Origin: Ceratodon purpureus
Lineage: Eukaryota; Streptophyta; Bryopsida; Pseudoditrichales; Ditrichaceae
Length of the DNA: 64,000 nt
NCBI GenBank assembly: GCA_014871385.1
Contig: CM026426.1
Location: forward strand, 40,891,579 to 40,955,578
Direction of reading: 5' to 3'
Of the stretch, positions 1 to 64,000 are shown in pieces. Within the stretch, counting starts at the first letter, position 1. Each line of letters starts with the position of its first letter. The position numbers and the translations under genes are program-made. The notes under the pieces were generated by a model that was not told the DNA's origin, searched no databases, and saw nothing but the letters and a program-made list of their open reading frames with translations.

Positions 1-2
1 TC

Positions 3-113
3 CAGAGGTGGAACTCTTCTCTAGCGATTCGGGATGTGTATAAGTTTCCCAAGCCTAACTTCGCCGACGTTGTATTCCCTCCATGGCTCCGTAAGGCCAC
101 TTGGTGGGCTCAA
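3..113 (+). pseudogene. Partial exon of an unrecognised captured gene
   Basis: An open frame of 37 codons runs from the window edge to a good splice donor (CAA|GTAAGT at 113/114). The predicted segment is rich in aromatic and proline residues (ends FPPWLRKATWWAQ). I do not recognise the family. It lies in what appears to be a second copy of the Mutator-like composite element, because a palindromic unit typical of that element (about 153-180) follows it. A captured exon is therefore more likely than a host gene, but the left part lies outside the window. Confidence 0.35.
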
Positions 114-429
114 GTAAGTTATTTCACTTCAAGATTCAATTTACTGCCCCTCAAAACCACTGCCGTTGACGGCGGTGCTAAGGGGCAGAATGTCTCTGCT
201 GTATGAGCGGTTGGCTTATGCAAGAGAGGGGCAGAATGTCTTTGCTGCTCCTTCGCCCGCATGAACCCGAGGCTCATGCGGGTACCACTGGCCCCCACCC
301 TTTGGCACTGCCCTATCTGTGAACAAGGTCCTAGCCCTGATACATATTTGTGTCGATGGAATATTGAACGAGATGGTTTGAATGTTTCTCAGTTCCATCC
401 TTTTAGCGGTAGACATCAGTTCAAGCTAT

Positions 430-930
430 TTGGGCATTGAAAGGAGGACGAGGACCACCACAAACATCTGGCAGAGTATAGGGTGTCTATTTTTAATGAT
501 CTGGATGATGAATTAATGCTTACATATGGAGTTGTGGATGGCACAAGGAAAACTATGAAAATTCCTGGACGCCTTCGAGTACATGTATCGGAACGTTTTT
601 TTTCGAATATCCTTAAATCGACGCACCGATGAACATTTACTGAGTTCAACTTGGATATGCTATTTTAAAGACCTAGGGACTATGGCTTATCGTAGAGATA
701 TTAAAATATGGACACCTCTGCTAAACCACGTTTCAATGCCTATCAAGTGTATAGATTGCGCATGGAAAGCAGATAATGAAGGGATTTGGCTGGATCGAGT
801 TGGATGTGGACAAACCAGATCAATTTGGGAAAAACGATTTGACTGGGTTCCAATACGGAAGCAGACAAGAGAACCTAACGATGAAGATCAACCAGCAAAG
901 CGTCCAAAACTACAGCATACGGAACTTTGA
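430..930 (+). pseudogene. Broken unrecognised coding segment
   Basis: Two overlapping frames look coding. One, about 440-620, includes the stretch KIPGRLRVHVSERFFS. The other, 583-930, gives 115 codons, is rich in Trp and Cys (IDCAWKADNEGIW) and ends in a basic tail (KRPKLQHTEL). The change of frame near 590-610, next to a run of T, suggests one gene broken by an indel. I recognise no family. Its place inside the left composite element suggests captured or transposon-derived sequence. Confidence 0.3.
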
Positions 931-1453
931 AATTTTATGAGCTAGAGGCATTTCTAATATATTAATTAAACGAAAAACGTTGACCATTTCATATTATTTT
1001 GATTCCTCTCATTTTAAAATCATACTCAAAACACTCTTAATAATAGTTCGTGAATATGAATACTTTAATTAATCTTTAAAGGTCAATAACCTCTTCCATG
1101 ATACCAATCTCATCTATTATTCCAAGACTCCCATAACTATTAGAAATTTCTTTAAATGTTAATCTTTTGTTTTCATAATACAAACATCATTTGTTCTCCG
1201 AAGAGACCCATAACTATAAAAACTTACATAACAAACAGTAATCTTTTTTTATAATTCCAAGCTCAAGTGCTATTCTTCGAAGAAACCCGGACACCAGGTC
1301 TGGCAAGAATATCTATCCTTGCTAAACACACAAAGACTGGTTCTTTCTTCTAAAATCCTCTGAAGTCCACTACCGCACTCAAACACCCCACTAGTTGCCT
1401 ATTCGTTATAGTAATAATCCTTCGGGGGATATACAGTCCAACTCTTGTCGATA
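931..1453. other. AT-rich stretch without recognisable genes
   Basis: This lies inside the left composite element. It is AT-rich with short AT runs. I see no convincing ORF, repeat array or RNA gene in it. Confidence 0.5.
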
Positions 1454-2548
1454 TCAAAACCAGCAATTTTCGCCATCCGATATGATCACTTCGGACAGCT
1501 GAACAACTAGATTCTCAACGGCGGTGGAGGCCAAGGGATACGGGATAAAGGACTGGTCTATGATACTGAGAAGCTCATTGGTACAGAGCACTGTCCACCG
1601 CCATTCACCATCACCAACATGGAGGCGTCCGATGTGCCTAAACGGCGGCAGGTCCATGCCTCGTTCCCTCGCCCGCTCCACCTCCACCAGCCAGGGCCGC
1701 AGCTCCTCATAACTTGCCGGTGCCTTGGTGGCCAAACCCACAACCGCTCTCGTCTTCCTTGACGCCGCATTTCGCACCTTCTGCATCGCGCAACACACTA
1801 AATTGTTGTTGTCTTAAAACGCTCCATGCAAGCTTGCAGATTTACTTACCCAAACTCGTACGCTACCTTTGCATACAGCACAGAATGCCGAGGCTTGTGT
1901 CACTATCCTAATACGCCACCTAGAAACAAGCTCAAGAAACAAAGAATATTCTCCTTTTGTGGAACCCAAGTGCTGTTTCGTGTTGAGAATCTCTTACTTG
2001 TATCACTCGAATGAAGAAGTTTCGCTGCGTAGGAAGACGGAGTAATCTTTGATGAAGACAAGGACTTTGACAAGGTATATCTTGGTTTCAGCAATTCAAT
2101 TGTTGTACACAAGCTTTGAAATATTCCAGGAAGTTTTGAGACCTTGCCTCCTTCATGTTCTGTGAAATTTCTTTTTTTCTTTGTGCAATTACATAATCCT
2201 ATGAAAGAATTATTTTTTTGATCTAAAACTCAACGCCTGATCATTGTATCTTGCCTAAACCAATGACAAATCTAACAAAATACATGCATGACGTCATCTT
2301 GACATCAGCCCTAATTTATACCTTTTCATAGAAACGTAATAAACTGAAGTGATTTTAACCCAGAAATCCACGAAATTACACACTTTTTTCTTTCAAAAGT
2401 AACTACAAAAATGCCAGATTTCCCTATTTTCCCGCGGTTATAGGGGTATTATTAGTATTGAAAATTTTGATAAAGGTAAATTCTGTGCTCGCCATTCTCT
2501 GCTCGCCGCTCTCCCCTCGCCGCTCGCAGCACCCATGGTAATTTCCCT

Positions 2549-2939
2549 CCTACATATTCCAATCATAGAAAATTATAGTAGTGATTTCTACATAAAATCT
2601 TATTATGAATGACAAAGAATCATTTATGTTGTTAATTCCTAAAGATGACATCAACCACATAGTTGTCAATTTGGATTTAGTCAAGCTCTTACTCATTAAA
2701 TATAGAATTTATGTAATTGAAACATTTCACAAATCGTGGAGTTTTCCAATACCTTTTCTAACAAGACAATTCATGCTTCCAGATTCTTTATGCTTTAAGC
2801 AATATTTTTAATCAAAGTTTAAAAAAACTATTAGGGAAAATACCTTCATAAAATTTTCTGAAATTTGCCTAATGGAAAATTATAGTATTAGGGATAATAC
2901 CTAATCTCTAATACCTTCATGTGAAAGATCAAGCATTTC
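2549..2939. repeat. AT-rich target sequence; left fragment of an interspersed repeat
   Basis: AT-rich DNA with one 68-codon ORF (2605-2811) that I do not recognise. The last about 40 bp (ATGTGAAAGATCAAGCATTT) resembles 6390-6420 inside the Mutator-like element. The sequence on the far side of the gypsy (from 40232) resembles the continuation of that same repeat. The gypsy therefore probably landed inside a copy of this interspersed repeat. Confidence 0.45.
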
Positions 2940-3459
2940 TGTAATGTGGAATTTGCTGACCGAGCATTTCCAACTGTGAAAGGGGACTCTGATCTGGAGG
3001 GATGAGGTGGAGGAACATAACCGCAGACCAAATGTCTAGTTACAGTGGTTGATATCACCGGTAATTAGTTACAACAGGTAGTGGGTAGTTACAAACAAAA
3101 CTTGTCTGGCGGCTGTTTCAGAGTAGTGGGTAGGTTTGATCGGAATGGAGAATACTTAAGGTTCACTCAACAGGGTGATTAGTTGGGTTAGTCATGGTGT
3201 AGGCAGCTCCGGAGAAATCCAACAGTACAGTGTGTACCGGTAGTGGCCTTATAGGTGCTTGTGAAAAGTTAAACTTATGAGTAAAGCTTGACAAGTTCAT
3301 GGGCAGATTGAGTGACTTGTGTGTAAAGAGGGCGGGGGAGTGCCGCATCTTGGGCTTTCTCTGCGAGTGTGCTCTCTGTGATTCCTCTGCGCTAGAGTTT
3401 TGTTGGAGATAAGTGAGGGATGTAGGGAAAAAGATGAAGAATCAGAGGGTTTGAGTGAC
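2940..3459 (+). repeat. 5' LTR of the gypsy element
   Basis: It begins TGTAATGTGGAATTTGCTG and matches the copy at 39712-40231 along its whole length. By eye there are about 17 differences in 520 bp, roughly 97% identity. The last bases are ambiguous because TTTCTTT follows in both copies. A 61-codon minus-strand ORF occurs in both LTRs (3163-3348 and 39935-40120). This is probably chance conservation through LTR identity rather than a gene. Confidence 0.92.
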
Positions 3460-3467
3460 TTTCTTTT

Positions 3468-3479
3468 TGGTATCAGAGC
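3468..3479 (+). other. Primer binding site, initiator tRNA-Met type
   Basis: TGGTATCAGAGC lies 8 bases after the 5' LTR. This is the classical plant retrotransposon primer site, complementary to the 3' end of initiator tRNA-Met. Confidence 0.88.
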
Positions 3480-4074
3480 TGGTTACAAATCCGTAGCAAT
3501 CTGAGTCAGTCAGGTGAACATGTATAGAACACGCGAAGACGAGCATAGAGAGCGTTGCCGCCACTGTGCGAGACACCAACACCACGTATAACGGTGTGAT
3601 GAGGATAAGAACGGGTATCACGATGGTTGGAAGAGTCGGGTAGTGATAGTTGTATTGATACTCCTGTTAGTGCCGGTCATCTATCTACAGAGGAAGATAT
3701 CAAATCTGAAGGCTCTCAATTAAGTTATGCATAGGCATGGCATCGATTAATTTTGGCTTCTCACAAATACTTTCTCTACATTTACGTGTCAGTATAGATT
3801 GTAGTCCACCATCGAATAGAGTAGCTTTGTTTTATTTTCTAAATATTATCAAGATTGTTTAGCCGTTCTTGCGTATTGAACTGAACGTGACACCCTTGCT
3901 CACGTTAGCGGAGGCAGTACAAGAATCATACGTGTGGTCAAGAGAGTGCCACCTTTGTTTTGAGAACATTATTGCAGAGATCAGGGCCTTGGGGGGAATA
4001 GACGAAGTGTACAGGTGTACTTGTAAGGTCTTATTAAGTATTGAGAGAGTGAGAGTGTAACAGTATAACGAGCA

Positions 4075-4992
4075 ATGACGAGTCCCAAGGGAGTTGACGA
4101 GACATTCTCGGATAAGGAGTATGCAGATGTCTACGATTGGGCGGAACGTCTGCAGATGGCAGCGGAAGTTAGAGACTACACGTCAGACAAGTTGTTTAAG
4201 GTTGCAAGATTGAACCTTCGCGGTAAGGCGAAAGATTGGGTAAAGCGTCATGCGACTCCTCTTACCCCGTGGGATGATCTTTCCGAGGCCTTGATTGAAA
4301 AATTCGGGCAGTATGATGTAGTGGAGGTGAAGGGAAAGCTCGATGCCATTAGACAAGAGCCGAGACAGAGAGTCCAAGCATACTATGATCGGCTAGAAAG
4401 ATGGTTTGATAAGGGCAAAATCTCTGAGCCGGAGCAAATAGAACGCTTCATCAGTGGATTGAGAGTGGATTTACAAAGAGCTTGTATTGATCGAGAGTAC
4501 AGCAGTATCGATGCTGCTTTGAGCAATGTGCTAGTGATTGAGAAGGGACTAAGCAAGATCGGTGATACCCCATTTGAGGCACTGCCATAGGAAGAGGAGA
4601 ATATCGTGACGTCACAAAGAGCAGTAGACACAGAACGACACCTCGCAACTCTCAGAAGTGCAATGACAGCCATTGTGCAGCGAACATTGGGCAACACTGT
4701 ACCAGAGAATCATGAGAAAAGAATCCACGTACGGAGTCCATGTTTGTGTCGACATTGTTATAAGGTTGATCACCGTGCCTTAGAATGTCCACAAAAAGAC
4801 CAGGTGTGTGATAAGTGCAAGGCACCAGGGCACCGGACAATTGCATGTGGCGTTCGATGTAGGAGCTGTAAAGGGATGGGCCACTTCGATCACGAGTGCC
4901 AGAACAAGCCTGCTAATGAGCCTCATTCAACACATCTAACTGAACGTATCACGGTAGATGATGAGGCAGAATACCTCAATGAGCTTGCCTAA
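4075..4992 (+). pseudogene. gag: gypsy gag: capsid-type domain plus three CCHC zinc knuckles (broken)
   Basis: The frame opens at ATG 4075. Residues about 30-160 match the retrotransposon gag core (LRGKAKDWVKRH, then WDDLSEALIEKFG). A TAG stops the frame at 4588-4590, and the same frame resumes at once. It then shows three zinc knuckles of the C-x2-C-x4-H-x4-C type: CRHCYKVDHRALEC, CDKCKAPGHRTIAC and CRSCKGMGHFDHEC. Three knuckles is more than the usual one or two. A further TAA lies at 4990-4992, and the frame goes on to about 5325. Gag would form the virus-like particle and bind the element RNA. Confidence 0.88.
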
Positions 4993-5325
4993 GAATTGAA
5001 TCTCGCAGACACCCACACTACGACAAGGCTGCCAAAGAGGAGAGCACCATTCGGCACAGGCGATCATGTGCCCCGTGTGCGGACAATGCCGACAGAGACA
5101 ACTGGCGTGAAGGCACATGGAGATTTAGTAGAGAAGTCTAAAATGTTGGCTCATTTTATGAAAGGACGAGTGACTTTGAGTCCATTAGAGTGCATAATTA
5201 CGTTACCTAGGGAAATGGAGTATTTGGAGGATCTGCTCAAAGCAGTGCAGACGAACCGGAACGCTTCAAAGAACCAAGCCACTGTCATACCAGACGCATC
5301 CCCGATCAATGCGATGATAGGCTGA

Positions 5326-5540
5326 GTGTCAACAATGGCAAGGCTGTGCATCTCACTGTAGAGATAGCAGGCCAAGAAGTAAGTGGTCAGGTGGATAGTG
5401 GGGCAACCACGTCAGTTCTAGCAGCGGACACAGTCCGAGAGCTTGGGATGATGAAAGAGGTGACTGGTACGGAACTCTATCGAGCAGCCTCAGGTGCAAT
5501 AGAAAAGGCACTAGGGAGGCTCAAGACGACTATGTTGGTC
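5326..5540 (+). pseudogene. First retropepsin domain, N-terminal part (split by the Mutator-like insertion)
   Basis: After a one-base frameshift near 5315-5325 the polyprotein resumes (SVNNGKAVHLTVEIAGQEV) and reaches the catalytic aspartate motif VDSGATTSVLA of an aspartic protease. It ends at 5540 in the middle of the domain. The insertion at 5541 follows a GTC codon, and the rest of the domain lies at 23310-23489 in the same phase. Retropepsins act as dimers to process the polyprotein. Confidence 0.88.
5532..5540 (+). repeat. 9-bp target site duplication, left copy
   Basis: ATGTTGGTC at 5532-5540 is repeated exactly at 23301-23309. The two copies bracket the 17,760-bp element. Nine bases is the typical Mutator-superfamily duplication length. 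Confidence 0.9.
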
Positions 5541-5619
5541 AGGACGAGACTTGTATGCGAGCGGTGAGCGGCGAGCGGAGAGCGGAGAGCAGAGATTTGG
5601 AGCGCAGAGAGCAGAGAAT
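5541..5619 (+). repeat. Left terminal inverted repeat of the Mutator-like element
   Basis: From ATGCGAGCGGTG (5554) the strand reads GAGCGG and GAGAGC units up to GCAGAGAATGG (about 5619). The reverse complement of 23222-23287 has the same string with few changes. The outermost about 13 bases match only weakly. Farther in, CCCTATAACC occurs in both arms (5738 and, as complement, about 23190). Confidence 0.83.
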
Positions 5620-7400
5620 GGTATTCTTAATCTAAAAATAGACTTATTTTTACTAAAATTAGAAACTAAAATTAGAAGATGTGAATATTTCAAGAATATT
5701 CTTGGAATATTTTTTTTTTAGTAAATAATATTAGCCCTATAACCGTCGACTTATTTGATAGTATAGTTGAAAAAAGCTATATTTTCAATCCTATTTCCGT
5801 GCATAAATTATGCTATAAAATAAATTGACAAAATATAAAATAAAACTATGCCTCATTTCCATCCTTATGTGTAAGATGAAAGTCGTTTATGAGTATAATG
5901 TCTGGGTTTCAAGGGCGCCAAGCACCTTCATCATGGATATTTAAGCTTTAACAATAGGCAGTCTCTTCCTATTTATTCATTGTTTTTTTGAAAGAAGTCT
6001 CAGTAGGAGCGGGCTACGGTTATGGAAGATGTCAGGGTTATTGCTGTCTAACTTGGTGACGTTGTTGGCCGATTTCAACCATATGTGGAGATTGAGCGGG
6101 AAGAAGAGGGCTGAGGCAAATGGGTGCAACCAAGGCCCAAGGGCTTAGTGTAATGTATGACGTGGATGTACGATTAGACATGAGAGGAGAGCCTTGAGCT
6201 GTAAAAGAGTCAAGTGGGATCGTGGTGCTTATTTCCAAGTTTTGTTTTTTGGACATTAAAAAACATTTTAAGACATGATTTCACCGCTTGGATTTTCAAT
6301 CCAACATTTATGTACATGCCGTTTTTACTATCATATAATAATCTTTTTTTTAACTCTGTAGCCTTTGTGTATGAATTTCAGCATACCTCCGTATGAAAAA
6401 TCAAGCATTTCTTTAGATATTAGAGGTCGTATGAGGATAAATGCATAGAAATTTCCTAATTTACATAGGAACAATAATTTGAAGAATCTCAAGTCAAATT
6501 TACTTTTGAAATTGATCATTTGGCTCAAGAAACTCTACAATCCCATTTTGCAAGGGAAAATTTAATTTTTTCAACTTTGAACATTATAATCTTGCAAATG
6601 ATAAGGATTTTGAATCTAAGATTTGGAGTAAATGTACATGTAAAGTAAGATACTCGATCCTACAATTATTTTCCCCTAAAATACATCAAAACTTGAAAAC
6701 TTATATCTTGTATTAAAAGGGGCCAGTTCAGAGGGTTTTTGGCAGTTTTGAGGCCTCTTGACTTTAGGGGTCAATGCAATAGCCATAGTAGAATAACAAT
6801 TTACCAAAGCAGCTCCAAGAGCTACAGTTGTAAGGATTAATCGGTCACCCAATTCCTAAAATCATAAAATACAATTATTACCTATTGCAACGAAAAAGAG
6901 TAAATAGAATGAAAGCGTAATGAAAATACAAACTAGAATCATTAATTGTTTGTTTAGGTCTAGAGATAAGTGTAATCAACAAATCTAAAGCTACTAAAAA
7001 CCCAGATACCACAAAATCCGCCAATCTCAATTAGACTCATACTACAAAGATTAGACTAAATGCTTCTGACACCATGTCAAGCTGTGTTGCTACGTTCTTA
7101 GTATGTATACACATAAATTAAAGAACGTATCATATTACAGTTGTTCAAAACAAGTAAAATTGAGACATCAAGTAAATAAGCTGGACTAATAACTGTATAT
7201 AATATCATACCTTTCATATCATATATTAACATAAAAGATTATGCCTTTTTTCTCCAACTATGTACCGACTGAGGCAAAGAAATCTTTAAGTACTCTATGA
7301 TTTCAGCATTTAATTTGTATCATGCGGAAACCAACCAAGAAATCATTTGAACATCACAACAATCTAAGTTGAAATGGATCAGAACCAAAAACACATAACA
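5620..7400. repeat. AT-rich left arm with a copy of an interspersed repeat
   Basis: No gene is recognisable. About 6250-6720 is a copy of a repeat family also seen at 19600-19950, 40245-40560 and 57830-58260. The most conserved part here reads ACTTTGAACATTATAATC at about 6573, followed by a GATAAGGATTTTGAATCTAA stretch. The rest is low-complexity AT-rich DNA. Confidence 0.5.
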
Positions 7401-8583
7401 CACAGACAAAACCTCCTGCATAGTAACCACACCGCCCAAAGGGAATGTAAAGCTCATCTAACCTAATATTTTATTTTATTTCTAAAGCCCATCAATACGC
7501 AGTACACACACACCTACACTCACATAGCACTACTCTTCATCCTCAGTTCCCACACCCTATTGCTAACTTCTCTCCAGGCTCCCAACTTCTCCTCTACGTG
7601 CAACAATCCTAAGCCAATGCTCAAAAACACCACTATCAAATCACACCAGCTACAAACGAAGTGCAGCATCCTTGCCATAAACTCAACCAACCTCCGAAAT
7701 AAACCCCGATTGTCTAGTAACCTAAAACTTATCAATAAAAAAACCACAAACCTCTCCCCTCACTGACCTGAAAGCTAACATTAAACTCAAACATAGAGGA
7801 CAAAAACCCTACTCAAAGATCAAGCAACCAAAATCCATCACCCAATCCAACTCTGAAACACAAAAACTTCATCAATTACCCAGACGATCCATGGATGATG
7901 CCACAATTACAGTGCACGTGTACCACGTTTGGCTTTCAGAATTGCTTGAAAATAATTTCCATGTTTAGGATATTGAACACCAATCTGCAACAGGAGCTTT
8001 TGCCCAAATGCGGCAGCCTGCATCTGCCACACTGCCTCCATGTCCTGTTTACCGGTATACTAAGGCCTCATTCACAATATCAGCACCTCCTCTCACCAAC
8101 GTCTGATGAGCAAATATATCCTGCACGTCCTCCAGGAGAATTGTTGCAATACAAAACAAACAGTGCAAGATCAACAGGATGGTCCCTAGTTCATACACAC
8201 TAGGTTATAGACTCTCCATGAAAGGACTGTCATGCAAAGGCTTCGCTACGAGGTCTAATCCAAGGGCAAAAAAAAATGTCAAGTGCTCGTTCTGCCGAAG
8301 GAGTGTTCGTCACCTGCTTGTCAAACCACGCTGACTACATCAGAAGCGCAGGTTTCACCATCCATCATATACCAACCTAGAGCTTGGACAAGCAAAAGCA
8401 AATAACCGAGCTCTATTAGAATCCTTATGATACTGCCAACACTTCATAAAACAAAAAAGTTCAAAAGGTTCGCTGAATAAAAATACAGTACACAGGACTA
8501 AGAAGAGAGTTAGAAAGAGCATGATTAAGCTAGCAACTAAGAAAGCACATAATTAGAGCTCTTTCTGGAATTTAAAATTTTAC
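7401..8583. other. Downstream part of captured DNA, no recognised product
   Basis: Short frames exist on both strands (for example 7520-7747 minus and 7895-8203 plus), but none has a family signature. On the minus strand the stretch about 8203-7910 contains possible exon-like segments with plausible splice borders. They could be 3' parts of the ARD capture or of another gene. Confidence 0.3.
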
Positions 8584-9950
8584 CTCACGGGATGCTCATC
8601 TTGACGACGATTGTATGGGGTCAAGATAGGTTCACCAATGAACAGCCTCATTGCCTGTCATAAATAATTCAGACTATGTTTAAGAACTCCAAGGAACAAC
8701 ATAGTTCCCGCGTCAAGTTATCACCGTCTAGTAACACATAACTATCCACATGAATCATGCCTAGAATAATTCTGAATTAACATGAATAGAGCCACGGACA
8801 GTTAGCCATGTCTTCCTTGAGGTAATTGCTCTCATCAAGAGTAAAGCGATGGTAACACCCTGCAGGCAACACAGTCATGTCTCCCTTCTGCACCCATATG
8901 CACCCATACGAACATCAAAGTAACCTGTTACACAACTTCAGTCATGAGTTTGGAATTATAGTACCTAGAAACAATTGTATCCATGGGCTTTCACAGATAG
9001 ATACGTCATAATCAGCTGTAGCTATAAATTGAAGTGCTCTAGAATAGTCTGTGGCTGATCGATCAGTATTGATATGTAGAAACAATCGAGCCTACTTAGT
9101 ACTTGCATTAAAATATGGACAGAACCAAAGTCACCACAAGTCATGGTAAATACACATGCAGCACTCAGAGCAGCACAGACATTGATCTATGATACTCACC
9201 ACTTCCATACATAGAGCATTGATCTTATTTCAAACAGAACAGCCACAATGCCCACTCCACCACCATTCCACCACACTCTCGTAACAATCCTCCAAACCAA
9301 AACCAATAAGCATGAAAACACCAAAACAACCAAATTACAAAACCTAATTCACACAAGACATCCAAACACGATTCAACTCCATACCCGTAAGTGCCAGCAC
9401 GCGTGGCTTCGTACTATGCCGCGTCCGGCGCCCCGCCACGCACCACAACGCCTGACTCTTCACTAATCATCACCAAAAACCTCCAATCGCAGAAATCAAC
9501 CTCTGATCTCACCTCCTGCACCCAAACCCTAGCTCCCTGGTGACTCACCAATCACCACAACCGCAATGCGAACTCCAGAATCGCAACCTCTCACCTAACC
9601 CCACCACAACAACCTCCCGCTCCTCCAACCCTAGCTCCAAACAATTCCCCCGATCACCTCCGCAACAGCATTGCAACCTCCACTCTCTCCCTCGACCACC
9701 CTCACCACCAACCGCCACATCATCATCACCACCACCTCCAACAACCTCCAGATCTCACCTCCGCTCCTCCAAACTCCAAACCCTAGCTCCAACCTCCTCT
9801 CCACTCTACTCCACTCCACATCGCCAGCTCCAATCACCCTTACCAGCAATGGCTGCAACAACAGTAACAACAACAACAAAAACAACATCACCAACAACAA
9901 TGCAACGTCCAATTGCAACGATGAATCTCACCTCGAAACTCTAGCTTTGA
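8584..9950 (-). pseudogene. Captured acireductone dioxygenase (ARD) gene fragment
   Basis: On the minus strand one exon starts after an AG acceptor at 8924. It reads YFDVR, is broken by a small duplication and frameshift, then reads [19 protein letters not shown], the cupin core of acireductone dioxygenase of the methionine salvage pathway. A second exon, 8584-8654, reads AMRLFIGEPILTPYNRRQDE between a good acceptor and donor. The donor of the first exon looks lost, and the metal-binding exon (HxH..E) was not found. About 9450-9950 is purine-rich on this strand with telo-box-like CTAGGGTTT stretches, as in plant 5' leaders. A broken genomic capture is the best reading. Confidence 0.8.
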
Positions 9951-10084
9951 AGCGCCATGGCGATCGCGTCCACAGCCATCGCATTATAGCCATTCAATTA
10001 AATCCAGAAATCATAATCTTCAATTTTGCTCGTATCCCATACTCGTTGGCATTGTCAGCAAACAGCTGCGGATATCCACCGTAA

Positions 10085-10877
10085 TCAGCACTCGAGATTT
10101 ATCACCTTGGTATACGCTGCAAATTTCAGCACCACAGAAACATCTAGAACATAATGATCCAGTGCAATTTTATAAATGATGATAAAAGATTATAGAAGCT
10201 GGAAGGAGGGAATTTTACACAGGTCTAGCTGTTGCAGCGATGGAGCGTGCTTCAGCGAGCTTCAGAGGCCGTCAAGTGATGCAATGCAGCAAACCATAAC
10301 AGCATTGATGTCATGTGCCCAGGCAGGACTGCAACTCACCAGGAAGGGCTGCTTGCTGCGGCACACTCGCTTTATGCATTTCAACCAGCTGTTGACATAT
10401 CGTAGAATACACTGAAATCTGCCGTCGCAATGTCTCCAGCTGCTCATCCGTCATCACCTGACCAACACTCCCCACAAATGCCCTCACAATCAGCAAAAAA
10501 CCGAAATAAACATAATCTTTCCAACATCCCCGTCACCGCCAGATCACAAAATCCATCCCTCCGCTGCCTCGCAACTGGTCAAAAAAATCATTGCAAGTAA
10601 ATGAGCCATGAACGAAAGCAATGCACAGCAATTCTCCCATAAATGCCACCGCACATCTCCGATCAATCCCAGTTTCCATTGCCATGACATGAATTCAAAA
10701 CCTCAAGGAAGGTAGGGTTCACCGCATGCTGATCTGCCCAGAGCCCCGCGTATACAGCGGCTGCGGCAACGACCTCTCCAGCGAAGGCCCCAGCACGAGG
10801 CCAGACCCAGGCTGCGCCTGCATAGACACCAGCCAGGAAAATCAACCAGCCAGGAAAATCAACCAGCCAGGACTTAC
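10085..10877. other. Downstream part of captured DNA with short direct repeats
   Basis: No gene is recognised. ATCAACCAGCCAGGA is repeated in tandem at 10841-10872, directly against the splice donor of the last TAD2-like exon. It recurs at 13321-13338 together with CATAGACACC. The motif may mark capture or rearrangement junctions. Confidence 0.4.
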
Positions 10878-12358
10878 CCTTCTGATTGCCGTTCTCATAG
10901 AAACCCTGGAATAAAGCCACTGCTTCATCAGCCATCAAACCACCCACACACTCAAATCCTCTGGTCTTTTGCACTTCATGTACTTCAGATTGATCGTGAC
11001 TGGAAATGAACATAAAAGCAACCATATAGTCAACCATAACTTTGTACAAATTGGAAAACAACGTAAAGTGAACATAACCAACTTGGTGAAGGAAGTACAG
11101 AGGCATCAACATGCTGTCTCAACCCACAAGGAGCCACATTTCCAACTGGCATACTTCGAGACATGCTTAATCGTTACGTGTTTTGAAAACTATTTTCAAT
11201 TGCTCCTAATAATCTTCGTTTCCAACATCATCTTCAATCGTTAACCTCCACTCCAGAGCCCCAGTTCAAATGCTATCTGTATTAACCAAGTTTCTGATGC
11301 ACCTCAAAAGAGAAGGGAATACCTCGAACCGCAAGGAGCACATCCATCAGTACGTATATCTAACACCGACCCGCATCCACCGAAGCGGTCGTTTCCACAT
11401 CCATAGTATACCTCCCGAAACCCTGTTACAAACAAGGCGAATCCATCACTTCTATTTTAGATATGCAACCACTCATTACCTGTTGTTTCAGACAAGAGTT
11501 CTAGATTAATGTTTAACCATAAAAATATGAAAGATATTTCTAGGGATTTGAGTGTCAAGCAACCCCAACGTCATCAAAAAGGTAAAATGAATATGAACCA
11601 AACTCGTTGACGGAAAACCAACTAATAGATGCTTGGGTCCAGAACTTTTGCAATTTGTTCCTAGCAAAACCAAGCACAAAATATGTACCTAGTAACGAGA
11701 GTGCCGATGCACACATGATGCAGGGTTCACAACTGACATACAAATCACATTGTTGAAACCCCCCAGTTGACACACTGTCACTATGAGCTGTCGAGGACTG
11801 ATGCCAAAGGCAGAGCACCATGTCGATAGCCTCCATTTCAGCATGTCTTGTTGCCTAGTATCCCACCACAACCATGTGCAAAATGGTCAGATATGAGGAG
11901 AAAGAAAAACACATGTCGCTCTTCTCACGCTAATTACAAATGTCTTATTTTTAGACTTCAAGTTTAATTAAGATTTAATTTTTGCCTTGGGGTACTGACC
12001 CGGACTATCACAGATTTAGGTTACTACCTTTAGATCCCACTCGAAGCACATTACTGAGTCGATATCTCATCGCACAGCATATCACAGAATGAGAGGTGGA
12101 CACCTGCAGCATGTGAACGACCGAGTAAACTACATGCAGGAACAGTAAACATACCCGACAGGCACCTCCAACCTTGCGAGTGCTCCCTTAGCCTGCGTCA
12201 AAAGTCACTACAGGTCACCCTGCTCAACCAAGCACAAAATTCTGTGACCAACCAGGCAAAGAGAAACCACTAAAACTCCTGTGAACAACCATTTGGCATA
12301 CCTCGGCAAAAGCAAGCTTCATGAAGTTCACCACTGAGTTGTCTGCTACTGTGGTCAT
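10878..12358 (-). pseudogene. TAD2: Captured tRNA-specific adenosine deaminase (TAD2/ADAT2-like) gene fragment
   Basis: Minus-strand exons with good splice borders follow the plant TAD2 order. 12302-12358 starts at an ATG (NFMKLAFAE). 12155-12192 reads AKGALARLEVPVG. A degraded segment ends near 12103. 11689-11854 reads ATRHAEMEAID and then CEPCIMCASALSLLG, holding the zinc ligands and the catalytic Glu (HAE and PCxxC). About 10878-10983 reads FECVGGLMADEAVALFQGFY. The enzyme makes inosine at tRNA position 34. The exon after VPVG is corrupt and the expected GCGS segment is missing, so this copy is not functional. Retained introns show DNA-level capture. Confidence 0.85.
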
Positions 12359-13394
12359 ACTTCTGCTCCCCAATCTGCATATAAATTTGTGAACAAATAG
12401 AATGTAATTTCTCAATGGCCTACGACTGCATTACAGGTTTATTTTGTGAAGTGTGAGATTGTGCGAGTCCCATCTTTGTCACAATAAACAAAGTTAACGA
12501 GCAGCCGGACAGAGTGACACAATCGTGAAACGGAGCTTAGGTGATACAAAAACTTTGCCGAGCAAAGCATTTCCAGACTGCGTCTCCTTCTCTGCCAATT
12601 CAAGTGAGATGAAGTCCACTTCCCCACCCCGATTGCAGTTGTGCACCCTCATTATGAGTGATCAGACATTCACTCTTAATACTAAACCCTAAACCTCTGG
12701 GTATTGAAAGCGAAGAAAATTTCCGAGAGAAAAATCTCAGAAGGTGTAGAACTACAAAAGTACCCACATGATCACCAGTACCCGGTCACCACGTTACACA
12801 ACAAAAGGTTTCGACAAATCGAAGATGACCCAATATTCTTCCATCACTAGAAGCGCGAGTTCCACCCCTTACAAAAGATAATCATTCAGACCCAACGCTT
12901 GTGAGCTGCGCAAAGACCAAAACAATGCACGTAACAACAACACCATCAAGGAATCTGTACCCTTTCAGCTGAAGGAAGTGATCGTCCTCCAAATCCTGCT
13001 TGGTCGTGCCCTCCAATTCCTTGCACACGGCATTGTCGCCAATTGTCAACAAATCCTGAATCCTTGCTCACAACAAAACCCAAGCATCCGATGCGATTGC
13101 CACAACCCAGGCGTGGCAATTCACCCACTCTCTCCCAGGAAACCAGGAAACGGTTCTCCAGATCACAACCTGTCACTTCACTTATGCAATGCTACGACCT
13201 TCCTCACACTCACTCTCTCGATCTCTGCTTCATTTCCACTCGCTCTCTATCATCTGCTTCCCAGTTTTCGTGCCCCGATCCCTGATTCCCGCGCACTTCA
13301 ACCAGAAACCAGTACCCAGGAAATCAACCAGCCAGGACAACCAGACCCCATAGACACCGGGATCAAATGCATCCAATACCGCACATCGAGCACT
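12359..13394. other. Upstream part of captured DNA, no recognised product
   Basis: Probably the 5' flank of the captured TAD2 gene, plus unrelated sequence. A 194-codon plus-strand frame (12978-13562) runs into the repeat array and is low in recognisable features. I do not call it a gene. Confidence 0.3.
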
Positions 13395-15089
13395 GCCGTT
13401 GACGGCAGTGGTCCGAGGCCCCATTCAAGTCCCTTCACCGGGGTACTAGTTGGTGCCCAAAGCACTGCCGTTAACGGCAGTGCTGCCCAAAGCACCGGCA
13501 GTGGTCAGGCCCCATTCAAGCCACTTCACCGTGGGTATTGGCCACTTCACCGTGGGTACTAGCCACTTCATCGTGGGTACTAGTTGCAGCCCAGATCACT
13601 ACCATTGCCGGCAGTGGTCTGATACTCTATTCAAGACACTTCATTGTGAGCACAAAAAGAAACTCTATTCCAAAAAAACCATTGCGGGTGTTGGTAAGGA
13701 TTTGAAACAGGCAACTCCATTCAGACTACTCTCGTTACCGGTAGTGGTTTAAAAAAGACATGTGCATTTTGAATTTACTTTTATGTGAATCTAAATCCTT
13801 TTTGTACTTCTCTTTTTTCTGAATTGATCTACTTAAAAGTTTGTTTGTGTAATTTATTTGAATCTTGTATTTGTTAATGTTTTAGATGGTCCTTAAGACA
13901 AAATCAATCCTATCTTGAATAATTTAAATTGGAGTCAAGTCCAATGCGGTTAACGGCATGGGTCCAAGAGATACACTTAAGTTTTGGATTAGCACACTGC
14001 AAATTGATGTTTCATAAATATGTACTTTCTCTAAAATGATTAATCTGAAATTTATTCAAGTAACTATTTTTCTATTTGTTCTCTTTTTAGTTCCGATAAG
14101 AGATGTTTGAAAGAAATGAGGATTAATCTTATATTGTTAAATTGCAATTAAGACCTTCGCTGGGACTTGAATTAGTCAAAAAATGAACATCTGGATTTTG
14201 CATGTTACTTTTTCAAGCTAGTGCTCACAACGGAAATTGTCAAAAGGGGCATTTTCTGTTTTTTGATTTGACCTTTTCAAACCACTGTCGGCAATGGCAG
14301 TGGTCCAAAGGGACAATTTTTATTTTTGAATTTGACCTTTTCAGAACACTGCCAACAATGGTAGTGGTCCAAAGGGCCATTTTGGTTTTTGAATTAGACC
14401 CCTTCAAACCACTGCAAGCAACGGCGGCGGTCTAAAGGGGAACATTTGGTTTTTGAATGTGACCACTTCAAACCACTGCCCGTAGCGGCAGTACTCGAAA
14501 AGGACATTTTTGGTTTTTGAATTTGACCTTTTCAGACCATTGCCGTTGACGGCAGTGTTCCGAAAGGGAACATTTGGTTTTTGAAATTGACCCGTTGAAA
14601 CCAATGCTGACAACGGCAGTGGTCAAAAAAGACATTTTGGTTTTTGAATTTGACCCCTTGAAACCACCGCCGTCAACGGTAGTGGTCCAAAGGGGCATTT
14701 TGGTTTTTGAATTTGACCCATTGACACCACTACCGTCAACGGCAGTGGTTAAAGGGCCATTTTGGTTTTTGAATTCGACCCTTTCAAACCACTGCCGTCA
14801 ACAGCAATGGTTTCAAAGGGACATTTGATTTTTTGAAATGATTTCAAATAGTTGTACTATTCCTTTTACTTCCTCTAAAATGATACAGAAATGTGTTAGC
14901 AAACTTGTTTTTGTATATTTTTTAAAAGTTACAAGTGGGCTCTTTGCATGGTTGTCATAATGGACCGACCGTCCGTTAGTCCGTTAGTCCGTCATGGTGA
15001 CAAGACAGACCCCCGTGTCCGTCACATAAGGGCGTTGACCAGTTGACTCACGGTAAGGGTAAAACGGGATTACCCTATGCTGAATTAGT

Positions 15090-15395
15090 GCGGGCGCGAG
15101 CGGGTGGGCGAAAGCAGGACGACGGGCGCGAGCATCCGCGCGAACGGGATGTCACGGGCGCGCGCAGGAGTGCGGGAGAGCGAGGGCGCGTGCGTCCTTT
15201 CGGCCGCGCGCGTGCGCGAGCTAACGGGCGCGAGCGTCACTGCGGGCGCGATCCAGTTGACGGTCGCGAGCACACTTATTGGGCGCGGTCATGTGGGCGC
15301 GAGCCTGGATCGGGCGCGCACAGTATTGGGCGCGTGCGTTCGGGCGAGTGCGCTGCATCGGGCGCCGACGGTTGGGCGCGAGCGTTGCAGGTTAG
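15090..15395 (+). repeat. GC-rich irregular array of GGGCGCGAGC-type words
   Basis: Inside the hAT, GGGCGCGAGC and close variants (GGGCGCGTGC, GGGCGCGCGC) recur many times at irregular spacing, for example near 15090, 15128, 15225, 15245 and 15294. ORFs here (15043-15543) are only the Arg/Ala/Gly-rich reading of the repeat. The stretch contrasts with the AT-rich surroundings. A few copies (GGCGCGAGC) also lie near the right end at 16254-16262. Confidence 0.7.
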
Positions 15396-15576
15396 TAGGG
15401 AAAGAGCACCATCTGGCAAAATGACAAGAGAGGGCATGTATTTCAGGAGAGGGCAATTGGGAAGTGCAATGTTTATTGAAAAGTATTGCAAAATTGTGGC
15501 AGTAAATCACTTACAAAAAATGTCCCCTCTTATGGAGAACTGAGAATATCACATTGTTGTCACTACTTGCCTACTT

Positions 15577-16233
15577 CTAAATATGTTTGCGATAACAACA
15601 CTCTCGGATCTGGAAATTGTAGGGAGGGGCTGTTAGAGTAGCGTGGACCAACTGCAAGGTGGAGCGGTTTTTGGGATCGGTATTTGTGAGCTCCTTCAAC
15701 GCCACTGCAAATCTAGCCTTCTCCGCTGCATCCTTGAAAAGGTCGAAGTCGTCCTTGTCCTTCCAAATCATATTTGCTACCACTCCAACCGAGTAGGCAT
15801 CGGCAGCCTGCGTATATAGCTTGGCCCTATGGGTGCGGAAGGCCTTAACACGGTCATGTGTTTCCATGGGCATATCGGCCTGCTTCTCGATGTTACGGTT
15901 CAGAGTACCCTCACCGATATTTGAATTAAACTTGTTCAGAAAATTCTGCAGGCAATCCCCATTCCACCAAAGCGTGTAGGCTTCCATCGTCGAGTCATTG
16001 ACCGCAAAAAACTTAATAACGCCGGGATTGTCAATCCTGCAAATCATGGCTTCTATTGATGTCTCGTACCGCTTCTGGGTCTCGTCAGGAGCCTTGGACG
16101 TCTTCCCCGCAAAGACACAAGTCTCAGGTATGGTTTCCATGCCAACAATACGTAATTTTCGGACATTACCATACCCGCCTTCCCTTATGCCTGACAGCGG
16201 AACCAACTTGACCCCTCTTGGAACTGAGACCAC
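15577..16233 (-). pseudogene. Captured protein-kinase-domain fragment
   Basis: This 218-codon ORF starts with a glycine-rich loop (GIREGGYGNVRKL) and an AGK that may hold the ATP-binding lysine. It continues NPGVIKFFAVND, as in kinase subdomain V, and later has DAYSVGVVANMIW, as in subdomain IX, and DPKNRSTL, as in subdomain XI. The catalytic HRD and DFG motifs are absent. The frame jumps from the N-lobe to the C-lobe without a stop, as if the active-site part had been deleted or spliced out. It is inactive as a kinase if translated. Its open frame is notable for a captured fragment. Confidence 0.72.
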
Positions 16234-17837
16234 TGCTTACCACAAGTAGCGAACAGGCGCGAGCAGGCGCAAAGATGCGCGCGGACATGACGACGGGCGC
16301 CACCCATGGTAAACAGTAGTAAACTGTGAGGACAGTAATTTTGCTCGCGGTCGGGAGCCCGTCCGATAAGCGTCCGTCCGATAACCGTCCGTCACGTTCG
16401 TCACGTGACTAGACGACAATTTTATGGCCCGTCCGTCTATTATGACAACCCTGGCTCTTTGTACCAAAAGAAGTTGCTTTGGCAACGTTTTTACTTGCTC
16501 CAAGACCCATGCAAGCCTTAGCACATGTCTAAAAGAGATTTTTAAATTTTAGAATGAAATTCTAGAGACTACTGCCGGCACCGGGAGGGGTTTGAAATGG
16601 AACATTGAAATTATGAAATTGACCTATTCAGACCATTGTTGGCACTAGCAATGATCTAAAAGGAGAATTTTAAATGATTAAATTGACGCTCTACACCACT
16701 GCCGGCAACAGCAATGGTCCTAAGGAGACCATTTGGTTTTTGAATTTGACCCCTTTAAATCAATGCCAACACGGGTAGTGGTCTAAAGTGGAACACTTGA
16801 TTTTCAATTTTAATCACTTGAAACCACTGCCGGCAATGGCAATGGTCCAAAAGTGGCATTTTCTACTTTTGAATTTGAACCTTCAAACCATTGCAAGCAA
16901 CGGCGGCGGTCTAAAGGGGAACATTTGGTTTTTGAATGTGACCACTTCAAACCACTGCCAGTAACAACAGTGGTTTATGAGGGAACATTAAAAAATTTAA
17001 ATTGATGTATTTAGACCATTGCTGGCACTAATAGTAGTATAAAAAAAAAATTGAACTTTGAACTTTATTCTTATATAGATATTGATACAACTTAATTTTT
17101 TTAGAATGGAGCTTCGTTTGTCTCAAGCAGCCTTCAGAGTAATAAACAAAGACCATATTGGAAAGTTTTTAATACAATTAAGTTTTGAAGTGCTTCATTT
17201 GAAGGGAACTAAAGGTTATGTAAATGACAATTTCTACTCATACAAAATGAAACAGAAGTCAAATGTACCCATTGATACCCGTGCAATTGACAGAAGTGGT
17301 TTGGATTGCAATTTAACATGTTTAAAATGAAGCATTTTTGTTCATGTCTAAAGCATCGCATTTGTAAAACAAGGCTTCTTAAACCACTGCCGTTGCCGAT
17401 AGTGGTCTGGGCCGCTACCAAAGTTCATTCCTAATGGCGCTTTGTAGACCACTGCTGTTACCGGCTATGGTTCCAACTTGTTAATTTAAACATCAAATGT
17501 TCATCTTGAAACCACTGTTGTTGGTGGTAATGGTTTTGACTGCAAATTTTAAAATTCAGAGTTTTTTCCTTTACAATATCATGGTTGTAAATTGTGGTTT
17601 TAAAGGTAAAATTCTTGATTGAAAAGTGATGGAACGGGTGACAAGGGATTAAAATATAAGCGTTGTTAGTGGAGGTTGTGTCTTCATCGGGTCATACAAA
17701 ATTAAATGGACCCTCTCATACCATTAGCGGCAACGATAGTGGTCTGAAAGCACCAACTTAGACCATTGCTCGCATCGGCAATGGTCTAGGCTACAAATGC
17801 ATAGTGGACTTGAGGTAGTGAGTTTGTTTCTAAGCTT

Positions 17838-18705
17838 TTAGTTCCAATTCGTAGCTACGGCGACCGCTGCTCTGTGCGCTCTGGCCACCTCCGCGCCTGG
17901 CACTGCCATTGCTTCTTAGGGTGCTTGTCACCAAGGTATAACCTCATGTCAAATTCCTGTTATCTGTGAATCCCAAAGTCAATTTGAAGGATAGCATTTC
18001 CAATCTCAACTACTATGCATGCATGTTTGCAAGCTTAAGCCAAAGCGTGCATCTTCATTGAGGTCGGTCTGTACCTATAGTTGAGTAATATCCTTGCAGA
18101 ATTTCATCCTCTAGATGTAGACTTACAATACATACTAGGGCATTTGCATCTCAAAATTTATAGCACTGTTGTAGGCTCTAGGAGCAATGACGCTAGGATC
18201 TCAACAATTGATCTATCAGCCACTATTTATTGATTAGAGAGCCAATATTTTATATCTTCAAGAAGGGTGCTAGGTGCAAGTACAGTTTGTTGCAAGTAAC
18301 AATGTCTACGCTCTTTTTGTCATTAGTAGCAAATTGTCTCATCAGTGTACCCTTTGAGAAGCAAAAGGTTCATGAAACTATTGCATTAGTCCATGATGAG
18401 CACTTAGGTTGCAGTCTCTAAAATGCCTACATGATGTAGGAACTAGAATCTTCACTGATTGTTACCCTCGATAATTGATATTTTGGTTTTTCATATATTG
18501 ATGTTGTTTGTTGCAGGTTTCCAAGGGCAACATTGAACCACCAGTGGGGCTCAGAGACTAGGATGGCAAACTTGTGAACATGGACAAGTTAAAGGACAAG
18601 TCGTTGTTGCAATGCTACTACCATGCCAATGAGACTTCAAGATGCATTAAGCAAGCATGTGCATTCCGCGATTCATATGAGAAGTTCAAAGAGGGCTGGT
18701 GCTAA
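17838..18705 (+). pseudogene. Captured peroxiredoxin Q (PrxQ) gene fragment
   Basis: After a TTGCAG acceptor the exon from 18517 reads VSKGNIEPPVGLRD, then TAG (18559-18561) where the family has Gln, then DGKLVNMDKL, and finally CIKQACAFRDSYEKFKEG. This is the plastid thiol peroxidase PrxQ around its peroxidatic Cys (family TPGCTKQACAFRDS). The Thr-Pro-Gly before the Cys is changed to Thr-Ser-Arg. One extra G near 18694 shifts the frame to a TAA at 18703. About 17845-17925 can be read as an Ala-rich end of a transit peptide with a donor near 17936. The copy is dead. Confidence 0.78.
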
Positions 18706-20040
18706 TTTGGGTACTAATTTGAATCTAATTTGCGCATGATGCTGCTATTAATGTTTTCTGTCAATGGTGGATTATTTGTAGGGATTATTAATGTTTGTGA
18801 TTTTGCATGTAGGTTGAGCAAAAGACGGCAATGGTAAGTAAGTGAAGGGGATTTTTAGTGTGAGGAGCAGAGCGATGCCATTGGAGCAGAGCGATGGCAA
18901 TGAACAGGCAGTTGACGAGGTGTTGATTAGCGTCTTGTTTAGTAATCATTTTTTTGAATTTTGGGTTTGCTTTTTTTTTTTGCATGGTTAGTAAGAGGCT
19001 ATTGGGATGCTTTACGTGTTAGGATTGGTTTAATCTCTAAAAATCCAGGAAAGCCGAAATGGATTTTTGCTGTTTTGGGCAGCCAAGATGAAGGGGTTAA
19101 ACTTCATATTTTTGCCTATGATTTTTACTGGATGCTCCCTATATTGCAAAGTGTATGTGGTAAAAGTTTCAAAGCCAAATTCTAATTTCAAGACCTTCAT
19201 CTAGAATATTTAGGTTTCAAGTCCATAATGGGCAGCTTAAAATTAGGGTTTTTTTTTTAAAAAAAATTCTTGAAATATTTTCATAACCAAACCACCACTC
19301 AAATTCCAAAGAGACCCAAGTCAAAAAATAAACCAGTTTTACAAGGGCAGCCTCCAAAAATTACAAAGCCAAGCTTCAAATTTTTGAATTATTTCTTTCA
19401 AGATTCGTCAAAATTTGAGATTTTGAAAATTTTCAAAAATAATTTCGTCCAAAACTTAAAATGTATAAAGGCACCTAACCACCGTTTAGATTTTTCTGAA
19501 ACCAAGTATACGTAACGTCATACATGATTTACGATATCAACGTTTTTAGACCCACTTCTAGAAATTAATTTTTGTGAAGGTCCTAAGAAAGGAATAAGTC
19601 TCTAAAATTTTGCATGGAGGTACCCAACTTGATTACCTACATGGAAAAAAATATGAGCAAAATGTTTGGGATAATGAACATCAAGTCCCCATTTTCACCA
19701 TTTACCCTATGTCATTCGGTTGATACCCAAAAAAACTTTTGCTGCAACTTTGATCATTATAATCTCACGAATGGTAAACATCCAACGGTTCAAAATCTCA
19801 TCAGTACTTCTAAAGAGGGTAAAGTAAAAAATCTTACGGTTAGATGTCTAAAAAAGGAAAAAAATTGGTCCATACCGTCATTCCCACAAAGCGGTCAAAA
19901 TGACAATTTTGGAACTTGGAGCTTCCAAAAACGGCTGGATTTTTAGGGGTTAAATTAGCATTTGAGTTGCTATCTATTGAAGGATCATTTTGAGCTAGTA
20001 ACTTGGATTGTTCGGAAACGACATTGCCTATATTCGCCTT
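18706..20040. repeat. AT-rich stretch with another copy of the interspersed repeat
   Basis: About 19600-19950 resembles 6250-6720, 40245-40560 and 57830-58260, sharing CTTTGATCATTATAATCTCA and the AATGGTAA that follows. A 110-codon ORF (19614-19946) lies wholly in this repeat. I do not treat it as a gene. The rest shows nothing I can name. Confidence 0.5.
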
Positions 20041-20537
20041 AGAGAACTATTTTCTTCTTTGATAGGCAACGTCATATTCTCCATGGACAATCGTCAAAGT
20101 TGTTTTTAACATTGCCTAGGCTTGTAGCTAAAGGTGAAAAGCATATGTTGTTGGAAGTGGCCTGTAGTGATCAAGTTGATAAGAATGGGATCGATGTGTT
20201 GAGTAACGCCTTCGACAACGCGATCTCTAGGGATGGACAAATAGTTGAGTTGTTTGTGAGAAGATTTCTTAGGGTAAATTCTAGAGATGAGAATGGCGGC
20301 ATGGATTGCTCCATCACCAATTAGGGGGAGCTCAAAATCACGATGTCGTTGAACACTGCAGGCAGTACTCAACCTTCTCCTGTCTCACTAAGGAGCAATT
20401 TATTTTTTTGAGAATGTTTTTCCTCCGTGGTCTCTCCGCAAGTTTCCTAATCAGCTGGACTACACTAATAGTCTCCTCCTTGGAAGGTTGTGAGTTACTG
20501 GCACATTTGACTAGAAATGTAGTTGGTAGCCTAGATT

Positions 20538-21007
20538 CTATAGACTGTTTTGAACATCAGGTGATGCTTTCAGAGAACTTGTCTCCTTGTCCGAAAAGAG
20601 GGAGATGACTGGCGTTACATCAGGAGTATCCAAGCCAAGCTGGACTTTAACCTTCACATCACGAGGCAGAGGAGTCTGAATAGTACAAGTAGATGAACAA
20701 CGAGGAGTTAGAATCTCAGTGGACGCCTGCATTTGGGACTTTGTGAGACCATAAACTCTGTATCTACCGGGAAATAGGTTCCAGACCTGTTATCGTCATT
20801 GTCTTTCTCAGAAACCTGATCAAGCGTATGTGTAATCTCATTGGTGTCATCATCATATATCTCTTCCTCAATACTAACAGTTTCTTCTCTGAAGTGAAAC
20901 CTAAGATTGAAGCGTTGCGCTATCACAGTTGCCAACCCATCCTCATCTACACGTACTGTAAGTGGAATACCAACACCATGAGCTCTGAGCACAGCCATGC
21001 CTAACAC
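20538..21007 (-). pseudogene. Unrecognised acidic ORF fragments
   Basis: A 99-codon frame (20708-21007) is acidic in its middle (EEEIYDDDTNEITHTLDQ) and ends near a second frame (20538-20732, PLPRDVKVKVQLGLDTPD) that could be its continuation after a frameshift. I recognise no family. They may be another captured gene or old transposon coding sequence. Confidence 0.35.
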
Positions 21008-21049
21008 TCTGTCTGCAGGGATGTGAGTAGAGAGCTCGGAGTGTGACTA

Positions 21050-22179
21050 GACAAATTAGCGAATACAGATTGAGAGGATTAGTGCATTGTCCGCGCCCTA
21101 CTTATTAGATGTTTAGAACTCATTCGTTAACTTTGTAGCACAAAATCCTTCCAAGTTTGGATGTAAAGTTAATTCAAATAATAGTATTAGTCAATTAAGG
21201 AGCCGTCATTTTCAGTTAGATCTTGGGTGCACCGTGCAAAGCTGTAAATTTAATGTATTAATAACATTTGCATCATGGTTGTAATTTGATTTGATGACTA
21301 CTCGTATTGTTTTAGATCGTGCCATCATTTGAAGGGACAATATCTACTACTGGTACCAGATTTCGAAGTATTTGATTATCAATACATTTTTTAAACACCA
21401 ACTTTAATTCAAAATATACTTATATTTAGTTGTAAACAATATTAGTTTTGAAATAAATACCTTGGTGGACAATAATTTCTAGACTGGCATTTCGGGTGTA
21501 TAAGCTGAAGGAAGTTCTAAAAGATCTTAAACATGTGACATGTTTTCTATTTTCAATTTTAACCATCTAATTCAATGTTCATGGCCTTATGAAGGAAACA
21601 CATAACATGTGCCAATGTCATTCTGAAATTCCTCATAAAAAATTTACAGAATTATGGACCCTATATAATGTCAAACCACATTAGTCAGGAAGTTGGTTCT
21701 TTTTGATAATCATAGCATGAAATTAAAAACAATAACCTCAACATATAATTACAATTGACAACAACAAAATGTTCAAAAAATATATAGAAGTATAATCATT
21801 TTTGCCATTGCGGAAATATTAGCTGTAAATAAGTCCACTGTGATGAATTTTTGGCTCTACCATTCATACTTCAAGAGGAGTAAATGAGGTCATACTAATG
21901 TTGTTTTCATATAGTCAATGTCCGCCATCCATCTACTGAGGCCAGCCTCAAGCACACTGGATTCACTCAACACCCATAATGCCAATGTTTATTAGCCACA
22001 AGAAAAAACATAACATATTTCTATATAAGTGAAGGTACTCCACTTCCCGCATGTCATACCGAGGAGTACTCTTACATATAGCACATGGATAAACATCTAA
22101 TTGTTACGCATGTCCACACACGGGGCCTACATATCATCTCGGTAAAGGAAGCTAACTCCGGAACCAAAGATATAGTCCT
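21050..22179. other. AT-rich stretch without recognisable features
   Basis: Part of the right arm of the Mutator-like element. I see no ORF above background and no clear repeat. Confidence 0.45.
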
Positions 22180-23300
22180 CTACGGCGCACAGACACTCCA
22201 TGAGTTTCCTATTTCTGCCACCAAACTGTTGTTTAGATAACCTTGAGGAGCGCGTGACTGAACAACTGGATTCACGACGCCGGTGGAGGCCACAAGAAAC
22301 GCGATAAGGAACTCTGACATGATGCTGATGAGCTCAATGGTACAGGTCACTGTCCACCGCCATTCCCCATCCAAATCCAAGAGACATGCGACGTGCCTAA
22401 AGGGCAGAAGGTCCATACCTCGAATCGAGGCCCGCTCCACCTTCACCAGCCATGGCCGTAGCTCCTACAGACTGGCCGGTGCCTTGGGGGCTAAACCCAC
22501 AACCGCTCTCGTCCTCCTCGATGTTGCATTACGAACCTTTGGCATTTCACCTCAGAATTGGTTGTTGTTGCCGACCGTTTCAAGCTAGGCTGCAGAATTA
22601 TCACCCCAACGTCGTACTCTACCCCTACATACAGCACGGAATGGCGGAGACTGTATCACTCTGCTAAGACGCCACCCACAAACGAGCTGCAAAACAAAGA
22701 ATGGCCTCCTCGTATGCTCACGTGCTGTAACGTGATGAGAATCATCTACTTGTATCACTCAAATGAAGAGGATTCGCTGCGTGGGAGGACGGAGAAATCT
22801 TCGATGAAGACAAATGCTTTGACAAGGAATATCTTGGTTTCAACAGTACCATTATTATACACGAACTTTGAAATATTCCAGGAAGTTTTCAGACCTTGTT
22901 TCCTTGACATTTTGTGAAATTTGTTTTTCCTATAATTAATTACATAATCCTATGCAAGAATTACTTGTTTGATCTAAAAAACGTAACGCTCGAACATTGT
23001 ATCTAGATCCAACCCTAAACCACATCTAACGGAATGTATGCATGACGTCATCATAACATCAGCCCTAATTTGTACCTCTTAAAAGAAACATAATAACTGA
23101 AGCAATTTTAACCCTGAAATCCACGGAATTACATACCTTTTCTAAAAAAAGTAACCAAAAAATGCCTTATTTTAGTATTTTTCCGAGGTTATAGGGTACA
23201 CTTTACTATTGAAAATATGGTTAAAGGTCCATTCTCTGCTCTCCATTTTCTGCTCTCCGCTCTCCGCTCGCCGATCACCGCTCGCATGCTAACTTTCCCC
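22180..23300. repeat. Right arm of the Mutator-like element, shared with 1454-2548
   Basis: This arm is homologous in the same orientation to 1454-2548. It includes the outer terminal repeat (23222-23300). The shared arm contains short frames on both strands, none of which has a recognisable domain. Sharing the whole arm between two elements shows that they belong to one family and shows how much of the end is family-specific. Confidence 0.8.
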
Positions 23301-23309
23301 ATGTTGGTC
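23301..23309 (+). repeat. 9-bp target site duplication, right copy
   Basis: ATGTTGGTC, identical to 5532-5540. The next base, 23310, starts the codon that continues the gypsy protease. Confidence 0.9.
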
Positions 23310-23599
23310 GGAGGAGTCTCATGTTACATAACCTTTCTTGTCGTGTCAACACACTCATACGACATGCTCTTGGAATATGACTTTTTGCGGAAGAGGGGTG
23401 CAGCAATAGATTTTGAGCATCCGCTCATACGGTTACGGCGAGGCCCAGGGGAAGATAAACAAGTGCTACCATTGAACGAAGTGCGTTAGTTGACGGAGAT
23501 GGACGAAAGTTGTGCACAAAATATGGACCCTGATGCAGGAGCCATGTGTCACTTGCGGAGCACCAGTGAGGGAATTTTGTGTGTGGAAATACATGTTAA
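23310..23599 (+). pseudogene. First retropepsin domain, C-terminal part, and linker
   Basis: The frame continues from 5540: GGVSCYITFLVVSTHSYDML, then LEYDFLRKRGAAIDFE. This is the C-terminal half of an aspartic protease, with the hydrophobic strand before the usual ILG(x)DFL motif. A TAG stops it at 23487-23489, and the same frame continues (LCVEIHV) to the TTAA at 23596-23599, where the piggyBac element sits. The next in-frame codons are at 35878. Confidence 0.87.
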
Positions 23600-23659
23600 C
23601 CCCTTTAAGCTGTTTGGTGCTGGTTGAGTGAACAGTACATTCTATATTCTGAAGCCACC

Positions 23660-24990
23660 TCCTTGTACAACAGTGCATTGCGGGAGTTGGGTGTTTGTTT
23701 TTTATTCTTTTTATTTTTTAAACTGGTGGCTCTTGAAGTGTGCAAGAGAAGTGTCAAAAAAAATTCCAAAAATGCCATACGAATAATTTTATAGAAATTC
23801 TAGAGTCCGAGGGGGGTGCAATCTGCGAAAATTTGATAATACAGTAGGTGAAGAGTACATAAGTACGTGCGACAGTGGCCAGTGACAAAGTCTGACGTTG
23901 TTCTCGAGGGCAGGGTGATCCACTGTAGTAAGTGCCTGGTTTAGGGGAGTAACCGGTAGAACCGGTTGCCGAGTGAGTCAGAGAGGAGTGGGCAGAGTCT
24001 GACCAATGGAACCACGAGCACGGTAAAGGGTGGAACTTCTGGCGGGGTGTCATGGGACACATGACAGTGCAACCGTCTTCTTCGGCATTGGGAGGTTGGG
24101 CAGAAGGGGAAGGGGTTGTCACAGAACTCATAACTAGGAAAAATTCAAAGAATTCTAGAAATTGAAAGTTCGAGAGACTGAGGGGGGTTAGAACACCAAT
24201 TCAAAGAAAGAGTTACAAACTGGAATCAAACCCCTGGAAGAAGAGTAGGGGTTTAGGGTGTGGCATGAGTTCAGATCAAAACGATAGTATCCAACCCACA
24301 AAAGCCATCGCCAAATCTAACCTACGAGGAACACTGAACCAAAACCCGACCAGACAATCACAAGACGTCTATCCCCAGTACTCGGAATCACAACACCAAG
24401 AATAAAACCAGCAGAAAAGACAAAGATCAAGAACCTAGGCAACGCCCAAATTGTAAAACAAAAACCAAAGAAGAAAACCACTAATCTCTTACAACAAACT
24501 AGCACACGTGAACTCACGAACACAACTCCAGATAAACACAAACCGAAACCGCAAGGCACTACCTTCAACACCACACCGAAAAAACAAGAAGCTAGACATA
24601 ATTCCAGATCAAAAAACCAGGCAAGATTCAAAACTCTAGAAACTCACAACATACTGTCGCAAAAATGAACTCACCATCACTACTTCACTGCCCTACATCT
24701 ACAACCCACAGGACAGTACAAGAGTCTAAATGAATTCAGATCAAAATGAAAGTATGTGACAGTGCATGGAGTTAGCCGAAAACAAAAGTAAAATTCAGAA
24801 TGCAACATGTTGCACCAAGCTTACACAGTCAAAAGAAGCATCCTGAGAGTTCAAATTGTCTGCGCTACCAAAATGAAAAAACAACAAAACCTTGCGGTGT
24901 CAAGTCTGAGAACACAGCTATAAGGACGGTGTCTCGAGTAACATAGCATGGGAAAAAAGGAATATGTACAGGGAAGGAAATCCAACACGC
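23660..24990. other. piggyBac left interior, no recognised gene
   Basis: Two modest ORFs (23754-24131 and 24317-24631, both minus) have no family signature. A,C-rich stretches near 24250-24660 read as low-complexity sequence. I see no promoter or RNA gene that I can defend. Confidence 0.35.
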
Positions 24991-24994
24991 CACT

Positions 24995-26182
24995 CTACTT
25001 GGAGTTGCTAATGGTCACCAGGAAACCACATGGGCCCCTCTTCAAAAAATTCACCGTGTCCCCTAGCTTCAACTTGTTGAGCATGCAGAATTCGAACCAG
25101 CCTGAACTGAAGAAGCAGAAGCTTTGCCGCCCTGTCTCGTGGAGTGCACTCTTCACGCAGCTTTCCTTCAGAGGGCCTTCGAGTATATAGACTTGTCCAT
25201 TGAACTTCTCTTTGCCGTGTTGCCTCCAATACAGTGTTGGGATGTCTTGTGTAGAAGACAGCCCAAGAGAGTGAATGTTAGAGTAGGCTAACTGTACAGT
25301 TACTCCGGCAAACAGGGGAGAGGGGACGAGGGGGCAAGGCAATGGCATCAGATGCATACAATAAAAAAAAATAAAAACACAGAGAAATGTGGGACAGATG
25401 CTTACAATTCGAGCGCATTTGTTGGGGCAAACATGTGAAGCACGGAGAGTCTTTTGGAACTGCACAGACGGCCTGAACGGGCGTGATGGACCAGCACCAT
25501 CGTTAAGGGCTGTGGGGGTCTTGTGGCCTACCTTCTTTTTTGGGCTCCGCTTGTGGATGGTGGCGACAAGGCAGTTCCCATTCACCCACTCTAGGATCAG
25601 TAGGTCGCCGATGCCGATCTTCTGGTCCGCACAGAATTTCCCAAACCCCAGGCCGATGCTGTAAGCCAAGAGCTTGGATCACGATGCTGAGCCCACGCGC
25701 CGAAGTTTCACGGGCCACTCGACTGGCTTGGTGATGGAGGTAACTAGGGCGATGTCAAGAGTCTCGGGCCAGCCGCACTTGGAGGTGAACAACTTTGGGA
25801 CCGCCTGCACCAACATTGACCATCCATCCCGCAAATCAGAGCCAGATGGGAACCAAGCGAAAATTGCAGCAAAATCTGCGATCACGAAGGTGGACAAAAG
25901 GCTTACCAGGACGCGAAGGTCGTTGCGTGACTCGATGCGTTGGGCGAAGTGTAAGGCGCGGCATTCTTTGAGCTCCCAAATCACCTGGTCCTGCAGGTTA
26001 TCCAACACCTCCCCTCCTTCGATGTCAGCCATGGCGAATTTGAGATAGAAACAGAGTTGAGCAGGGAACGGGAGGAGTAAGATGGAGGAGAGACACAGAG
26101 GGGGGCGATGCATGCAACAAGCGAGGAAGGTAATGGGGGGACACACGGACCGGGAGAGGGGATTCAATATAAACCTACACAC
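24995..26182 (-). pseudogene. Captured B3 DNA-binding domain gene (two B3 domains, broken)
   Basis: A minus-strand frame starts near MADIEGGEVLDNL. It reaches a B3 start (VPKLFTSKCGWPETLDIALV, then EWPVKLRR), meets a TGA at 25679-25681, and continues in the same frame as GLGFGKFCADQKIGIGDLLI, the end of that B3 domain. After a likely intron (donor GTAAGC near 25407, acceptor near 25300) a second B3 segment reads GWFEFCMLNKLKLGDTVNF. B3 proteins are plant transcription factors of the ARF/VRN1/REM type. The single TGA may come from CGA by one C-to-T change. Its place inside a piggyBac suggests capture. Confidence 0.65.
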
Positions 26183-26478
26183 TCACAGCATTCATTGACT
26201 GTGCTCAGAACGGCAGTAAACGTCTCTTGCGAAGCCATGTAGGAAGACAATGCATCATGATGATGTATGACTTCGCTTGGATTAGGATTATCACCTTGTC
26301 TGTAGCGTTGTGCTAAGTCACCTAGCCGGAGAAGCACAGTAGCCTTACCAGTAGGGCAATAGCAGCTGCATACCCAAGTCTTCTCCAAGTTTTCAAATTC
26401 ACCTTTAGCACGAATCACCTCACTTTCAGCAGTTTCCCAATGAAGCCGCTTACGTTGAACCACGCTTGCAAAAACCAT
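26164..26478 (-). pseudogene. Exon-like helical segment of an unrecognised gene
   Basis: About 90 codons, helical in character (ETAESEVIRAKGEFENLEKT, then DALSSYMASQETFTAVLSTV). Together with minus-strand exon-like pieces at 26757-26843 and 30506-30941 it may be one gene cut by the TG...CA element. A TPR-rich protein such as separase is possible, but I could not confirm this from motifs. Confidence 0.35.
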
Positions 26479-26756
26479 AATGATTAGTAAATAAACTTTC
26501 CATATGGCAGAAAGTCAACGTAACAGAAAAAAGTGACAACCAATTTTATTGGTTCACGTGAGAGGAATCAAACTAGACAAAGTTGATAGAAAATCACCAA
26601 GGCATGAATGAGCAAGCTAACAAAAGAGATCTACAAGGAGGTACGTATCAAAGCTATCAAGTACATAAACATACATTGCGCATTTCTAGTGAAAGAAGAA
26701 TACACCACAAAAAACTCATTGCTAAGACAAAAATGGAAAGAGATCTTACCCAAGCA

Positions 26757-26843
26757 AGATTTAAAGGCAACTCGCGCCAACGGCAGATTGTGAGCCGAAG
26801 TGACGAAGTAACCCTCGGAAAAACTGGCATGTCCATCATCCAC
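26757..26843 (-). pseudogene. Exon segment interrupted by the TG...CA element
   Basis: The minus-strand reading SEGYFVTSAHNLPLARVAFK ends in a good donor (G|GTAAGATC near 26757). Its upstream side is the duplicated target TCCAC of the 3.5-kb insertion. Joining across the insertion gives an ATG-containing frame on the far side (30365-30390). So the insertion probably fell in or just before an exon of a captured gene. Confidence 0.45.
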
Positions 26844-29800
26844 TGTGGAAAGTGATTTCCACGGTTGGCACACCGGAATACTAATTCCGGTAGAAAAAAA
26901 ATGATAAAAATTAAAAATTTGTGTTAGGAACACGGAAGTATTACTTAGAAAAGTGTAACAACCGGTTAAGACGGTTGGCTGAAGGAATAAGGAAACCGGA
27001 AGAGCATCCGGGTGAGATCCGGTCGTCGGAAGTCGAAGGAGAGGAAGCACCGTCCCTGAGACGGAACCCTGACCCAGCGGACTTAGGGTAAGAGCCGGAG
27101 GGTGCGATTCACGCGGGAAAAGTGGCTGCGACCATTAAAGCGCCGCCGGCTGCGACCGTTCAATGATGAAAGGCTACGACCGTCCGTCATGATGAGCTAC
27201 GAACGGATGGGAGTAAGTGCAGGTATAAAAGGAGGAAGAGCAACCGTGCTCCTCCTTTCTTTTGTCATTTTGTGGAGCGCTGGATCCTTGTGTTCCTCGG
27301 CGGAGTGCGCAATTAGGGTTGTGACGGTAGGAGAGAGACGGTGAGACGGAAGTGTTTCCGTTAGTCGAGGGATTGTGGTGAGGAACGTGCGTGCAGGTGC
27401 TACCGGAGTGACAGTGAGGAGGATTTAGCAAGATGGGTAGAAAGGGGAAAGAGTCGGCGGAGGAGGGACCGTTGTTGAAGGTACAACGGGTCATGCCGTT
27501 GATGACGGTAGACGACGGAGAGTGGGAGCTCCTCCGGACCGCCTTAGAGGTCATGGGCTGTGAGTTACTATTGGACAAGGCGTGGGGTTGGAGACAGTCC
27601 CTTCCGGCACATGAGATTGTCGTCAAGAACCCCGACAATCGTGGAACCATCCGGGGAGAGCCGGAGCAGTGGACGGCACAGGACTGGAGGGATGCGTACG
27701 GCTTCACCAACGTTGGGGAGGTTTCGGTACCGGAGGCTCGGGATTTCGTGTGGAATTATATCATGGGGTCCGGAGACAAGAGGGAAGGGTGGGACCTGGA
27801 CGACATCAAGGATGCGAAAGCCCGGAGGGTGGTAGGGTTTATGAACCCTATTTTCCATCTGGAAAAGCCCAAACGGATCACCATCAAATGGGCGTCTATT
27901 TTCCTCGGAGCCATGGACGGTGAGATCTCCGTCGACTGGGGTCTCATGATAAAGACGATAGTCGACCGGCAGGTAGCCAACCTCCGGAAGACCAAGAAGC
28001 AGGCCACCTGCCTTCCGTCTTTCCTCGTCCACCTCTACCGTCACCGGGGACTGTTGAACCCTAAGGAGATCCTGGAGTATGACGAACTGAAGAGCATGCA
28101 AAGGTACGCTGAACCGGAAGAGGTGTCTGATCAGGAGGATGATGACGACTGTATGGAGGTCTCACCCACGCCGGCTAAGAAACCCCGTCCCAGCCCGGAG
28201 AAGGGACAGCCGTCCGGATCACCTCGGACTCCCACCCCGACCAAGCGGAACCTGAACACGGACGTCCTCAAACCCACCGGACCACTGGACCACACCGGGG
28301 ACCCGTGCCAAGACTTAGTCAACCTTTTGGAGCAGGTGTCGGCGTATGCCCAGTTCCTACAGTCAACTAGGCAACTGGAGGGCCGGTTGGCGAAGGAGGT
28401 GGTTTCACTTACTGGCACGAACCGGTTGGAAGACAGCCTGGTTATCCTTCGCAAGCACCGGGACCTAGCCAGTCTACAGGCCAAGCACATTGACCAGATG
28501 GAGCAGTACCGGGAGAGGATCAACAAGCTCGAGCAGGAGGTGCATGATGCCCAAAAGGACTTCAATGACGCCCGTGACCGGGCAACTCATGCCATCCAGT
28601 CGGTTGTAGAGGTCAAGGCCACCTTAGCCCTTCCGGTGGATGTGGCCAATCAGTGCGCCGTCTACCAAGCCTTCTTGACCCGCCAACCGGATCCGGCTCG
28701 GAAGTTGATCGTGAAATTCATGCACGACCGGACGTAGGTGATGAGGGACACTTGGTTGCAGATGAGACACTTCGTGGAGATCATCAGTGCCGGAAAGGAT
28801 GGTCCCTCAAGACCACCAGAGCCACCGGCAGATCGAGAGGAGTCGAGACCATCGGCACCAACCATGGGACCGACACAGGTACTACCTTTAGCCTCCCCGG
28901 TACAGTCGACCATCCGGCCAGTGCAACCGGAGCCTGGACAACCGTTGGAGGATCCTCTTCCGGACACCTTGGACAGTTTGCACAATCTGCCCAACCCGGC
29001 TGGACTTGAGACTGTCAACCCCGAGAACATCTCTTTGGAGGCGGCCCATGGTCCACCACCGGAAGACTTTGTTCCGGTACAGGGATCTCCGGAACATAAC
29101 CAGGTGGATCTCGACGTAACTCCGGTGGCTGCACAATCTCCCTCCCCGACGGTCCAGGCAGGACGAGCCAGGAAGGCCATCGACCAGCCGGCAGCTGATA
29201 CCCCAGAAGAAGGCCCCTCGCTGAAGAGGCTGAAGAAGGGAGCACAGAAGAAGGAACGACCGGATGGAACCCGGCACAGCCCACGGTTCGATAAGAACAA
29301 GGAGTAGAAGTTAGGATAAGGACCGGATAAAATGGCAGCGACTAACGATGGGGCTCAAGTACACCCGGCTGTCAATCCGGATAGATAGCGGCAGTAACTA
29401 GGAATAGAAGGCGGCCACCGGTCCGGGATTCCCGGATCCAAGATCCGGAAATTCTGGATCTCGGTGGGCCACTTGGTCACTTTAGGATCAATAGGTTTTA
29501 GTATTTAAGCTGGACGTTTTCCCAAGGCCGCGGCCTTGTTTTGTACGCCGTTTTGTTGTTGCAATTGAGAATATACTTTTGGATTTGTTGTGTCGACCGG
29601 CTGCTGACGGGTCAGTTGCCGTATGGTTTGCTGGTACTATTATCTTCAGTAGTGTTCCGGAGGAGTGTTGAACAGTGGGATAATCTGGAGAGCGCCCGGA
29701 GAGACTGGGGAGGTGTCAAGCGTCGAGTGTTGACGGTTTCCAGTCCCGGAAGGAGCCTGGAGGGGAGGAAAGACGTACTGCAGCAGGGCTGGTAGTCTTA

Positions 29801-30364
29801 AGGACACGGAGGGCCGTGTGTACACCGGGATCCGGAAACGGACCGGTCGCTTCCTGTAGATGGGATAAAAGCCGGATTTCCTACTGCGAACCAATCCGGA
29901 AGGGAGATGATAGAGTTAGGATACCGTACAACCGTAAGGTGATGTCGTTGTAGTATGATTTCCGTATCCATAACCGGCACTGAGTAGCTATCCGGACCGG
30001 TACCTAGCCATACGGAAAAATTATTACTCCACTCTCCGGGTGGTAGATAGGAACAGTGGGGTGTCCAGCCACTTTAAGTCACAGGACGGTGGAGAATCCA
30101 GCCACTTAAAAGGATAGACGGATCAGTGGGAACCGGCCACTAGTCTAAAAAGCCGGAAAATAGGAACGAGGCAAAAACCACCGGACTAGGCCGACCGATC
30201 GTGAGACGGAAGACGGTTGGATTCGGGTGGTGATTTCCGTTAGGATCTAAAAGGAGGAAAACTATAGGTCTTCGTGGGAACGAACACGGAGTGGTTTACT
30301 TTGGAGGGTATTTAGAGTGAATTAAGTGCCTTCCGGAGGAATACGGTTACCACGTCGTGCTACA
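26844..30364 (+). mobile_element. TG...CA element with 5-bp duplication; long solo LTR or LTR-element derivative
   Basis: The element starts TGTGGAAAGTG and ends CGTGCTACA. It is flanked by TCCAC on both sides (26839-26843 and 30365-30369), the signature of LTR integration. No terminal direct repeat is seen inside, so the whole 3,521 bp may be one solo LTR carrying a gene, or a derivative that lost an LTR. It is extremely rich in CCGG and CCGGA/TCCGG words, unlike its surroundings. A TATA-like TATAAAAG lies at 27224-27231, about 200 bp before the ORF. Confidence 0.68.
27433..29307 (+). CDS. Large ORF of the TG...CA element, unrecognised coiled-coil protein
   Basis: ATG at 27433 opens 434 codons. 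A TAG at 28735-28737 is followed directly, in the same frame, by 189 more codons, giving 624 if read through or if TAG replaced CAG. The N-terminal about 210 residues look globular (TAQDWRDAYGFTNVGEVSV, ITIKWASIFLGAMDGEISVD). An acidic and Pro-rich linker follows (QEDDDDCMEVSPTPAKKPRP). A helical coiled coil (about residues 290-400, HIDQMEQYRERINKLEQEVH) comes next, then a Pro-rich tail ending in a basic patch (RHSPRFDKNKE). I know no family. A gag-like or transposon-specific role is possible. Confidence 0.6.
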
Positions 30365-30505
30365 TCCACAGCCCCCATTTTTTCACTAACTACACCAATC
30401 TGCATCAAACTTTCAACATAATCACCAAAAACTCACCAAGGATTTGGCATTCACGTCCACTGGTTTTGAATTAGTTGAGAGCTTAGGCCATGCACGAGTT
30501 GCAAC

Positions 30506-30941
30506 TCAGTCCAGAATGTGTAGCTTGTCTGCTTTGTTCTTCTGATCGGCAGCTTCGATTTCAGCATCATCACTCTGAGAAACAGTAGTAGCATCTCCTT
30601 TGTACTTCGTATGGAACATACGCCTTAGAAGCCGAAGCCTAAGACTCAACGCCTCCTTCGCATATTTGCATGCAACCCTTTGCTTCCCTTCGTCCAATGC
30701 ATGCTTGGCCAATATTTGGAAAAGAGCTGCAACTTTGGAGACACATGGGCGATGATTTTGGGCTGCTCCGAAGTAAAGATAGAGCAATTTGCTCTACAGC
30801 GTCAAATGCCTCACAGCAAGTTCCTGTTGTGCTCACAATCGTAGTAGGACGCATAAAACGTAGTTGAGTATCTAGTAAACTGCCTGAACAGTTCCACCTG
30901 CACTCATCAGATACTACGAATCCTGCCATAACAGAGATCAA
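30506..30941 (-). pseudogene. Exon-like helical (TPR-like) segment of an unrecognised gene
   Basis: The minus-strand frame 30506-30787 reads KVAALFQILAKHALDEGKQR then YAKEALSLRLRLLRRMFHTK, an alpha-helical repeat-like pattern. The next-frame ORF to 30941 overlaps its upstream part. It is likely an exon of the same captured gene as 26164-26478 and 26757-26843, since the TG...CA element lies between. Separase is a guess only. Confidence 0.35.
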
Positions 30942-31930
30942 GTAACATTATTTGAAAAACATCTTACACTTAAAAACATAATGTTTAAATCTAAAACGAA
31001 AGCAAAAAGGTTTGCTACAATCATGTGAACAGTGCCATGCACTTGACGGGTACATCACCTTACGGGAAAACAAGCTGCGAGGCAATCAACTGATGGCCTA
31101 AACAGGCAGCAGGGAGAGGAGTGTAGAATCCAGCCACCGCTTGAACCCGTGCAACACACCAGAGTCCCAAACAGGGGAACCACCGAGCCAAGCTAGACTA
31201 TGCAACCCGCCCCTCTCCAAATTAAATCACAAAATGAGCACATCTCACCGAGACTTGTAGGGACCTGGAAGAACAACATGCTCAACGCCTAAACCAAATC
31301 GTGCGACTAAACATCAGATTCAGTTTGCAAAATCATCTTAGTCCATGCTTGTAAGCAACATCATGAAAGTAATAAACAAAGGTAAACATTGGTCCCAAAA
31401 AATTTATCCACCATCGCAAGGTTCCTAGATTCAGAAAAAAAACAGGTGGCCAAAGCAACAACATATCCTTCAAAAAAGGGGGATTCTATTAGACAGAAAA
31501 CAAAAAACAATGCGGGTGTCTAACTCCACCCAGGCTCGGTGGCCATGCATGGGCCACAACTATAGCATTCTGGACACTGCACGTCGGTATAGGTGGACTC
31601 CAGTGTGGTTGCAGGGGTGCACTATGAATACATTCGATGTAAAACTTCAAATCCGAAGAAGGGCAGAGGTAGTCCATGCTCAGGAGATCAGCCCGATGGC
31701 ATCCTTTAGTTTTAGCACGTGTGACGAGTTGCTGGAACAGCGTGAAGATGGTCATGGCTTTGGGGCGGTGTGCAGAAGGCGGCGCTTGTATCTCATCCCA
31801 TGCCGATCGAAGGAGGCGCCAACACCTGAACCCGGAACTCTCAAAACAGAGCATGCAACAAAAGAAAGCATTGGTTAGAGAATCACAAAAGCCGTGAGTG
31901 GACTAGGTGGTAACAGTCCTGGGGACACAT
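30942..31930. other. piggyBac interior without recognised gene
   Basis: Overlapping short ORFs on both strands around 31489-31897 give no family signature. Nothing else can be supported. Confidence 0.35.
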
Positions 31931-31949
31931 CTATTGATCCCCGCATGCG

Positions 31950-33704
31950 GAGCAGTGCCACCGTCCCACATGCCCACACTCAACACACCTACGGCGGAGA
32001 TTAGACTGCCAGAGGCAATGGGAGGGGGGGGGGGGGGAGGGGGGGCTTCTCGGTTTTACAGGGAGGCGAGTTGCTCTTTGAGGCCTCGCAGCTAGCCAGT
32101 CCTTGACCAAGCTCTTCCCCACTGCAATTTTGAATTGCATGTGGGACCTAACCCGCAACCCCAGAGTCTCTATCTGCGAGCAATAGACCACATACGCATT
32201 GACCATACTCTGATCCACAATAAAAAAAAAAACAGTTTGTGCCACCATTTGTGACTCTTCAACTGGGCTGAGTAATTGGCCCGAATGTGATCTGATACGT
32301 CCACTCCCCTCATGTATTCTTGGTATTGAGTGTGTATGGGAGAGGATGGTACCACCAGCTGCCCACGCATGCCCTTCATCTTGCGAAGCACACTCACACC
32401 CGGCTCCCAAGGGCTCGCAGCTGTGTTGAGGAGTGTGACAAGACACTTGTCTTGCCATGAGACCACCCCCATCTGCCTATGGTTGTGGGTGCAAATAAGC
32501 ATAGAACCCCAGACAAGGTTGTCGGTCTCTCGCCACAGTCCGTTGGGCAGGTTCTTACTTGTGCGGCGTAGCGTCCCAGTTGCCCACATGCCCAACACCA
32601 TAATCTCATGGAACAGGTTCACGCTTGCGAACAAGTTGTCCACGACCAGGCAATGCCATCGATGCTCAAGCCCGGCAATCATTCGGAGTACAACATGGTA
32701 TTCTAGTCCATGTGGCCCTAGACCCGTACCTTCTCCAAAATACACTTTGACGTTAGAAACAAACCGGGACTTTGAGCTAGCCAGTAGCCAACACTTGATT
32801 CCAAATCTGATAAAACAGTATTTTCCCTTGTAAGGGACCACACACTCGTCAACAGTAAGCTTGCGCTCTAGATTGTAAATCTGTTTTGAGACAGTGACGA
32901 ACATGTCAATCACCCAACGTGTCTTTGCTATCCGATCAAAGTGGACAGATCTCTCATCCCGCACAACCTCCCCGTTATTGACCAGATGCAGGCACCTCAG
33001 AATCTCCTCCCAGCAATCCCGGCTCATTACACTTGATATCAAACTACAGTAGATGAAGCCCTCTGACCGCATCCAATAGTGCGGAATAGAGGGCAATCTT
33101 TTCACCCCCATCAAAATGCAAATCCCGAGCCATGCACGGAGCTCAGAAACACACACATCCACCCACTTCGGACCTCCCTTCGTGTGTGGATCAGCTGCTC
33201 CTCCTCGACACTCTCTAGCGTACATGTTGGTCTCACAGACAATTCGACCAACGGTCTCTTCAGACCAGTCTAGGTAAAAGACATCCTCTGGCTGCGGCAA
33301 GGCCGACTTCCAGGTAAGCCTGAATCCAGGAGCTGGTCCACAAAAAGTGTCCTTGCTCCCCAAAAGGGAGACACTATCGCTGTTCCAGGACTCCGCCCTG
33401 TAGAAGCCTTGTAGCTGGTCCATGTTCAGCCGAAATGGGCGGAATGAGGCCTCGGACTGGCACCAATCCTCAAAGTCTGCACTCACCCTGAGCCGGGGGG
33501 CGGGGGGGGGGGGACATAATCAGCCCCCTCGTCCCCAAAGCTGTCCACACAGTCCTCAAAATCTGGTATCCACTCCTCGCCCGATGAGGCTGCATCCTCG
33601 GCCCGAGGCTCTGCCCTCGTTTCCGAGCCCTCCTGCACGTCACCGCCCGAATGCATATACTCAGGGAGGTTAGTGCTCACCTTAGGCAAAGTGCTTCGTG
33701 CCAT
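31950..33704 (-). pseudogene. piggyBac transposase (broken by two homopolymer frameshifts)
   Basis: The gene starts at MARSTLPKVS (33704) with an acidic N-terminus (EEWIPDFEDCVDSFGDEG). The DDE_Tnp_1_7 domain follows with its catalytic aspartates: KLTVDECVVPYKGKY, HCLVVDNLFASVNLF, and MRGVDVSDHIRANYS, then HKWWHKLFFF. A C-terminal Cys-rich finger (RRCVECGHVGRWHCSACGD) ends it. The frame breaks in a G/C run at 33495-33513 and again in the A/T run at 32221-32233. Both could be true decay or sequencing errors in homopolymers. The enzyme would cut and paste at TTAA. A run of about 22 G with two interruptions (32021-32045) lies in the tail. Confidence 0.9.
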
Positions 33705-33851
33705 GGAGTCTTGCGTTCCGGTTGCCCTGTCCTTCGGCTCAGATGGCTCTCTGTAATCGCTGATTGGTCACTCCCTGAACGTGCACTGACCTGCCGCAGT
33801 CTCCCCTACACCCTCCGCCTCACCGCCTACTCCACTCCCACTCCCTACCCC

Positions 33852-35143
33852 TCAGCTCAGAATGCGACCTCCAGCCACCCCTTGCACTGCCCTGTTGATG
33901 GGGAAGTTATGCTTCCTCTTGCTCCATCCGTAACCATGTCCGCCTTTGCTGTCTTGTGCTCGCATTTCTGGGCCGAGGGCCATGCGAACATCCACAGCTG
34001 CAAAGTGCATGTGGTGCTGAAACCCGCCTAATTCACAAACCACCATCGCCTTTGCAGTAACCTCATGCGTATATTCTCCCAAGACGTCCCCCATTGTCCA
34101 TGACGGAGTATATCCTGTGTGGAAAGAAGCATCGGAGAGGAACCTGTTTGGAATTAGAACCGCCCATCCCGCATGCTCCACGTTCCAAGTGTGTCCATGC
34201 GCCATGCTCCTTTCCACCTCCACAAGTGCAGCTTTACTCGGACTACCATTGCCTCCGCCCGCCCTCGGTGTTGTTGCCCCCTAGTTGGGCTCCTGAAACT
34301 CCGGCTCTTCGAACTCCGGCTCCTCAAACTCCAAATTCCCAGTAGCCATACTGTCTTCGATGTCCTCAGAATCCTGTCTGTCATAGAAGTCTAGCACCTC
34401 CCAGATGGCCGCATCTGCATCCGCCACCTCCTTCGTCTGGAAGTCCAAAATTCTTCGCGCCCTTGTGGTGACCCCAATTGCAGCTCTGGGCCGAATTTCG
34501 GTAGGCGGCTTCCACTTGACCGGCTTCCGTGGCTGCTGCTTCAACTTCCCTTTCTCCTCTTTCGTGAACCTCTTCTCTCTTCGCCCTGCCCCGCCTACGA
34601 CCACTCCCGAATCAATATTGATCCCCTCTACAACAAGCTTTTAAACCAGCAAAATAAGTTCAGAAAAAAAGTGATCGCAGTGCAATCACATTGCGGCTTA
34701 CCTTGACGTTGTTTACTTGCGGGTAGCATAGGAGCCCCCAAATCCTCGTCATCTGCTGCCTCTCCGTCGCCACCCGCTCCCGGGATCCTGTGCTGCCTCT
34801 TCGCGTTTGCACCAATCGTCCCGCACTGCCTAGATGTCGGATCTCCCTCGCCTGCATCCCCTGTTACTGCCGGCCCCCCCTTCCGTTTCCTCGGCCCCCG
34901 CGGCTGAGGTTGTCTTTTCCCCCCTCCCGCTTCAGGACGCCCTCCATTGCATGGAAAAATGCAAAACTTCAACAACGTCGTTACAAACTCCGGGAATTTT
35001 TGCCTGTCCCGCCAACCGAGGAGACGCGATGCGTGACGGTACCACAAGTACCTGCAGCTCTCGTCATGGGCGAATTTCCCTCTTTGATTCCACGCTCTGG
35101 GTCGCGGCTCTAGGAGCAGGCGTTCTGAATCTGACAATGCCAC
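33852..35143 (-). pseudogene. Second piggyBac-borne ORF with a possible HUH (Rep-like) motif
   Basis: Exon 1 starts near 35143 (MALSDSERLLLEPRPRAWN; CRYLWYRHASRLLGWRDRQK) and ends at a donor (34702, AAG|GTAAGC). Exon 2 (34637 down) holds a basic stretch, an acidic repeat (EFEEPEFEEPEFQEP), a TAG at 34281-34283, and then in the same frame VTAKAMVVCELGGFQHHMHF followed by AAVDVRM. ELG plus H-M-H resembles motif II of HUH endonucleases. The Tyr-containing motif III cannot be fixed by eye (GHGYGWSKRKH is a candidate). It is head-to-tail with the transposase, about 150 bp upstream. A HUH role is a hypothesis. Confidence 0.5.
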
Positions 35144-35149
35144 AACCTT

Positions 35150-35872
35150 TGTGGCAGTGGCCTCTCATCGCCCCTGCGACCTCATCCAACTCCAAAGAGC
35201 ACCCACGGCGTCCTCACAATTCAGCGCATTCTTAGTCTGTGTTGTTCCCTGTGCATTCTCCATCAATCGATCCTAAAGTCGCACGCAACAAAACTGCAAA
35301 ACCCTAGAATTGCCTTCGTCTAAAGCAAACAGCGCCCATTTTCTCTCAAACTCCCCCGTGAATCCCAACACCCTCCCTTCATTCAAGACACCCACTTGAA
35401 GAATAGCCGCCATCGTGAAGTCCAACATCCTCCTGCCGTCGCTCCTGGACCATGAAATGAATTCACAGCTCTCTAAAGCTAATGCGAATCTCTACTCTTC
35501 AAGCCCAAAACCCAAATGACTGTTGGATCTAATGCTTCCCGTGGAGTGACATTAGAGTAGGCTAACTGATTCTGACTTCCTGAACCGGTCACCATGTCTG
35601 TGCTACCCTAAAGCCGTGTCAGGTACTTACTGTGCGTATAACTGGGATGACGGAGGTACGTATATCTCTGGGATGCACAAAATACCTGGTTTTGGGTGAT
35701 CCTCAGGGCAGAATTTTCACATTTTTAATTTTAAAAAAATACACTGACCAACATTAGGACAATGCCCCCACTTTCTCTTCTAGGTATGTGGGCAAATACC
35801 CTCACGAAGCCTTCCGGAACACTGGAATACGTCACTCAACATGCTCAAAATGCATGCAACAGCTTAAAGGGG
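35150..35872. other. piggyBac right end and probable promoter side
   Basis: No ORF is supported. On the minus strand this is the upstream side of the HUH-like and transposase genes. It contains an AAACCCTAGAATTG telo-box-like word near 35300, as seen in plant leaders. TTAGAGTAGGCTAACTG at 35552-35568 is also found at 25278-25294. Confidence 0.4.
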
Positions 35873-35876
35873 TTAA

Positions 35877-36243
35877 GGAGACACCACAGATGGCCAGAGT
35901 GGATTCGGGATCCTCCATTACAGTATGTTCAATGGAGGTAATCAAGCGCTTGGGCATCACGAAACAAATGAGGGCTGGGCGAGAGTATTACAGAGCCTCT
36001 GGGTCGAGAGAAAATTCTGCAGGTACCATACCCGTTCTATGCATAATTATAGCAGGGGTGGTTTGTGATCTGCCTGTAATGGTCGTGCCCACTTTGGCAT
36101 GCAAGGTGTTATTGGGATGCGATGTCTTGCAGGTTGCGAAGGCAAGAATCGTCTTTGTAACTAGGGAAATGCAGGTGCATGGTACCGAGACCACCGGGAC
36201 CGAGTCAAATCAAGACACCTTGCGAGTCAACATGCTCACTTAA
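35877..36243 (+). pseudogene. Second retropepsin domain of the gypsy polyprotein
   Basis: In frame with 23310-23599 after removal of the piggyBac, the polyprotein reads KETPQMARVDSGSSITVCSM, a second aspartic-protease active site (DSGS). A flap-like region follows (YYRASGSRENSAGTIPVL) and then the C-terminal VLLGCDVLQVAKARI. A TAA ends the frame at 36241-36243, and the frame continues as an acidic linker (SDDESEEMIGQHDHDLILQE) to another TAA near 36433. Two complete retropepsin-like domains in one gypsy element is unusual. Confidence 0.8.
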
Positions 36244-36438
36244 GACTCAAGCGACCTGTGCGATTCGAGCGATGATGAGTCCGAGGAGATGATCGGGCAA
36301 CATGATCATGACCTTATTTTGCAAGAAGTGGTCCAAATGGGTATTGACCGGGAGGATCTTGGAGCAGGTGAGTTGGATGCATGGATCGAAGAACATGCCC
36401 CACAGGAAATGACTCGATGGATCCTCAAGGATTAAGCG

Positions 36439-37299
36439 ATGAACATCTTGGAATCATCGTGTGATCATGATGAGTACACCGACTCGATACACTGGACGTC
36501 TCAGCCAGAACCGTCAAAGATTGATCAGACGGGAACGTCGCAGGACTCAAAATTAAAATTAACTGACAGGTGGGACAGTATCAAGTCGCGAGTACAAGTA
36601 GAGGAAACACTCAGCGAAGAACAACAAGGAGAACTCTGGAAGGTGCTTGAGAAGAATAGCTGTGCGATTGCTGTAGACAAGTTGGAACTAGGCCACTGTG
36701 CTGTCGATGAGCATCGAATAGACACACAAGGCTTTTATCCTTGCCAAAGCGCTCCCAACCGACTCTCCGACTATGAGGAGAAGGAAGTCCAGCGTCAGAT
36801 TGAGGCGCTATGTGAAACAGGGATGATGCGAACCAGTGACTCTGAGTATGCTACGAAGGTCACACTTCCACCCAAGAAAGATGGCAGCAAGCGTTTCTGT
36901 GGAGACTACAAGCCACTGAGTCAACAAACCAGAAAGGATAGTTTCCCGATGCCACTCATTAGTGATGTGTTCAGCCAGCTGGAAGATGGACAATGGTTTT
37001 CCTCCCTTGATCTGTAGTCAAGATTCTGGCAAATCTGCATGCATGAGACAGACATCAAGAAAACACCAATTATCACCAAGAGGGGCCTATATGAGTGGAC
37101 TGTAATGTCATTTGGGCTTAAGAATGCGGCTACAACATTCCAACGCATCATAAATCAAGTGCTTGAGGAAGATTTGAACGAGATGTGCAAGGTGTTTGTG
37201 GACGACGTCAACATCCACACCCAAGAGTGGAAAGACCACTTGCGGCACATTGAGCGGATGCTACAGAAACTGCACAGGGCTCAGCTGCGACTGAATTAG
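36439..37299 (+). pseudogene. gypsy reverse transcriptase
   Basis: Motifs in order: KVTLPPKKDGSKRFCGDYKP, DVFSQLEDGQWFSSLDL, TAG (37015-37017), SRFWQICMHETDIKKTPIIT, VMSFGLKNAATTFQRIINQV, and the catalytic VFVDDVNIHT. A second TAG lies at 37297-37299, before the DKCKF motif. The first replaces an expected Gln; the second sits where several residues occur in the family, so CAG is plausible but not certain. The enzyme copies the element RNA into DNA. The copy is inactive because of the stops. Confidence 0.9.
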
Positions 37300-38244
37300 G
37301 ACAAGTGTAAGTTTGGATTCATCAGACTAGTGTTCTTAGGGCACTCTGTTTCACGAAATGCGTGTGCACCCAGCCCACTCAAGGTGGAGGCTATTATGCA
37401 GTTTCCTCTACCCAAAACTGTCACCAATATTCGGAGCTTCCTAGGTATCACTAAGTATTATCGCATCTACATCCGCGACTACGCTCACATCGCTACTCCT
37501 TTGTTTGAACTAACCAAAAAGGAAGAACCTTTCGCCTGGACAGCAGCGAGAGGGAACGCGTTTGAAACACTTCGGTTGAGACTTGCAGCTGCGCCAATTT
37601 TGATCAGACCTGATTTCACGCTGCCATTCATACTTGATGTGGACTAGTCACAGAAGGGAGTAGGTGCCGTACTCTCACAGAAGATTAAACACCGAGAGCA
37701 TCCAGTTGCATATGCGAGTAGGGGTCTGACAGCAATTCAGCAAAAATATCACCCCATGGAAGGGGAGTGCTATGCGTTGATTTGAGGTGTGGTGCACTTT
37801 TGTCAGTATCTGTACAAGAATCCATTTGTAATCAGAACTGACCACCGGCCGCTTGAGTGGCTAGCTACAGTGCCTGATACCAACGGAAGACGTGGCCGAT
37901 GGATCATGATGTTACAGGACTATGATTTCAAGATTGTCCATCGAGCAGGGGCTAAGCATCTTAACGCATACGCTCTATCTCGGAATCCCAGCAGTCAACC
38001 AAGAGACGATGAGGCAGAAATTGATGACCACGTTCACCACGTACAGATGCTAGAACGAATCGACGGTCAGGAAGTAACGAGAGTCAAAGGTGAACAGATG
38101 ACATGCAGGAACCTGGCGCTCACGCCTTTCATGCCAACTGATCACATCCTGGAAGCAAACCAATGGGCACAGCCAGCATACGAATTGAGCGAAGCATCAA
38201 TAGGCGAGGATGCATCTTCTGATAGCGTGGAATCCCAAAGCTAG
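37300..38244 (+). pseudogene. gypsy RT connection and RNase H
   Basis: The frame goes on with FLGHSVSRNACAPSPLKVEA, FLGITKYYRIYIRDYAHIA, the RNase H start FILDVD, TAG (37645-37647), SQKGVGAVLSQ, then EGECYALI, TGA (37783-37785, probably TGG), GVVHFCQYLYKNPFVIRTDH, and RAGAKHLNAYALSR. The active-site Asp, Glu and Asp of RNase H are all present. A frameshift before the integrase lies between 38244 and about 38260. Confidence 0.9.
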
Positions 38245-38258
38245 GAAAGCCGAGGTGC

Positions 38259-38317
38259 TTGCAAACGATGCATGAGACATACTCCAAGGGAGTTATGTCT
38301 GAGATCATAAGAGAAGT

Positions 38318-38352
<35 letters not shown>

Positions 38353-39149
38353 GGGGTGAGCCTAGTCAAAGGGACACCGCTAATGAAGAAGCCGAACTAG
38401 ACATACATCAAGACAAGAATGTGATCCAATTCATGGCGACCAACCACATACAGGAGGACTGGAATCGTCGAGAGAGGAAAAGAATCAACATGCGCATTCA
38501 AGCTGGTTACCACATGGATGAAGATCGCATATGCAAGGATGGCCCGATTGTTCCAAAACCAAAAGAGCGAGGACAGGTGGTGCAACATGTGCACGAGGAG
38601 CTTGGACATGCAGGGAGAGAAAGAATGTTGGCAGCAGTCATGAGGAGTTACTACTGGACTGATAGGGTGGTAACCGTACGCCGCATCGTTGGACAATGCA
38701 AGCATTGCCAACTAACGAAAAAGCATGGATGCGTGAGATCGGGTGATGCTCAACTCCACAGTATACATGTCGTGGATTTCATGTACCAAGTGGCGATTGA
38801 CACTGCCGGGCTCCTAAGCAGTACCAAGCGGGGCTATCAATATGTGCTGATCGCGATAGAGTATTTTTTGAAATGGATGGAGGCTCTGCCAGTAAAGGAT
38901 CACGATGTCGTCACCGCTGCTGAGTTCTTTGAAACTGAGATTATATGTCGCTATGGGGTGCCAAAGGCGGTACTTACAGACAATGGCACTGAATTCTGCG
39001 CCGAATTTGATGAGTTGTGCGAGAAGAATGGTATTAAACATGAGCGCACCTCACCATCGTGGCCACAGTGCAACGGAATGGCACAAAGATTTGTACAAAC
39101 TCTAAAGATTGGACTGACCACCATGGCCAGTCAGTGGGGAGACGAGTGA
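38259..39149 (+). pseudogene. gypsy integrase with an altered catalytic glutamate
   Basis: The HHCC finger is present (HEELGH, then CKHCQLTK). In the DDE core the Asp residues are in AIDTAGLL and VLTDNGTEFCAEF. The expected Glu in the NG(x)AERF motif reads NGMAQRF, that is CAA instead of GAA. If not a sequencing error, this would abolish integration. A run of 32 G at 38319-38350 sits upstream in the frame, encoding poly-Gly, and is probably an expansion inside the linker. TGA at 39147-39149 ends the ORF. Confidence 0.85.
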
Positions 39150-39620
39150 GATCGACATGTTGATTGAATTTTGTATGGCTATTGATTCAGTATCCAAGGG
39201 AATACGAAATTTTCTCCTTTCTTTGTTCTCACTGGGAGAACACCAAGATTGTCATCTGACAACATTCGGGAGAAGTTTCAGAAGGTGATAGATGAGGAGG
39301 CAACCGTGGAATAAGGGAGTGCTAGGATGCAGAGCCAAGTGCAACTGATTGAAGATATTCACAAAGCAGTATCAGTGAATATAGCTACAGCACAGCGTAA
39401 GCATCAGGAGAGCTACCTCAATCGTAAAGGAAAGATTGTGCGTTTTCCACATTTGGACCTGAAGTGTGCAGCAAAGATGTTTGTCTCGGGGAAGCGTCGA
39501 GCGCTGGCACGGAATTGGGAGGGGCCGTTTGTGTTCAAAGGATATGCGAGATCGTCGGATGCAGCTGACGATGAAGCAGGGAGGCTTTGTGAGCTGGTGG
39601 ATGCGGATGGCAAGCTATAG
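39150..39620 (+). pseudogene. gypsy integrase C-terminal part
   Basis: In the same frame as the core but with several stops, the segment reads FSPFFVLTGRTPRL and, after a TAA (39312-39314), IHKAVSVNIATAQRKHQESY and ARNWEGPFVFKGYA, the usual beta-rich C-terminal module that binds DNA. No chromodomain is seen. The frame ends with TAG at 39618-39620. Confidence 0.75.
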
Positions 39621-39686
39621 GAACGAGCACGACCAGATGTGCGTTGTTTTGAGGGTGAACTGTTGGGTGGCTGGGACGCACCCACT

Positions 39687-39703
39687 TAAAACAAGGGAGG
39701 AGT
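39687..39703 (+). other. Polypurine tract of the gypsy element
   Basis: AAAACAAGGGAGGAG ends about 9 bases before the 3' LTR. It is the expected plus-strand primer site. The short gap to the LTR suggests that the LTR edge or the tract has drifted. Confidence 0.65.
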
Positions 39704-39711
39704 ACCACATA

Positions 39712-40231
39712 TGTAACGTGGAATTTGCTGACTGAGCATTTCCAACTGTGAAAGGGGAGTCTGATCTGGAGGGATGAGGTGGAGGAACATAACCGCAGGC
39801 CAAATGTCTAGTTACAGTGGTTGATATCACCGGTAATTAGTTACAACAGGTAGTGGGTAGTTACAAACAAAACTTGTCTGGCGGCTGTTTCAGAGTAGTG
39901 GGTAGGTTTGATCGGAATGGAGAATACTTAAGGTTCACTCAACAGGGTGATTAGTTGGGTTAGTCATGGTGTAGGCAGCTCCGGAGAAATCCAACAGTAC
40001 ACTGTATACCGGCAGTGGCCTTATAGGTGCTTGTGAAAAGTTAAACTTATGAGTAAAGCTTGACAAGTTCATGGGCAGATTGAGTGACTTGTGTGTAAAG
40101 AGGGGGGGAGAGTGCCGCATCTTGGGCTTTCTCTGCGACCGTGCTCTCTGTGATTCCGCTGCACTAGAGTTTTGTTGGAGATAAGCGAGGGATGTAGGGA
40201 AAAAGCTGAAGAGTCAGAGGATTTGAGTGAC
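39712..40231 (+). repeat. 3' LTR of the gypsy element
   Basis: About 97% identical to 2940-3459. The downstream flank (TTTCTTTATAAATACC) shares TTTC with the left flank, in keeping with a 4-5 bp target duplication. Confidence 0.92.
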
Positions 40232-42187
40232 TTTCTTTATAAATACCACATTCCTATATGTGAAAAAAATAATATAGACATAGTCGTAACTCACCTAGAA
40301 ACAAGTATTGAAGTGCCTCAATTAAAAAGAAACTCTTAAAATTTGGTTTTTTTTTTTTTTGCTCACAAAACACTGCAAACCTATTATGCAGCAAGAGAAA
40401 CAACATTTTTTAACTTTTAACATTATGATCTCACGAATAGTAAGGAATTTGAATCTAAGACTTAAGGTACATATACATATACAAATAAGATAACAGATTG
40501 TAAATTTACAAACTTGTGCGAAGAATTTTGGAAAATGAAATGTCTCGACTAATTAGATCAACAATGTTTAAAATATGCACATGCTATATTAACCCGTAAA
40601 GGACAATTGTCCTGGAATGGATTTTTTTGAATTTCATGCTGTTAATTGCGATGTCAATTTTAAAAACTTGTTTTTGAAATATTTTGGGAATGTATGCCAT
40701 ACAATAACTTTGAGGAAATTCAATGTTTTTTTCAATACGACATTTAATAAAAAGTTATGGTAACTGAAGTTGAATTTATTGTTCTGAAGGCAATTTGGGC
40801 AGTCATACTAAATACATTTGTCACCTCTGAGATTATTTCTATAAATATTTAATGTTGTCATCTTTGAGATTTCTCCGAATAAACTTCTTTCCATAGAAAA
40901 CGTTCACTCCACAATGATCAAAGTATTAGAATAACTTCATTTTTCCTTCATAAAAAATTAGATTTTTTATTTTTTTAGGTTTCTTCTTTTTTTCACTTAA
41001 AGGATAGAAATCACTCTTTCCTTTGGCCGTTTAGATTGGGACTTTATGGATTAATGGAATTTCCAGAAAAGAAATATGAATTACCATTCTTTTCTATTCA
41101 GCTTAATTAAAATATTATTTTCAACATGCTTCACTTGTTTTTTGTATGTAATTTTTTTTTTAATGAAATTAGCTAAGTTAGTCATCTTTGTCATGCACCA
41201 AAATCCATAATGAAAAAAACCTAAAAAAAACAATTAAAAGTGTGTCAACCTAGGAAGAAACTCTATCAAAAAAGTTTGTTTTTAAATTTCAACCGAATTA
41301 CTCTTCTAATTTTTACACTCGATTATGATGAAATTCATTGAGCTATCTACTACAATAATCTAATTGAAGAACTTACCGTTACAATCAGAATGTTATGATT
41401 CTTTAACCATTCATACTTTATACAATAGAAATGACAGTTTTGGAACATTTCTTGATGAAACATAGTCAATGAACTTTAGGGATTAACCAAGCTATATGGA
41501 AAAGAAAACCTAGTATTTTGCAATATAACATTATACCATAATTGTCACAAATTCTTCATATAAATACCTCATATAAATTTCTTCGTCTCTCGAGAAGGTA
41601 CCTCTCGAGAAGGTACCGCATAAGCATTTTCTTCTAACCCTACACATTGTTTTTGTTGAATCATCAAGTGCTGGGCCCTCCCTTATGCTGTTCATGTATT
41701 TCTTCACAGAACTTTTTCCACCATTTTTCTTAATTACATTGCAACCATGCCTTTTGTCACCACTGTACGAATCAGTACTAACTATCATTTTTTCATGACA
41801 TGTCACGCATATCATGTATTGTAATACCAATTTCAAACATGAGATTGTAACACTAAATTCTAAACAGTTCAACAAACACTCATATTGGAACTTGGATCTT
41901 GACGTTCATAGTTGGAGAATTACAGCATGCATCTTCTAGAAGAATTGCATATATTTTGGAGTTGTTCAATTATCAAAAATATACTATGTTATCTACAGGT
42001 TAGATAAAGTGATTCAATAACAAAGGAGCATACCTTGCCACAATATACATTAATTTAGACAACCCATGCTTCAGTGCTATTCATGACCATCCCGACTTAA
42101 ACATCACATGCCGTGATCAGAGTTCCCATCACCATGGACGACAAGAAAGTAACTAATATATAAATTATGCTATGAAACATAAAGAAT
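40232..42187. other. AT-rich intergenic DNA between the gypsy and the ligase gene
   Basis: 40245-40560 is the right fragment of the interspersed repeat interrupted by the gypsy (ACATTATGATCTCACGAATA at about 40420). The rest is AT-rich with poly-T/A runs. At about 41590-41618 a 17-bp unit (CTCGAGAAGGTACCTCT) is repeated in tandem. A 114-codon minus ORF (41531-41875, CVTCHEKMIVSTDSYSGDK) has paired cysteines but no known family. It may be a fragment of a zinc-binding protein. Confidence 0.4.
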
Positions 42188-45100
42188 TTAAGAAAGATCA
42201 AACGACCCCTGCCCTTCATAAATCGCGTACATTAGCCTCTCCTTCATAATTTCCTGAACGAATACACAAATTTGCAACCACAGATGCAATCTGTAAGTGA
42301 TATTCCTGGGCACAAAAGCAAATTCTGCGAAAAAAAACGACCAAAAGAAAACAAAATACAGAAGAATTGTAAGAAGAAGAAAGAAAAGAAAAGATTTGAG
42401 AAGTTCATGTAAAAAGTACACTCGATAATGTGAGGCGAGCCTATTCACGAAAAAATTCCCAATAACATATGTAGATTTTTTTTGCTAGTATGTTTGAAGA
42501 CCAACATTATACGTATGAATTCAAAATATCAGACCCCAAACCTTGAATACTGCCAGGAAATGTAGCCCGGCTACATGCCTACGCCGAAATTGCACACTAC
42601 ATTCAATTGAGGACAATAACATACCTTGCACGAGTACGGAGGAAGCTTCAGGTAATTCGCACACGTCATCACACTAGGCAGATCCCTGTCCGCCAACGTC
42701 GTGCCCATCCCAGCTAGAGCTCCTGGTGGCGTTGTCCCAAATGCTGTCCCAGTGCCACCAGTGGGGTGCTGTCCACATACCGCTAACGATAAGTCCACAT
42801 CACTATTAAACATAAATCTAATCCAAACAACCTCACTTCCTTCAGACCATTCCAAAACACACAAAATCCTACTGTTGAATACATTCAAAATACAACGCTC
42901 TCAAACATCAAAACTCACTTGCACAAGTCAATGCCCGTAATCATCACAAATCCCTACTCCACACGTTCAACGTCCCCGCAACATCAACCAAAAAGGAACT
43001 CACCTTCCGAACGATCGTTAGCTTCGGGCTCAACGCTGCTAGTCCCCCAGGTGGAAGCCGCGGCGCTCCAGTAACGAACCGCAAAAATGCCCGTTGCTCG
43101 TCCGGAGTTAGCTCACTCATGATACCCAGCAGCTGTAGCACACCCACGCACACCTTACTCAACTCGAACATCCGAATGCCAAGCCTTCCAGGACTCATCC
43201 CCAAGTCCACTATCAGAACAACCATCGCCCTAACCATCAATAGAGGAGAAACAAGCTACTTACGTTACGAATAGGAGGACTAGAAGCCGTATATCCATGG
43301 TCGAACTTCATGATATCAGGAAGCGACTCCGGCTGCACCACAATAAACACAACCACACAAACACTCACTCAATATCAACGACTACACGAACTGCCTTACT
43401 GCTCAGATACACAAACTTCACTACCAAAGCCATGTACGAACATTACGTAACCAAAAAGGCTAGTCTTACCGCCCACAACTCTCGCCGACCGCAGAGCAGA
43501 TACTCCAATTCATCCTGACTGAAAATTTGCAGACTAGACAACTGGAACACCTGCACACCCAATCATCCCAATCAGTCACCCACATATACCACCCACCAAC
43601 GCCACCGTAAAATTCACATCTAACCACCACACCACATTCACATCCACATACACTTCCATGTATCATTGCCACTGGCACCACTCCTCAGATTCCTGCGCCA
43701 CCCAACTCCCCTAGACATTCCCGAAACAACTCCGCAACCCCGCTATCCATCCACCTTACAAATGTGAAACCACCCATTTTCATCCTACAAGCAACCTAAA
43801 CGGACAACACCAATTTCTAGACCCTTCAACCAGCCAGTACGATACCTGGTTAAAGCCGGCACGAAATGCTTCGACCTGAGCACCGATCCCGCCCTTCACC
43901 GTTGCCTCCACTACCAGCGATATGTACTCCTCCAGATTCTCTAGCTCCACCTGACAAACCACGACATACCGAACTCAGTTACCAACAACACGTCCCGAGA
44001 CCAAACGCCAATTATTCCACTCCACCGATACACCACCCACCCCGAAACAAAACCACACATCCAGCGTACCATCACGTCCCGCCCCTGGCTCTTCAGCTCG
44101 TAATCCGGGTGCCCTGGCAGCGTAAAATCCAGGCACAAATCCTCCACCCGAGAGCCCCTGAACCGCAATCCATCCACTGACTGCCCGCTCGCCTCCACAA
44201 ACTGCTTCTTCCGCACCAGCACTTGCATCTCGACCAGAGTCCGCCCCAGCTCGGGATCCAATGTCTCGATGTCGTAAAGGTCCAGCTCCTGCACTCACCA
44301 CTCCCCCGTCATTTCCACCGACTCCAAACATTCAGTCTCCTAATCCAAATCCCATAGACAACACCTCAATTCTAATATCGCCAATCTATAACCACACTCG
44401 TACCACCGCCACTTGCCTGCCCCAAAACGATCTTATAGAACGGTGTCGACAGCGGCAGGTCCAGAAGCCGCCCGTCCTGCAGCGCTTTCGCCATCACCCG
44501 CCCCAGCAGCCGGAAGTGCTCCAACACCTTCCCGTACTTCTTATTGCTCGAAGCGTCCGTCTCCGGGTGCCACGGACGGGGAAACAGCCCCTGCGGTGCG
44601 TTCACGTACGCCCCGCTGCTCGATGCCACCTCCGACTCCCCTCCAAACTCCCAACCTACCTCCGGGCCCCTCGCCTCCGCCATCTCCACGTCCACCCCCA
44701 CCTCCGACCGAGACCTCATCTCCGTCCGCCACATCTCCAGCTCCTCCTTCTGCAGCTCGTGGCTCAGCAGCGTGTAGAACTCCAGCGTCGGTCCCAGCCC
44801 CGTCCCCACCTCCCCGAAGTACTCCACCTCCAGCACCGCCTTGTGCCCCGCGTACAGCTCCATCACCTTCGCCGCTGACTCCAAGATCCGCTGTCGCGTC
44901 ACCCGCACCTTCTGCCGCTGCAGCCTCCCTACCCGCAACTCTCGATACTCGGTCACGCCCCCAGTCCCCTCCGAGCTCTGCTGCGCCTGCAGCCTCTGCA
45001 GCGCCCGACTGAGCCCGAATGCAGTCGAGTGGAAGTATTGCCTACGAGTCTCGAACGGGAACAGGAACGGACAAGCCAGAGTCAGCTGTCCGCACCACGA

Positions 45101-48100
45101 AGGCAGCCCGCCGCTGCAGAGCGCAAGCGCGTCCTGCATCTGCCGTGCCAGCTTCGGAGTCAGCTTACTACTCAAAAACTCCTCCCGGGGAACTATTGGC
45201 CCCGCCCCCGGCGATTCCGATAAGCAATCCACCTCCCCCCGTGCAAACGCTTCTGAGGCACCCTGCGCCCGCAGCCGAGGGGCCAGCTTGTTCAGGCCTT
45301 CTAGTACCCGCAGCAGCACCAGGATCTCGTACGTTTTGTTCGATCTGTCCAGATCGCAAGGCAGCTCTCCGACCAATGTGCTGTCCACCAGGCTCGTCTG
45401 CTGCCACGATGCCACCATCGCCGAACTGCATCCCTTGCCGGAGGGGCTCGCCGATCCCCTCTTCCCACTTCCGCATTTACCCGCCTCGCCGCTCGCCTCA
45501 GCCCTCTGGTACGTGAGAGTGTACACCTCGTCCCACAGTCTACGCCCGCCACCCGATGGGTGCTCTGTTCCCGCGTACTGCTCGTCCTCGTCCTCCTCGG
45601 CCACCACCTGACGCTGAATTGCCTGGAATATTGTCAGCGTCCGGTTTAGCGGTTTGCCTTCGAGCGAAAACACCAGCTTCGGGGGCATATTTGCCGCCGA
45701 AGCTGCCGTGGCTAGCGACTTGCGCTCCCGACCACAGAACCGACTTCCATTTTCTCTGGCATTCGCAAGGGCTGCCGCCGCATATGACAATGACCCTTGA
45801 TTCTCCAATATCCCGATCTTACTTGTCTCCGCCGCTCCCGGTGCCAACACCCCTGCCCTGCTCACCACGCTCACACCTGCCGAAGGCTGTGAAGCGTCAC
45901 TCGACGAAGCCACGGCCCCGCCCTCCGCATCGCCCAGCTGCACGTCATGCACTCGGTCCCCTTTGCATGATGCCACTGGGTCGTCCCCAAACACCTGAGC
46001 CAGATATTCGATTCAGTTCCCTCAATTCCAAATACATTTCATAGAACCTCCTTCGAAATACCAATAATTATTGTTACTAGCTTCGTGCAATGCAAGGTGT
46101 CTACCAAAAAGGACATAATAGGACGATCACTAACATCATCGTGGTCCTCATCGTCGTCCTCGTCCTCATCCTCTTCTTCTGAAAGATCATCTTCGTCCAT
46201 CGCCAAGGCTTCGTTCAGCTCAATAGGTAAAACGTCCACATCCTCCTGAAACCAAAACAAATAATGACATTGAGACCTAAAGAGCGTCCAAATCAAAACC
46301 AACGATCACGCACATCGAAATCTATTCCAGATCCTCACCAATCACTAACCATTTCAAGTACTTCTGGATAAGAATAAACACCATCAAACCAACACCACAA
46401 TAAAAGAAGCAATCCATAAAATCATCCCACTCCACAACATAGTCCAGAGAACTTTGAAACAATACCAAATATAAATAGTAACCACGGCAGAAGCTAACCA
46501 GCAGAAACACCAGAAATGACTTTATTAATACCAACATAAAATAAAAAGGACCAAAGTGAACTGGCAACCTCGCTCTCGCACTCGGAGGCAGCCTTAGCAG
46601 CAGCTGCTGACGCACTGGCAGCAGCAGCAGCAGCACGTCTCCGAGCAGCTGCATTCCGTGTCTCTGGTCCCAGTGAATCCTCCCCGCCCGGGCTTGACCC
46701 CGGCAACCGACTCACGGCCTTGCCCTTCCCTTTCGTCCCACTCGTGTTTGAGGAAGCACCAGCACCAGAATTGCCTACCGGCTCCAAGCTCCGCCGGCTC
46801 CCCGCCACCGCTGCACCCACCAAGAATCTAGACCGCGTTGACCGCCGCTCCGCACCCGGCACCGCGATCGGTGCACTAGCCTCGGACGTGCTCGCCCCAC
46901 CCGCTGCTGCCGCCTCCTGCCGCTTCACGCGCGGCCACAGAAAGTCCTCCACCGCCACCAATGTTGCCAACGGCTCAATCAGCACAATATTCGTCGAATA
47001 ATCCCGCAACATCTTATCCCCTGTCGCCCTGCACAACCGAAGCTTAAACGGCTGTGTAAGTGCACTCAGCCCAGCCGCAAAGCTAGCAGGCCCAGTGCTC
47101 GACCGGGGAGCATGGCTCAACACCACCGGGAACCGCTCCAGCGACGCCAGTGCATTCTGAAGCTTCCGTACCAGCAGCGTCAAAGGAGCCTCGCCTCCAG
47201 AACCCACCCCATTCTTCTCCTCTCCAGGCAGTGCCACCTCGATAAACTGCTTCAGCCTCTTCACCGCCTGCTCCCGCAGACCCGCGTCGTCCACCTTCTC
47301 CTTTGAAGTGTTGCCGCATGAAAAATGGTGTATCAGACTCCCCACCACTCCGCTCCCCACGAATTCGAACGTCGACACTCCATCCCCAGCGCCCAGCTCC
47401 GCCAGCAGCTCCCCCACCACCACCCCCAGCTGCTCCTCGCTCAACGCAGAAACAGTGCTCCCACTACCACCACCTCTCGCCTTGCCTTTCCCTTTCCCCT
47501 TCGACCCCTCCGCCGCTGCCACACCATTCTCGCCCTTCAGCCGCGCGCACAGACTCTTCAGCTTCCGCAGACTCTCCGTCACGCCCTCGTCCAAACTTCC
47601 AGCATCTCCGGGGAAATACGTCTCTCGTATCTTCTTCGCCTGCACAATCGCCGAAGCTAGTAGCCCCGACCGAATTGCGCGCAGCGACTCTGCAGATGGA
47701 GGCGACAACATCGTACCTGCTGGCGCACTCGTCGACAGCCCGCCCTCCTCGTCAGCGCTCCCTATCGACTTCCTCCTATTCGCCCCTCCCCTCCGAGGCC
47801 GGGGCGGAGGGAGTATACCCCCAGACGCTGTCACCACCGCATTTGCTGCCAACTCCCCCGACCGACTTCCGGGAGGTGGCGATGCCGCTCCGGCCCCCTC
47901 CGACGCGATCAGCGTGTCCAACGCGTGCACCACTCCCTCCTTCACGTACATCTTTATGAACACGTCCGGCAGCTTCTGCATCAGCATTTCTGCTATCTGC
48001 AACGCCATCATCAACAGCGATACGTCCTTCGACCCCAGCACCCCCGCCACGAAGCTGCCACATCACCACAACCCAAAACTTGTCATCGTAACTGGCAAAC

Positions 48101-51100
48101 CCTGCTTACTTCCCCACTGATCACACCATCATTTCTCCAACCCATACTTTTGTCCCCACGCATCACTTCCACTAAACCTACCTCGATATGTTCGACTCGA
48201 GCAGCAACGACCGCAATATCTCCGGCGTGCTGAAGTGCACCAGTTTGCTGATCGCCGCCAAGCACTTGTGCCGAACTGGAGGATTCACGCTCGACCCATA
48301 CACCTGCCCCCGAACCCAACATAATCACACTATTGTCAATCTACTCGACTACATCACCATTCAAGCACACCATATCTTCCACTTGTCCTTCCAAACAAAT
48401 AAACGCTCCGCCCCGAAACCCATTCCACCATAAATCCCACCTGGACCAGCACGGGAAACAAGTCGTTGCTAAACTGCTCCAAGAGCTCCGGCTGCTTCCG
48501 CAGCAGTATCTCACGGGCTGACGGTTCCGCTCCCACGCTTTCCTCCGTCTTGGTCGCGATTGCCACCCCCGTATGCTTCCTCCCACCTCTCGACCCGCTG
48601 GCGCCACTCGATGACGACCCCACACCAACTCCCAGCCCGTCCGGCAGCGCTGGCAGAAGCTCGTTCACCAGTGTCACGATCTCGTACAGCTGCTCCCACA
48701 CCAAAAATATACATTCCAACGCGTCAGCAACCAATCCACGCTTCCCCGTACTATATGTCGTAAAAACTACTCCTAGCATCCAAGACGTCTACACCCAAAT
48801 CGTAGACGACACAACAACCACCCACACATCCAATGCACCCGACTGCCTAAATCCAAACATCCCACAGCCACCATCCACACGTGCCTGCTCCGGAGGCCTG
48901 TTCGCCGACGAGCCAGACCCCGATGTACTCGATATCAGCCCCGACCCCGCCAACACGTCCTTCAAGATACTGCTTATCCGAAGCATCAGCAGACTCTCCG
49001 CTGCACCTGCTGATCCGCTCGCACACGTCGACAGCAGCCGAATCAGTCCCTGCACAACCGCATCACCCACCTTTCTTTAGCATTCAGGGACCAGGACCTC
49101 TTCATCATATCTCGTTTGTCAGCTACCAACACCATCACCATACCGACACCCCACCCACTACATACCGTGTACGTCGAGCTGCTCAGAGACGCCTGGGGAA
49201 TCAGGCTCACCGACGAATTGCTCACAGAAATTAGCCGTGCTACCAGCGGTATCAGCCCATGCGCACATAGCATGTCCAGCTTCTCCGACGAACTTCCAAA
49301 TGACTCCGCAATGCGGCTCAGGCACACTGAAGCATGCTCCACCACCTGTCCAAACCCACACCCCCTCTTTAGCCCATGCCCACTCACAGCTTCACCCCCC
49401 GATGCCGCCCCCAAATTGCAGCTCTACACATTCCTGCTCGAGCCGTCATTTATTGCCCAACCGCATCCCATGCCATCGTACCTTTGAGTCCTGGTATTGC
49501 AACAGGTTTGTCAGCAACGGGACGGCCTCCGTCACGAAGTCTACCGCATCCGAAGGCAGCTGTCGACACATGTTTGCAGCCGTCGTAACGGCTACTCTCT
49601 GCAAACAATCCCACGCCACCACTATATGTCACAACAGCTACACTTTGTAATTCCAAAACCCCATTCCCTCCAACCCGCATCCCACAGGCAAATTAAAACC
49701 CATTTCAGCACTTGCTCATATTATGCACACAATCGGACTGAACAATCACCCGAATAAACGCAATGTGACAAAACATCAACTAGTCTGGCAAATTCGCACA
49801 GGAAAAGGCCAACAAGGGCAGCGTACTAGTCAATAAAACTCCCAATGGCTGCACCCATCACCAATGCTCACCTGGACGCCCGTCGAAAAGAAATCTAAAA
49901 ACGACAACACTGCCATCAGCGCCCCTGCACGCAGGCACGCAGTCGGATGCTCGTGAGAGATCTTTTCCAATGCCTGCAACGACTGTACGCCACAAAAACA
50001 CCTCCGTGTCAGTAAACTCCCCATGCGTCCCGACACGATGCATTCCCACTTCAATGGCTTCACTGTCACTCCACTAATGTCTAAGCATAACCCACTTCGA
50101 AATAATCCACAGCCAAGTCCCTTACTGAGTCGTTTCGCTGCTAAAACCAGGTCTACACCGCCTAGTTGTAATCATCGTCATTCTAGACCATCGATCATAC
50201 AAACGCATGCCGACATTGCAAACACGACAGGCAACTACCAGTCCCAACCATCGTACGTGATCCGCAACCCAGTACTATTCCCTGCACGGACTCACTAAAC
50301 ATCTGTACTGCATCAGTTGGTCACCAACTCTCGCTTCCCACCAATTCCTGCACTTGTCGATGCTTTAGGCAAGTACCTGTTCTGCGAGGTCAATGTACTC
50401 GATCGTCAGCAACCGGGCGCAGAAACACGGCACTGCGCCGTAGTGCACCACCGCCGCGCACGAAGATGGCAGCACGTCGCACAGATGCGTCACTGCCCTC
50501 GCCGCGAGCAACATGATGTCGGGGCTGTACTCGTAATTCAGCAACCCCACCAGAACCGGCACGAATGAATCCACCGAGAAGCTGCTCAGAGACTCTTCCG
50601 TCCCGATCGATAGCAGCTCGCACAATTGAGACAATGCTTCCAATTGCCGCTCGTCTTCCCCCTCCGACCGTAATCCAGACAAGATCCGCTTCAGCTTGCT
50701 GCTCTGATGTGAAGATGACGCTGTCAGGGGCATTAGGTCATCCAGTCCCGCACCCAGCTTGCGCAGCAGCCCGTGCAGAGCGCTGCTCGCCGACGCCAGG
50801 TTCTGATTGAAATTGCTGCCTCCACCGCCATCATTGTCATCGTCCCCGCTGCTCGCAGCCGTGCTCGCGGCTTTGTCCCGCTCCACTCTCTCCGCTCGCT
50901 CTACCCTCTCGATCTTCTCGGCTCTCTCGCTCCTCTCTCTAACCCTGTCGTTCTCTTTCTCCGTCTCCTTCCCCTTCTCCATCTCCCTCTCCAATTTTTC
51001 TGCAATTCCCCGCTCCTCCTCGTCCTTGTGCAGCGGGTGCGCGAAAGCCCCGTCGCTCTCCCTCCGCCTCGACGACTTCTCGCGATCCCTCCTAGAAGCC

Positions 51101-51375
51101 GATGGGACCGCCTCTGCTCCGGTCTCCATACCCTTCCCTAAAGACTGTCCTGTGGATGCAGCACCGGCGGCAGCAGTAGACGTGCGAGTGGAAAGGCGGG
51201 TACGACGGGGAGGGATGGGAGGAGTACCGGCACCGGAGGCAGACGACGCGCCCACACCAGAAGCACCAGCAACAGAAGAAGCAGAATGTCGTGTTCTCTT
51301 CGACGCGCGCGCAGGAGTTGAAGTGGATGGCCGATGTGTCGTGGCCTCCACCCGCTTGCGACTACGCGTTTCCAT
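42188..51375 (-). CDS. UPL3: HECT-type E3 ubiquitin-protein ligase, UPL3/UPL4 class
   Basis: I can place 17 exons, in frame throughout: 51375-50377, 49973-49872, 49598-49482, 49345-49166, 49049-48885, 48689-48441, 48303-48182, 48054-46569, 46245-46135, 45994-44417, 44288-44070, 43950-43846, 43550-43470, 43332-43264, 43132-43004, 42768-42625 and 42253-42188 (TAA). They sum to 1,973 codons; the Arabidopsis protein is about 1,890. The N-terminus METRSRKR is typical. Armadillo-like repeats span about residues 225-520 (NPD-like SPDIMLLAARAVTHLCDVLP). An acidic patch (EEEDEDEDDDEDHDD) precedes the HECT domain, about 1,540-1,973. The catalytic Cys is residue 1940 (VMTCANYLKLPPYS), and the end is GQGSFDLS. 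The ligase attaches ubiquitin to nuclear substrates in plants. Two introns start with GC. Linkers are longer and more Ala/Gly-rich than in land plants. Confidence 0.95.
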
Positions 51376-52650
51376 AAAACTAAAGCCAACACCGTCCCTC
51401 CCTTCCTGCCCCCCCGTCCCTTACTCCCCTCCCCTCACGCCACACGCCAATTCAGCAGCCACAGCGCCCGCATCCTCCCTCAATCGCCGCCCTGTAGTCC
51501 CCGCGCAAAATTTGCAATCGCCCGTTGCGGAATCCGAGCCCCCTAATCTCACAGCCCTAACCCCTGCCCCAGCACCACCGCCAACAGCCGTCCGCACGAC
51601 ACCTTAGGTCGGGCCGGTCGCTTCAAGAACATGGGAGTAGCACTCCTAGGTCTCCGTGGACGAGTATCCGTATGGCCGAGCATGCGATGATCCGGGGCAT
51701 GCCGGCGTGGTAAGCCAGGCGATGACAAGCGAGAGTGGTAGTGAGAGTGGGAGATCATGTGTATAGACTCCGAGCGCAGGCCGACTGAGTTAACTTCCAA
51801 CTTCCATGCACGAACAGACAGAAGCCATATTCAGTCCGCGAGGGAAGTCGACTCGCCCCCGTCTCTCCGTTGCCGTCGATTCTCTTTCCGTTCCGCGGAT
51901 CGGGGCAGCCAAGGGCCGTTCTCCATCCCCGACTCCCTTTACTTTTCTTTCTTACTATCGTCCCTTTCTTTTCCTTTTTGTTATTGTCCGCTGCTTTCGC
52001 CTTTTTTATTTAAATTGCAAACGTCGTTTTCTTTCTCTTCCCTCTTCTGTTTCTTTCCGTTGCTTCCTTTTCCTTTTCGCAAATCCTTTAATTTGCATTG
52101 TTTCTTTTCGGTCCGTTGATTTTCTTCACTGCTTCCTCATTGTTTTTCCGTTGATTCCTCATTGTTTTTATAGGGTCTCTCTATTTCCTCCATCAAGCGA
52201 TGCAGCCGCCCCTCGCGCGGGCAAAGGCAGCGTCCGATGGGGGGAGCCACGCTCGACCCTCCCTATCATCCGACCCCGTGTTCCCGTCGCCCCCGCGCCC
52301 GATGAGCGCCCCGCGCCCGGGCTGGCCCTGCCCGCCCGCCGAGACCTTCATCCCTCCGTCCCTCCTTCTCATCCCCGTCGACCCTCATCCATGGGTCGTC
52401 TCTCTCCCTCGCGACGCCGGTTTCCTGTCTACGCCACATTACTGCCGCCGCCATCAACGTCACTGTTCCGGACTGTTCGAATGGGGCTGTGATGTGCGCT
52501 TGGACAGGCGTGCTGGGTTGCGGATTGGGGATGGCGGATCGGGGGAGCAAGGAGGGGGATAAGAGACTGGCAACGACCAAGGTCGCGGCAACGGTACTTG
52601 AACTTCATGATGAACAGATTTAGAGTTTTATGATGTTGTTGTTTTGAGGT
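51376..52650. promoter_or_regulatory. Upstream region of the ligase gene
   Basis: This is the presumed 5' leader and promoter of the minus-strand ligase gene. It is C-rich near the start codon and holds long pyrimidine tracts on the plus strand (51950-52190). Plus-strand ORFs here (51806-52492 and 52200-52562) are Arg/Pro/Ser-rich, lack a family signature and look like compositional artefacts. I cannot place a TATA box with confidence. Confidence 0.35.
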
Positions 52651-52902
52651 CGTGGACATTATGAAATGGGTTCGAGAGTGGATGCCAGGGGAGGAGTCAG
52701 TGCTTGTGAGGACGCTGTGGAAGACAGCTTAAGGGTTCCTCGACCTTGCTTTGGTCAACATTTTCCTGGACCCGATGTTCATGGTGTTCTGTCTCATGGA
52801 GGTGGTGGGCTGCGACTCGATGAAGGGCTCTGTACAGATGAGAGCGGGGTTCGGTTTAGGGACAGTCATGCAGGGCCTTGAGGTACCGCAATCGATCTGT
52901 CA

Positions 52903-55900
52903 TTGGTTGGAGATAAGTGGAGGTGGCGGGGTGATGCCATTATTCGTGAAGAAGATGTACCGTGTACAGGGGATGTACAGCAGAATGTTGATTTCCTCAG
53001 TGTTCTATCTGATCCGCCAGCCCTTGATGAGGTCAGAGGTTTAGGGTTATCAGGGCAGCCCCAGTACGAAGAGCAGCAAAATGAAGATGTCACTGCTGAT
53101 ATGGAGGGGGAGGGCGAGGACATAGACCTCAAGGAGTCACCTGTCCGAGTGGGTGATGCAGACGGTATACAACGGAAATGCAATGTCGAGGATCCAGACC
53201 TGCTAATAGAGGGGGATGGCGATGGGGAAGCTTTACCAATGCCTGAGGTACAGAAGAGAAAACCTTGGAGGAAGTGGCAGGAGAAGGTAAAGGAATCACC
53301 ACCACCTGGACCTTTCAGCCGGGTTGATCTCATTTGGGCCCGGAAAAATATCGGTGGCAATGGAAAGCAAAGAGAGACGCAGACAGCCACCATCCCCTGG
53401 GACCGCCTGGACGATTTTGTTGAAGGGGAGATGTGCTCGCGGCAGCATCCCTGCACATTCGTGGAGTTGTCCAGGCAGTGCATGAAGACGGATGAGCGTA
53501 AACAGACTCGTGCAGAATCAGCGAAGCAGGAGATCAGGTATGGTCAGCTGAACTGTTTCTCTCTTCCTGTCCGGAAATGCTGTAATTTTCTATTCTAGGA
53601 TTTAGGGTTCCCATTACTGTCCAAAGATACTCAGAACTGTTCTTCGTCTGCTGCATCTATAGCTACTGGTGTCAATACGAACCAGAAGATTACAGTCGGC
53701 AGTACAAGGTTGTAGTTCAGAAGGCCTTTTCGCATTGTCTGGTACAGAGAAAGAACTCAACAAACCAGAAGAAGGCTGTAAAGAAGGCCCAAAAACTAGT
53801 GGAAAAGGCTAAAAAGGAAGCTGAAAAAAACAACCGCCCCAAGAAAAAGACTAAGAAGCAACATGTCCCAGATCTAAATGAGGAGGCTGAGGGTGAGGAC
53901 GAAGAGGAAGTGGCACGGATTCAAGAGGCCCAACAGCACCTACTGCAAGCCCAAGCACTGATCTAGCAGAGCACAAAACCTGGTAGGAAAATCCGGGTGT
54001 CCAAAGTTCAGGCTGGCATGTCTTTAAAACGAGGCTGCCAGTGTAACTTTGTTGCGATACAATTGGTTGCAGATGACACATTGTGCACTATTCAGGTCCA
54101 CAATATGGATCACACTATCAGGGAGGGGAAGTCTTGCCATAAAGCAGAGTTTGGGGGTCAGCGGGCTGGCCAATCCGAGCATCTCTCAGCAGCCACTAAG
54201 AAGTGGATTACAGACACCCTTAGGTCCGGAAAGTCCCCAGCCCAAGTAATGGCTGACCACAAGGCCGAAGTCATGCGATGTGCTCAACAGAATATACCAC
54301 CAACTCGTGACACATTCATCATGCCCTTTGATGTTTATAATATTGCAAACAAATTGGCAAAGGAATTGTGGGAGAAGCACCCAAATGATGCAATGAGTGT
54401 GCGTCTCTGGACTGATGAAAATCCTGGCTCTTGGTTCCATTATAGGAAGTATGGGACAGTTGAACTGAATGAGCCACCACCTCCAGAAGATGACCCTTTC
54501 TGTCTAGCAGTACAAACAGATTGGCAGCTAGAGATGATGATCAGGCATGGTCATGGGAGGGCCCTGTCCATGGATGCCTCTTTCTCCACTAATGCACCCA
54601 AGGTACTCATTGGCTTACCGCTTTCTTAGTTGAGATTTCTCTGTCTTTGAACATTCAGCTGTTTCAGTGTCCTCTAAAGTATGCTCTGACATTGTTGTAT
54701 GCCTGTCCGGACTATTCTCCAGTACCCCCTTTATACAGTGATGGTCTTTGACGAATGGGAGCAGGGCATCTCGGTTGCATTCGCCATACAAGGGAGGTCC
54801 AGAGAAGTGGACATTGTCCCGTGGTTGAGAAACTTGCGGGATCGTTGTGTAGCAATTAAGCCTGACTGGAGACCGAATGCATTCCTTGTTGACAATGACA
54901 ACGCTGAACTGAATGCAATAAGGGATGTCCTTGCAAAATACTGTTCCAGGTCAGGAGGTCATCTGTCTTGAAGTTAAATTCCCTGAGTTGCTTACTTTCC
55001 CCGGAGAAGGGGGGTCTGTCCCGCCGCTTAAGATTACTCTCTGACTGTGCAGGAAGGTGTGGCCGGAAGCAGAGTCCCTCTCTGGACAGAAGAAGGACGA
55101 AGTACCCATTCTACTATGCTTATGGCATACAAGAAAAGCATGGTTGGAGAACGCCACTCAGAAGATAAAGGCTAATTATTTGCGAGCTGAGATACTCACT
55201 GCATGCGCTGATCTCATGTATGGCAATGGTATTCTTCAGGGGGACTTGGCTGTCTTAGCTGCAAGGGAGCGTTTCCAGTTCTTGAAGGGTAAATATCCGC
55301 AGGCTAAGGCTTTCTTTGCATACTTTGAGAAGGAGTAGATTCCGAAGATCGAAATATGGGTTAAAGGGTACAGGAACATGCCCCACGCTAATCAGGACAC
55401 CAATGCGGCTGTAGAGAGCTATCACGCGAATTTGAAGGCCATACTTCGGATGTCTAGAGCGAAATTTGATGGGAGAAGGGTGGATTGGCTGGTGTATCAC
55501 CTGCTCAAGGAAGTGTTAGTACACTATTGGTATGCTGTCCAATGTAAACTTTACGGGTTTATCAAGAATGGAAAAGCAGAAGGTATCGTGGCCAGTGCTG
55601 TCATTCGAGCTGAAGAGATACCTGAAGATCTCGTTAGGATCTGCTTGGAACAGAATGTGGCTTACGTTGCATCCCAAATGAATTTCCCGGCTATGTGGGT
55701 TGTGACCAGTCCAGGGTCGGACTGGGCACAATGCAGTTGCCCACTAGGAATGCGGGGCAATGTCTGCAAACATGTGGTCAAGATTTTCAGGATGATCAAT
55801 AGGGATGCACAACGTGGAGACATCATCAGATTCGCAGGGACCTTGCGTGGCACTATTCGGGTTGGCGCTCCATCCGCTGGTCTCTATGAGATTGCTGGAA

Positions 55901-56265
55901 CTGGATAGGGTGGGGGGACTCCGGACAGGGGGGGTCCGGACAGGGGGAGTCCGGTTAGGGGGAGACAGCCAGTTGCGAATGATGATCCTGAGAGTAAAGT
56001 ACGGACGATGAGGGCTGTTTTGGCGGAGCTCGAGAATTATGGACTGGAGAGTCCAGCATTGATGAATAATTTTATAGCCATGCTGAATGAGACGAAAGGG
56101 AAGTTTGCATCATTGAAGGTTAAAGCTGATGCTGGATTACTACATCCATTATCACAATCCTTGTTCAAGGTTGCCGCTGGGCCGAAAAATCTCAGGAGGT
56201 TCAAGGCCTGCTCCGAAACTAGAACAAAGAAGCATGGTGGTCAATCCAGAAAGTGGAACTCTTAG
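52903..56265 (+). pseudogene. Mutator (MuDR/MULE) transposase gene with SWIM zinc finger
   Basis: Exons with matching phases: about 52903-53537, 53663-54602, 54723-54949 and 55053-56265. The N-terminal part is acidic, then has a conserved-looking block (PWDRLDDFVEGEMCSRQHPC). A Lys-rich stretch and a Cys/His motif (RGCQCNFVAIQL, then GKSCH) follow. The MULE catalytic core has Asp in LSMDASFSTN (about 54570), Asp in FLVDNDNAELN (about 54888) and Glu in NAAVESYHANLKAI (about 55408). The SWIM finger is QCSCPLGMRGNVCKHVVKIF. TAG codons at about 53964, 55336-55338 and 55906-55908 interrupt one frame. Terminal inverted repeats were not located. This type could serve the Pack-MULE-like element in trans if intact copies exist. 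Confidence 0.88.
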
Positions 56266-56740
56266 AAATTTGCATTAGGAAAACTACTTCTACATTTAAA
56301 CTGTATTATATAATAAATTTTACTGTATTATATAATAAAATTTCTCTGATTCATATGAGTACTGTACTTGTGGTATTTTGGTCTGTATTTGTTAGCTGTT
56401 CCTTTCTGTACAAACTTATGAACGACCAGAGGATCCCGAAACTGGTCGAGACCACCAACATCCACCCATGTCCGGAAGTGATCCCTTTTATTCATCCTCT
56501 TCTTTTAATAAAAAAACATTTCTAAGTACCGTACCGTATAATTTTAGTTATCATTCAATTTTGCGAGGTGTCTTATTCCATTTACCTGTACCCTGTACAT
56601 TCTCCATAGAACCCAATACCCATCCTCTTTGTTTGCCTTACTCTCCCTTCATATTCTATCATGATATTATGTTATGTGTTTTCTCTTATTGCCCTCCTTA
56701 TTTTTCCTTTCTTTTTGGTTCAGTTTTCTGTTCGAGCGCC
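56266..56740. other. AT-rich tail downstream of the transposase
   Basis: AT-rich sequence with no ORF I support. The end of the Mutator element should lie here or somewhat further on. I could not find a matching inverted repeat by eye. Confidence 0.35.
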
Positions 56741-57275
56741 TAAACCCGTTTCCCATACACCCCAGTCCTCACTTTCTCTCTTAACTTGGTTTCTCTTCAT
56801 TTTTTCTCCTTTATTTATTCCTATGTATCCTTCTCTTAGTAAATTTGATTTTTCCCGTTTTATGTTCCGCCCCTTAAACTCCCCGCCCGTGCACACTAGT
56901 CCTCGTCTACCCTTAACCCAATACTCTGTCTTGATTATTCGTTTTTCTGTCCTCCTCTCTTTTCTAATTTCTTGCATATTTATTTTCATTTATGCATTTT
57001 TTAATTTTTTTTTCTCATCACACTTCCCTCTTTTGGCTTTGTTTTATTTTCCTCTGTCTTGTTTTTTTTTTTTTTTTTTTTTTTTTTCTTCTTTTCTATT
57101 CTGAACCCTCCAAACCGCCTTCCCTTGCACCCCAATCCCCTTCTACCCTCCTCTGGACTCCTCTACCTTGTTTTTATTTTTATTTTTTTTATTTTTTTTT
57201 CTTTTTCTGAACTGAACCCTCTAAACCGCCCTCCCTCGCACCCTAATCCCCCTCTACCCTCCTCCTCTTCCTCTG

Positions 57276-57314
<39 letters not shown>

Positions 57315-57425
57315 ATTCCCTTTTTCGAATTGAACCCTCTAAACCCACCTCCCACGCCCCCAAATCCCCTTCTACCCTCCTCTGGACTCCCCTGTCTTGT
57401 TTGTATTTTTTCTTTTTAAAATATT
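56740..57425. repeat. Pyrimidine-rich minisatellite (~100-117 bp unit) with long T runs
   Basis: Units share GAACCCTCTAAACC, then a CCTCCC-type block, a CCCCTCTACCCTCCTC-type block, CTGTCTTG, and a T run. Clear units start near 57102, 57207 and 57325, with looser ones near 56740 and 56870. T runs reach 27-37 bases (57061-57087 and 57278-57314). The ORFs here (Ser/Phe/Pro-rich) are readings of the repeat. The same unit recurs at 59459-59640 and 60085-60190. Confidence 0.8.
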
Positions 57426-59440
57426 GGGAAGATCTTATACCCATATTTAACCCCTAATTGGCCAAAGTCCTAGAATAGGCGTTTTTGAAATTTGGGCAGG
57501 TTCCTAAAAATTCAAATTTACTTGAAATTTTTTGAAATGTTTTGTGGAAAAAGGTTTCTTCAAAAGGTTTATGGGGATATTTTTTTTATTTTTTTTGGAT
57601 GAAGTGAGCAAAACTTATGCTCCTCTGTGCATGAAACGCCCTTCCACGGGCAGGCTCTCAGCCACTGTGAATGCAGCAATTTCTGCCCGAAACTTCCCAA
57701 AACGGCCCAAAACTGCCAAAATCTGCCCAAATCTGCCTAAAGACGAAACTTTGAAATTCCACCAAAACTTGAGATTTTATTTTTTTCCAAAAATAAAAAT
57801 TCCTATATTTAGAAGAGTCACTAGAGCATGTTTTCACCTTTGGATTTTCAATCTAAGAATGTTTCATATGCTATTTTTATTGTAAAAAAACGGCCTTTGT
57901 ATGTGAATTTCAGCATACCCCTTGTGGAAATTAATAATTTTTTTTAAGGTTCTACACCTTGCATGGGCATGAGATTTTGTAGACATGTACCTAATTCACC
58001 TAGGAACAAGAATCTAAAGAACTGCCATCCAAATCTACTCAAAAAAAAATGGTTTTTTTGGACCCCAAAATATTGCTGTCCTCTTTTTGCAGGGTAAAAA
58101 AAACTTTCTTTTCCAACTTTGAATGTTATGATCTCTTAAATGGTAAGGAATAAGAGTGTGAGATTTGACATGCACATATACATAGAAGTTAGATACAAGA
58201 TCTTATGGTTGAAAATACCAAAATTGGTTTCAATTTTGCACTATTCAACTTGCTTTCAAAAGGGACTATTTGGTGGCAGTTTTGAGCAAAAACATCCTTG
58301 GCCAATTAGAGGTTAATTTAGAATTTATTTTCTAAATAAGGTTTTTATTACAATGATTCAGACAGAAGTTGCACTCTTCAGTTATGTAGGCTTGCAAAAT
58401 AAACTTGCACATTACTTGTAAAACTTTGCAAGCAATTACATAGTCACTTTATTATGGCATGATATACTGAATAAGGTGTAAATTAGTGAAACCCACCCAC
58501 CTCCCTAACATATGGCTTACTGGTAGTTACTCCAAACTTGAAGCTTACTTTACTTGGGGCTTACTTTACTTGGGGCTTACTACAAGCTTGAACTTTACTC
58601 TAGAAAGTCACTAATTTATGACCATTTGATCTAAGTTAACCTTCATCCAAGGGTCATAGATGATTGGACCAGCGAGGCTATTCCTGTCCATATAACAAAC
58701 AAGTGAATCTCTAGAAACTTCTTTGAGGGTATAAAACCATGGGAGTTTCTTGGCCATAGGCATCTGTTTACTAGTCTGCTTTGAAAGTAATTCTAGTTTG
58801 CTACATGTGTGTGAGAGATTTTAAGAGCTTGTGAAGTTTTAGTATTTGGTATATGGTGGTGTGGAGCTGAAGCAAAGTGCAACATGGCTGAGTCTGGTGG
58901 AACTACTACTCAGGTCCTCTAATTTATGTTTGCAATTAGACTCTTTCATCTCTCCCTTTGATTTGTATGTTTGGTGTAGGGTTTGATTTTTCTTGTGACT
59001 GCAATAACAAGCTGTAAAGGGCTGTTGACACCTTGTCTACAAACATAATCCTAACTGTGGTTTTGGTTGTGTTTATAGGGACAGGTGAGGTCCTTTACCT
59101 CTGGATTTTTCTTACTTTACTACACCAACATTCAAGGGATGAGAAGATTTCTGGAGATCCAAACTATTTTGTGTTTGATCTTGTATTGTCAGTTTTAAGA
59201 CAACCTTTCCTCTATTATTTGGATTATTTTGTCATACACTACTATATTGTAAGTAGTGTGTTGATTGAGAATTCTCTAGTGAAAAGCACTATGTGTCTAT
59301 ACTGGTAATTTGGAATCACAAGAGAGTGCACAAATTTGATTAGGTTTGAATTGAGAATGGGCTGATTGAGAATGAAATTTGGTGAGGAAGGTGATAAAAG
59401 CTGCCCTGTAAAGGGATGTCCCGCCCACCCACCCTTAGTG
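57426..59440. repeat. 2-kb AT-rich insert between minisatellite units
   Basis: It separates minisatellite units at 57325 and 59459, so it is probably a later insertion. About 57830-58260 is another copy of the interspersed repeat (ACTTTGAATGTTATGATCTC). About 58550-58600 has a short tandem of CTTACTTTACTTGGGG. A TATAAAACC at 58731, followed by about 150 bases and ATGGCTGAGTCTGGTGGAAC at 58884, resembles an LTR leader with the start of a gag, but no polyprotein follows. No boundaries were fixed. Confidence 0.5.
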
Positions 59441-59458
59441 GTAGGGAAGTTCTTTTCT

Positions 59459-59640
59459 GTACTGAACCCTCTAAACCGCCCTCCCTCGCACCCTAATCCC
59501 CCTCTACCCTCTTCCTCTTTCTCTGTCTTGTGTTTTTTTTTTTTAATTTTTTTTTTTTCCCCTTTTTGAATTGAACCTCTAAACCCACCTCCCACGCTTC
59601 CAAATCCCCCTCACCGTCGTCCTCCCCCTCTGCTTCTTTT
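59459..59640. repeat. Minisatellite units, second block
   Basis: Two units: 59459 (GAACCCTCTAAACCGCCCTC, nearly the same as the unit at 57212) and 59570 (GAACCTCTAAACCCACCTCC, like the unit at 57328). The order of the two unit types is the same as at 57207-57425. This suggests a duplication of the pair or an array cut by the 2-kb insert. Confidence 0.75.
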
Positions 59641-59671
59641 TTCTTTTTATTTTATTTCTATTTTGAATGAC

Positions 59672-60069
59672 CATTAGGAGAAAAATCAGGTCACAAAAAG
59701 GCCGTGTAAGCGGCACGTGAGAGAAAAAAAGGCGCTGCCCGCGTACTTTTTGACATGGCATGTGAGGTGCCACCGTGGTGCCAGCAACCGCCACGGGGGC
59801 TCGAACCAATGACCTCCGAGGGAGGCGTGCGGAGGGCACATCTACAGTGTCGGGCTGACACAACCTGCCCACTTGGGACCAAAGCCCGAGCCGAGGCATT
59901 CATGTCTCACCTAATATTCCGAGGACCTTTGTTGTGAGTGCGCCACGCAGTTCTGTGCGGGCAGCAACTCTGGCATCTGCTGCCAGCGGCAGAGGTGCCC
60001 AAAGTAGGGAGTTCACCTAGAAAGGGCAGGCTTACACGGCCTTATTTTGAGCTCATTTTTCTCCTAATG
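59672..60069. mobile_element. 398-bp TIR element (MITE-like) with a possible tRNA-like segment
   Basis: The left end CATTAGGAGAAAAATC and the stretch up to AAGGCCGTGTAAGC (59713) are matched by the complement of 60028-60069, giving about 41-bp inverted repeats with a few mismatches and one indel. It lies between minisatellite units. Inside, the minus strand has GGTTCGAGCCC (59796-59806), which fits a pol III B box, and a possible weak A box upstream. No clear target duplication was found. A short ORF here is not supported. Confidence 0.6.
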
Positions 60070-60084
60070 TTTGATTTTTTCCTT

Positions 60085-60190
60085 CCCTGAATTGAACCCT
60101 TTCAAAACCCCCCCTCAATACCACTCCCCCCCCCCTACCAAGCCCCTCCCACCCCACCCTCCCACCCCCCCTCCAATCTATTCTCCTTTC
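60085..60190. repeat. Minisatellite unit, third block
   Basis: Starts CTGAATTGAACCCTTTCAAA and goes on into C-rich tracts (13 C at about 60125-60137). It is a diverged unit of the 56740-57425 array. Confidence 0.65.
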
Positions 60191-60639
60191 CTTGTCTTGA
60201 TAATTTGTTTTTGGGTGGCTTCTAAATTCCGGACAGCCGGGATAGGCGAACTGTCCAGGTACAGACGTCACGTGTGAAACAAAATGAAATAAGGCAAATA
60301 ATCAAATGCACAGGCATATAGGAAACACGTTCAATAAGTTCTGGACAAGAGTGAACAAGGTTGACTCTTCCAATCGTCTCAACAGTCCCCAAACGGTGTT
60401 GGGTACATCCTAAGCTAAACAGATAAGTAAGCCGGGCAAGTGACCGAAGCTAGTCATGACAGAGGTTAGCAGGAATGGTCTAATGAGCCGACCTTGTCTG
60501 AACAGGAGAGATTCTCGTTAAGATCTCATGGAAAAACTCTGGAAGATTGTCACTGCCAAAGTCTAAGCGACTGCCTATGTCTACGGAATCCTACAGAAAC
60601 GGACTCTCAGGAATAAAATCTCGATGTCTTCAGACTAGG

Positions 60640-62905
60640 TAGAGTCACCACCGGTGTGCAGGAGTTTGTCTCGGCGCCCAACTCAACAACCTCGAATGAT
60701 AAGCGCCTATCCGGGACTTCGTCTCCCTCTCCTGCCGGGGTAGACACTTGGTCGCATCGAGCTCCCATACTCGGCTAAGGACTCCCATGTCCGAGGCTGT
60801 ATGGATCAGAATCCCGGGACTGGAAAGCCCTCTGCTGGTCCATAGTGCACAAGACCTGAGAGACATCAAAAGTATCCAAATCCACCAAGTCCGCGCCCAC
60901 CTTCCAAACCTGCAGCTTACCGTGAAGATGGTGGAGAGTGTCGACCAAGAGATCCTTTGCTGCCTCGAAAAGCCTTGGAGCCGCGGCCGGCCAAACACCT
61001 GTAGCCTCTACTGACCCGAAAATGTATCCAAGGTCTATGTTTTCCCGTTAGAGGAGAATGTCTCAAAACGAATTTGCCACGAAGGTCTCATCTACCTCTG
61101 TCCGGCTTACCCACATGTCCCAAAGCAAATCCTCCTTACCCAAGGCAAGGGTATCAAGACAAGCCCTCATGATGGTATCCCTGCGCCAAGCACAGAAGGA
61201 CTCCCCCTGCAATCCATGGTTTTCTCCAGTGTCTCGCGCAGCTCTAAAAATCTCGAAGCTCTCACCCATGGTGTCCATGGCTGAGAAAAATACCTTTCTA
61301 ACCCATAGAACCTCCTCCATCGCTAGGAGGATTTGATCGGGATGCCCGGTTAGCACGTCTTCGATCAGGCCAATGACTGGGCAGAGCATTTGAATCCGGC
61401 CCCCGATCCAGCTCCTCGCAAACAACTTCATCGTCAATGCCAAGGGGAGAAGGTCGTTTCGGTCGCCGATTCTCTTCCCCTCCAGCTCCATCCACTTCAA
61501 AAGCCCTTGGAACTCCTCCTCAAAGTGTTCGAAAGGTCTACTCACGCATGTTGGGACAGGGGCCCGGATGAGGTCCATGAAAAGGGGAGACCAGCACCAC
61601 TGAATATGCTCCTCTCTCATCCTCACCCCGATGTCATAGCAAGCCATCTCCTCGGCCACGAAAGCCTTGCGGTTCCTGTCCACCTGCATTATCTTCCTCT
61701 CGAACTCTTGCTGCTGCCCATGGAAGGTGAGAACGTCGTCATGGTACAGGTAAAAATCCTGAATCTCCCTTTCGATGTCTTCAGCAGACTTCCTCGTGAA
61801 GGCGACCTTGCACGTGTCCAGACACTTAATAACCGCAAGGGGGAATGAGTCCTGCACAAAGCACGAAAACTCCTCTTAGCACCTCCACTCAGTGGAGAAC
61901 ACATTAATCCAAACAACTGAAGCAAGATATGGAGAAAGGGTTGCGAATATACTCACTGTGAGCTCGGCATCAAATTGGACCGCCCCCCAAGCCGACGATA
62001 CCCTCCCCCCAAGCTTACCCTCCTCCTGCAAATCCCCCATCAACTCCTCCGGGACTAAGATTTTGGTGCACTCCTGCAAGCAGTACAGTCCCGTTGGATT
62101 CTTAGGCGGTTTAGGCGCTGTACCGGGGTCGATTGGGGGGAACAACCGAATAGCCTCCTGCTCCGCCGCGGCCTTCTTAAGCCCCCTCTTCACCCCCGGG
62201 CTGAGCCTCCTTGCAGCTCCAGATTGTCCCGCCCTCTTCTCTCTCGGTGTAGTACATGCTCCCAGAGTCCCACTCCCCCCCGCGCCTCGGTTCCCACCCT
62301 CGCCAACCACAACCAAGCTCTCATTCTTGGCCCCCTCATCCCGTCCGATATGCCCTTCCCCCCCGCTGCTATCCCCAGCGCCGTCCCTCTTCCTCTTCCC
62401 CCCCGCTTGCCCCCCTATGTCCGTCTTCTCGGCATCGTCTTCTTCGCCCTTTGCTCCAGACACCCGGACACCCGGACACCCTTCGCCCGGCGTGTCCTAC
62501 TCTTGACCCCTCCGCCCGCCCCCGTCCCTGCTGCTCCCCCTCGTGTCTTCTTTTCCCCTGCCCCTCTCCCTGACCAACTGCTGGCACCCCCCCCTCTTTT
62601 TCATCTTGCCCTTCCCCATGTATTCGTCACCCCCCGCCCCACTATCCGTGGATGCCCAGTCCGGCCGCGACCCCTTGCCTCTCCCATCCGACGCCCCCCT
62701 CCCCTTCCCTGACTTTACCTCTTGCCTTCCAACTCCTTGCAGCGGGGTTTTTTTAATCGGGGTTCCCCTCCCCGGCGTTTTTTGCTTCTCCCGTTCGTCC
62801 TTGAAACCCCGCAACACCTTGGCGACGCCGGGGCCGTCTCTGAGCAGGTCTTTCACTTCGTCGCTAAGTAGACGCAGCTTCGCTCCTGCACCCGCCTCCC
62901 TTACG

Positions 62906-62937
<32 letters not shown>

Positions 62938-63882
62938 TCAGTTGGACTCTGCACCACCGGTTGCACTCACGCCCCCTCCCCTAGGCCCGAGTCTCGCACT
63001 GCCCCCTCCCTGCCACAGGCTGGTCTCTTGTCCGGAGCAGTGTCCAGAAGGGCTGCTAAGGTCTACCACCTCCTTCCCTCCTCCAGCCCCCTCCACTGCT
63101 GCATCTGTATTGACCTTGGCCCCTTCACCGTCCCCTTCTTCTCCTGAATCCTTCCTCACTTCGGCCTTCCTCTTCTTCCACTTGCCAACGTCATTCTTCG
63201 CCTCAGGTATCTTCCCTAGCATCTGCCAAGGAATTTTCAAGTTAAATTTCTTGAAGACCTCCCTGGCTACTTTGTTCCCGTCGATCCCTCGAGCTGGATA
63301 TATCTTGAGTGGCCCAAGTCCTGGGTAGTCATAACAAGGGCAGGCTTCGCTTTTTCGATGCCAACCCAACGTCGCTTTGTCTACAAACTCCTGGTCGCAG
63401 TACTTGCAGACGAATGGTACCTTCAATCTGGTCTTTCCCGGCACTAGCTGTGGCTCTTCTTCCTTCCTACACAACAAATTAACCTCCACCATGAGGAAAT
63501 CATGTTCGCTCATAGTGAAAGCATCCCTTTTTGGGTCGTATCTAGCCGCGACGCTTGTACACGCAATGCCCTCCTCCGGCCCAAATTTCCCGTCCACGAG
63601 TAACTACAGTCAGACATTGACTCTTGAGGTTAGTTATCACGAAGAGTTCACAAAAGGCCAGCATTCACACCAAACTCCCGAATTCTAGAACAAATTAACG
63701 GATTCGTATGGCGATGGAGAAGCTTACATCCTTGACCATCCCGGGTTCCTGATTGGCGATTTTAGCCTGCCACTCTTTGGAGAGACCCTTAACATCAAGC
63801 AGCGTCGCTCTAGACTCCAGAACATCACAAGCATCCTGCTTGGACAACCTCAATAGATCAGGCGTCTTGGGGTCGTCAATCT
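60640..63882 (-). CDS. Unrecognised multi-exon gene with a C2H2-like zinc finger and Lys/Gly-rich linker
   Basis: Minus-strand exons: 63880-63728 (51 codons, phase 0, IDDPKTPDLLRLSKQDACDV; its acceptor and donor are clear), 63603 down to a run of 31 C (62906-62936), a continuation in another frame (62856-62497), 62463-61957 (donor ACA|GTGAGT) and about 61873-61130, with a further exon-like piece near 61008-60820 (FEAAKDLLVDTLHHLHG). Near the start is a finger-like CKYCDQEFVDKATLGWHRKS followed by EACPC. The linker is Gly/Lys/Arg/Ser-rich. The 61.1-61.9 kb exon is helical (LLPLALTMKLFARSWIGGRI). No family is recognised. It could be a host gene or a transposon protein; the C run may be an assembly problem. 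Confidence 0.5.
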
Positions 63883-64000
63883 ACAGAAATCAATGGGGAC
63901 AATGTAGTGAGTTGAAGAGAACGGACCCTACTACCCTAACCCTCAGACATGCAGAAACAGAGAGGGTAAAAGGGGAAAACCCTAAACCATTAAAAAAAAA
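63883..64000. other. Upstream intron or leader of the right-end gene
   Basis: On the minus strand this holds intron-like sequence ending in CTGTAG at 63881-63886, with AGGGTTAGGGTAGTAGGG-type and AGGGTTT telo-box-like words near 63930-63990. These are common in plant leaders. The gene start may lie here or off the window. Confidence 0.35.

Follow-up and report, generated by a model that had tools for sequence, protein, structure and literature searches.

Results

Element E1 lies within a gypsy retrotransposon

The DNA analysed here (the window) is a stretch of 64,000 nucleotides from the V chromosome (UV sex chromosome) of Ceratodon purpureus. It contains E1, a MULE-like element of 17,759 bp (17.8 kb) that sits inside the protease gene of a gypsy retrotransposon (Table 1). 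The large Pack-MULE-like element that a sequence-only reading had placed at 5541-23300 proved to be real, with borders backed by other copies, comparison with which moved the start to GGACGAG at 5542. As that reading had also stated, the host sequences on either side of E1 form one continuous reading frame when joined, here through a retroviral-type protease. The termini of E1 are inverted repeats aligned over 56 bp at 91%, beyond which the arms diverge, and GGACGAGACTTG and GGGGAAAGTTAGC are the end sequences of the element family. The target-site duplication, earlier given as 9 bp, is indeed exact over that length; in light of the other copies, the preferred reading is 10 bp, one of them mismatched (ATGTTGGTCA/ATGTTGGTCG). 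A third occurrence of the ATGTTGGTC 9-mer within the window, at 33224, is unrelated. The related arm claimed at 1454-2548 was recovered at 1499-2547, where 835 of 1019 aligned bases (53 gap positions) agree with the right arm of E1, although it represents one end only.

Table 1 Features of E1 and its surroundings (positions in the window)
Feature	Position	Strand	Remarks
5' LTR of recipient gypsy	2940..3466	+	510/527 identical to 3' LTR
Left target-site duplication ATGTTGGTC	5532..5540	+	10th base A/G mismatched
Whole element E1 (MULE-like, apparently non-autonomous)	5542..23300	+	Left terminus common to E2-E5, right terminus to E3-E5; ATGTTGGTC on both flanks
Left terminal inverted repeat	5542..5611	+	GAGCGGA tandem units
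Acireductone dioxygenase (ARD) fragment, exon pieces and introns	8472..9211	-	Donor C2:10883352-10884007 and slightly left, 91%; left limit provisional, 6 donor bases seen left of 8472
Stretch swapped for HAD in E3	8567..9228		Limits uncertain by bases common to joins
47-bp filler, left join of TAD2 insert	10824..10870		Parts match sequence at right join
TAD2-type tRNA adenosine deaminase fragment	10871..13340	-	E1 only among five copies; donor family mainly C2:23.30-23.61 Mb
Degenerate tandem array, period 64 bp	13373..17760		Palindromic core like ACTGCCGTTGACGGCAGTG; interrupted by hAT; limits approximate
Nested hAT	14947..16453		Flanked by 8-bp duplication GCTCTTTG; of the five copies, only E1 has it
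Protein-kinase-like open frame inside hAT	15577..16236	-	P0001 and P0002 90% over 38%, P0003 50% over 64%
Peroxiredoxin Q (PrxQ) fragment with 5' leader, partial exon 1, intron and exon 2	17810..18702	+	Donor C7:16982101-16983200(-), 84% and 72%
Nested insertion, 0.9 kb	19037..19947		Carried by E1, E3 and, in its first part, E2; E4 and E5 lack it
Right arm of E1	22258..23299	+	Also in second, partial element at 1499-2547, 82%
Right terminal inverted repeat	23233..23300	-	56 bp at 91% to left end
3' LTR of recipient gypsy	39712..40238	+

E1 carries fragments of host genes and nested insertions

The intron-containing fragments of ARD, a TAD2-type deaminase and PrxQ reported earlier were each matched to a profile or structure. 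ARD was identified by Pfam PF03079 (4.7e-7 for one piece, 5.2e-12 for the joined pieces), and the TAD2-type deaminase by PF00383 (9.5e-8) and, with joined exons, by the PDB entry for tRNA-specific adenosine deaminase 2 (1.2e-28). PrxQ matched NCBIfam PRK09437.1 (4.6e-8) and Pfam AhpC-TSA (1e-5), scores below the curated cut-offs, as expected for a 62-aa piece. A search of the cargo against parent genes in the same genome located donors for all three, at C2:10.88 Mb, in a gene cluster at C2:23.3-23.6 Mb and at C7:16.98 Mb, respectively; a colinear host locus was thereby rejected. ARD was found in four copies of the element, and PrxQ is the most diverged cargo (72-84%). Compared with its donors, the TAD2 insert lacks 335-345 bp between 11965 and 11984, a stretch that would have held the third exon, and the best-matching cluster member differs between the two halves of the insert. 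Donor non-coding stretches between exons aligned for TAD2, PrxQ, ARD and the HAD fragment of copy E3 described below, and these retained introns indicate that the cargo was captured as DNA.

The 1.5-kb hAT is bounded by CATGGTTGTCATAAT and, read on the opposite strand, CAGGGTTGTCATAAT; these ends and its 8-bp duplication are those of a hAT element, a family marked by CAGGG-type ends. The supposed hairpin array turned out to be a degenerate array of tandem repeats with a 64-bp period that contains a few palindromic cores. In 13341-17850, three 24-mers showed self-complementarity at 10 or more of 12 pairs, as against a mean of 0.15 and a maximum of 1 in 100 single-base shuffles. The insertion at 19037-19947 is in our reading TTAA-type. 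A Pfam search of the open frames at 20043-20324 and 20708-21046 and of the right arm returned nothing above cut-off.

E1 belongs to an amplified Pack-MULE-like family

A genome search for the same ends yielded at least 40 matches (40 scored of 1435 candidates), and four close copies (E2-E5), located on C3, C6 and C7, were aligned with E1 to give five elements in all. E2-E5 are ~92-97% identical to E1 outside the array, and several copies have common termini and internal order. Both ends are present in E3, E4 and E5, which are 12-16 kb long as against 17.8 kb for E1; the right end of E2 was not found in the fetched, aligned copy. The duplication is a perfect 10 bp in E3 and E4 and 9/10 in E5, so that all four copies with both ends have one (two perfect, two with one mismatch). 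E4 and E5 are separated from E1, E2 and E3 by 45 sites, while all remaining two-by-three splits total 12. ARD occurs on both sides of this split; HAD and TAD2 are each confined to one copy. The TAD2 insert and the hAT, which had been listed as parts of the element, are both in E1 but private to it among the five copies rather than components of the shared element. The cargo of E1 is thus layered and no single captured bundle, TAD2 (2.5 kb), the hAT (1.5 kb) and 19037-19947 (0.9 kb) having been added later.

Two further loci were noted. At C6:60750570, a piece of backbone (E6) is joined, inside the ARD exon, to serine hydroxymethyltransferase exons (Pfam 1.7e-20; PDB 4.8e-25), with no left backbone or end in the 5.2 kb past the join; it was not counted as a third cargo exchange, a rearrangement being equally likely. 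Another locus, at C3:8517773, matches the window from 9230 onward at 80-85%.

The assignment to a Pack-MULE-like family was supported by the existence of further copies bearing these ends and by the non-colinear donors, and host gene fragments with donors elsewhere are represented by ARD, TAD2 and PrxQ, and by HAD in E3. Duplications of 9-10 bp together with inverted repeats fit a MULE-like family at the sequence level. The family is unlikely to represent a TIR superfamily other than MULEs or to be foldback-like with ~10-bp duplications, as other plant superfamilies usually make duplications of other lengths. What favours such an origin is an inverted repeat strong over only ~56 bp, built of tandem 7-bp units and short for a MULE, in which repeats are usually long, as well as the failure to find a transposase linked to the family ends: among 60 listed open frames of at least 70 aa, ten element pieces were scanned for domains without a transposase match. 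However, the duplications in all four copies with both ends fall within the 8-11 bp described for MULEs, some of which have no TIRs (PMC6446971). The degenerate MULE/SWIM gene found in the window at 52.8-56.2 kb was rejected as a partner, with no family ends nearby and none of four pieces hitting the compared loci or the rest of the window.

Joins of the TAD2 and HAD cargo

Two gains were resolved at both joins, TAD2 in E1 and HAD in E3. The TAD2 insert is absent from all four other copies and up to 96% identical to its donors. At the site of its right join, E2-E4 read CATGGACACC, E5 CATGGATACC and E1 CATAGACACC. The exact overlap of donor and empty copies in E1 is CC (2 bp); donor and empty copies both have CCCAG, with one C fewer in E1, and a longer overlap is possible on these sequences. 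At the left join, the filler plus the adjoining CAT opens with the same CATAGACACC. The longest exact match of the filler in the next 4 kb, 17 bases, lies at the right end of the insert, compared with a mean of 8.9 and a maximum of 13 for 200 shuffles of the filler.

In E3, a HAD hydrolase gene has supplied 1,879 bp in place of ~660 bp containing most of ARD. This segment is 99.1% identical to its donor on C9 (of 1,890 alignment columns, 6 are mismatched and 11 are gap positions). A 95-bp ARD stub remains beside it (matching the ARD donor at 91.6%, E = 1.6e-36), showing that HAD replaced ARD. The joins overlap the donor by CT (2 bp, left) and TTCAAAC (7 bp, right). With equal base frequencies, an overlap of at least 7 bp is expected at a random join with a probability of 3.8e-4. 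Overlaps of 2 bp or more are expected at 16% of random joins, which leaves the 7-bp overlap and the filler as the informative features.

Neither the TAD2 nor the HAD joins showed a target duplication, inverted repeats or internal termini. These recent gains, with overlaps and filler at the joins, fit template-switching gap repair, a route proposed for plant Pack-MULEs, and the join sequences suggest template switching. That the cargo instead arrived through nesting of transposons, complete with their own termini and target duplications, is scarcely probable as a general account. It holds for the hAT, whose site is unoccupied in 4/4 other copies, and probably for 19037-19947; for TAD2 and HAD the joins contradict it, and HAD came with the loss of ~660 bp of the element. 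It is very unlikely that neighbouring insertions fused and trapped the DNA between them, a route put forward for Pack-TYPE elements, including Pack-CACTA (PMC8903248, PMC13317346). Fusion would still be applicable to the oldest cargo, PrxQ and possibly ARD, but E1 and E3 each retain a single backbone with one interruption inside it. That element copies exchanged cargo through recombination or gene conversion, with HAD and TAD2 first captured in another copy, is highly improbable, even though the copies are similar enough to recombine. Matches along the full HAD query came only from E3 and the C9 donor (12 matches; 9/9 candidates scored), and TAD2 matches were limited to E1, C2 and C10 (25 matches; 13/13 candidates scored), the C2 and C10 places being partly checked for element ends.

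Discussion

We consider it likely, with a probability of roughly 0.8, that this apparently non-autonomous MULE-like family jumps with its cargo and gains or replaces cargo by template-switching repair onto host genes. A break inside the element, arising perhaps at excision, replication or a fragile site, would be repaired by switching onto an unrelated host gene, whereby cargo is gained or replaced, and a MULE transposase acting in trans would move the element. The broader view of the family as a serially reloaded carrier, in which breaks are filled from host genes, cargo is both gained and overwritten, and jumping amplifies whatever cargo is present, is somewhat favoured. Two acquisitions are readable at the base level, and a single assembly supplies their donors, the states before filling and a relative order. 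If template-switching repair is the route, this plant family would allow gap filling to be read from the donor and the before and after states in one genome, and the same sites in other isolates would form a testable system for whether capture needs transposition. Large multi-gene Pack-MULE-like elements are now seen in a moss and on a UV sex chromosome.

Single rice Pack-MULEs may carry pieces of several genes. They are non-autonomous MULE-type elements with host gene fragments (PMC13317346), much as the moss family appears to be, and a rice benchmarking set comprises 2776 TIR Pack-MULEs of 300-15,000 bp (PMC8903248). In contrast, E1 reaches 17.8 kb and E3-E5 12-16 kb, the host is a moss, and cargo differs between copies of one family. 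Tomato PM-ZIBP is likewise a multi-copy Pack-MULE family, and the donor gene of its acquired fragment is known; tomato Pack-MULEs peak at 1.0-1.2 kb, and cargo replacement is not among the features described in the sections of PMC3310237 drawn on here. Pack-CACTA and other Pack-TYPE elements resemble the moss family as TIR elements with host coding DNA and stepwise insertion differences within families (PMC8903248), whereas the fusion of neighbouring insertions proposed for them is not what the TAD2 and HAD joins show. Gene acquisition by Pack-MULEs has been called not yet understood or perplexing (PMC3310237, PMC8277862), and use of the gap-filling model for plant Pack-MULEs worth exploring (PMC8277862). 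In animal Pack-TIRs, attributed to gap filling or FoSTeST, captured DNA shows microhomology at one or more joins in 190 elements (67.6%), of 1-36 bp with a median of 2 bp (PMC8277862). The moss joins share such microhomology; the animal elements belong to other superfamilies, whereas here two plant gains, one with a 7-bp overlap and one with filler, are found within an amplified family.

A Pack-MULE-like family in Ceratodon

The family to which element E1 belongs works like a Pack-MULE. E1 (window 5542-23300, ~17.8 kb) is located within C6:40891579-40955578 of the 362-Mb assembly, where C numbers denote contigs rather than chromosomes. Contig C6 is the V sex chromosome of Ceratodon purpureus, and the prefix of the protein KC19_VG094700 presumably refers to the male isolate R40 (KC19). 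The termini of E1 are 56-bp inverted repeats with 91% identity, and the interrupted gypsy element has LTRs identical at 510 of 527 positions. As the sequence-only reading had proposed, the right border of the 17.8-kb element lies at 23300 and the gypsy flanks rejoin in frame. The rejoining falls within the protease, and the left border was moved from 5541 to 5542.

The suggestion that the element has relatives was borne out. At least 40 matches to its left end were found in the genome, a lower bound because 40 was the number scored of 1435 candidates; the element copy counts are likewise lower bounds. Four further copies were fetched, namely E2 (C7), E3 (C3), and E4 and E5 (both C6). E1, E3, E4 and E5 start with GGACGAGACTTGTATG, preceded by A in E1 and E3, and E2 starts with GGACAAGACTTG. 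Two more diverged relatives, L007 and L008, showed the same start within different flanks, and L006 starts with AGGAGGAGACTTG. Both ends were found in E1, E3, E4 and E5, with target duplications of ATGTTGGTC(A/G), GTGGGAACAA, TGGACAAGGT and A(G/A)GGGGCATT, respectively. E2 breaks off at the equivalent of window 19236, adjoining a hAT-like start, and no match to the remainder of the element was found between there and the contig end. Putative membership in the MULEs is based on duplication length and inverted repeats, and the elements are termed MULE-like.

E2-E5 were ~92-97% identical to E1 outside the degenerate tandem array and, from 13341 onwards, 86-94% identical in the array stretch. All four lacked window 10824-13340, which carries the tRNA adenosine deaminase (TAD2) cargo, and the nested hAT; E4 and E5 also lacked 19037-19947, and E3 departed from E1 at 8567-9228. 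Element lengths were ~12.1 kb (E5), ~13.0 kb (E4) and ~15.8 kb (E3). E3 (L012) contained a further TTAA-bounded insertion with inverted CCCCTAAAG ends at ~8625-9480 of the fetched stretch, near the position of the hAT of E1.

Cargo, donors and order of gains

TAD2 is usually a low-copy housekeeping gene. The genome search returned 25 TAD2 match rows, one of them E1 and the rest on C2 and at one C10 place; those on C2 fell mostly at 23.30-23.61 Mb, a 300-kb stretch with TAD2 at many places, and otherwise at 16.2 and 11.69 Mb. The captured stretch (10871 to ~13340) lacked 335-345 bp present in the donors, and its joined exons were 68-77% identical to nine named Ceratodon proteins. The hydrolase gene (HAD) in E3 had a single donor, C9:8612206-8614095 (99.1% identity), and its joined exons matched Ceratodon protein M758_8G090100 at 96% over 66%. 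The acireductone dioxygenase (ARD) donor, C2:10883352-10884007, aligned to window 8472-9211 at 91%, and a 42-residue donor stretch was shortened and frame-broken in the element. Eight ARD rows comprised four full matches (E1, E2, E4 and E5), the donor and three partial ones. The peroxiredoxin Q (PrxQ) donor, C7:16982101-16983200, matched at 84% (107/127) and 72% (569/793), and its start codon was ACG in the element. Thirteen PrxQ rows comprised nine non-donor places (one in two rows), the donor (two rows) and one C12 row outside the exons. Seven of the nine places were checked for element ends: five were E1-E5, and two lay no more than 13 kb away from left ends, namely L007 and L008.

Across 5,410 aligned columns in three blocks common to the five copies, 45 sites separated E4 and E5 from E1, E2 and E3, versus a total of 12 for the remaining two-by-three splits. 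Because ARD was present in E1, E2, E4 and E5, and E3 retained 95 bp of it beside HAD (91.6% to the ARD donor), ARD predates HAD, which overwrote it in E3. TAD2 was acquired in E1 alone among the five copies. Judged from divergence and spread, PrxQ may be the oldest cargo, although its divergence may instead stem from a closer donor that was lost or unseen rather than from greatest age.

At E6 (C6:60750570; L046, L054), a piece of the element backbone is interrupted within the ARD exon, beyond which lie serine hydroxymethyltransferase (SHMT) exons. This is possibly a third cargo exchange; a rearrangement beside an SHMT gene is the alternative, and the locus is ambiguous between them.

Joins of the captured segments

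At the left join of HAD, element CTCTTT was followed by CT common to the donor and then by donor sequence; at the right join, TTCAAAC was common to donor and element. The right join of TAD2 read ACAACCCAGCC in the donor L031, GCATCCCAGACC in the copies without TAD2 and ACAACCAGACC in E1, with an exact overlap of CC. Random joins would be expected to overlap by at least 2 bp in 16% and by at least 7 bp in 0.04% of cases. At the left join of TAD2, a 47-bp filler separated backbone GCCTGCAT from donor GACTTACC and contained copies of a 17-base motif that also occurs where the insert ends on the right. The longest exact match was 17 bases, against a mean of 8.9 and a maximum of 13 in 200 shuffles. 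The filler with the adjoining CAT starts CATAGACACC; E1 repeats this sequence at the right join, where its counterpart was CATGGACACC in E2-E4 and CATGGATACC in E5. At the right join of ARD, donor-like sequence was separated from shared sequence by 17 bp. No target duplication was found at the joins of the recent gains (HAD in E3, TAD2 in E1).

The HAD and TAD2 joins suggest template switching in the course of gap repair, which would produce joins of this kind (cf. PMC8277862). The TAD2 filler may derive from polymerase-theta-type end joining.

Other features of the window

Proteins close to the kinase-like frame were annotated on both the U and V chromosomes of Ceratodon, and one of them, the cluster P0001, comprised 95 member sequences; the hAT may therefore have spread a captured kinase piece. 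The B3 piece is possibly another captured host fragment. The matches in the degenerate gene were weak, under the curated cut-offs. The host-type gene bearing the HECT piece adjoins the transposon nest, and window 42.6-51.4 kb may hold a UPL3-like gene.

Coordinates of additional features and TAD2 loci
Feature	Location	Strand	Details
Kinase-like open frame	window 15577-16236	-	within nested hAT
B3 DNA-binding domain piece	window 24998-25678	-	PF02362, 1.5e-9; between gypsy halves
piggyBac-type transposase	window 32173-33519	-	PF13843, 9.8e-55; between gypsy halves
HECT ubiquitin-ligase piece of host-type gene	window 44375-46012	-	PF00632, 2.9e-5
Degenerate gene, several open pieces	window 52882-56265		MULE transposase PF10551, 1.1e-3; SWIM, 3.3e-3
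TAD2 loci	C2:23.30-23.61 Mb	both orientations	L022-L027, L030-L032, L034-L038, L040
TAD2 outside the C2 cluster	C2:16.2, C2:11.7, C10:11.9 Mb		

Relation to known systems

A literature search covering few subscription journals found no paper title on moss Pack-MULEs; searches on Pack-MULE template switching or microhomology in plants and on Ceratodon Mutator likewise gave no moss Pack-MULE title. As an idea, the mechanism has precedents, since two papers already raise repair-type acquisition: rice MULEs were suggested to gain sequence through DNA repair or through conversion involving invasion (PMC4858842), and gap filling, described as proven for the Drosophila P element, was called worth exploring for plant Pack-MULEs (PMC8277862). 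To this, the moss family adds plant cases with both the donor and the unfilled states.
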